Shown here: piece after piece, positions 1-26,433 of the stretch
Layout of the letters: the number at the start of each line of letters is the position of its first letter
Numbering within the stretch: position 1 is the stretch's first letter
Source of the DNA: a virus
Length of the DNA stretch: 26,433 bases
Direction: 5' to 3' (one strand)
IMG/VR virus record: IMGVR_UViG_3300013138_001101
Coordinates: 1-26,433 of that record
Notes under the pieces: generated by a model
The model's input: only the letters and a program-made list of their open reading frames with translations
Database searches by the model: none
Told to the model about the DNA's origin: nothing
Translations under genes and position numbers: made by a program

Positions 1-1
1 G

Positions 2-145
2 ATAAACGGCACTCCACTAGACGGCATCTGCACCTGCGGATATGGCTGGGAGTGCGTGAGGCATGACGATTGGGACAAGATGTTCTCTGCGGAATGGCTA
101 GAAGCAAACAAGTCGCCGAACGACCAAGCTGAGCGACTGACATGA
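2..145 (+). CDS. C-terminal end of a small hypothetical protein (cut by window edge)
   Basis: This is an open frame entering from the left edge and ending in TGA; the last 47 residues are visible. It contains a Cys cluster (CTCGYGWEC) followed by an acidic/aromatic helix-like stretch and a polar tail. The Cys spacing could be half of a metal-binding site, but the partner cysteines would lie outside the window. The stop overlaps the ATG at position 142 in an ATGA arrangement. The last residues lie inside an attC-like hairpin element, so the C-terminus may be encoded by the element rather than conserved. I do not recognise the family. Confidence 0.5.
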   Translation: MNGTPLDGICTCGYGWECVRHDDWDKMFSAEWLEANKSPNDQAERLT

Positions 146-223
146 GCGCCGACACCAACGCCACGATTGCAACCGAGCCGCCGCCCGGCGCTCATGGCTG
201 TTCGCTCCAGCGCATGGTTAGGC
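115..223. repeat. attC-like imperfect palindromic element, copy A
   Basis: A 109-bp imperfect inverted repeat. Its ends are GCCGAAC (115-121) and GTTAGGC (217-223), one mismatch away from the RYYYAAC/GTTRRRY pair that bounds integron attC sites. Inside it, CATGAGCGCCG (141-151) pairs perfectly with CGGCGCTCATG (186-196), GAGCGA (131-136) with TCGCTC (202-207), and GCT (128-130) with AGC (209-211), leaving small bulges as in attC hairpins. A related copy lies at about 1031-1122. Membership of a true integron array is unproven, because no integrase is visible and the downstream gene appears to start inside the element. Confidence 0.5.
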
Positions 224-669
224 TGCGTCTCACTCCAATCTCTCTCGACGAAGCAAACGCCTACGTGTCCGAACACCATCGGCATCACGATCCGGTGACG
301 GGGCACAAATACAGCATCGCCATCGCTGACGAGGCAAACAATGTGCGGGGCGTCTGCATCGTCGGCAGGCCGGTGAGCCGGATGGCTGACAATGGCTGGA
401 CGCTCGAAGTGAACCGCTGCTGCACGGACGGCGTGGCGAACGGATGCTCCATGCTGTATCGCGCCGCGTGGCGAGCTGCAAAGGCGATGGGCTACACGCG
501 ACTGATAACCTACACGCTGCCGGAAGAAGGAGGCGGAAGTCTCAAAGGTGCGGGCTTCCGACTGGTCGGCGAGCGCGGCGGCGGGACGTGGAATCGGCGT
601 GAACGTCCGCGAGTGGATACGCACCCGACGCAAACTAAATGGCTGTGGGAATTGCATGACGCCGCATAA
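142..669 (+). CDS. XF1762-family GNAT-like protein
   Basis: From about residue 25 onwards the protein matches what I know of the XF1762 family, GNAT-like acetyltransferase-fold proteins common in phages and mobile regions. The visible blocks are PISLDEANAYVSEHHRHHDP, GHKYSIAIAD, GRPVSRMADNGWTLEVNRCC, CSMLYRAAWRAAKAMGY, LITYTLPEEGG and a C-terminal RPRVDTHPTQTKWLW. The biochemical substrate of this family is not established. The family usually begins close to the RLRLTPISL segment, so translation may really start at the ATG at 214. The first 24 residues are Thr/Pro/Ala-rich, unlike the rest, and are encoded by a hairpin element. The upstream gene overlaps the annotated start by four bases. No clear ribosome-binding site precedes either start. 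Confidence 0.85.
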   Translation: MSADTNATIATEPPPGAHGCSLQRMVRLRLTPISLDEANAYVSEHHRHHDPVTGHKYSIAIADEANNVRGVCIVGRPVSRMADNGWTLEVNRCCTDGVANGCSMLYRAAWRAAKAMGYTRLITYTLPEEGGGSLKGAGFRLVGERGGGTWNRRERPRVDTHPTQTKWLWELHDAA

Positions 670-713
670 CGAGAAGTCCAGCAACGTGCCGCCGAAAACC
701 TGAAAGGAATAAA

Positions 714-1043
714 ATGCAAACCGGCTCTCAACAACCAGAAACGGTCGCCAAGCCAGAAGCGCAAGGCACGTTGGCTGCGACGCATGGTTATGTGCCATTA
801 CGTCTGCAAGCTCGAAACACTCCGGGTGCTGGCTGGGAAATCTACGCTGACATCCCAGAGCGAATCTCATGTGTCGAATACGCGATGAAACCGGGATGGA
901 AGCCCGTGCTGCAAACGAACGCGATAATGGCGTATGCACCGTGGGTCGGCCCGTTCGCTCCCAAAGAATGGGAAGAAATGATTGGCAAGACACTGACGGA
1001 AATGGTGCGCCTCTGGAATGAGGCTCATGCACATAACGACTGA
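714..1043 (+). CDS. hypothetical small protein
   Basis: A 109-residue protein preceded by AAAGGA at a suitable distance from its ATG, one of the better ribosome-binding sites on this strand. The N-terminal 25 residues are Gln/Pro/Ala-rich and probably flexible. The remainder has a compact aromatic core (GWEIYADIP, PGWKPVLQTN, APWVGPFAPKEWEEM) and ends in an amphipathic helix with an acidic/His tail. There is no signal peptide or membrane segment. It sits between two cassette-like elements, downstream of the XF1762-type gene, which fits an accessory or cargo gene. I do not recognise a family. Confidence 0.7.
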   Translation: MQTGSQQPETVAKPEAQGTLAATHGYVPLRLQARNTPGAGWEIYADIPERISCVEYAMKPGWKPVLQTNAIMAYAPWVGPFAPKEWEEMIGKTLTEMVRLWNEAHAHND

Positions 1044-1122
1044 GCTATGGGACGCCGGACCAACAACGCCAAGATTGCAACGGAGACGCCCAACCGGCGT
1101 TCACATCAGCGAATTGTTGGAG
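1031..1122. repeat. attC-like imperfect palindromic element, copy B
   Basis: This element resembles copy A in position (straight after a stop codon), in nucleotide sequence (both share AACGCCA, GATTGCAAC and a CGGCG block) and in fold. GACGCCGG (1051-1058) pairs with CCGGCGTT (1094-1101), CTGA (1040-1043) with TCAG (1106-1109), and CCAACAA (1060-1066) can alternatively pair with TTGTTGG (1114-1120). Its ends, ACATAAC and GTTGGAG, are each an imperfect match to the attC core boxes. A shorter related start (GCATAACGAGAAG) follows the stop of the XF1762-type gene near 664. The reading frame from 1047 to 1313 covers this element and is not credible as protein. Confidence 0.45.
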
Positions 1123-1294
1123 CATCCGTCCAACGGCGTCCGCTCATAATCTCAATCGAATATCCACCAGGTGTCATTCCACCGTATCTGAGAACGAACA
1201 CTGGGCGGACGCAATCTAGGAACGACCACCCCGCAAGTGGTGGCCGCGACATCTCGGAAGAAATGTCGGGTGCGTCCGCCCGGTGCTCCAACAA
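1114..1294. repeat. non-coding segment bounded by an 11-bp perfect inverted repeat
   Basis: TTGTTGGAGCA (1114-1124) and TGCTCCAACAA (1284-1294) are perfect reverse complements that enclose a 181-bp stretch with no convincing gene. This could be a small MITE-like element, although I see no obvious target-site duplication, or the closing stem of a structured RNA. The left arm overlaps the end of hairpin element B, so TTGTTGG has two possible partners (1060-1066 and 1288-1294). Confidence 0.45.
1199..1285 (+). ncRNA. candidate structured RNA with a three-way junction
   Basis: CACTGGGCGGACGCA (1199-1213) pairs with TGCGTCCGCCCGGTG (1271-1285): fifteen base pairs with a single G-U. Two further hairpins sit inside: ACCAC (1225-1229) with GTGGT (1237-1241), loop CCCGCAA; and CGACAT (1247-1252) with ATGTCG (1263-1268). 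GCGTCCGC at 1136-1143 duplicates the 3' strand at 1272-1279, so the 5' strand has two mutually exclusive partners, as in attenuators. The strand is assumed from the plus-strand gene that begins 31 bases downstream. I could not match it to a known RNA family. Confidence 0.45.
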
Positions 1295-1316
1295 GCATAT
1301 ATCCGATTCCTGACAG

Positions 1317-1667
1317 ATGCACGGTGACTGGAAATGCCCGTTTAGCAGGAGGTTGCAGCGTAAAGCCGCGGAGCGCGGGCGGCGCATGGCAAAGGCTCGC
1401 TGGGCGCTGGACCGAGAACGCCGCCACCGGCTTGCCGCTTTGACAGCCGAACAATGCCCCAACCACATCGTCCGCCGAATCGTCGTCATTGACGGCGAGC
1501 AGAGCGTGAGCGAGACGGTGTTCTGGTCGTGGGACTCCGATCGGGAATGGCAGCGCAAAGAGCGCAACGCCTTGCGTCAGAACAACCCATCCCAGTTCAA
1601 CGACGCCCAAGCCGTGTCTCCGCCTTCTCCGGCGCTTCCGTCAACAGTCGCGATCTTCAGTTCGTAG
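1317..1667 (+). CDS. small basic hypothetical phage protein
   Basis: A 116-residue protein. The first 87 residues look genuinely coding: a KCPF motif, then a strongly basic helix (SRRLQRKAAERGRRMAKARW), then a beta-rich part (VRRIVVIDGEQSVSETVFWS) ending in DREWQRKERNALRQ. Similar small KCPF-starting basic proteins occur in environmental phage genomes, without known function; nucleic-acid binding is only suggested by the charge. The ATG lies just beyond the structured segment, with no obvious Shine-Dalgarno site. The final 30 or so residues run antisense through the end of the convergent nozzle-like gene and are Pro/Ser-rich, so the natural C-terminus may have been lost or extended. Confidence 0.6.
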   Translation: MHGDWKCPFSRRLQRKAAERGRRMAKARWALDRERRHRLAALTAEQCPNHIVRRIVVIDGEQSVSETVFWSWDSDREWQRKERNALRQNNPSQFNDAQAVSPPSPALPSTVAIFSS

Positions 1668-3385
1668 TAGAGATTGACCCCGCGTTCCAGCATGTCCCAA
1701 TCGGTCGCGTCGGCTTCATCCGCACGCAACCCGGCGGCCTGCAACTGCGCCGGCGACAGGCTGTAGCCGCATGCGAGCGGCAGTGAGTCAATCTCCCGCC
1801 ACAACACACGACAGTTGTTATCGGTCGTATTGGGGTCTTGGATGGTGGGGCTGTTGCCGATCCGCAGGTGGACGAACAAAGCTGACGCATCACGCGTGTC
1901 GTGTTCCAGTTGCAGCGACCGCAGCGTCTTTTCCCGTGGGTTGGCCCCAAACGGCACCAATCCGCGCAACAGCGACATATACCCCACCTGCACTGCAACC
2001 GCTGTCGTAATGTCCAGCGACGGATCTCCTCCGGTCAATGTCACCATCTCACGGTAGAACACGCCGCCAATCTGCTTGATGCAGTAGTCGGTGGCACTGG
2101 CCGCCAGAAACTTCGGCTCTCCCTTGCACAATCCAGGCTGATCTGAGTTCTGGCTGAACCGGCCAAAGGCGGTAAACCCGTGATCCATGTAGGAGGCTGT
2201 CTGATATGCTGACTGGACTGAGTCAGTGTTGAAGCTGAGTACGAGCGTGCGGCTGTTGATCCCCAACTCGTCGGCGGAATTGGACACGGTTGGATACGAG
2301 AACCACACCTCCTTGCTCATGCCTTCCGCGTCCGGCACGCAATCCGCCACAGGCGACTGGCAATAGAGCGCGTCAATGCGGTCGGCGCCCTCGTACATGA
2401 GTCCTGACCCGCGTTGAAGCCAGTCAGGCGAGGCGGGTGCTGTCGAATACCGGTTGATCCAGTAAATGGTGCTGCGGCCCAGCCAGAAGATTTCGCTGCC
2501 GGTGGATACAACCGCGTTGTCGAAGGCAAGGCATGCGTTGCGGTTCTTCGGGTCGGTGTACCACTTCTGGAATCCAAACGGAGACGTGTCGGTCGTGGAA
2601 GTCTGCGGGAACATCTTCCATATTGAGCGGTCGGTGAAGATCCACACAACGCCCGCCATCTGCACGGCGTTCAGTATCTCCTCGCCGTAGTCGAGGTCTT
2701 GGTAGTTGGCAACACTCTCGGCGCCGCCTTCCTCAAATGGCTCGTCATCCCAATGCTCCGCGTTGTTGAAATCGCTCCATTGGACGCGTGACGAGAACCG
2801 TTCTGTGCCGGCGCCCGGATTGTCGAGTTCCTTGTCCACCAGCAGGTTCATCAGCACGACGACGCCGGCAAACTCAATGGCCACCTTGGCTGCCCGGACC
2901 GGCTCGGTGACATTTTCAACCAGCAGGCTGGCCACACTCTCAGCCGACGCCTCGCCCAACGTGAAGATTTTCACCGGGTCCACGTTGTTGGTGAGGATAA
3001 TCTTGTCCCGCAGCGAGGCAAAGCTCCACTGCCCGCCGCCCATGCCTGTCAGGAGGTCAGCCCACTCCCCGGTGGTATTGTTCAGCAGTGAGACGCTGTT
3101 GGATGTGGCGTCTAGCAACTCCCGAACGCCGTCCGGAGACGCGCTCTCATACAGCCGCGTGATGGGATAACGGGTGCCGTTGCGATGGTAGTGGTCCCAG
3201 TTGCTTGATGACGACCCGGAACTCAACCGGGCGAAGCCGGCTTGTCGGCACAGCTTGCCACTGCTGTTGATGGCCCAGTTTTGCTTGTACCGGAACGCCC
3301 CCGAGGTCAGGTCGGGCGGGCGGCTTCGGGTGTCGAGCATCTGATTGAGCGGGGTTTGGAGCACCGTTTTCCATGCAGCTTTCAT
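1577..3385 (-). CDS. putative tail nozzle / DNA-stabilisation protein (P22 gp10-like beta-propeller)
   Basis: A 602-residue protein without a signal peptide. The N-terminal GKLCRQAGFARL and the segment SSRVQWSDFNNAEHWD (about 198-213) follow the pattern I associate with P22 gp10-type and T7 gp12-type tail proteins: an early 'G-x-L-x-x-R-x-G-F' and a beta-propeller blade with 'SD...pexW'. Many short beta segments follow (VVWIFTDRSIWKMF, EIFWLGRSTIYWI, EVWFSYPTV). In podoviruses such proteins form the distal tail tube that plugs the packaged genome. The ATG is preceded by AAGAAAGGG. It is the last gene of the minus-strand operon, separated from the adaptor by the glycan cassette. A receptor-binding hub is an alternative. 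Cysteines are sparse. Confidence 0.55.
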   Translation of the reverse strand: MKAAWKTVLQTPLNQMLDTRSRPPDLTSGAFRYKQNWAINSSGKLCRQAGFARLSSGSSSSNWDHYHRNGTRYPITRLYESASPDGVRELLDATSNSVSLLNNTTGEWADLLTGMGGGQWSFASLRDKIILTNNVDPVKIFTLGEASAESVASLLVENVTEPVRAAKVAIEFAGVVVLMNLLVDKELDNPGAGTERFSSRVQWSDFNNAEHWDDEPFEEGGAESVANYQDLDYGEEILNAVQMAGVVWIFTDRSIWKMFPQTSTTDTSPFGFQKWYTDPKNRNACLAFDNAVVSTGSEIFWLGRSTIYWINRYSTAPASPDWLQRGSGLMYEGADRIDALYCQSPVADCVPDAEGMSKEVWFSYPTVSNSADELGINSRTLVLSFNTDSVQSAYQTASYMDHGFTAFGRFSQNSDQPGLCKGEPKFLAASATDYCIKQIGGVFYREMVTLTGGDPSLDITTAVAVQVGYMSLLRGLVPFGANPREKTLRSLQLEHDTRDASALFVHLRIGNSPTIQDPNTTDNNCRVLWREIDSLPLACGYSLSPAQLQAAGLRADEADATDWDMLERGVNLYYELKIATVDGSAGEGGDTAWASLNWDGLF

Positions 3386-3400
3386 GCGGCCCTTTCTTCT

Positions 3401-4321
3401 TCATGTCACAGGGAAACTAAGCTGGAATCGGTCCAGCAACCAACTGAAATCACGCGTGAAGATGGACCGGTTGTATGCCCGCTCCGTCTCCACCAAATGC
3501 CAGTCTTCGTACAGCGCCCGCTTGGCAGTGCCCAGCAAGCCGTCCTTGGGCAGCCGCCGTTCCAGCCGTTCGGCATGCTCTGGAGGCAGGCAGGTGTGCA
3601 TGCAGAACAGCTTGTTGTACAGCGGATGCCACGGCGCTGCGGATGGCAGCCCGCGCTTGCGGAACTGATGTCCAATTCTGACGCCCTTCAGCATGCGGAT
3701 TTCCCCGCCAGCCAGCCATGTCTTGAGCGACAGCATTGCTTCGTCCACGCCGTAGGAGCGCAGACACCGCAGCGGTTGCAGCCGCAGAAAGAACTCGCGT
3801 GGAAAGAAGTAGCAGGCGCCCATCATGGCGGGCAGTGCATAATCGTCGCCGGGCTGTTCTGGCTGCCACACCACCTCCAACACTTGATTCGCACCTTTGC
3901 GGTTCCGATCCGGCCCGTAGAGGTTGAAGGTGGCCCCGTGATAGAACGAAGTGGAACGCAACAGATCCATGTTGCCGCGCTCCAGCCCAACGCACTGGGC
4001 GCAGTGGGCGATGTTGGGGCGACCGGCAGTCCGTTGCTCTGCCGCGGCGTACCACCCCGGCTCGAAGCGCATGTGCGAGTCAACGAACAGCAGGTAGTCA
4101 CCTGACGCGCGCAGTGCGCCAATGGTGCGGGCTGGGCCTACGCCCACCCGCCGGTTGCAACGGATCACGCGGGCGCCCATTACCTGCGGCACCGGCTGGC
4201 GCGAGGCGTCGTCCACCACCATGATCTCAACCGTATCTCCAACAGTGGCGCGGATGGACTTGATCGTCTCAACACACTCAGGCGTATCGTCGCGGGAGGG
4301 GATGATGATGGAGAGGGTCAC
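3401..4321 (-). CDS. glycosyltransferase resembling polypeptide GalNAc-transferases (GT-A, GT2/GT27-like)
   Basis: I place the start at GTG 4321, overlapping the upstream stop as GTGA, because the GT fold begins at once (TLSIIIPSRDD) and the longer frame upstream is antisense-like. The product has 306 residues. Visible motifs: VEIMVVDDAS (31-40, nucleotide site); FVDSHMRF (79-86), where DSH matches the DxH metal motif of polypeptide GalNAc-transferases rather than the usual DxD; YGVDEAMLSLKTWLAGG (190-206), matching their 'WGGExxExSFRxWxCGG' block; and VRIGHQFRKR (214-223), matching 'VGHxFR'. There is no membrane anchor and no ricin-type lectin domain, so it would act in the cytoplasm. The acceptor is unknown; a Ser/Thr-rich virion protein is a reasonable inference. 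Confidence 0.8.
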   Translation of the reverse strand: MTLSIIIPSRDDTPECVETIKSIRATVGDTVEIMVVDDASRQPVPQVMGARVIRCNRRVGVGPARTIGALRASGDYLLFVDSHMRFEPGWYAAAEQRTAGRPNIAHCAQCVGLERGNMDLLRSTSFYHGATFNLYGPDRNRKGANQVLEVVWQPEQPGDDYALPAMMGACYFFPREFFLRLQPLRCLRSYGVDEAMLSLKTWLAGGEIRMLKGVRIGHQFRKRGLPSAAPWHPLYNKLFCMHTCLPPEHAERLERRLPKDGLLGTAKRALYEDWHLVETERAYNRSIFTRDFSWLLDRFQLSFPVT

Positions 4322-4599
4322 GGCGGAATGATGGACCACTTGGCAAGCACCGCCTTTATGTACGGCACGCTTTGATGACTCGGATAGTGTCGCAAGATGG
4401 TCGGCTGGCACGAGTCGCACGGGTTGTCGAAGCTGCTGCGGACCGGGTGATAACCGTAGCAGCGGGGACATCGCAGGTATGTCTCATCGGCCTTGCGCTG
4501 CTCGGTGCATTCACGCCCCAACCGCAGGGCCAACCGCACTGACTGGCTTGTGACTTGGCCTGTTTCGAGCAAGGCGTCTCTGGCTTGGTTGGGTGTCAT
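4318..4599 (-). CDS. small Cys4 zinc-ribbon-like protein within the glycan cassette
   Basis: 93 residues. The N-terminal half is a charged helix pair. The middle holds CPRCYGYHPVRSS followed by NPCDSCQ, a CxxC-x(n)-CxxC arrangement typical of zinc ribbons. The C-terminal part is helical with aromatic residues. Its ATG overlaps the stop of the methyltransferase gene as ATGA, and its stop overlaps the GTG of the next glycosyltransferase, so it is translationally embedded in the cassette. No enzymatic motif is visible. It could be an accessory or scaffolding subunit, or a DNA-binding regulator. I do not recognise the family. Confidence 0.7.
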   Translation of the reverse strand: MTPNQARDALLETGQVTSQSVRLALRLGRECTEQRKADETYLRCPRCYGYHPVRSSFDNPCDSCQPTILRHYPSHQSVPYIKAVLAKWSIIPP

Positions 4600-5858
4600 G
4601 GCAACACTTCTGGGAAGACGCCGGGGATAATGAACTTGCCACCAAGTTCCGTGTAGCGTGAGTTCTTCTCAATAATCTCCTTTGCGTAGTTCCATGCAAA
4701 CAGCACGGCATAGTCCGGACGCTCACGCAGCAGCGCGCCCTCGTCAACGATTGGCACCGCACTTCCCGGACTGGAGCACCACTGCTTCTGTGGTGTGTTG
4801 TCGGTGATGAATGCGATCTCCTTGCGCGTGAATCCGCAGGCGTTCATCCAAACAGTGCTCTTGGCTGAAGCTCCAAGCCCGCACACGGTTTTGCCCAACC
4901 CCACAAGCTCCTGCACCTTCGAGCGCAATGCCGAAATGGCCAGCCGTGCGCCGTCGTCAAACGCGGCCAAGTCGCTTCGACTCACCTTCTCGGCGTCTAT
5001 CTCCTCCAGCGTGTATGCCTCACTCCACTTGGCGCTGTCCCTCCGGCGCAGGGTCGCCGCCACGGTGCCGCCGTGAATGGTGAAGTGGTGAATCCTGTGA
5101 ATGCGAAACGGAGTGTCTTCCACCGCCGCGCGCAAACCGCGCAGGGTGAGATAAGACAGGTGTTCATGGTACACGGTGTCGAACTCGCAGCGGGCCAGCA
5201 TGTTCAGCGCGTAAGGCGCCTCGATGACGATACGCGTGTCGCGCTCGGCCAGCGCGTCCAGCGCCGACAGGGCGGATTCCCAGTCTTCAATGTGACAGAA
5301 CACATGGCGGGCCAAGATGACATCCGGAATGGGAATGGCCTGCTTGGCAACCGACGCGGTATCCTTGTCAAACAGGCCGCAAATGCTGGTTGCATCTGGG
5401 TGGTTTCGGCGCGAAATCTCCACAAGATTCTCCGCCGGGTCAATCCCGCACGCCGCCGCTCCGTTGGACATGGCAAACCCCATGAAATCACCATCGTTGC
5501 TGCCAATCTCCACCAGAGACGTGATGGGGGCATCGTTGATGAGAGCACCCCACAGGCCCTCAAAATGGCGGCGCATGGTGGCGCTCTTGCTGGTCACATA
5601 GCTGTAGTGGTTGTAGAGGATGTCTGGCCGAACCACCACATCCAACTGCAACAGGCTGCACTTGGGGCAGTGCATCAGCCGGAGCGGAGCAAACCCCGCC
5701 CGCTCCTCACGTTCCTTTCGGAAGTCATTGGCCAATGGTTGAAGCCCTAGATCGAGCACAAGATCGAGAGCCTCAGTGCTGTGAATCGCTTTAATTCCCG
5801 GGGCGTTTGGGTCCTTGCCATAGCCGCAGGCCCGGCAGTGTGTGTGTGGTAGATACAT
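4596..5858 (-). CDS. SAM-dependent sugar C-methyltransferase (three-domain NDP-hexose type)
   Basis: 420 residues with the full three-part layout of TylC3/NovU-like sugar C-methyltransferases. There is an N-terminal zinc-binding part with CRAC (8-11) and CPKC (64-67) plus LGLQPLANDF. A Rossmann SAM domain follows with EIGSNDGDF (117-125) and ARHVFCHIEDWESAL. The C-terminal domain has YHEHLSYLTL (230-239), HGGTVAATLRR and GLGASAKSTVWMNACG (327-342). Family members methylate NDP-4-keto-6-deoxyhexoses at carbon 3, often C-3 branched sugars in antibiotics or surface glycans. Here the substrate would have to come from the host or from genes outside the window. Length is normal for the family and all motifs look intact. 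Confidence 0.88.
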   Translation of the reverse strand: MYLPHTHCRACGYGKDPNAPGIKAIHSTEALDLVLDLGLQPLANDFRKEREERAGFAPLRLMHCPKCSLLQLDVVVRPDILYNHYSYVTSKSATMRRHFEGLWGALINDAPITSLVEIGSNDGDFMGFAMSNGAAACGIDPAENLVEISRRNHPDATSICGLFDKDTASVAKQAIPIPDVILARHVFCHIEDWESALSALDALAERDTRIVIEAPYALNMLARCEFDTVYHEHLSYLTLRGLRAAVEDTPFRIHRIHHFTIHGGTVAATLRRRDSAKWSEAYTLEEIDAEKVSRSDLAAFDDGARLAISALRSKVQELVGLGKTVCGLGASAKSTVWMNACGFTRKEIAFITDNTPQKQWCSSPGSAVPIVDEGALLRERPDYAVLFAWNYAKEIIEKNSRYTELGGKFIIPGVFPEVLP

Positions 5859-5863
5859 GGTGG

Positions 5864-6466
5864 TTATTTGTGGAGCGCCTCTCCATGCGTGACGCAGGTA
5901 AACATGGGGTGGTTGCGTAGATTGCCAGAAACGGCCTTGAACCTCAAACCGCAGTACTTCTCAGCCATCGCGACGGCGATGGGAAGTGTGAGTTGGTCTC
6001 GGTGGGAATACGAGCAGATCAGCGACCACCAGATCGAATTGAACATTGCGACCGCCCCGGTGTGCCGGCGGAAAAGGACGGTTGCCTCCAACAGTGGGAG
6101 TGCATCCGCCTCCCTTGGGTAGTCCGACAACACGCGTTCCGCCTGCGACGCGGACTCGTATCCGAAGTTGACCACCGCCTCCACTTCCTGCCGGATGGTG
6201 CTGCGGCAGTGATGTGAGAAAATGGCCAGTTCCACCCCGTCTGTAAGTGACGAGAAAAGCTCGTCTTCAGGAGCGTTGACACAGACATTTCCGTCAATCC
6301 AAACGCTTCTGTGATGTTCCCTCCATATCTCTGGAGTCAGGTGGTTCAGCACCTTGTACCGCTTGGCCTCCATGCGCGGGGACCCAAGCCGTCCGCTTGG
6401 TTGATCGAAGACGCGAACGTCGTCCCGGCGGGCATCGTATCCGCCAAAGATGGAAGTGTAGATCAT
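5864..6466 (-). CDS. TOD1/MUCI70-like glycosyltransferase (PF04765-type)
   Basis: 200 residues beginning directly with IYTSIFGGYD (2-11), the hallmark of the TOD1/MUCI70 glycosyltransferase-like domain (formerly DUF616). Further family blocks are RMEAKRYKVLNHL (31-43), SVWIDGNVCV (54-63, the putative donor/metal site) and FSHHCRSTIRQEVEA (83-97). Bacterial members occur in surface-polysaccharide clusters and act as single-domain transferases; the donor is not defined. The ATG overlaps the preceding methyltransferase stop (ATGA), and five bases separate the stop from the next ATG. Length is typical for the single-domain form. Confidence 0.82.
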   Translation of the reverse strand: MIYTSIFGGYDARRDDVRVFDQPSGRLGSPRMEAKRYKVLNHLTPEIWREHHRSVWIDGNVCVNAPEDELFSSLTDGVELAIFSHHCRSTIRQEVEAVVNFGYESASQAERVLSDYPREADALPLLEATVLFRRHTGAVAMFNSIWWSLICSYSHRDQLTLPIAVAMAEKYCGLRFKAVSGNLRNHPMFTCVTHGEALHK

Positions 6467-7095
6467 CGGCGCTTCTCTATAACCGCAAGCTCCCTCCAGA
6501 ACGCCACCTTGGCAATATCTCCACAGCCACGGTGCATGTGCATGATGAGCTTGTGCAGGTACTCCATCTGGGTGAGTTCACATGGATTGCAGTAGCCCGG
6601 CTGGCCAGAGCAGGCCAAATCTTCAATGCAGTAAAGCCCACCGGAGACTACGTGCGGCCATAGCTCCTTGAACGATGTCACGATGCCGGATGCTGTGTGC
6701 CCACCGTCATCAATGATGATGTCCCATTCTCCGCCGTTGGATTTGATGAAAGAATCCCAGAAGCCCACAGATGACTGGTCGCCTTGTGTGAAGTGATAGC
6801 GGGGATGTTCGATCTGCGCGTCGAAAGGCTTGCGGTACGGCTTTCCCGGGTCTGGAACATGCGCGTACCGCGGGTCAATCTCGCCGTTCGGCTTGTTGAT
6901 GTCCACCCCGTAAATATTGGCCGCGCTGAAGAACTCAAGCCACATGAGGATTGATCCGCCACCGCCAACGCCGATCTCCAAGATTTTAGCTGGGGCGTGT
7001 TGGTGGGGTTTGAACAACTCATAGTACGGCTCGGTGTAGCCATGCCCGGCCTTGTCAGTGCCGTGTTTTAAGGCTAATTCATGCAGTGCGTTCAT
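6463..7095 (-). CDS. class I SAM-dependent methyltransferase, probably O-methylating a sugar
   Basis: 210 residues. The start HELALKHGTDKAGHGYTEPY and the following ILEIGVGGGGSILMW (38-52, SAM motif I), IYGVDIN (61-67), WDIIIDDGGH (124-133) and GGLYCIEDL (152-160) match macrocin-type/TylF-related methyltransferases seen in glycan gene clusters. Asp and His in IDDGGH are the usual metal-binding candidates. I infer O-methylation of a sugar hydroxyl from the neighbourhood. It overlaps the upstream glycosyltransferase by 17 bases and the downstream one by four. It carries no membrane segment. Confidence 0.85.
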   Translation of the reverse strand: MNALHELALKHGTDKAGHGYTEPYYELFKPHQHAPAKILEIGVGGGGSILMWLEFFSAANIYGVDINKPNGEIDPRYAHVPDPGKPYRKPFDAQIEHPRYHFTQGDQSSVGFWDSFIKSNGGEWDIIIDDGGHTASGIVTSFKELWPHVVSGGLYCIEDLACSGQPGYCNPCELTQMEYLHKLIMHMHRGCGDIAKVAFWRELAVIEKRR

Positions 7096-7684
7096 GGGCT
7101 TTGAGGATCATCGCTCTCACTTGCTGTTTTTCGGCATACGCCCGCGCCCAGAAGTGGTGCAAAAACGGTTTGGCTTCCGGCTCGTGGGTTGATGGATTGG
7201 AGACGGCGGATTCTGGGATGCGGGAGATGCCATCCCTGACGGATCTGAAGTTCTCCTCCATGAACTTTAGCGTGGCTTGGTCGGTGCATCCATGTGCATC
7301 ACTATCCTTCTGCCCCAGAAACCACCACGCATCCAACAGCCTGCGCGACCATTGGCAGTTAAGAAGACCGAACACGCCGGCGCAGAGGCCGTACGCATCT
7401 TGACTCACATCCATAGGAAGCCCTGAGAGGATGCTGGACAGGTCAAAATCATCCCGCAGCAGCGCAACGTCTGCGTCAATCCAAAACACGTAATCCGCCC
7501 CCGAACCATCCAGCCGGGCGCGGAGCAGAGGCACCTTCGCCCAACTGGCCCCGATGGGTGATGTGCCATTCTGGAAATGGAACGCGTAGCCGCGTCTGGC
7601 GGCGTACTGCCTTATAGCCGGAACGGAAACATCTCCAATCGTTCGGAAGAAGTCGTCATGCTGCATCACTATCTCAATCTTCAT
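7079..7684 (-). CDS. DxD glycosyltransferase, GT34/GMA12-MNN10-like
   Basis: I choose ATG 7684 (201 residues) because it overlaps the upstream stop as ATGA and begins the fold at once (MKIEIVMQHDDFF). The longer frame, reaching back to about 8002, is low-complexity Arg/Gly sequence and antisense-like. Key motifs are WAKVPLLRARLD (48-59), YVFWIDADVALL (65-76) with the DxD metal motif DAD, LCAGVFGLLN (100-109), CTDQATLKFM (133-142) and LHHFWARAY. This pattern fits retaining galactosyl/mannosyl transferases of the GMA12/MNN10 type. Donor and acceptor are unknown. The absence of a membrane anchor implies cytoplasmic action. Confidence 0.8.
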   Translation of the reverse strand: MKIEIVMQHDDFFRTIGDVSVPAIRQYAARRGYAFHFQNGTSPIGASWAKVPLLRARLDGSGADYVFWIDADVALLRDDFDLSSILSGLPMDVSQDAYGLCAGVFGLLNCQWSRRLLDAWWFLGQKDSDAHGCTDQATLKFMEENFRSVRDGISRIPESAVSNPSTHEPEAKPFLHHFWARAYAEKQQVRAMILKAHERTA

Positions 7685-8430
7685 AGCTCGGCGCTCCGCC
7701 TTGGAGAGTGTGACCACACCAACAAGGCCCGGGCCATGTCCCTTTCGGATTGCTCCGGACGGATGCTGTGGCACATGTGGTAGTACAGCATCTCGGGAAC
7801 CACTTTCATCGCCACTCCGCTGTTCACCATCTGCTTCTGAAGGTCTTGCTGGTCGAATCCCCACCCCACCAACGCCTCGTCGTACCATCCTCCCATCGCC
7901 ATTGCGAGCTTGTTGGTGCAGAAGCTTGGGCCATCTTGAGCAACCTCCGCGCGCATGGGGTTTCCCGTACAGGCGGAAAGCGCATCCACGTTTTCCCTCC
8001 ACGGAAGGCTGTCCATCGTCTTGGTTGATTGCTCATCAAGCAGCGTGTACCACGGCGTAGCGTAGCACATGGGATTATCCCCCGCCGCGCCAAGCATCTG
8101 TTCACAGAAATCATGGCGATACACACAGTCCGCCCGCATCATCACGAAGATTGGGTGTCTCGCGGCTCGGATGGCCCGGTTGCCAGCCCATGATAGCGTC
8201 TTGATCTGATAAGCTTCATGGCGGACGAAGTGAAACTCGGATTCAAACTTCCCGGTGTCCACATGCTGGCACACCACGTTGGTAATCTCCTCGATGCTGA
8301 ATGGCGAGTTGTTGTCGAAGAAGATGAACTGACTCGGCGCAACCGTCTGGCGCGACACCGTGTAGATGCTGCGTTCCAGATGCTCCAGTTCAACCGAGCG
8401 GAACATTTTGAAAACAAGCGACCACTTCAT
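7681..8430 (-). CDS. glycosyltransferase family 2-like, with galactosyltransferase-type C-terminal motif
   Basis: 249 residues. The N-terminus MKWSLVFKMFRSVELEHLERSI is a GT-A beginning; FIFFDNNSP (35-43) marks the nucleotide site; VMMRADCVYRHDF (96-108) is at the DxD position with RAD, a common variant; GGWYDEALVGWGFDQQDL (180-197) matches the GGxxE...GWGxED block of Glyco_transf_7C-type galactosyltransferases and supplies the likely catalytic acid. The gene follows its upstream neighbour with a single base between TGA and ATG, and its stop overlaps the next ATG. The reaction is probably inverting; the sugar is not deducible. Confidence 0.8.
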   Translation of the reverse strand: MKWSLVFKMFRSVELEHLERSIYTVSRQTVAPSQFIFFDNNSPFSIEEITNVVCQHVDTGKFESEFHFVRHEAYQIKTLSWAGNRAIRAARHPIFVMMRADCVYRHDFCEQMLGAAGDNPMCYATPWYTLLDEQSTKTMDSLPWRENVDALSACTGNPMRAEVAQDGPSFCTNKLAMAMGGWYDEALVGWGFDQQDLQKQMVNSGVAMKVVPEMLYYHMCHSIRPEQSERDMARALLVWSHSPRRSAEL

Positions 8431-8431
8431 A

Positions 8432-9163
8432 TCACCCGGAGTCGGCGGAGGCTGAAAAGACCCGCTTCAACTCATCGGACGCATTGCGCCACATGGTTGT
8501 ATGCCGGTCCTGCACCAAGCAGTTGCTCTGGTCGCCGCGCCTGAAAATGTTGGGAGGAGTGCGCCACTGATCCTTGCGGTACGCCCCATCCCAAGTGACC
8601 AACCTTACGGGATACCCGCAATCCTCGAACCATGTCGAGAAGTTCCAGCAGCCGGACTCGAACCTAAACCCGTCATCGCGGGAGTCCACGCGATACGGAT
8701 ACTCCGACAACACCGCCGGAGAGCACGCGAAGCAAGAGGTGCGGATGTGTGGGTTCGGCCCAGTGTTGCTCCCCAGCGGGCAGTACTCGTATGATGCCGA
8801 CGCCCCAAACAAACCCTCTCCAACCTCCAGGCGCGTTGCGACAAGCCGGGCAAGCCACCCGGGCTTCCAGAAGTAGGTTCTGGAATTCATAAACACAGCG
8901 AAATCGCTGGTCAGGCGTTCCGCCATCGTTTGAAATGCGCCGATGTCCCATCCGTTTGACGCAATCTCCTCAAAGCGGCATTTGATTCCACGGAACAACG
9001 ACCGTTCGCGCTCGGTCGCTACACCATTGCTGCAACAAATGACGACCTCGTGATCTGCTCCGGCTGAGTATTCCCGATACGTGTCCGCCCACATCTCCGC
9101 GCACGCCAGAAACTCGGGGGTCAGGTTGTCCATTGGAAGCTGGTAGATCACTTCGACCTTCAT
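8432..9163 (-). CDS. putative GT-A-type glycosyltransferase
   Basis: 243 residues. The middle shows EIASNGWDIGAFQTM (66-80) followed by DFAVFMNSRTYFWKPGW (87-103), a layout in which the second segment occupies the DxD position (here NSR), then HIRTSCFACSPAVL and FESGCWNFSTWFEDCGYPV, the latter with a Glu/Asp where GT-A enzymes place the catalytic base. This resembles transferases of polysaccharide clusters whose conserved start is 'NxGWDxGA'. A canonical DxD is missing, so an inactive or metal-independent enzyme is possible. Its ATG overlaps the stop of the giant upstream transferase (ATGA). The family assignment is tentative; the glycosyltransferase-like fold is better supported. Confidence 0.65.
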   Translation of the reverse strand: MKVEVIYQLPMDNLTPEFLACAEMWADTYREYSAGADHEVVICCSNGVATERERSLFRGIKCRFEEIASNGWDIGAFQTMAERLTSDFAVFMNSRTYFWKPGWLARLVATRLEVGEGLFGASASYEYCPLGSNTGPNPHIRTSCFACSPAVLSEYPYRVDSRDDGFRFESGCWNFSTWFEDCGYPVRLVTWDGAYRKDQWRTPPNIFRRGDQSNCLVQDRHTTMWRNASDELKRVFSASADSG

Positions 9164-11382
9164 CGCTCAGACTCCTCAATCAGTTGCCATCCCAAGGAGT
9201 GCTTCTCAGGTGAATACGACCTGCCGTGAAACCCAAACGACAACCATTGATTTCCGAATGTCTCCGTCGAAAACTTCAGCGCCAGTTCCCGCGGGGCAAA
9301 GCGCATTCCTTTTTTCTCGAACTCAGCGCGGTGCTTGCGGCAAACCCAGTAGTCCGATGCAATGGTTTCCTCTGCCGGGTACGGGATCGTCAGCTTGGTG
9401 GCAAGCAACCGGTGGCTTTCGATGTTAAAGCCCCCATTCCCCACCACCCCATCTATCCACGGGGCACCGATGTAATCGTACTCCAAAAAGCGGTCGCTCC
9501 ACAGGTGATGCTGGATTGGGAACCCATCTTCATGCACCGACATCGCGAAGTCGCCGTCAATGTGTTTGGGGAGTTCTGAGCAGCAGAAGCGATTCCAGTC
9601 TGTAATGCCGCCAAGCGCAGGTATCTGCACGACCTCGCCCTCCAGCAGATCCCGCTCCGGCTTGGTGCAGCAGAAGAACTTGATGGCGCGGTGACGCGCC
9701 GTGCGGGCACAGTAATTGAGCACGCGCACCGTATGATCTATAAGGTCAGCGTTGGGCGACCAGCAGCAGGACCATAAGACGACGCGGTCGAGATTAAGCC
9801 GAGTCTTCGGCAGTTGGGTGCGCGCTCTCAACGTCGTATTCCACTTCCACAGGTTGTCGCGGTAGAGCTTCTGATTGTGCTTCTGCGCTGGGGCTGAATC
9901 ATACCTGCGCGGGTTGTTCCATTGAGTTGCATGGCGAATGTGGCCCACCCACCCGCGTTCCATTTCGCTACCCGGGAAGCAGGTTGAGAGCTTGCTCCTC
10001 GGGGCGGCCACGCCAAGCTTGTGCCGGATGAAGCACGTCAGCCAAATGTCGAACTCGCTGGCGCCGAGGATGAAATCCGGGATGTCATCCCAATGCTCTC
10101 GCAACCAAGACGCCCGGAATGCGAACAGATCCCTGCCGTTGTGGTTTTTATCTACGTTGGCCTTCCCCCATTGCGACGCAGCACCAGTCGGCGGTCTGCG
10201 GTTGAACTCGCACCTCGGGATGGACACGGCGGGATAGCGGCCAAGATGCTCACGCAGGGCGCCGGGAAGATCGGGATGGAGAACGGTGTCGTCGTTTGTC
10301 CACATCACGATCTCGTCACCTAACGCGCACGCGTCGAGCGCAGGCTTCAGAACATCCTTCAAATAGGGAAGGTCCAATGAATCCCCAATATCCTTGGCGC
10401 TGCGGAGGTACTGGGAATAGTGATGCGGCACAACCCCAAGCGTGAGGTAACACACATCCCAAGAATCCCACGCATACCGCTTGCGTTGCAATTCCACTGG
10501 GCTTCTGATGATGTGTCTCTCTACAGCGTGATGAATGACGGGGGACTGTTTTGTCCGTGCCACGCATACCTGCCGGACCTCATGGTTCATCAACTTGGAG
10601 ACAAACGCCGCAGCCGATCTGGATAGTGCATCATTCCTGATTGGCCTCAACTCGACACGCCCACGCTTGATCTGTCCCCGCATGAGCCGCTGGTGCAGAT
10701 CGCGCTCCGAACGGCTCCAGCCATCCATCTGCCCGGCCCTGTCGTCACCCATCCCAGAGATGTGGTACACCCCGTTTCCCCAGCAGTAAATGAAGCTGAT
10801 GTCTTTGCCGCCGAGTTCAAGCCGTAGTCCGCCGGCCTTGGTGATGCGCGACACGAAGTTGCGGTCCTCACCGCAGTTCATCGAGTCATACTTGCCCGCC
10901 TTGATCCAAGCGTCCCGCGTGAACGCTACAACATTGGCCGATCCCTGAACCACCTTCTCAATCCTGCCGCCCAACGAGTAGAGTTGGCTTCCCAACCAGA
11001 CCCACGGGTAGTCCGCGAAGTTGTTCCCGAAGTTGCTCAGATGATGCGGCAGGTAGTAATCGTCGTCATCCCACGTAACAATGTGCGTGCCATGACTGGC
11101 TTCGATGGCCATGTTGCGCGCCTCACCCAAAGACGGCGGACGACGGCTGCAGTTGATGATGCGGATGCGCGGGTGCGGATCGGCCAGCACCAACTGCTGC
11201 TTGGGCCATGTGTTGAACACGACCAACTCACTCGGCCCTTGGTAGTCTTGGGCAAGATAGGCCGCGATGGCTTCTTCAAGGTGTTCCGGCCTGCCCGCCG
11301 TGAGGCAGATGGCGGACAAGAACGGCAGGTTGTTCGGCGCGTCGCTCACAGTGCCAAAAGTGTCACCAATGCCCGCGTCCAT
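9160..11382 (-). CDS. three-module glycosyltransferase fusion (GT2 + GT-like + DUF5672)
   Basis: I choose ATG 11382 (740 residues), 13 bases after the upstream stop; the longer frame overlaps the vWA gene. Module 1 (about 20-240) is a GT2: LSAICLTAGRPEHLEEAI, LGEARNMAIEASHGTHIV, TWDDDDYYLP (104-111) and a GED at 171-173. Module 2 (about 305-515) looks like another GT-A-like domain: VCYLTLGVVPHHYSQYL, IVMWTNDDTVLHPDLP (358-373), FILGASEFDIWLTCFIRH. Module 3 (about 535-730) is DUF5672-like: FPIQHHLWSDRFLEYDYIGA, VVGNGGFNIESHRLL (646-660), EETIASDYWVCRKH. One protein could therefore add up to three sugars in series. It is the first gene of the glycan cassette and directly follows a virion-protein gene. 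Confidence 0.8.
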   Translation of the reverse strand: MDAGIGDTFGTVSDAPNNLPFLSAICLTAGRPEHLEEAIAAYLAQDYQGPSELVVFNTWPKQQLVLADPHPRIRIINCSRRPPSLGEARNMAIEASHGTHIVTWDDDDYYLPHHLSNFGNNFADYPWVWLGSQLYSLGGRIEKVVQGSANVVAFTRDAWIKAGKYDSMNCGEDRNFVSRITKAGGLRLELGGKDISFIYCWGNGVYHISGMGDDRAGQMDGWSRSERDLHQRLMRGQIKRGRVELRPIRNDALSRSAAAFVSKLMNHEVRQVCVARTKQSPVIHHAVERHIIRSPVELQRKRYAWDSWDVCYLTLGVVPHHYSQYLRSAKDIGDSLDLPYLKDVLKPALDACALGDEIVMWTNDDTVLHPDLPGALREHLGRYPAVSIPRCEFNRRPPTGAASQWGKANVDKNHNGRDLFAFRASWLREHWDDIPDFILGASEFDIWLTCFIRHKLGVAAPRSKLSTCFPGSEMERGWVGHIRHATQWNNPRRYDSAPAQKHNQKLYRDNLWKWNTTLRARTQLPKTRLNLDRVVLWSCCWSPNADLIDHTVRVLNYCARTARHRAIKFFCCTKPERDLLEGEVVQIPALGGITDWNRFCCSELPKHIDGDFAMSVHEDGFPIQHHLWSDRFLEYDYIGAPWIDGVVGNGGFNIESHRLLATKLTIPYPAEETIASDYWVCRKHRAEFEKKGMRFAPRELALKFSTETFGNQWLSFGFHGRSYSPEKHSLGWQLIEESER

Positions 11383-11395
11383 GTCAATGCTGAAA

Positions 11396-14344
11396 TTACG
11401 GAAACGATCCCAAGTCTGTGAACACCGACAGGTAGAACCAAGTCCAACCGGAGTAGAGCGGAGTGTCATCAACGACCCACAGCTTCCACGAACCACGGGC
11501 GGTTTCTCCAATCAAATCCGCAAGCGATGTGGAGAACGGCCCAGACGGGCCCGGAGATGGGAATGGGTCAATTTGCACTCCGTAAACCTTGGGTAGATAA
11601 AATGGGCCCACATCAACCACAGAGACGGCGCGAGAATGTTCAGGTATGTCCACCGTTCCCTCTGAATGTAAAACGAACAATCGCTCTACGGACGATCCGA
11701 TGTCTGCTCCCTGAGAATTGCCGAACAAGTAAACGCAGGTCCCATTAGGGGACTCCAAGATCATGTGAACGTCACGAGGGTCCCCATGTGCCATGCTAAT
11801 TTCCAACTGCACATTGCTGATGATTATAGCGTCCTCCGGGCAGTCTATGTACTTGACCTGCGGATACAACTGCGCTTTGGCCGGCCCAACTGCGCCGCTC
11901 GCCCTGTCTAAGATCGTGTTGAGTTGAAGATTGTTCGATCCCGCGCACACCAGCGCCGCCTCGGCGGCTGTCTTGGCCAACGCCGCGGCCTGTTCCTGCG
12001 CGTCCTGCTGGCTGATGTAGCTGGTGTAGGTCGCACTGCGCGTCACGTCCGATCCAAGGCCACTTTCACAGTGGGCTATGTATTGCGCGGTTTCCGTCCA
12101 GTAAGCCACACAATTCAACCTTGACTGTGCCAGCGCCAGCGCCGCATCGGTCGCAAGCTTGTCGGCGTGGACCTGACTGATCTCGCTGGTGGCCGAGGCT
12201 GTGGCGCATTCTTCGCCTTGCTCAAGCCCGTCCGGCTCCATTCCCTCCGGGCACTCCGCGCACGCCTCCTGCGTGCTGGTGTATGTCTTGGGCGGCGTGT
12301 AGCCTGCCTCAATGTCACTCAACGGATTTGGGTCCTGCGTCTGCACCGGCGGCGGCGAATCAAGGCACCCCTCGCCGTAGCAGAAATAGCCGTAGCCGTA
12401 GCCGTATGTGCCGTCGTCCAGCAGATGGTAGAGTGTGCCAGTGCCGCAGTCAGGCGCCACATACGTCGGATTTTCGTCGTCGAAGTCGTCACTGAATTCC
12501 GTGCTGCCGTCTGTCAGGTTCAGTAGTCGCACCTGATCCACCAGCAGCCCGATGGAGTCGTAGCCGGCTGGGGTGGCGGTCTGTTGCACGGACAAAAACA
12601 CGTCGCCGGTGGATGGCGCGGTAAAGGACAGGTAGTATTCCTTGAAGTCCTGCTTGAAATCGCTGATGGCGATTTGCTGGTTCAGATGATAGATGGGCGT
12701 ACCCGTGGCGTTTGTCTCCGCCGGATAGATCGAATCATCCACCGCTCCGCTCGCGATGCTTGCAAGCATCGCTGTCTTGCGGGTGGTGTCGGCGTAGGTG
12801 GTCGAGTCCGGCGCCGCTTCCGCAATCAGATAGTATCGGCTCTCCGGGCTGGCGCCGGTCGTGCGGTAGATGCGAATGAGCGTGGCATTGACGTTGGCTG
12901 CAAGCGTTACGTTTACCTGCGCGTCTTCCGTGCTCACCGTCGCCGACGCCGCCGCGCTTGCATCCGTTTCTCCATTGGCGTTGACGTAGCTGTAGAGGTA
13001 GGAGTACGTCTCCGGAGAATCCAACGGCACGGCGCCTTCGGCAGTCACCGGAACTGGAGCGGCGGGGGTGTCCAGTCCGTCGTTGTTCCGCTCGAACACC
13101 TGCACGCGCAGCGCGTTGGGCGTGGCATTGATGCGCTGATTGCCGGCGATCTTGAGGGCCAGCGCGTACTGCTTGCCAAGTGTCACAGCGATGCTCGCCT
13201 CGGTGACGATCTTGCCTGAGTATTCCGCGCGGCTGCCCGCCATGTCGAGATACAGGCCGTTCCCGGGCAGCAGATCCATCACGCCGCCGCCCACCAAGTC
13301 AACGTGCCCTTCGGTCAAACGCCAGTTGGCGAACCCGCCGTAGTTGAGCTTGCCGGCGGGCACGTATTCGTCGCCTGTGTCAGCGCAGTTGCCTCCGCAC
13401 ACGTACGAGCGCAGGCCGGTCAGGTAAGCCAACGTCGCGTCCGCCGTGTCGTCGTGGGCGTTGATGAAGAACCCGCCGGTGGAGAATGCCATCAGTAGGT
13501 TGTACGCCGGCCCCCACGCGCGCACCCCCACGCACAACACAATCCCGCCGGACTGCTTGAAGTCGTTCAGCAGCGCAATGGGGTTGTCATCCGATGTGTA
13601 GGACGTGTCCGTGTCCTCACCGTCGCTCAACAGCACAATCATCTTGCGGTCGGCGCTAACTCCGGCCAGGGCGGTGACGGCGGCCTCCATCGCGTCGTAG
13701 AAGCTGGTGAGTTGCTGGGTCTGGACAAGGCCATCCACCAAGGCCGATACCGCCGCGGTGTCGGCGGACGGGGCGGAGTGCGTCGTCGCAACTTCCTTGG
13801 TGAACGAAACAAGCCCCACGGTGTCCTTGGTGGAGTTGACCGACTCAATGAAATCCTTCGCCGCTGCTTTGGCATAGGCCAGCTTGGAACCGTAATCTGC
13901 GTTGAACGCCTGCCCCATTGACTTGGTGACATCCACGACCACCATGAAGGCCGTGCTGATTTCCTCGCAGCACAACTCGCCCGTGAGCGTCGTGATCTCC
14001 GCATAGGCCGTCATGCCTTGATAGCTGGCGGAGATGGTGGCCGTGCCGGCAGCCAGTCCGGTCGCGTTGCCACTGAGGGCGCCAATGACCGCCACGTTCG
14101 GATCGGAGCTTCGCCAAACGCACGACGCGGTCACGTCTGTCTCAACGCCGCCTTGAAACATTGAAGCGGAGAACTGCACCGAGCCCAGTTCGCACAGCAG
14201 CGACACGCCTGGCTTCACAAGAAGCAACGGCGCTTGCGGGCAGGTGTCCGGGTTGTTGAGCGCGAACGCCGGGTCGGAACACCGGCTGTCCGGCGGCGGC
14301 GCTACATTCAGGCAGGGGGCTTCTGTGATGCGGCCAAAGCTCAT
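11396..14344 (-). CDS. large multidomain virion-associated protein: Ig-like, vWA, DUF642-like, P-domain
   Basis: 982 residues from ATG 14344, which overlaps the adaptor stop (ATGA). Residues 45-120 form a BIG2/Ig-like domain (VWRSSDPNVAVIGALSGNAT, GLAAGTATISASYQGMTAYA). Residues 130-315 are a vWA domain with MIDAS residues D138-x-T140-x-S142 (DVTKS), T213 and SDGED (240-244). Residues 335-420, plus a later half (YYLSFTAPSTGDVFLSVQ ... LLVDQVRLL), look like a DUF642/galactose-binding-like sandwich with an Fn3-like insert (YSYVNANGETDASAAASATV). Then come Cys-rich repeats like those of the adaptor, and finally a proprotein-convertase P-like domain (LEISMAHGDPRDVHMILESP ... GSWKLWVVDDTPLYSGW). 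The domain mix suggests adhesion or glycan binding on the virion. There is no signal peptide. Confidence 0.75.
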   Translation of the reverse strand: MSFGRITEAPCLNVAPPPDSRCSDPAFALNNPDTCPQAPLLLVKPGVSLLCELGSVQFSASMFQGGVETDVTASCVWRSSDPNVAVIGALSGNATGLAAGTATISASYQGMTAYAEITTLTGELCCEEISTAFMVVVDVTKSMGQAFNADYGSKLAYAKAAAKDFIESVNSTKDTVGLVSFTKEVATTHSAPSADTAAVSALVDGLVQTQQLTSFYDAMEAAVTALAGVSADRKMIVLLSDGEDTDTSYTSDDNPIALLNDFKQSGGIVLCVGVRAWGPAYNLLMAFSTGGFFINAHDDTADATLAYLTGLRSYVCGGNCADTGDEYVPAGKLNYGGFANWRLTEGHVDLVGGGVMDLLPGNGLYLDMAGSRAEYSGKIVTEASIAVTLGKQYALALKIAGNQRINATPNALRVQVFERNNDGLDTPAAPVPVTAEGAVPLDSPETYSYLYSYVNANGETDASAAASATVSTEDAQVNVTLAANVNATLIRIYRTTGASPESRYYLIAEAAPDSTTYADTTRKTAMLASIASGAVDDSIYPAETNATGTPIYHLNQQIAISDFKQDFKEYYLSFTAPSTGDVFLSVQQTATPAGYDSIGLLVDQVRLLNLTDGSTEFSDDFDDENPTYVAPDCGTGTLYHLLDDGTYGYGYGYFCYGEGCLDSPPPVQTQDPNPLSDIEAGYTPPKTYTSTQEACAECPEGMEPDGLEQGEECATASATSEISQVHADKLATDAALALAQSRLNCVAYWTETAQYIAHCESGLGSDVTRSATYTSYISQQDAQEQAAALAKTAAEAALVCAGSNNLQLNTILDRASGAVGPAKAQLYPQVKYIDCPEDAIIISNVQLEISMAHGDPRDVHMILESPNGTCVYLFGNSQGADIGSSVERLFVLHSEGTVDIPEHSRAVSVVDVGPFYLPKVYGVQIDPFPSPGPSGPFSTSLADLIGETARGSWKLWVVDDTPLYSGWTWFYLSVFTDLGSFP

Positions 14345-16548
14345 GGACAGGGTCCTCCGTAACAGATGTTCCACGCATTCTGAGTCGGACACGTCCGATT
14401 GACGAACGAGTTGGCAATTTGACTCCCCTCAATCTCACATTGGCTGTTGGCAATAAGCTGTGCCGTACTGTTCGCCTCGGCAACTGTTGATGCCACCGGC
14501 CCCCTCCCAACAGGCACCATGTAGTTGACCACGAAGCTTCTCTGCACGGGCTGCATTAACCCCCGGCACGTCATCACGAATGTCTTGCGACAGAACTTCA
14601 TCGTGTCATTGCTGTAAGACCCGACAGGCTCTCCGCCACACACCAAATCTTCCGTTGCGTTGGATAACGCCTTCGCCTCCGCCTCGTTATTGAGCGCATC
14701 CTGCACAGACTGCGAGTATTCCGGGGTAGCGTTGGTGATCGTTCTCCAAATGCTCTTTGCTTCCGCCACACCATCAACATCTGGTCCCTCTTGCCCTTCT
14801 GGACAACTGGCGGTTGCTTCTTTTCTGGCGTTGTAGTAGGTGCATTCCAGTTGTGCGTATGCCAAATCGTAGGCTGCGATTTTCGCCTTATCGGTGGCGT
14901 CATCTTCAGATTTCTCAGACGAGTATCCCCCACTATTAGGACCTCCGCGCGGGATTGTAATAGACACTGTTTGCCCTTCAGGAAGCGGGTTGTCATCGAA
15001 CGCCTTGCAGGACACGCTCACATCCACTTGGCGGTTCCAGTATGTATTTGTCACGCTTTCACAGACAAGCAATGCTTCAGCCTGACGCTTCGCCTCCTCG
15101 TACGCCAGTTCGTTTGCGTCCTCCTTGGACTTCGCGGAGCCAACCGTGTCCGCAGGAACGGTGTAGGTCTGGCTGGCGCCGGTCGTTCCAGAAGGACAGC
15201 GCGCTGTGTAAGGCTGGGCATCATTGTAATAGAGGGGCAGCGTGGAGTCTCCAGAAACTCCACGCGCATGGCTCGGTTCACACTCGCGGGCGCGCGTCTC
15301 CTCACGGCACTCATGCGCGAGGTCTTGCAACGCAAGGTTGAACTCGCGCTCGTACACGCGCATCTCCTCGATGTCCTTATTCTCGTCGCGGGCAATCTCC
15401 TTCTGCACCCACATCTTGACGGCTCGAATCAGGTCAGGATCGTCGTCAATCCGGTCGCCATCCGTCCACTCACGCTTGATACCATCCCAGCGCAGAATGA
15501 TCGTCTCAGTGGACTGAATCCACGGCGCCACCAGCACGCGTCCGCGCTCGACAGCCCAGTAGCCGCGCGTTGCCCTGCTCGTGGCGTCGGTGGAAGTCTG
15601 TGGGTAATGGTAGCCCAGCGGTAGCGGCGCAAGTCCGGTGGGCAAGCCTTCATCGGTTGGCACAGGCGCCACGCCCTTGCCGCCAAGGCAACTGGCTGGA
15701 ATGGCGAGATACAGGTCAAGCGGCAGGCAACAGCCACACCGCTGGCTGCCGGCGATATACTGCCTCAACACACACGCGTCCACCTGTTCGTACACGATCT
15801 CAGAGCACCAGTCACGCCCTGTCGCCGCCGTGGCGGTGCCTCCGGAAATCGTGAACGGTCCGAACGTAAGATTAAACAATGGATGAGTGATGGTGGTCGG
15901 TGTAATCTGTATTCGATATAGAAGATATTCGGTCGTATTCGTGAAGCTGACATCGAGGGCTTCGTCAACCGTCCAGTCTGGCGCGTCTTGTTGATCTATT
16001 TGCGTCCACGACGCCCCGTCGTTCGATGCCACAATCGTAAACGTTAATTCCTGCGCGCGGGCGGCGCGAAATACCAGCGTGAACTTCGTTGCCACGACTG
16101 CGGTGGAAAACCGGAACTCAGCGTAGGCGGGCGTTGTGAGGTTGAAAAACTCCCATGTGTTGGAGTTGACCAGCGCGTCCGTGATCTCGGTCGCTACAAT
16201 ACTCGCCCCACCGCTGGTTTTGGCAAACACGCCCGCGTAGTCACTGCTGGCACTATCTCCAAGCACCGCAGCCGGGCTGGCGTCAGCCTCATTCTCATTG
16301 TCAATCACGCTCAGGCGCTTGATCCGCGCCCGATAGAAGTCGAACGAGGTAAGCCCGCAGTTGTAGTGCGTGGCGCAGTGGGGCACCAGATCGGTATTGT
16401 TCTGCTGCCAACACTCGACGTACTTCTGAATCTCGATCAGCGCGTCCACGATGTACCGGTCATGGGCGGCCCGCCGGCTGCGCGGCTCGCCCGCCGACCA
16501 GACATCCTCGCGCACGCGGGTTTTGAGATCGAGAAGCGTGATGCTCAT
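14341..16548 (-). CDS. head-tail adaptor-like protein with discoidin-like insert and Cys-repeat tail
   Basis: 735 residues. Residues 1-85 (LLDLKTRVREDVW, HDRYIVDALIEIQKYVECWQ) and 325-425 (GYWAVERGRVLVAPWI, TIILRWDGIKREWTDGDRI, AVKMWVQKEIARDENKD) have the pattern of podoviral head-tail adaptor/gatekeeper proteins. Between them, about 100-235, lies a beta-sandwich insert resembling F5/8C discoidin domains (TFTIVASNDGASWTQID, TEYLLYRIQIT). The last 300 residues contain four repeats (about 447-497, 501-570, 576-638, 648-705) of the form Cys, 'YTVP/ITIP', Ala/Glu helix, Cys, similar to DUF5977-type repeats. Placement between the capsid and tail genes supports the adaptor call. The extensions are unusual and may project from the portal vertex. 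Confidence 0.6.
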   Translation of the reverse strand: MSITLLDLKTRVREDVWSAGEPRSRRAAHDRYIVDALIEIQKYVECWQQNNTDLVPHCATHYNCGLTSFDFYRARIKRLSVIDNENEADASPAAVLGDSASSDYAGVFAKTSGGASIVATEITDALVNSNTWEFFNLTTPAYAEFRFSTAVVATKFTLVFRAARAQELTFTIVASNDGASWTQIDQQDAPDWTVDEALDVSFTNTTEYLLYRIQITPTTITHPLFNLTFGPFTISGGTATAATGRDWCSEIVYEQVDACVLRQYIAGSQRCGCCLPLDLYLAIPASCLGGKGVAPVPTDEGLPTGLAPLPLGYHYPQTSTDATSRATRGYWAVERGRVLVAPWIQSTETIILRWDGIKREWTDGDRIDDDPDLIRAVKMWVQKEIARDENKDIEEMRVYEREFNLALQDLAHECREETRARECEPSHARGVSGDSTLPLYYNDAQPYTARCPSGTTGASQTYTVPADTVGSAKSKEDANELAYEEAKRQAEALLVCESVTNTYWNRQVDVSVSCKAFDDNPLPEGQTVSITIPRGGPNSGGYSSEKSEDDATDKAKIAAYDLAYAQLECTYYNARKEATASCPEGQEGPDVDGVAEAKSIWRTITNATPEYSQSVQDALNNEAEAKALSNATEDLVCGGEPVGSYSNDTMKFCRKTFVMTCRGLMQPVQRSFVVNYMVPVGRGPVASTVAEANSTAQLIANSQCEIEGSQIANSFVNRTCPTQNAWNICYGGPCP

Positions 16549-16555
16549 GTGGGCG

Positions 16556-17125
16556 CTATGCGGCCCCTTGCAGCTTCGCTATCTGCGGCACACGCAAGGT
16601 GGGCCCGCCGCCCTTGCGCGCCAGCGCTGGGGTAAGCACGGCTGCCGGCCCTGCGGCAACCGTGCCACCACCCACCACAGGACGTGAACCAACACCGCCT
16701 GTGGAAGCTGTCTCACCGCCTGCCGCAACACTTGCGCCCCGCCCGCCGCGCATCTCGGGCCTGTTTGGTTTGAGCCCGGGCCGCTGCCACACGGCGAGCG
16801 TGTTCTTGCGCTTGCTGGCGGATGGTTTCAAGGGCAGTTTTTTTTTGAGCCCTTCAAGCTGCTCTTTCGTCACGGCCACAATGCCGCCCTTGCGCGCATC
16901 TGCTGCGCGTGTCAGGGCTTCGACGATGCGTGCGTTATCCGGCGTGTCTGGTGCGATTTCCAGCACTCCGTAATTCTGGTCCAGCGGCGTGAAGGCGACG
17001 GCCTTTCCGTCCACGTAGAACGGCAGGTTGAACAGCACTTTCTTGAAGCACCGCACCTGTGGTGGTAGCGGTGGGGTGATTTCAGGCTGCTGTACTGAAT
17101 CAGCCGTTGTGTTGGCAGTTTCCAT
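16556..17125 (-). CDS. hypothetical protein between capsid and adaptor genes
   Basis: 189 residues. An N-terminal Gln/Pro-rich leader precedes a small folded part (VRCFKKVLFNLPFYVDGKAV ... YGVLEIAPDTPDNARIVEAL), followed by a Lys-rich helix (KEQLEGLKKKLPLK) and a disordered Gly/Ala/Thr tail (GGETASTGGVGSRP, GGGTVAAGPAAV). There is no enzymatic motif. Its position directly after the capsid gene suggests a head-completion, decoration or internal protein. Nine bases separate it from the adaptor start. The low-complexity tail could also be a glycan acceptor, which is speculation. Confidence 0.65.
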   Translation of the reverse strand: METANTTADSVQQPEITPPLPPQVRCFKKVLFNLPFYVDGKAVAFTPLDQNYGVLEIAPDTPDNARIVEALTRAADARKGGIVAVTKEQLEGLKKKLPLKPSASKRKNTLAVWQRPGLKPNRPEMRGGRGASVAAGGETASTGGVGSRPVVGGGTVAAGPAAVLTPALARKGGGPTLRVPQIAKLQGAA

Positions 17126-17164
17126 TGGTTCGTTGGTTTTGTGTGGGTGGTATGGTTTAGGTTA

Positions 17165-17192
17165 AGGCGGCCCAGATCAAACCGGGCCGCCT
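17165..17192 (-). terminator. strong hairpin just downstream of the capsid gene
   Basis: AGGCGGCCC (17165-17173) pairs perfectly with GGGCCGCCT (17184-17192) around a 10-base loop, in the short gap between the capsid stop and the next start. On the transcribed minus strand it is followed by TTAACC, without a good U-run, so it is more likely a partial terminator, an RNase barrier or a processing site that sets capsid mRNA above downstream genes than a full terminator. Confidence 0.5.
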
Positions 17193-17216
17193 CAATGATC
17201 CGTCAGTTAGATTACG

Positions 17217-18950
17217 TTACTGAGGGGTTGTGGGCGTGGTGGTCGTAGTCGTAGTTGGATAAGTCAGACCTTCCGTCTCCGTGATCTCTGGCACGTCGTC
17301 ATTGAAGTTCTCGATGATGAGGTTTCCGGCGGGGCACTCAACTACCACTGCGTACGTCATACTGAACAACGATTGCGTTTGCGTGTGAACCTTCATCACG
17401 CACGCAAAGTCGCTGTTGATGCGGGCGAGGTCTTGAAGCCTGCCTGTCTCAGCGATCACGCGGCTGCTGCCGATGATGCCTGGATAGATGCCCGAGAAGT
17501 CGAGTACCCACAGCATGCGGGCGCTGTCCTTGATGCCCGCGAGGTTCGCCACGTCCAACTCGTCATCGAACGCGTAGTGCGTGATGACGTTCATCACGGC
17601 ACCTTGCGGCGTAAAGAGCGGGTAGCTCTTGTAGTAGAACCCGAAGTTCGCCTTCTTCGCCGTGGAGAAGCCCTCCACCGGCATGTTCAACCGCAGCGTG
17701 GTCGCGTCATTGTGGTCCGCGGACTTGGACGCGTAGTACTTAATCATCGCGCGGTTGATGAGTTCCGCCGTGAACGTGTCGGTGAATACGTCAACGATGC
17801 GGTTGCGGTTGCCCTGCGATTCACGCACGCGCAGGATGTTATAGAACGCCACGAACAGCGCCGGCAGGTTGAGGGCGCCGCCTGCAAGGTCTACCACGCG
17901 CCCGCACTCGGCCAGTTGCTCCAGCACGCCCGTTGCCTCGGCACGCTTGCCGACGCAGATGCCGCCGTCCACACCCAGCCCAAGCGAGGAGCCGTCGAAT
18001 GCGGTGATGTCCTCCAACGAGGTGAAGTCCGCCAACGTCTGGTTGGCGCTGATCGGTTTGGCGAAGAAGAAGTGATTCACCCAATGCTTCTGCTGCGTGG
18101 CCATGAGTTGCTGGTTGCGCTTCGTCTCAGGCAGGTCGAAGAACTTCCGGTAGAGCGCGTTGGTCTTGAGCATCAACTCGCGGTACTGCTGGTACGCGCT
18201 GCTGTTGCAGTAGCTCCAGCGCATGGTCTGCATCCAAAACGGCACCAGCTTGTTGTTCAGGTAAGCCGGCTGCTCGTCGCAGTTCTTCTCGAAGTCGCTC
18301 ACATTGTTCGGGCCGACACGGAGGTAGCCCTGCACCCCGTTCTGACACGGTTCGTCGTCCGTCTTGCACGCGTCGAGGTTGGTCGCCGCGTTCATGGCGT
18401 CAATCACGAGCGTCAGCGTGTCGTCGCCATTGTCGGTGCAAGACACCACCTCGAACATGCTCTCAGTGCGGACACCGCCCTCGCCCGTGCTGAAGACGTG
18501 GACGCGCCGGCCCGCCGGGAAAGTGCGCGTGTCCGCCGGGATGTTGGTCGGCGATGTGACCTGCAAGCTCCAGTAGTTGCCGGACGCTTCGCCTGCCGAC
18601 ACAAGCCAGAACTCGTTGTTGATCGGCGAGTACTGGTCCGCCTTGATGAAGGGCGCAATCTGCAACACGTCCGCGTTGACGCCCTGCGGCACAACCTTGT
18701 GGCTCATGTTGACCTTGTTGGCCATCAGGAACTCGTAGAGCCCGTTCTGATTGGCCTCGCACTGCTTGATCTCGAAGTCCGACATGAGCAGCGCGTCAAG
18801 CACGCGCATGTCCCCCGAGCTTTGGTAAACAGTACTCAGGTCATCGGTCGTGAGCGGAATGGCGTCGCACAGCGCGACAGAGCCGCACTGCTTGATGTTC
18901 GTGGAAATCGCGGGCGCGCATTTCGCGAAGGCATTGGCATTAAGAGTCAT
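17217..18950 (-). CDS. putative major capsid protein with mucin-like Thr/Pro tail
   Basis: 577 residues, the third sizeable gene after the terminase in the canonical terminase-portal-scaffold-capsid order and followed by its own hairpin; these are the main reasons for the call. The sequence mixes beta-rich and helical parts (QYSPINNEFWLVSAGEASGN, KYYASKSADHNDATTLRLN, SRMLWVLDF-type strands) and has several cysteines near the N-terminus. I recognise no specific capsid signature, and it is longer than many HK97-fold capsid proteins. The last 15 residues contain ten threonines and three prolines (TYP, seven T, P, TTPQ), which looks like a mucin-type O-glycosylation stretch. A large capsid-associated protein is the alternative. 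No clear Shine-Dalgarno precedes the ATG. Confidence 0.68.
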   Translation of the reverse strand: MTLNANAFAKCAPAISTNIKQCGSVALCDAIPLTTDDLSTVYQSSGDMRVLDALLMSDFEIKQCEANQNGLYEFLMANKVNMSHKVVPQGVNADVLQIAPFIKADQYSPINNEFWLVSAGEASGNYWSLQVTSPTNIPADTRTFPAGRRVHVFSTGEGGVRTESMFEVVSCTDNGDDTLTLVIDAMNAATNLDACKTDDEPCQNGVQGYLRVGPNNVSDFEKNCDEQPAYLNNKLVPFWMQTMRWSYCNSSAYQQYRELMLKTNALYRKFFDLPETKRNQQLMATQQKHWVNHFFFAKPISANQTLADFTSLEDITAFDGSSLGLGVDGGICVGKRAEATGVLEQLAECGRVVDLAGGALNLPALFVAFYNILRVRESQGNRNRIVDVFTDTFTAELINRAMIKYYASKSADHNDATTLRLNMPVEGFSTAKKANFGFYYKSYPLFTPQGAVMNVITHYAFDDELDVANLAGIKDSARMLWVLDFSGIYPGIIGSSRVIAETGRLQDLARINSDFACVMKVHTQTQSLFSMTYAVVVECPAGNLIIENFNDDVPEITETEGLTYPTTTTTTTPTTPQ

Positions 18951-19000
18951 ACGTTTTCAGCGTTCGCGGGCTCCGCACCGTGCGTCGCCCGATTACGCTG

Positions 19001-20356
19001 TCAACGTCCCTTGATCGCCCGGGCTGCGAAAGCTTCAAGCGCGTTGGAGGGCTTGCTCGACTCCGTTGCCAGTATCGGAGCCATCCGTGGCACTATTGGC
19101 GCCGAGGGTGACTCGGGTTTCTCGTCGTCGGGCTGGTTCAGTCGCGCTTCCCGGTCCCTCATGGCTTTCAACATGGGGTGATGATCTGGCGGAGGCGCGG
19201 TTTCCTCGCGCAGCAGCCCGCGCCGCTTGGCCATGCGCTCGAATTTTTCCTTTTCGTACTTCAGGGCTTCGGAGGCTTTGTTCTTGTAGTGCTTCTCGAC
19301 AAGAAACTGGACATCGTCTGGCGAGAACTTCCACACCCTCTTTCTCTCCTCTGCCCCAAGCGATCTATACTCGTCTTGAGTCACAAACCTCCTGCCATTT
19401 TCGTCCAGCCTATCCTCGGGAGGTCTTGCAAGCATCATGTCTTCAAACGCATAGGCGTACTCCGACGCCAACCGATGGCCGTACTGATTTCCCGACGGGA
19501 CCTCGATTTTCGAGCAGTACAACACCTCGGTTATTGCCTCAAGTTCACCAGCAAATCTGCCCAGAAGCGCGAACGTGTCTTCGTCGGCTTTTCTGAGTGA
19601 GTCAATGGCTTTGAGGTTTAATTCTCCGTCGTCCCCAATCACACTCTTGTACTCGTCGCCAAAAACTTCCCAGAACTTACGAGCCACACCGTTGACGTGA
19701 TTTTTGATGTCATTCTTGGCGGCCTCGTATTTCCCCCTGTTCTTCAATTCGGAGAGTTCCCGCTTCAGCGTGTCAACGTCCGGATTCGGCTCTTTGTCCT
19801 TCTTCTTCGACTCGCGCTCGTCAATGAGCAGGTCGGCTTGGGCCTCGACGTAATCGTCGTCATCGTAGGCAACTTCCTTCTCCAACGATTCCTTGAACTC
19901 AGCGTGCTCCTCGTCGTCTTCGTCGAACTTCTCGCCAGGGTGCTTTGCTTCCCAGTCGTCTGCGTACTGCCGCAACCGTTTCAGGTTGGCTTGGGTTTTG
20001 TCCGCAAGCTCCTTGTACCGCTCCGGGTGAAGTTTCTCCATCCGCCGCAACACCCGCGTCCGGCGGTCCTCTTTGACCTCTGGCTGCGGCTTGGGCTCCT
20101 CCTTTGGCGGCTCCGGCTTCGTAGCCTTGGCGATGGATTCGCCGATCACACGGCCCAGCTTTTCTTCGTCGAACCCGCTGCGCGCGTCTTCGGCAGGAAT
20201 GGCTTTCACCTTGGGCGCCTTCGGCTTTGTCTTGGGCGGCTTCTCAGGCTTGACCTCTCCCAGATACCGTGATGCAAAGGCAATAGCCGGCGCGAGATCG
20301 GGCGCCTTTTCTTGGGGAGGAGTTGCGTTGGTTGGTTCTTCGGTGGGCAGTGGCAT
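19001..20356 (-). CDS. putative scaffolding protein
   Basis: 451 residues with extreme charge. The N-terminal 110 residues are Pro/Lys/Glu-rich (KPEKPPKTKPKAPKVKAIPA). The centre has long acidic and coiled-coil-prone helices (EKFDEDDEEHAEFKESLEKE, TLKRELSELKNRGKYEAAKN). The C-terminal part has a basic helix (YEKEKFERMAKRRGLL) and a Pro-rich tail ending in IKGR. This composition and its place directly before the capsid gene fit a scaffolding protein, whose basic C-terminus usually contacts the capsid. No protease motif is visible. Start ATG comes three bases after the upstream stop region. Confidence 0.6.
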   Translation of the reverse strand: MPLPTEEPTNATPPQEKAPDLAPAIAFASRYLGEVKPEKPPKTKPKAPKVKAIPAEDARSGFDEEKLGRVIGESIAKATKPEPPKEEPKPQPEVKEDRRTRVLRRMEKLHPERYKELADKTQANLKRLRQYADDWEAKHPGEKFDEDDEEHAEFKESLEKEVAYDDDDYVEAQADLLIDERESKKKDKEPNPDVDTLKRELSELKNRGKYEAAKNDIKNHVNGVARKFWEVFGDEYKSVIGDDGELNLKAIDSLRKADEDTFALLGRFAGELEAITEVLYCSKIEVPSGNQYGHRLASEYAYAFEDMMLARPPEDRLDENGRRFVTQDEYRSLGAEERKRVWKFSPDDVQFLVEKHYKNKASEALKYEKEKFERMAKRRGLLREETAPPPDHHPMLKAMRDREARLNQPDDEKPESPSAPIVPRMAPILATESSKPSNALEAFAARAIKGR

Positions 20357-20359
20357 GGT

Positions 20360-20668
20360 TCAGCGCTTGAGTTTGAGGGTGATAGGTTTCAGTTCTCGTT
20401 CAGCAAAACGGTCCAGCAACGCAAGACAGCGGCCCAAGTCGCATGCCCGGCGCATTGCCTCGGTGGACATCAGTTCGCTGTTGGGGGTGTCTTGAGAGGC
20501 GTGGGCTTGGGTCAGCGCCTCCTGTTCGGCCAGCCGACAGTGTGCGGCCAGTGCGGTGCGCAGGACGCGGGCCTCCGGTTTCGCCAACCATTCGTAGAAC
20601 GCTTTCTCCAATTCCATCGAAACCGGCTCGGCCTCCAGTTGAAACATCTCTGCGCTCTCTTTGCCCAT
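20360..20668 (-). CDS. small helical protein between portal and scaffold genes
   Basis: I use ATG 20668 (102 residues, MGKESAEMFQLEAEP...); an in-frame TTG four codons upstream at 20680 is possible. The ATG lies in a small hairpin formed by GCCCA and TGGGC. The sequence is predicted largely helical (FYEWLAKPEARVLRTALAAH, MRRACDLGRCLALLDRFAER). There is no known motif. Proteins of this size between portal and scaffold are common and of undefined role in such phages. Confidence 0.6.
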   Translation of the reverse strand: MGKESAEMFQLEAEPVSMELEKAFYEWLAKPEARVLRTALAAHCRLAEQEALTQAHASQDTPNSELMSTEAMRRACDLGRCLALLDRFAERELKPITLKLKR

Positions 20669-20715
20669 GTCTGTGGGCAACTAGACCACACCTGCTTGGG
20701 GTTGGCAAGCGTTTG

Positions 20716-22980
20716 TCACACTACCGGCAGTGCCGCCTGTGGCACCAAACCGACTGGAATTTGCGGCATTGGCGCCGGCTCAGGTGGCGGTTGCGTGGCC
20801 GCGGCAACCACCGCCTCAAGTTTGGACACCATCTCGGCCACCTTGCTTATCTCCTCTTGGTTGCGCTTGGTGGCATCGGCGAGCGGCTTGGCAACGTCGT
20901 TGACGATGGACTGCTGCAACTGCTGTAGAATGGGCGCGATCTGTTGCAGGATGGCATCCGGCGCTTGGCCCGGCTGTGCTGATGTGATGTCGAAATCTGC
21001 CGGAGCGCCGGCAAGTTTTGCCCCCTTCTCCAACAGCTTGACGACACGTTCAGTGCCCACCTGTTGCAGCACCTCTGGCCGGGCTGCGATGACGCTGATA
21101 GTTTGGAAGATGATGTTCGCAATGGCTGGGTCTGCGGACTCGACCGGGCCCACGTTGCTGCGTGCGAACTCCTCAAGGCGGATGCCCGCCTTGCTGCCAG
21201 CGACTATCGCCTTCCGGTTGCGCCGGCCCACGGATTTGACAGTGAAGCCCAGCTTCTTCACATGCTCCTCCCAGTTGGGGATTTCCGTGGACACCTGCGC
21301 GACCACGTCGTTGTTCATGTACGACGTGGAGCCATCCACAAGCTGCCGCTTCCATGCGTCAATGCCCTCGTCAATCCCGCTGGCAGTGTAGGCCCGACGC
21401 TGGTTGCTACTGGCGGCGGTCATGCCGATCTCGCGGGCGCTCTGATAGTGGCTCGCGGCGGCGCCCACTTCTTGGGCGGTGAACTGAAGCACGCGCTCCA
21501 TGATGTTCAGTGCCGTGGACAGCATGGATTGCAACTCAACGATGGATCGGTTTCCCAAGTCAATTCGGTGAAACGCGGCCCGTTGATCCAACCCAGTGCG
21601 CGTCAACTTGACGGAATCGAACGGAATGAAGTTGAGGGTCCGATACTTCTGCTCGCCCAAGTTGCGCAGGTTCTCCACGTCCGTCTTGTTGACGAGGTTT
21701 GTGTCGTAGTAGATGACGTTGGCGAGGTTCTGTTTCGCTGTCAGGATCATCTGCGAAAGGATGTTGCCTAGGTGGTCCTGCCACGGAATTGTCTCAAGGG
21801 ACAGGCTGGACGGCTGCCCGGCGGCGCTGTCCCAGTCGTAGCCCATGAACCACACCGGAGCGTAAGCACACGGGGCGGCCCAGATAACGGTGTCGTCGTT
21901 GGCGATGTCGAACCGGTGCCAGACAGGATACTTGTAGTCCCCCAGCCCCCAGTCCTTCGGCACCAGTTTCCAGAACATCGTCGTGATAAAGACGGCGTCG
22001 TCGCGGTTGGTGCTGGAGTAGTAGGCGGCTTTCTCCTCTCGGCGCAGACCCCCAGGCGCAACCACCGGTAGCTTCAGGTTGCACGGATATACCTCGCGGA
22101 AGTAGTTGGCCGACACGTCCGGGCTTAGCCAGTCACGGCTGCTGTGCGGGATGGACTTGCGGTTCCAGTACATCCGATTGTCCATGATGTCGCCGTAGCG
22201 CATCACGGCCCAATGGAACGCGTACTCGCAACCCGTGTCGGTGTTGAGCGTAGGGGCTGGATGATACAAGTCCCACCGCATGCGCGTCGGGTGGGGCATA
22301 ATGTACCGCAACCCCTCCTTCTGCACCACCGTCTCTCCGTCAATCACCTGCTTCTCGCAGTGCCATTCCTCCATCGGGAATGCGAGACACACTCCATACT
22401 TGAGCGTCTGCTGGATGGCCTGTTTCAGATACACTGGATAGCCGTACCAGTTGGAGATCGTGTCAAGAATGTCGGTCCAGATGTCGCACAAGACGCGGTT
22501 CTCGTCTGTCTGCTTCAGCGGCGTCAGCGGAAACAGCGGCGACCGGTCGCGTTCGTTGTAGATCGTGGCAGTGCGGGCCGTGTGATACGCGCGCACCACA
22601 GGAATCATTATCTGGTAAAACACCGGCGGGTTAAGCACCAGCTTGACGCCGCCCGGCACGTCCACCCGCAGAAACAGGTCGTTCTCCGACAACCCCCAGT
22701 TCTTCAACTCCTGCTCCATCTGCGCCGCGGTCAAATTGCGCGACAGGAGCGACTGAACCAGCGTTGGCGTCGTCTGGGCAAATGGCGTGTCGTGCGCTTG
22801 GTCAATGGCCCAGTAGGTCCGGTACTCCTTCAGATTCATCTCCCGACCGTCACGGATGCGGTCGGCGAGTGTGTCCACCAGTTTGCGAATAAGCGGGTAT
22901 TTGTCCGGATCGGCGAACAGGCGCTTGTACTCTCCGGACGAGATCCCCTTGGACTTCAGGAACCGGATGTCAACGGCCAC
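20716..22980 (-). CDS. portal protein
   Basis: 754 residues, the usual size of large podoviral portal proteins. It starts at GTG 22980, fixed by a perfect AGGAGG five bases upstream. The N-terminal half contains helices and a clip-like region (SPLFPLTPLKQTDENRVLCD, WYGYPVYLKQAIQQTLKYGV) and the wing-like part RYIMPHPTRMRWDLYHPAP. The C-terminal part is strongly helical and Gln-rich (APILQQLQQSIVNDVAKPLA), consistent with a crown/barrel. In the assembled virion it would form the dodecameric ring through which the terminase loads DNA. The call rests on size, composition and position next to the terminase; I cannot name a closest family with certainty. Confidence 0.75.
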   Translation of the reverse strand: MAVDIRFLKSKGISSGEYKRLFADPDKYPLIRKLVDTLADRIRDGREMNLKEYRTYWAIDQAHDTPFAQTTPTLVQSLLSRNLTAAQMEQELKNWGLSENDLFLRVDVPGGVKLVLNPPVFYQIMIPVVRAYHTARTATIYNERDRSPLFPLTPLKQTDENRVLCDIWTDILDTISNWYGYPVYLKQAIQQTLKYGVCLAFPMEEWHCEKQVIDGETVVQKEGLRYIMPHPTRMRWDLYHPAPTLNTDTGCEYAFHWAVMRYGDIMDNRMYWNRKSIPHSSRDWLSPDVSANYFREVYPCNLKLPVVAPGGLRREEKAAYYSSTNRDDAVFITTMFWKLVPKDWGLGDYKYPVWHRFDIANDDTVIWAAPCAYAPVWFMGYDWDSAAGQPSSLSLETIPWQDHLGNILSQMILTAKQNLANVIYYDTNLVNKTDVENLRNLGEQKYRTLNFIPFDSVKLTRTGLDQRAAFHRIDLGNRSIVELQSMLSTALNIMERVLQFTAQEVGAAASHYQSAREIGMTAASSNQRRAYTASGIDEGIDAWKRQLVDGSTSYMNNDVVAQVSTEIPNWEEHVKKLGFTVKSVGRRNRKAIVAGSKAGIRLEEFARSNVGPVESADPAIANIIFQTISVIAARPEVLQQVGTERVVKLLEKGAKLAGAPADFDITSAQPGQAPDAILQQIAPILQQLQQSIVNDVAKPLADATKRNQEEISKVAEMVSKLEAVVAAATQPPPEPAPMPQIPVGLVPQAALPVV

Positions 22981-23286
22981 TTAAACCTCCTGAGCCATCT
23001 TGCGAACAGCCGGATTCCGGTAGGCCGGGCCTTTCATTTCGGGCTCAGCTTCACCTTTATCATCCGCGCCTTCGCCGCCAGTTGGGCTGGCTATAGACAC
23101 CTCGAATTCACCCGGGCTGATCTGGGTGAGTTGCACGTCGCCCAGATCAGAAAGGCTGTAGGTGGTGCCGTCCTTCCATTTTGAAATCTGCGGGAAGTCC
23201 TCCAAACTGAGGGAGAGCCGATTGTCTGCGGCTCCGGGTTCTTGACCCATTCCGGACGCCTCTGATGCCAACACGCCGTTTTTCAT
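22981..23286 (-). CDS. small acidic hypothetical protein, first gene of the morphogenesis operon
   Basis: 101 residues from ATG 23286, preceded by AGAAGAA. The longer open frame that continues upstream is antisense to the terminase and not used. A beta-rich middle (DGTTYSLSDLGDVQLTQI, GEFEVSIASP) sits between a polar N-terminus and a charged C-terminus (GADDKGEAEPEMKG). Its TAA abuts the portal start and its coding end carries the portal ribosome-binding site, so portal translation may be coupled. I do not recognise the family. It could be a head-assembly cofactor, judging only by location. Confidence 0.6.
   Translation of the reverse strand: MKNGVLASEASGMGQEPGAADNRLSLSLEDFPQISKWKDGTTYSLSDLGDVQLTQISPGEFEVSIASPTGGEGADDKGEAEPEMKGPAYRNPAVRKMAQEV
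22986..22991 (-). promoter_or_regulatory. strong ribosome-binding site of the portal gene
   Basis: AGGAGG lies five bases before GTG 22980 on the minus strand and overlaps the last codons of the upstream small gene. It is the clearest Shine-Dalgarno site in the window and settles the non-ATG start. Confidence 0.8.
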
Positions 23287-23367
23287 AGTTCTTCTGGCGC
23301 AAGTGGTCCCTGCGCTATATGCTGTGGTCACAATACGTTCACACCACAACGGATTGCAACCGAAAAC
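23287..23367. promoter_or_regulatory. divergent intergenic control region
   Basis: 81 bases between the leftward morphogenesis operon and the rightward terminase operon; both must be started here or nearby. An inverted repeat TGTGGT (23323-23328) / ACCACA (23343-23348) with a 14-base spacer could be an operator. I do not see convincing paired -35/-10 sigma70 boxes. Confidence 0.4.
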
Positions 23368-24975
23368 ATGACAAGTGAACCAGAGCCACAGGCGGCGCAA
23401 GATCCTCCTCTCAGAATCTCCCCCAAACAACACGAGGCTCTTGAACTGTGCCGGAAGAAGAAGTTTGTGCTGCTCAGTGGGCCGCGTCTGAGCACAAAAA
23501 CATGCGGAGCACTTGTTTGCTTGTGCGACCATGCGTGGAACACCGACAGGGCCAACATTGTCATCGTGGCGGTCAGCCAGAGCGCCGGCATGGAAAGCGG
23601 CGTGTGGGAAGACCTCGTCAATACCGTCATTCCACAGTACATGGCCGCCCAGCGAGAGGGAATGGGCGAGCAGTGCATGGAGTGGGCCAGACGCCCGCGC
23701 ATCGCGTCGGTGAGCAAGAAGCCCTACTGCGCTGTCACGAACAGGTTTGGCACGCACAGCCGCATATCCCTTGAGTCCCTCAAGATCGAGGCTGAGGTGG
23801 AACAGCGGTTTAAGGCGAAGCGATACTCCATGATGTACGTCCCGGAGTTGTCGAACTTCAGGAACCGCAAGACCTTTGACATTTGGTCCGAGTCCCTGCG
23901 CATGCTGCACCTGCGGGACGATCAACACCTGTTCTTGGCCGACACCAATCCATCGGATGAAGGCGAGGACTCGTGGATTTACCATGTCTGGTATTTGATG
24001 CGCCAGATGGAGTACCATGAGTATGTCAAACACAGCACCGACCGCGGCCTGCCGACGCTGCCGGAACGCACGTTTCTGTCGCTGCGCAACGCGTTGGGAC
24101 TTCTTGAGTTCACCATTGAGGACAACATCTTCGCGACGCAGGAACGCATTGATGAGCTTGTGGCGCGGTATGCCCACGACATTGACCTATACAACCGGTA
24201 CATCCGCGGGATGTGGGTCAAGGCGACGGAAGGCGCGCTGTTCGCCAACGTGTTCCGCGAGGGTGTCCACGTGCTGGGCGAGGTTGAGACGCCGGGTAAT
24301 CCCGATCCGCTCATTCTCGTGCCAGAGGCGTCCACGATTGAACTGATAGCCGGCTGGGACCCGGGCAACAGCGCCAACAGCGGCGCGTGCATTCTTGAGA
24401 AAATCCAGATCACCAATGAACAAGGCCGGGCCGTGGTGGGCTTCAAGTTTCTGGACGAGTTGGTCGTGGTGGGGGTGGAGCACACGATTGAGGAGTTCAC
24501 CGAGCGGTTCATGGAGCGCATGCGTTGGTGGGAGGAACGCATGGGTCGCAAATACCTGTGGCGACACTGGAGCGACCGCAGCGTGTTCGACATGAAGGAG
24601 CCACGCGGCAACCGCTACTACTACCAGTTGATCCACACCGCCAGCGGAGGGGAAATTACCCTTACCGCTGCCGACCGTGGGCCAGGGTCGGTGCGCCAGC
24701 GGGTGGACCTGTGGAAACGGCTGTTGTTCGAGAACAGGCTTTACTTCTCCGCCGACCGATGCCCGCAGATGATCGTGATGAACAAAACGATCAAGCGGGG
24801 CGTTGGTGAATTCGCCACGATCCAAAAGCAAAGCTCACACAAGCATGTCTTTGACTGCGCATCCTATCCGGTCGCCTCTGAGTGCTACGATGAAATCGAA
24901 CAGGCTGCCATCACCATCCTCCGTCAGAACCGCCGCGATGCCGCTCCAGACGGTTTGGTTTCGGTTCCGGCGTAA
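23368..24975 (+). CDS. terminase large subunit (packaging ATPase-nuclease)
   Basis: 535 residues, the usual TerL length. ATPase part: FVLLSGPRLSTKTCGALVC (33-51) is the Walker A position, with GPRLSTKT deviating from GxxxxGKT because Gly before Lys is replaced by Thr; YSMMYVPELSNF (153-164) is the Walker B-like segment with Glu160; FLADTNPSDEG (189-199) fits motif III. Nuclease part: AGWDPGNSANSG (328-339) gives the first catalytic Asp, WSDRSVFDMK (401-410) the second acidic site, and HKHVFDCASY near the C-terminus the third. It cuts and pumps DNA into the prohead through the portal. The start ATG has no evident Shine-Dalgarno site. It is first in a rightward operon. Confidence 0.88.
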   Translation: MTSEPEPQAAQDPPLRISPKQHEALELCRKKKFVLLSGPRLSTKTCGALVCLCDHAWNTDRANIVIVAVSQSAGMESGVWEDLVNTVIPQYMAAQREGMGEQCMEWARRPRIASVSKKPYCAVTNRFGTHSRISLESLKIEAEVEQRFKAKRYSMMYVPELSNFRNRKTFDIWSESLRMLHLRDDQHLFLADTNPSDEGEDSWIYHVWYLMRQMEYHEYVKHSTDRGLPTLPERTFLSLRNALGLLEFTIEDNIFATQERIDELVARYAHDIDLYNRYIRGMWVKATEGALFANVFREGVHVLGEVETPGNPDPLILVPEASTIELIAGWDPGNSANSGACILEKIQITNEQGRAVVGFKFLDELVVVGVEHTIEEFTERFMERMRWWEERMGRKYLWRHWSDRSVFDMKEPRGNRYYYQLIHTASGGEITLTAADRGPGSVRQRVDLWKRLLFENRLYFSADRCPQMIVMNKTIKRGVGEFATIQKQSSHKHVFDCASYPVASECYDEIEQAAITILRQNRRDAAPDGLVSVPA

Positions 24976-25345
24976 GACGCTGCCACGACGGCTGAAGCTC
25001 TCCGCCGCGCTGGTGGTGGCTGCCGCGGCCAGCCTGTCCACGCCCCGGGCGTCATTCTGGAGGGTGGTGGACGCGCTATCGCTCTGGCGGGAGTACTCCG
25101 GACCGGCTGACCGCTCTCCACATTGGGTGTACTTCCGGCGGATGCGTGCATGCCGCAAGTGCCCGCTCTACTATGCGCCGCTCGGGACCTGTGGCAGCCC
25201 CCTTGTGCGTGCGTTGCGCAATCTGGGCTGCTACTGTAGCATGACCTTCAAGGCGAGCATCATTTATGCAGACTGCTGGTATCGAGAACACACCGACCAA
25301 CGCGACTACGGATGGCCCGACTCCGCCCGACGCTTCAGCGATTGA
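24938..25345 (+). CDS. Cys-rich small protein with hydrophobic N-terminal segment
   Basis: I place the start at ATG 24938 (135 residues), overlapping the terminase by 38 bases; the longer frame from 24803 only adds Ser/Pro-rich residues antisense-like to the terminase. A basic stretch (FRFRRKTLPRRLKL) is followed by a hydrophobic segment (SAALVVAAAASLSTP) that could be a signal or anchor, although it is short. The C-terminal half has CRKCPLYYAPLGTCGSP, GCYCSMTFKA and ADCWYREH, seven cysteines in a pattern suggesting a zinc or disulfide knot. Similar Cys-rich small proteins near terminase genes are known only as hypothetical. Confidence 0.6.
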   Translation: MPLQTVWFRFRRKTLPRRLKLSAALVVAAAASLSTPRASFWRVVDALSLWREYSGPADRSPHWVYFRRMRACRKCPLYYAPLGTCGSPLVRALRNLGCYCSMTFKASIIYADCWYREHTDQRDYGWPDSARRFSD

Positions 25346-25823
25346 GTTGGTCAACGACAAGATCGAGGAACTGGAGATTCAGGAGCAGTCCGAGCGCCTG
25401 AAGAAGCTCTCACTGATGCCCGAGGTCCGCGAGAAGTTGTGCGAGACGCGGCGGCAGATCAATGGCAGGAAGGCGCGGCTCATGGACCGCCTCACGGTCA
25501 GCGGGACGACGCTGATCTACCTGCTCAACTCAATCCACGATCTGGAGATGGTGCAGCGGGCTATGGGCAAGCTGGCGCGGGACAAGACGCAGGACGCGGA
25601 ACTGCGCATCAAAGCCGCCGGGGTCGCCGGACAACTGGCCGCCGGGCTGTCGCGGCTTGGGGAGTGCGTGACCGTCGTGTCAGACAAGGAAAGCGGAGAG
25701 GTGAACCGGCGCAAGAAGGCGCAGGTGGTCAACCAGCAGTTCAACCAGCAGTTCAACCAGCAGTTTTACCCTCCGGTGGCCACCCCGCCTGCACGCGCCA
25801 TAGTTGGCCCAGACCGACCTTGA
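25266..25823 (+). CDS. helical protein next to terminase, candidate small terminase subunit
   Basis: 185 residues. A Thr/Pro-rich N-terminus leads into long helices (ELVNDKIEELEIQEQSERLK, RETRRQINGRKARLM-like basic helix, DLEMVQRAMGKLARDKTQDA), then a short tail with three tandem NQQF units and a Pro-rich end. The helical, partly basic layout would suit a small terminase or another DNA-binding phage protein, but its order after rather than before the large subunit makes this uncertain. It overlaps the Cys-rich gene by 80 bases, which is long. A later start is possible, but no good one is seen. Confidence 0.6.
   Translation: MQTAGIENTPTNATTDGPTPPDASAIELVNDKIEELEIQEQSERLKKLSLMPEVREKLCETRRQINGRKARLMDRLTVSGTTLIYLLNSIHDLEMVQRAMGKLARDKTQDAELRIKAAGVAGQLAAGLSRLGECVTVVSDKESGEVNRRKKAQVVNQQFNQQFNQQFYPPVATPPARAIVGPDRP
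25731..25766 (+). repeat. 12-bp tandem repeat (three units) inside a coding region
   Basis: AACCAGCAGTTC occurs three times head to tail, with one final-base change in the third unit, and encodes NQQF x3. The near-perfect DNA identity points to recent slippage expansion, so the unit number may vary between related phages. Confidence 0.85.
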
Positions 25824-25889
25824 TTCTGGCGGTCAGATAAGCCGACGACTTCCAATGGAATCGTTGGCAGTTCGCAACGATAATGTCGC

Positions 25890-26126
25890 ATGGCGAAAGA
25901 CGTGTTTGAAAGCTACATCTGCGGAGTGGGCTTGACCGCTGTGGACCCGCTGCCGAGCAACCCAAGCACCGGCGGCGGCTCTGGCCTTTATGGAATCGGG
26001 TCGCCAGAGGGCGCTGAAGTCGCCGAGCCGGGGACAACCTACGCAGATGTCGGCGCCGACCCTGTCGAGCTTTGGATCAAGACTGCCGGCTCTGGAAATG
26101 TGGGCTGGGTTCCGCTTATCCAGTAA
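25890..26126 (+). CDS. short virion/tail-fibre-like protein
   Basis: 78 residues. The C-terminal two thirds (YGIGSPEGAEVAEPGTTYAD ... ELWIKTAGSGNVGWVPL) matches the 'GsPeGvvtapvGstYvD...lyvKtsGsGntGW' module often found in phage tail-fibre and spike proteins, here as a free-standing unit. A Gly/Ser-rich linker (NPSTGGGSGLYG) precedes it. It probably is a virion decoration or fibre accessory protein. Its stop overlaps the next ATG (TAATG). Confidence 0.6.
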   Translation: MAKDVFESYICGVGLTAVDPLPSNPSTGGGSGLYGIGSPEGAEVAEPGTTYADVGADPVELWIKTAGSGNVGWVPLIQ

Positions 26127-26433
26127 TGAACATGAAACTCAACTTTATTCCACTGGTTTCCGGCATGGTGGCCTGCGCAACCGTGCTCACGGCTCAACCT
26201 ATCACCAGAAATATCATCACCACCAACGCGAATCCGTCGTTCGTTGCGGGCGTGGCTGCCGGTGGCGGCACTGTAACTGAAACCAACACCACAACCCGAA
26301 GGGTTGCCATTCACATCAACACCAACGTCGTGAACGCGCTCGCGGCGGCGGAGGCGGCGAAGACCACGAACGGGCTGGGCTCGGCGGCCTGGGAGGCAGT
26401 GGAAGACTTCGATGCGTCAGGGGCGGCGCAGAA
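26126..26433 (+). CDS. N-terminal part of a secreted or fibre-like protein (cut by window edge)
   Basis: 102 residues are visible, with no stop. The start MNMKLNFIPLVSGMVACATV followed by LTAQP looks like a Sec signal peptide, with predicted cleavage after TAQ or a nearby Ala, or a lipoprotein-like Cys at residue 17. The mature part is Thr/Asn/Ala-rich (ITTNANPSFVAGVAAGGGTV) and turns helical (VNALAAAEAAKTTNGLG), with AWEAVEDFDASGAA at the edge, typical of repetitive fibre proteins. The signal peptide is unusual for a virion protein. TAATG coupling ties it to the preceding short protein. Confidence 0.65.
   Translation, partial: MNMKLNFIPLVSGMVACATVLTAQPITRNIITTNANPSFVAGVAAGGGTVTETNTTTRRVAIHINTNVVNALAAAEAAKTTNGLGSAAWEAVEDFDASGAAQ

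Follow-up and report, generated by a model that had tools for sequence, protein, structure and literature searches.

What a set of glycan-building genes does inside the structural operon of a phage is the question raised by IMG/VR record IMGVR_UViG_3300013138_001101, a fragment of an uncultured phage whose positions 1 to 26,433 (26,433 bases) were analysed whole and are referred to here as the window. An earlier note on this DNA had described nine same-strand genes carrying eight glycosyltransferase (GT) modules in six proteins together with two SAM methyltransferases, and had taken their place among virion genes as an argument for decoration of the virion.

A glycosyltransferase cassette lies between two virion genes

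The minus-strand gene order is portal, scaffold-like protein, presumed major capsid protein (MCP), adaptor-like protein, vWA protein, nine consecutive cassette genes and nozzle, the cassette filling positions 11382-3401 between vWA and nozzle as had been claimed.

23368-24975, plus strand: terminase
20716-22980, minus strand: portal (weak match to a PDB portal)
17217-18950, minus strand: presumed MCP, 577 aa (gene order and conservation only)
11396-14344, minus strand: vWA/Ig-like virion protein, upstream of the cassette (Pfam, PHROG)
9160-11382, minus strand: GTtri, first cassette gene; GT2, a conserved unassigned middle module and DUF5672 (Pfam, orthologs, module order)
8432-9163, minus strand: g8432, conserved protein of unassigned fold, 243 aa (homologs in the cassettes of contigs L072, L085 and L093)
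7681-8430, minus strand: GT2 glycosyltransferase (Pfam PF00535, E 3.1e-8)
7079-7684, minus strand: GT34-type glycosyltransferase, 201 aa from ATG 7684 (Pfam PF05637, E 3.8e-12; ATGA overlap, SD-like site)
6463-7095, minus strand: SAM methyltransferase, Methyltransf_24 type (Pfam E 6.6e-7; PHROG 21658, E 3.9e-29)
5864-6466, minus strand: TOD1/MUCI70 glycosyltransferase-like protein (Pfam PF04765, TOD1_MUCI70, E 5.6e-6, weak but above its cut-off)
4596-5858, minus strand: sugar C-methyltransferase type, Methyltransf_13 + 23 + 14 (PF08421+13489+08484; Pfam E 3.9e-32)
4318-4599, minus strand: small Cys4 protein, 93 aa, possible zinc ribbon (sequence; Pfam match sub-threshold only)
3401-4321, minus strand: predicted GT27-like polypeptide glycosyltransferase, last cassette gene, adjoining the nozzle gene, 306 aa, GTG start (profile and model)
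1577-3385, minus strand: nozzle-like virion structural protein, downstream of the cassette (PHROG 3287, E 1.5e-17; PDB 9nwi_Y, E 1.3e-4)
142-669, plus strand: Mom-like DNA modification gene, downstream of the nozzle gene on the opposite strand (PHROG 1384, E 1.3e-37)

The claim that overlapping starts and stops lock the cassette into the operon held. ATGA overlaps join GTtri to g8432, the 7681-8430 GT2 gene to the GT34 gene, the Methyltransf_24 gene to the TOD1 gene and the 4596-5858 methyltransferase gene to the Cys4 gene; a GTGA overlap joins the Cys4 gene to the last gene, so that the likely start of the latter is GTG 4321 rather than 4471. The GT34 and Methyltransf_24 genes overlap by 17 nt, the remaining junctions from vWA through the cassette to the nozzle are gaps of 1-15 nt, and the vWA gene itself has an ATGA overlap with 14341-16548. 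Promoter, terminator and Rfam scans gave no result above chance.

Pfam recognized GT2 domains in the 3401-4321 and 7681-8430 genes and at the N-terminus of GTtri, whose C-terminus is DUF5672. The g8432 product had no match in Pfam or PHROG, and none in the PDB even as a 4-member profile. The GTtri middle module had no match of its own in a profile search, and was left unassigned because the AlphaFold model of GTtri gave a pLDDT of 43. As neither showed detectable GT homology, the count supported by domain matches is six predicted GT-type modules in five proteins, rather than eight in six; both methyltransferases (4596-5858 and 6463-7095) were upheld by Pfam. The set had also been called complete, which it is not, since the window's cassette holds no sugar-nucleotide synthesis gene; one relative, G025, has an NAD epimerase in its own. 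Transmembrane segments were found in none of the cassette proteins, the highest 19-residue mean hydropathy being 1.36.

When isolated phages were searched by tblastn, no homolog of portal or vWA was found, and GTtri was matched only by its C-terminal (DUF5672) part. IMG/VR, scanned with the last cassette gene as well as with portal, vWA and MCP, yielded relatives, several of them 65-78 kb. A same-strand cassette fills the vWA-nozzle slot in G011, G018, G025, G031, G037 and G039, with GTtri at or near its start and a 3401-type gene at or near its end, a recurrence which argues that the arrangement is more than chance. Across related uncultured phages GTtri usually follows vWA and the last cassette gene precedes the nozzle; of the 19 contigs with full-length GT27-like orthologs, some of them near duplicates, 16 have a nozzle gene on the same strand within three sizeable genes downstream of the ortholog. 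Cassette and nozzle are inverted in G013, and G019 carries its 3401-type gene and nozzle on the far side of the terminase. In a more distant clade (G009, G015, G016, G022) the nozzle directly follows vWA, and the GTtri homologs of G015, G016 and G022 are located outside that gap; the embedding is thus a property of one clade and not of all relatives, and operon position is by itself a weaker argument for virion decoration than had been stated.

The last cassette gene encodes a GT27-like enzyme

Although Pfam detected nothing beyond GT2 in the 3401-4321 product, a profile built from 15 orthologs and run against PDB sequences returned polypeptide GalNAc-transferases (ppGalNAc-Ts, family GT27) as all of its best 16 matches (E 6.7e-27 to 2e-18), followed by a chondroitin synthase at E 9e-9. 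A GTtri profile searched against the PDB gave no GT27 match, indicating that the match of the last gene is not a generic GT2 effect. The AlphaFold (AF2) model of the enzyme had a pLDDT of 93.4, and the best 50 Foldseek matches to it were all GT27. In VIA-align the model superposed on residues 136-441 of GalNAc-T2 with Z 31.2 and 2.3 A over 282 residues; the first non-GT27 entry scored Z 20.8.

GT27 enzymes hold Mn2+ through a DXH motif and a distal histidine, which in T. gondii GalNAc-T3 are D276, H278 and H414 (PMC11074326). The corresponding triad, D81, H83 and H218, is invariant in all 15 orthologs.

4073-4081, minus strand: codons of D81-S82-H83, DXH metal motif (role by homology)
3668-3670, minus strand: codon of H218, third metal ligand (role by homology)

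The likeness to GT27 thus extends to the DXH...H metal triad and to the fold of the catalytic domain across all 306 residues. In contrast to the known family members, the phage protein has no membrane anchor and stops at the end of the catalytic domain, so that the C-terminal ricin-type lectin domain is absent; the WGGEN motif of GalNAc-T2 is replaced in the orthologs by WGx[D/E]E, suggesting that the donor may not be UDP-GalNAc. For the last two reasons the protein was filed as GT27-like and not as a GalNAc-transferase. By predicted fold and intact metal triad, it is related to the animal enzymes that initiate mucin-type protein glycosylation. Should the virion-glycosylation reading set out below hold, a fold of protein O-glycosylation, represented among the solved structures here by enzymes of animals and one protist, would be placed inside phages.

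Isolated phages yielded no full-length match to the GT27-like protein, and a narrow profile scan of cellular genomes found only distant relatives, some with a DSHMRFEPGWD motif, plus one closer Paenibacillus protein. A cellular homolog from Paenibacillus flagellatus (L167) contains DAHVRFEPGWD.

The presumed capsid protein ends in a threonine-rich tail

The MCP was called from the order portal, scaffold, this protein and adaptor in relatives; as a 15-member alignment it had no convincing match in the PDB, PHROG or Pfam. It ends in a threonine-rich tract.

17220-17261, minus strand: mucin-like tail at the C-terminus of the presumed MCP, YPTTTTTTTPTTPQ, candidate acceptor (sequence)

The peptide taken as candidate acceptor sequence is GLTYPTTTTTTTPTTPQ. 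The tracts use a mixture of threonine codons and are therefore not slipped DNA repeats. Runs of 5 or more Thr occurred in 3 of 467 proteins from ten relatives, and all three were the presumed MCP.

A Thr tract at the MCP C-terminus or past the core was present in 11 of 12 GT27-positive large contigs and in none of 6 that were GT27-negative, an association which is essentially one clade contrast and not phylogenetically independent, since the MCP tree requires just two to three changes of the trait and leaves too few independent pairs. The MCPs of the window, G011, G018, G019, G025, G031, G035, G037 and G039 terminate in the tract; those of G030 and, more weakly, G013 have it beyond the core, inside an extension of the C-terminus; G036 has the enzyme but no MCP tail. 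G031, G035, G037 and G039 had been found via the GT27-like gene, and their MCPs were read only afterwards.

Threonine-rich proteins also lie beside the enzyme elsewhere. The vWA protein near the GT27-like gene is P/T-rich in L094, and a protein beside the gene in L089 has a Thr/Pro-rich tract. On the 204-kb contig L092, a fibre-like protein (8414-9700) with FN3-like and LamG-like parts around about 85 residues of poly-Thr lies 52 nt upstream of the gene; L099:7619-8302 encodes about 75 consecutive Thr 1.6 kb upstream. Runs of at least 5 Thr were found at 6 of 20 GT27 loci, compared with 0 of 52 control GT2 loci (Fisher p 2.5e-4, approximate because L099 and L100 had already been recognized as GT27-like and transferred to the enzyme loci when the controls were picked) and 0 of 10 far-clade loci. 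Testing in the opposite direction, from poly-Thr tracts towards the enzyme, gave a negative result, with weak matches at just 2 of 80 loci; poly-Thr tracts are common in phage proteins, mostly with no GT27-like gene nearby.

The presumed MCP of L158 and of L030 has a C-terminal extension; in L158 the Thr tract precedes this extension, which is similar to repeats found in the vWA and adaptor proteins.

The cassette probably glycosylates virion proteins

We reasoned that the cassette is likely to encode a mucin-like O-glycosylation by which the phage modifies its own virion proteins, followed by extension and methylation of the glycan. Structural genes and cassette would be expressed together, late in infection; the GT27-like enzyme would place a first sugar, of whatever donor, on threonines of the capsid protein's tail in the cytoplasm; GTtri, with its several modules, and the other transferases would then lengthen the glycan, in an order we can only propose, and the two methyltransferases would modify its sugar residues. 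Virion-protein O-glycosylation is favoured because it accounts together for the GT27-like fold, the operon position, the Thr tail, the absence of membrane segments and the lack of thymidylate-synthase-type genes in the 12 relatives searched; virion decoration, the earlier note's reading, is thus retained on new grounds.

The acceptor might instead be another virion protein, such as vWA, nozzle or a tail fibre, with the MCP tail merely a flexible linker. The tracts beside the gene in vWA (L094), the fibre-like protein (L092) and other proteins (L089, L099) speak for this, as does the frequency of poly-Thr in phages with no such enzyme nearby; we nevertheless consider it unlikely, given that the window's only C-terminal Thr tract, among the genes examined, is on the presumed MCP and that the tail persists in relatives whose MCPs share only 44-59% identity. 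Still less likely is an alteration of the host cell surface, for exclusion of other phages or receptor masking, by a cassette that reached the late operon through chance of acquisition. GTs of serotype-converting phages are a known class (PMC12619734), but the membrane-spanning flippase or transferase that is a trait of serotype-conversion (gtr) cassettes is absent here, no cassette protein spanning the membrane, and both the GT27 fold, a protein glycosyltransferase fold, and the structural-operon position in many relatives point elsewhere.

Sugar hypermodification of phage DNA is a role that GTs play in other phages (Pyle et al. 2024, as cited in PMC12619734), and the window has its Mom-like gene at 142-669. 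The GT27-like fold and the place beside virion genes make this reading very improbable, and a search covering the thymidylate-synthase route of base modification found such a gene in 0 of 12 relatives, most of these contigs, like the window, being fragments. We give equally little credence to a host protein as the target, glycosylated by the GT27-like enzyme to aid infection: the sequence is compatible with a host acceptor, but none of the analyses pointed to one, and the operon position and the Thr-rich virion proteins that neighbour the gene in several contigs weigh against it.

To our knowledge, glycosylation of the phage particle has been shown in only a few phages, and no description of mucin-type glycosylation in phages was found in the literature searched. 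The closest precedent for virion-protein O-glycosylation is mycobacteriophage capsid glycosylation: Che8 and its relatives are reported to carry glycans at the C-termini of capsid and tail-tube subunits (Freeman et al. 2023, via PMC11256854 and PMC12619734). Phage-encoded GTs are common to both systems. The Che8 capsid and tail tube end in Ser and the capsid has no Thr-rich tail; unlike the cassette, three Che8 GTs are encoded at the end of the genome, away from the structural operon, and none of them matches the GT27-like profile. The closest functional parallel is chlorovirus PBCV-1 (A111/114R, A064R), in which virus-encoded, cytoplasmic capsid glycosylation involves multi-domain GTs, sugar methylation and a conserved core glycan (PMC7826918). 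PBCV-1, however, is a eukaryotic virus with N-linked glycans (PMC7826918), and the likeness drawn here is one of function.

Middle genes of the cassette turn over between conserved ends

The middle genes of relatives are of the same kinds as those of the window, GTs and methyltransferases, but mostly not orthologous to them. Between L088 and L089 the GT27-like genes share 97.5% identity and the nozzles 97%; despite these near-identical flanks, four of the middle genes of L088 have no homolog in L089. GTtri is itself modular: relatives keep the GT2 module, followed by a different inserted module and then by the middle module or DUF5672.

With its first and last enzymes conserved and its middle changing fast, the cassette could vary the surface glycan as a serotype is varied. 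The phage probably coats its own particle with sugars, in a glycan that differs from one phage to the next. The fuller proposal, to which we assign an even chance, is of a family of uncultured phages with mucin-type O-glycosylation, in which a cytoplasmic GT27-like enzyme starts glycans on capsid Thr tails and fast-changing GTs and methyltransferases between two conserved genes provide every phage with a surface glycan of its own, making the cassette the phage equivalent of a bacterial serotype locus. If the cassette does glycosylate virion proteins, one operon would unite a variable locus for glycan synthesis with the predicted initiating enzyme and its predicted acceptor sequence, and which phages glycosylate their capsids, and how, would become testable through searches for GT27-like genes and Thr tails.

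HNH-type endonuclease genes occur within two cassettes, at L014:4124-4915 (judged by eye) and L067:3542-4099, and are possibly linked to the gene turnover.

Follow-up and report, generated by a model that had tools for sequence, protein, structure and literature searches.

The question raised by this locus is what a bacterial virus would do with an enzyme resembling those that start mucin-type O-glycans on proteins. The window, that is, the whole stretch of DNA that was analysed, is an IMG/VR virus record of 26,433 bases, in which the reported open reading frame, running from 4321 down to 3401, was confirmed (Table 1). Its GTG start overlaps the stop of the upstream gene; an in-frame ATG is found upstream at 4471, yet the homologues begin near the GTG. 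A preliminary description of this DNA had recognized in the protein the hallmarks of the polypeptide GalNAc-transferases (GALNT, family GT27) and had suggested a cytoplasmic, lectin-less phage version that could initiate protein O-glycosylation.

Table 1. Position of the features discussed in the text.
Feature	Position	Strand	Remarks
Mom-like DNA modification protein	142-669	plus	phrog_1384, 1.3e-37; adjoins structural region
Virion structural protein, 602 aa	1577..3385	minus	phrog_3287; flanks cassette
GT27-like glycosyltransferase	3401..4321	minus	GTG start, 306 aa, catalytic domain only
IGHQFR, residues 216-221	3659..3676	minus	H218 corresponds to third Mn ligand H359 of GALNT2, R221 to R362
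YGVDEAMLSLKTWLAGG, residues 190-206	3704..3754	minus	corresponds to GALNT2 block W331-G347
D193-E194 of phage protein	within YGVDEAMLSLKTWLAGG		occupy GALNT2 E334-N335 positions
DSH, residues 81-83	4073..4081	minus	corresponds to Mn ligands D224/H226 of GALNT2 (alignments)
Sugar C-methyltransferase-like	4596..5858	minus	Methyltransf_13/23/14
TOD1/MUCI70-like glycosyltransferase domain	5864..6466	minus	phage-borne
Methyltransferase	6463..7095	minus	Methyltransf_24, phrog_21658
GT34-like glycosyltransferase	7079..7681	minus	PF05637
GT2-like glycosyltransferase	7681..8430	minus	PF00535, PF10111
783-aa protein	9160..11511	minus	N-terminal GT2 domain and C-terminal DUF5672
998-aa structural protein	11396..14392	minus	phrog_511; flanks cassette, other side
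Major capsid protein, 577 aa	17217..18950	minus	HK97 fold; proposed acceptor
Thr-rich C-terminal tail of capsid, PTTTTTTTPTTPQ	17220..17258	minus	proposed O-glycosylation sites

The DSH, WGGE..CGG and GHxFR blocks are collinear with those of GT27, in the order and spacing that had been described, and the alignments are gapless between the W/Y position and HxFR (residue equivalences were taken from HMMER alignments). DxH is present in 26 of 26 aligned homologues, in place of the DxD metal motif of ordinary GT2 enzymes, and the C-terminal His in all 25 full-length ones; D81, H83 and H218, the predicted Mn ligands, are invariant in every homologue covering the site. GALNT2 binds Mn through Asp224, His226 and His359, and its Arg362 stands at the head of a flexible loop controlling access to the site (PMC4432651); the position of R221, equivalent to Arg362, is Arg in 22/25 homologues. 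The WGGE-type block was borne out in part: it aligns, and the aromatic residue at the W331 position is kept as W, F or Y across homologues, but the Glu of 'GGE' (E334) is not conserved, being D, S or E in the phage family, and the next position (N335, residue 194 here) is Glu in 23/25 and Glu or Asp in 24/25 full-length homologues; the WGGE-N/Q motif of GT27 is not found.

Searches with the whole protein agree with the motifs. As a single sequence it retrieved GALNT10 from the PDB at 3.6e-11 (phmmer), the first 16 matches being all GT27, and an eight-member profile, built from the window's protein and seven viral homologues, reached GT27 at 3.9e-15, while the best enzyme outside this family scored 3.7e-4 and ordinary GT2 enzymes only 4e-4 or worse. 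Judged by sequence, the similarity to GT27 is far beyond chance. An AlphaFold2 model, obtained without templates from an alignment of the window, viral and one bacterial homologue, had a pLDDT of 90.3 and a pTM of 0.90, and its 50 best Foldseek matches were all GT27. VIA-align placed residues 1-306 of the model on residues 136-442 of GALNT2 (Z 31.2, 2.2 Å rmsd, 282/306 residues), thereby covering the full-length GALNT catalytic fold, the structural match being expressed as Z score and range; outside GT27 the next family was that of GlfT2 (Z 20.9), followed by human B4GALNT1 (19.0) and chondroitin polymerase (18.3). Since the model covers the GALNT catalytic domain end to end, the phage protein corresponds to the catalytic domain and nothing else: it stops where that domain stops, the C-terminal ricin-type lectin domain is absent, and no transmembrane, stem or N-terminal extension is present in its 306 residues. 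The lectin domain is typical of GT27 but absent from Toxoplasma pp-GalNAcT4 (PMC6939170). The claim of a cytoplasmic lectin-less phage protein, with polypeptide GalNAc-transferases as its nearest solved relatives, thus holds for both sequence and model, and the result that had been set against it, a best match to ordinary GT2 enzymes with no correspondence at the metal site, came out opposite.

DxH instead of DxD has been described as specific to two families of polypeptide O-glycosyltransferases, GT27 and GT60, that work in a shared mode (PMC7185993). GT60 (Skp1 Gnt1, the Trypanosoma cruzi enzyme; PF11397) consists of polypeptide alpha-GlcNAc-transferases, and GT60-like proteins of viral and bacterial contigs have a DSHMRFExGW block in common with the phage family; the GT60 feature of a DxH inside the DSHMRF block is present in the phage protein, and three of these relatives have two acids in the xED region (GEE or SEE), as in the phage family. 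Comparison with the three by hhalign gave 98% probability over 198 columns at 18% identity, spanning the N-terminal two thirds only, and the phage protein did not reach PF11397 (E 0.25; 11.2 bits, the cut-off being 21). Because the E334-N335 pair is [D/S/E]-E here, the enzyme is named GT27-like and strict GT27 membership is not claimed; from its sequence it is described as belonging within the GT27/GT60 group and is filed in neither family.

The statement that such enzymes are mainly animal needs to be softened. Sporadic bacterial GT27 annotations exist, among them one in Singulisphaera acidiphila (PMC5352709), and a full-length GT27-like homologue with 31-33% identity is carried by a contig of an Aminicenantes MAG (L014, 2584-3636), where its neighbours are ordinary genes of a chromosome, for an ABC transporter and for purine synthesis, which means that a cellular version exists; a 199-genome sample of the same phylum held two homologues. 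Given these annotations and the chromosomal homologue, a prokaryotic GT27-like enzyme is not without precedent. In the phage record collection the protein had one weak match, in an unannotated faecal phage; a near-DNA search with the structural genes and tblastn with the capsid, terminase and portal proteins gave no match there, and hence no isolated phage of the group was found in that collection. Duplicated forms were also seen: a 637-aa protein of another virus record (IMGVR_UViG_3300033145_002449; L022, 7986-9896) has two tandem GT27-like domains, the second with a DGH motif and EHKFKK, and both halves look DxH-type, and a 621-aa frame of a Burkholderiaceae MAG contig (L015, 1392-3255) has tandem GT60-like domains with IDAHMRF and IDSHMRF.

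The gene ends a cassette of glycan enzymes (4596-11511) that lies between the 998-aa and 602-aa structural genes, in a late region with portal-like, scaffold-like and capsid genes. It adjoins the 602-aa gene in the window and in three related records (G003, G017 and G021), the place of the cassette being identical. Relatives of the 783-aa protein were present in 15/15 GT27-like-positive records tested, and this GT2/DUF5672 protein is probably the elongating enzyme. The 998-aa protein contains, by eye only, an internal sequence like a von Willebrand A domain (VVVDVTKSMGQ...).

The capsid protein was modelled with a pLDDT of 70. Among HK97-fold capsids the model resembles VP1 (1.5e-12) and crAss001 most closely, and it also matches viral predicted capsids; in this predicted structure the protein is nearest to crAss-like and VP1 capsids. 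Among its relatives the core is kept and the tail is hypervariable in sequence: one large group has Thr-rich tails (TTTTTTYH, TSTTTTTTPT, VTTTPAD and others), while other relatives end without a Thr run (DLYQV, DYYY, SSDTYV). A microsatellite origin of the run was ruled out by its mixed Thr codons, which make selection at the protein level likely rather than DNA slippage. The capsid gene of G003 is the sole one of 86 open reading frames with such a run. In some capsids (L051, L054, L052, L159, L043 and L046) an additional domain of about 60-100 residues lies C-terminal to the Thr run, with an Ala/Gln-rich end (SQADANAKALSAATLAAQQQLVC), similar to segments of the window's 735-aa protein.

A GT27-like profile search was run over the capsid-bearing records. 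The Thr-rich tail was found in 18/18 positive records (window included) and in none of the 16 informative records without the gene, the latter being those whose sequence extends far enough around the capsid gene for the cassette to fit; records with the capsid near a contig end were excluded. The first tail rule, TTT, gave 16/18 against 0/16 (Fisher 7.0e-8) and missed two Ser/Thr-run tails (TSTTSTT, TTSTTSTT), for which reason 3 Thr in 5 residues was adopted as the final rule (Fisher 4.5e-10); both values ignore shared ancestry, and once this is allowed for, no more than two or three contrasts are independent. In a capsid tree built with the tail columns removed, gene and tail agree in both of the only two independent pairs that have support. 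Of the contrasts, G031 (66 kb) is the best placed: here the 998-aa and 602-aa homologues are adjacent with one 224-aa open reading frame between them, the cassette is missing, no PF00535 protein occurs anywhere in the 66 kb, and the capsid ends in EHAVEGATYLPQ, lacking the Thr tail. This record branches inside the Thr-tail group, the single-clade alternative being rejected with moderate support (AU p 0.028). That the tail tracks glycosyltransferases in general was ruled out by two other long records, G076, with other GT2 genes present and both the GT27-like gene and the Thr tail absent, and G084, on a long branch, with a relative of the 783-aa protein and neither gene nor tail. These indicate that the tail follows the GT27-like gene; as all cassette genes associate with the tail, it is only through these two records that the GT27-like enzyme is singled out.

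Since the gene occurs, across related phages, exactly where the capsid has a Thr-rich tail, the phage probably sugar-coats its own shell. We hold with moderate confidence that a minimal cytoplasmic enzyme of the GT27/GT60 group starts O-glycans on the capsid Thr tail, that the cassette extends them and that a glycan-coated capsid results. Late in infection, the cytoplasmic enzyme would use D81, H83 and H218 to bind UDP-sugar and Mn and would transfer a first sugar, probably derived from UDP-HexNAc, to Thr/Ser in the disordered capsid tail; the 783-aa GT2/DUF5672, GT34-like, GT2-like and TOD1-like proteins and the sugar C-methyltransferase would then extend and decorate the glycan. The coat might serve in shielding, adhesion or stability. 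It is the co-occurrence that suggests the tail as acceptor, and Thr tails could have other reasons for existing. The observation made in the preliminary description is therefore confirmed and its interpretation partly supported, protein O-glycosylation being favoured indirectly, by a plausible acceptor and by the co-occurrence.

Other explanations have to be weighed. One of them is about mechanism and would leave room for the capsid as acceptor: an inverting enzyme on a GT27-like fold, with Glu as base and a beta-linked sugar placed on the capsid or another acceptor, is possible but rather doubtful. It draws on the acid that nearly all full-length homologues have at residue 194, given that in inverting GT-A enzymes the catalytic base, usually an acid, stands at this second position of the pair, where GT27 has Asn/Gln (PMC7185993); with a Glu at that place, the linkage is not readable from the sequence. 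Nevertheless, sequence and structure are overall nearest to the retaining GT27, DxH has been described for GT27 and GT60 only, and the three GT60-like relatives also have two acids, a characterised GT60 enzyme making an alpha linkage (PMC6939170).

The remaining explanations change the acceptor. A polypeptide enzyme of GT27 fold could act on another virion protein (tail or neck) or on a host protein, the capsid tail being left to a different cassette enzyme or to none; Thr-rich stretches occur also in the G017 homologue of the 735-aa protein and in a 428-aa protein of G021, and the association with the tail is common to the cassette genes, but the confinement of the Thr run to the capsid protein in G003 and the lack of Thr tails in informative records without the GT27-like gene make this unlikely. 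Many phage glycosyltransferases modify host envelope polysaccharide or O-antigen, and an ordinary enzyme of this type, unrelated to protein, would suit the databases, as Pfam gives only the generic PF00535 (54.9 bits, cut-off 23.3, N-terminal 92 residues only), which is not known to distinguish GT27 from other families, and PHROGs gives 'moron' glycosyltransferases; with the gene among late structural genes, no polymerase, flippase or GtrA-like match among the cassette proteins in Pfam, a structure and motifs of polypeptide transferases and the association with the Thr tail, such a role is very improbable. Least credible of all is a glycosyltransferase for hypermodified phage DNA: phage enzymes of this kind are known (Pyle 2024, as cited in PMC12619734) and the window has a Mom-like DNA modification gene, but DxH enzymes are linked to polypeptides, the location is late and structural, and the link with the capsid tail would go unexplained.

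Few cases of virion glycosylation are known in tailed phages, with the initiating enzyme and residue mostly unclear. GT27/GT60 enzymes and phage capsid glycosylation are known already; a GT27-like phage enzyme, a Thr-rich, mucin-like capsid tail and the combination of the two were not found in the literature searched, whose coverage was incomplete. The likely acceptor is the new element. A polypeptide Ser/Thr enzyme class together with a defined short acceptor tail makes the proposal testable with one enzyme and one peptide. If true, bacterial viruses would have a minimal counterpart of the mucin-type O-glycosylation machinery, which would bear on the origin of GT27 and GT60 and offer a small cytoplasmic lectin-free enzyme to sugar-tag Thr-rich tags in bacteria. 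In a broader and more tentative reading, a group of bacterial viruses may run mucin-type O-glycosylation in which a lectin-less GT27/GT60-like initiator puts alpha-HexNAc on a mucin-like poly-Thr tail of every major capsid protein and the late cassette, itself variable, makes the glycan, tail and initiator being gained and lost together, and the family may connect the bacterial and viral DxH transferases with eukaryotic GT27/GT60.

The nearest precedent is found in mycobacteriophages, whose capsid and tail-tube proteins have been reported to be glycosylated C-terminally, the capsid glycans being described as an antibody shield (Freeman 2023, as relayed in PMC12619734 and PMC11256854). Phage Che8 has a glycosyltransferase cluster (candidate enzymes gp108-110) and reportedly a glycosylated capsid protein. 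Its enzymes, unlike the GT27-like protein, are GT2/methyltransferase and GT25-like, and its capsid ends in NKTGS, without a Thr run; a close relationship of the Che8 enzymes to the GT27-like protein is not supported, gp109 having no GALNT-like match. GmaR, a PDB entry and the O-GlcNAc transferase of Listeria flagellin, has a GT2-type domain and O-glycosylates protein, and its profile match is weak (E 3.7e-4) and confined to the N-terminal 86 residues. With GT27 (human GALNT2/GALNT10, Drosophila PGANT9, Toxoplasma GalNAc-T3), the phage protein has the catalytic fold in common, as well as DxH, the C-terminal His, the W331-type aromatic, the R362 equivalent and the PxxxG block; it differs from GT27 in its identity of about 20%, in lacking the lectin domain as well as any transmembrane or stem region, in [D/S/E]-E for E334-N335 and DSHMRF for DSHCE, and in its cytoplasmic phage setting.

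Follow-up and report, generated by a model that had tools for sequence, protein, structure and literature searches.

The window analysed here, a stretch of viral DNA of 26,433 bases, is a complete IMG/VR record and apparently a genome fragment, since its relatives reach 60-78 kb. The sample numbers of near-identical contigs seem to point to a lake, perhaps Lake Kivu, as its source. We consider it somewhat probable that the phage glycosylates its own capsid, the Thr/Pro tail of each subunit being modified by a phage-encoded relative of the polypeptide GalNAc-transferases of CAZy family GT27 and the sugar then extended by the enzymes of a glycan cassette. In eukaryotes, GT27 enzymes start mucin-type O-glycosylation, and the GT27 type is regarded as essentially eukaryotic. 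The evidence comprises the fold of the capsid, its tail, the kinship and catalytic residues of the enzyme, the co-occurrence of enzyme and tail, and acceptor-like neighbours of GT27-like genes in other phages; taken together, it most likely reflects mucin-type O-glycosylation of virion tails by a system that the phage itself encodes. The broader proposition, that phages run mucin-type O-glycosylation with GT27-like enzymes acting on Thr/Pro tails that arose repeatedly on capsid, head-decoration, tail and surface proteins, and with interchangeable extension cassettes, we hold to be evenly balanced. The features of the window are collected in Table 1.

Table 1. Features of the 26,433-base window discussed in the text
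Feature	Position	Strand	Basis or remark
Virion structural protein, phrog_3287	1577..3385	-	Directly after the GT27-like gene; phrog_3287 also follows GT27 in G051
GT27-like glycosyltransferase (polypeptide GalNAc-transferase relative)	3401..4321, ORF to 4471	-	Profile, structure, motifs
Sugar C-methyltransferase-like protein (Methyltransf_13 + Methyltransf_14)	4596..5858	-	PF08484, E 4e-32
TOD1/MUCI70-like glycosyltransferase domain (weak)	5864..6466	-	PF04765, E 6e-6
Methyltransf_24 methyltransferase	6463..7095	-	Pfam match
GT34-like (GMA12/MNN10) glycosyltransferase	7079..7684	-	PF05637, E 4e-12; start is the ATG overlapping the GT2 gene
GT2 glycosyltransferase	7681..8430	-	PF00535, PF10111
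Probable glycosyltransferase, no Pfam match	8432..9163	-	Homologues in G007, G011, G008
GT2 + DUF5672 two-part glycosyltransferase	9160..11511	-	Second enzyme kept throughout the tailed clade
Virion protein, Big_2 and von Willebrand A domains	11396..14392	-	G053 counterpart holds a Pro/Thr mucin-like segment
Virion/tail-like protein, DUF5977-type repeats	14341..16548	-	Module also after the Thr linker in the G015 and G018 capsids
14-bp RNA hairpin, no T-run	17162..17195	-	MFE -28 kcal/mol, z -4.2; after the capsid stop
Mucin-like Thr/Pro tail TYPTTTTTTTPTTPQ and stop	17217..17264	-	Translation, Thr codon count, disorder beyond the fold
Major capsid protein	17217..18950	-	577-aa ORF; HK97 fold from model, head-gene context

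The protein that carries the tail had been put forward as a capsid candidate, and both its modelled fold and its position behind the terminase gene support this assignment. The capsid matches no Pfam, PHROG or NCBIfam family, and relatives were found neither among isolate phages nor in genome_contigs. The AlphaFold2 model built from 24 relatives is of moderate confidence (pLDDT 66, pTM 0.54) and has the HK97 fold over most of the chain; its PDB matches are HK97-fold capsids (VP1, E 1e-12; phicrAss001, E 4e-10), and VIA gives Z 10-12 to SPO1, VP1 and crAss001, with some encapsulins among the VIA rows. The head genes are ordered terminase (phrog_2), a large portal-like ORF, two further ORFs and then the capsid, the portal-like ORF having no match among PHROG or NCBIfam families. 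The window capsid thus shares the HK97 fold with the capsids of crAss-like phages and VP1, from which it differs in lacking a detectable sequence family and in having a Thr/Pro tail beyond the fold. Given that the main HK97 alignments stop at model residue 547-555, and that the last 11 residues (567-577) fall below pLDDT 50 and are predicted to be disordered, the tail is an addition outside the HK97 fold. By analogy with other HK97-fold capsids, and with relatives whose capsid continues beyond the tract into an entire further domain, the tail would face outward.

At the C-terminus of the capsid ORF (17217-17270, minus strand) the translation is GLTYPTTTTTTTPTTPQ followed by a stop, and the last 15 residues contain 10 Thr and 3 Pro, just as the original prediction had read them; the capsid body has 6.5% Thr. 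In contig L002, which is near-identical, the tail differs only in reading PTTPR for the PTTPQ of the window. In 447 kb of loci carrying tail-less capsid relatives, no ORF has 8 or more Thr within 12 residues. The 667 kb of control viral loci, which carry other GT2 enzymes, contain no ORF of this density and none even at the lower threshold of 7 or more; the Thr density of the window tail is beyond chance. The Thr codons of the tail region are mixed (ACG 5, ACT 3, ACC 3, ACA 1) and form no pure trinucleotide repeat.

A capsid profile scan of IMG/VR gave 51 loci, in which the tails were read through to the stop codon. The clade with Ser/Thr-rich tails consists of the window, L002, L017-L032, L037 and L060, and all 17 of its distinct capsids keep a Ser/Thr-rich tail or linker at only ~45-59% identity to the window protein, as in TSTTSTTIP, ATSTTTTTPS, VTSTTTTTTPT, LTTTTTTTAPQ, GTTTTTTTPH, SSTTSTTMTP and ATSSSTTTSAA. 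When the tracts are delimited by eye and the window's own prolines set apart, 19 of the 21 non-Thr positions are Ser. Capsid relatives outside the clade have short C-terminal tails that are acidic or rich in Tyr, and on the capsid tree the presence of the tail needs one change. These data bear on the reading of the tail as neutral simple-sequence DNA produced by slippage, which we regard as very improbable: short ACN repeats can expand, and a 204-kb phage described below has a very long poly-Thr run, but the mixed codons argue against pure slippage, as had been proposed, and the tail persists in 17/17 distinct clade capsids with turnover to Ser while being absent from tail-less relatives and controls.

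In several relatives the Thr tract is not terminal. It links the capsid to a further C-terminal domain in G015, G016 and G018 (of DUF5977 type in G015 and G018); among the loci of the capsid scan it does so in L029, L030 and L032, the L029 domain being a DUF5977 module like that of the virion/tail-like protein in the window. This arrangement, and the general frequency of Pro/Thr-rich linkers in surface proteins, would suit an unglycosylated tract serving as a flexible spacer or display linker, with the enzymes acting elsewhere. We consider such a role unlikely, though deserving of attention, as most clade capsids terminate directly after the tract and have nothing to display, Thr and Ser are retained though Gly/Ser or Ala would be equally serviceable, and the GT27-like enzyme is absent from the tail-less relatives.

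The presumed enzyme, a GT2-clan protein, is a real GT27 relative with an intact predicted catalytic metal triad. The annotated start of its ORF is probably too early, homologues setting in near a GTG at 4321 that overlaps the stop codon of the 93-aa ORF upstream. The label "GalNAc-transferase-like" given to it originally is well founded: the best PDB sequence match is the polypeptide GalNAc-transferase GalNAc-T10 (E 3e-11), a 12-member profile matches polypeptide GalNAc-transferases at E about 4e-27, and all of the 50 best PDB structural matches of the model (pLDDT 84) are polypeptide GalNAc-transferases. The metal ligands, that is, the DxH residues and the His of GHxF, are invariant in 12/12 members of alignment A2, and D131, H133 and H268 are invariant both there and in the wider 14-member alignment A4, in which the L142 enzyme lacks the full GHxF pattern. 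With the eukaryotic enzymes the phage protein shares the GT-A catalytic fold, sequence, the DxH...H ligands and a Thr/Pro-rich presumed acceptor; it differs in being phage-encoded, in its length of about 306 residues, in a profile match that stops short of where the animal enzymes carry their ricin-type lectin domain, and in the replacement of the WGGEN-type Gal/GalNAc motif by YGVDE in the window and WGxDE in most members, only G241 and E244 of the motif being invariant.

Within the capsid family, enzyme and tail occur together. The GT27-like enzyme is found in 11/11 Ser/Thr-tailed capsid relatives on adequate contigs. Whole-record searches gave orthologues in G000, G004, G005, G007, G008, G011, G013, G015, G016, G017, G018 and G046, which are all the tail- or linker-bearing records long enough to show the enzyme. 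The tailed records without it (G001, G003, G006, G009, G010, G012, G014 and G023) are short or broken contigs, or their capsid is identical or nearly identical to that of a GT27-positive record. In the tail-less G025, G033, G035, G039, G041 and G047 (30-70 kb) no GT27-like enzyme was found, G047 having two other GT2 genes, and the two-part GT2-DUF5672 enzyme has the same distribution across records as the GT27-like gene. The comparison with relatives lacking the cassette, which the original prediction had proposed as a check, thus came out in its favour, and tails conserved without any glycosyltransferase, which it had named as contrary evidence, were not observed. Because the tail represents one change on the capsid tree, the association within the family is a single, unreplicated event. 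Across 11 records, a small sample with distances near saturation, the distances between capsids show no correlation with those between GT27 enzymes (Mantel r -0.21, p 0.82). This suggests an exchange of GT27 genes between phages in which the pairing was kept.

Partly independent support comes from other phages, where the sequences place Thr-rich virion proteins beside GT27-like genes. A GT27 profile scan gave further viral loci beyond the capsid family. In G052 (204 kb, about 235 genes), GT27 is immediately preceded by a gene (L136:8414-9700, plus strand) whose product contains ~100 residues of nearly pure poly-Thr; no other Thr-dense ORF was found in this genome. In L142, a Phage_cement_2 head-decoration protein (PF09956, E 2.5e-21; phrog_122) with the added tail TAATTTAAPTTT is the product of the gene immediately preceding GT27; around GT27 (L142:4700-12985, plus strand), Ser/Thr-rich ends are found on a capsid-protease fusion (ASTTT), the head-decoration protein (TTTAAPTTT) and a tail protein (SPTTTA). 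These are followed by a GT11-like enzyme and a methyltransferase. A scan with the L142 enzyme found only L142 itself. In G051, a small protein ending in SPVTTTTGGGSATTTTGVPP is encoded directly after GT27, and other proteins of this record contain PPPTTTTTTTTTTLPP; its homologues of phrog_3287 and of the virion/tail-like protein show G051 to be distantly related to the window phage and not fully independent of it. G053 is the sole exception found to the pairing of enzyme and capsid tail: it has a GT27-like gene (538 aa) and a capsid tail, VYTPTAEEEYYY, without a Thr tract. The gene directly before its GT27 encodes a virion protein (L138:6813-9413, plus strand) with a long Pro/Thr-rich mucin-like segment, TPTPSPTGPTAPPTTPPPTPPPTAPPTT, which suggests a switch of acceptor from the capsid to a neighbouring virion protein. 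A looser scan for Ser/Thr/Pro mucin-like segments matched 6 of the 337 genes in the other GT27 records and 3 of the 801 control genes, which is not sharply enriched and makes it a weaker discriminator than Thr density. No GT27-like gene was found by tblastn with three GT27-like query proteins in 50,697 isolate phage records; a scan of genome_contigs for GT27 yielded for the most part partial GT2 matches, and among the matches listed none has both DxH and GHxF in the matched region.

These loci also help to weigh the proposal that the GT27-like enzyme has its substrates elsewhere, in other virion proteins or a host polymer, and is associated with the capsid tail through shared ancestry. The single change on the capsid tree, the enzyme of G053 without a Thr-tailed capsid, and weak matches of two GT27-like proteins to the GtrB-like phrog_841 are in keeping with this proposal, to which we assign a small probability: GT27-like genes elsewhere adjoin Thr-rich virion proteins, the fold matches polypeptide-modifying enzymes specifically, and GT27 distances do not follow those of the capsids. 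Smaller still, to the point of being highly improbable, is the prospect that the cassette hypermodifies phage DNA, with a glycosyltransferase acting on hydroxymethylated bases. DNA-modifying phage glycosyltransferases are known (cited in PMC12619734), but a base hydroxymethylase of the thymidylate-synthase family was present in 0/20 records searched, several of them fragments, the kin of the enzyme act on peptides, and the cassette sits among virion genes.

For glycosylation of the capsid by the phage itself, the following pathway can be envisaged. Each capsid subunit would bear a flexible Thr/Pro tail beyond the HK97 fold, with YPTTTTTTTPTTPQ as the presumed acceptor peptide, and the GT27-like enzyme would add the first sugar to tail Thr residues. 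The nucleotide-sugar donor would come from the host, and GalNAc is a guess from the enzyme family; of the donor-enzyme-acceptor idea put forward originally, it is the enzyme-acceptor half that gains support from the HK97 capsid, GT27 kinship, co-occurrence and Thr-rich neighbours. The GT2-DUF5672 enzyme and a variable cassette (GT2, GT34-like, TOD1-like and two methyltransferases) would lengthen and methylate the chain. The phage genome thus holds glycosyltransferase genes of the kind that virion glycosylation calls for; no relative of the sugar C-methyltransferase-like gene was found in other tailed records, a hint that the glycan decoration varies between phages. The outcome would be a sugar coat on each capsomer, differing between phages, which may protect the particle against antibodies or host defences, or keep it from adsorbing to wrong surfaces. 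We infer the modification of the tail, the sugar, its linkage, the order of the enzymes, the outward exposure and the benefit from the computed features.

Phage virion glycosylation itself is already known. According to PMC12619734, PMC12363180 and PMC11600133, which cite Freeman 2023, the C-termini of mycobacteriophage capsid and tail-tube subunits carry glycans put on by phage enzymes, as in Che8, Corndog and Myrna, which resemble the window phage in encoding their own glycosyltransferases; cluster O mycobacteriophages have a methyltransferase gene beside the glycosyltransferases. In Che8, Corndog and Myrna, unlike here, glycosylation is proven by experiment. The novelty appears to lie in the GT27-type enzyme and in the fact that it is paired with mucin-like tails; our literature search found no publication on polypeptide GalNAc-transferases in connection with phage capsids, and none on glycosylation of Thr-rich capsids. 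To our knowledge, sugar coats of phage particles have been proven in very few cases. If the proposed system is real, a GT27-like gene together with a Thr/Pro tail would form a recognisable enzyme-acceptor pair that predicts glycosylated virions from sequence, mucin-type chemistry would extend to bacteriophages, which would bear on where GT27 enzymes came from, and protein glycosylation would gain a soluble prokaryotic enzyme that brings its own peptide tag.

The genes from the capsid to the GT27-like enzyme share one strand, and between 16548 and 3401 almost every gene touches or overlaps the next, so that capsid and GT27-like gene plausibly share one operon. After the capsid stop comes a 92-base gap with a strong 14-bp hairpin; a scan around the capsid gene found no promoter and no terminator-like match, and the hairpin could lower downstream transcription as a partial terminator or stabilise the capsid mRNA. 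The virion protein with Big_2 and von Willebrand A domains has 998 residues and also contains a P-proprotein-like domain. At L029:7812-9746 and L030:9962-12073, where the capsid continues past the Thr linker into an additional C-terminal domain, each subunit would display one such domain.
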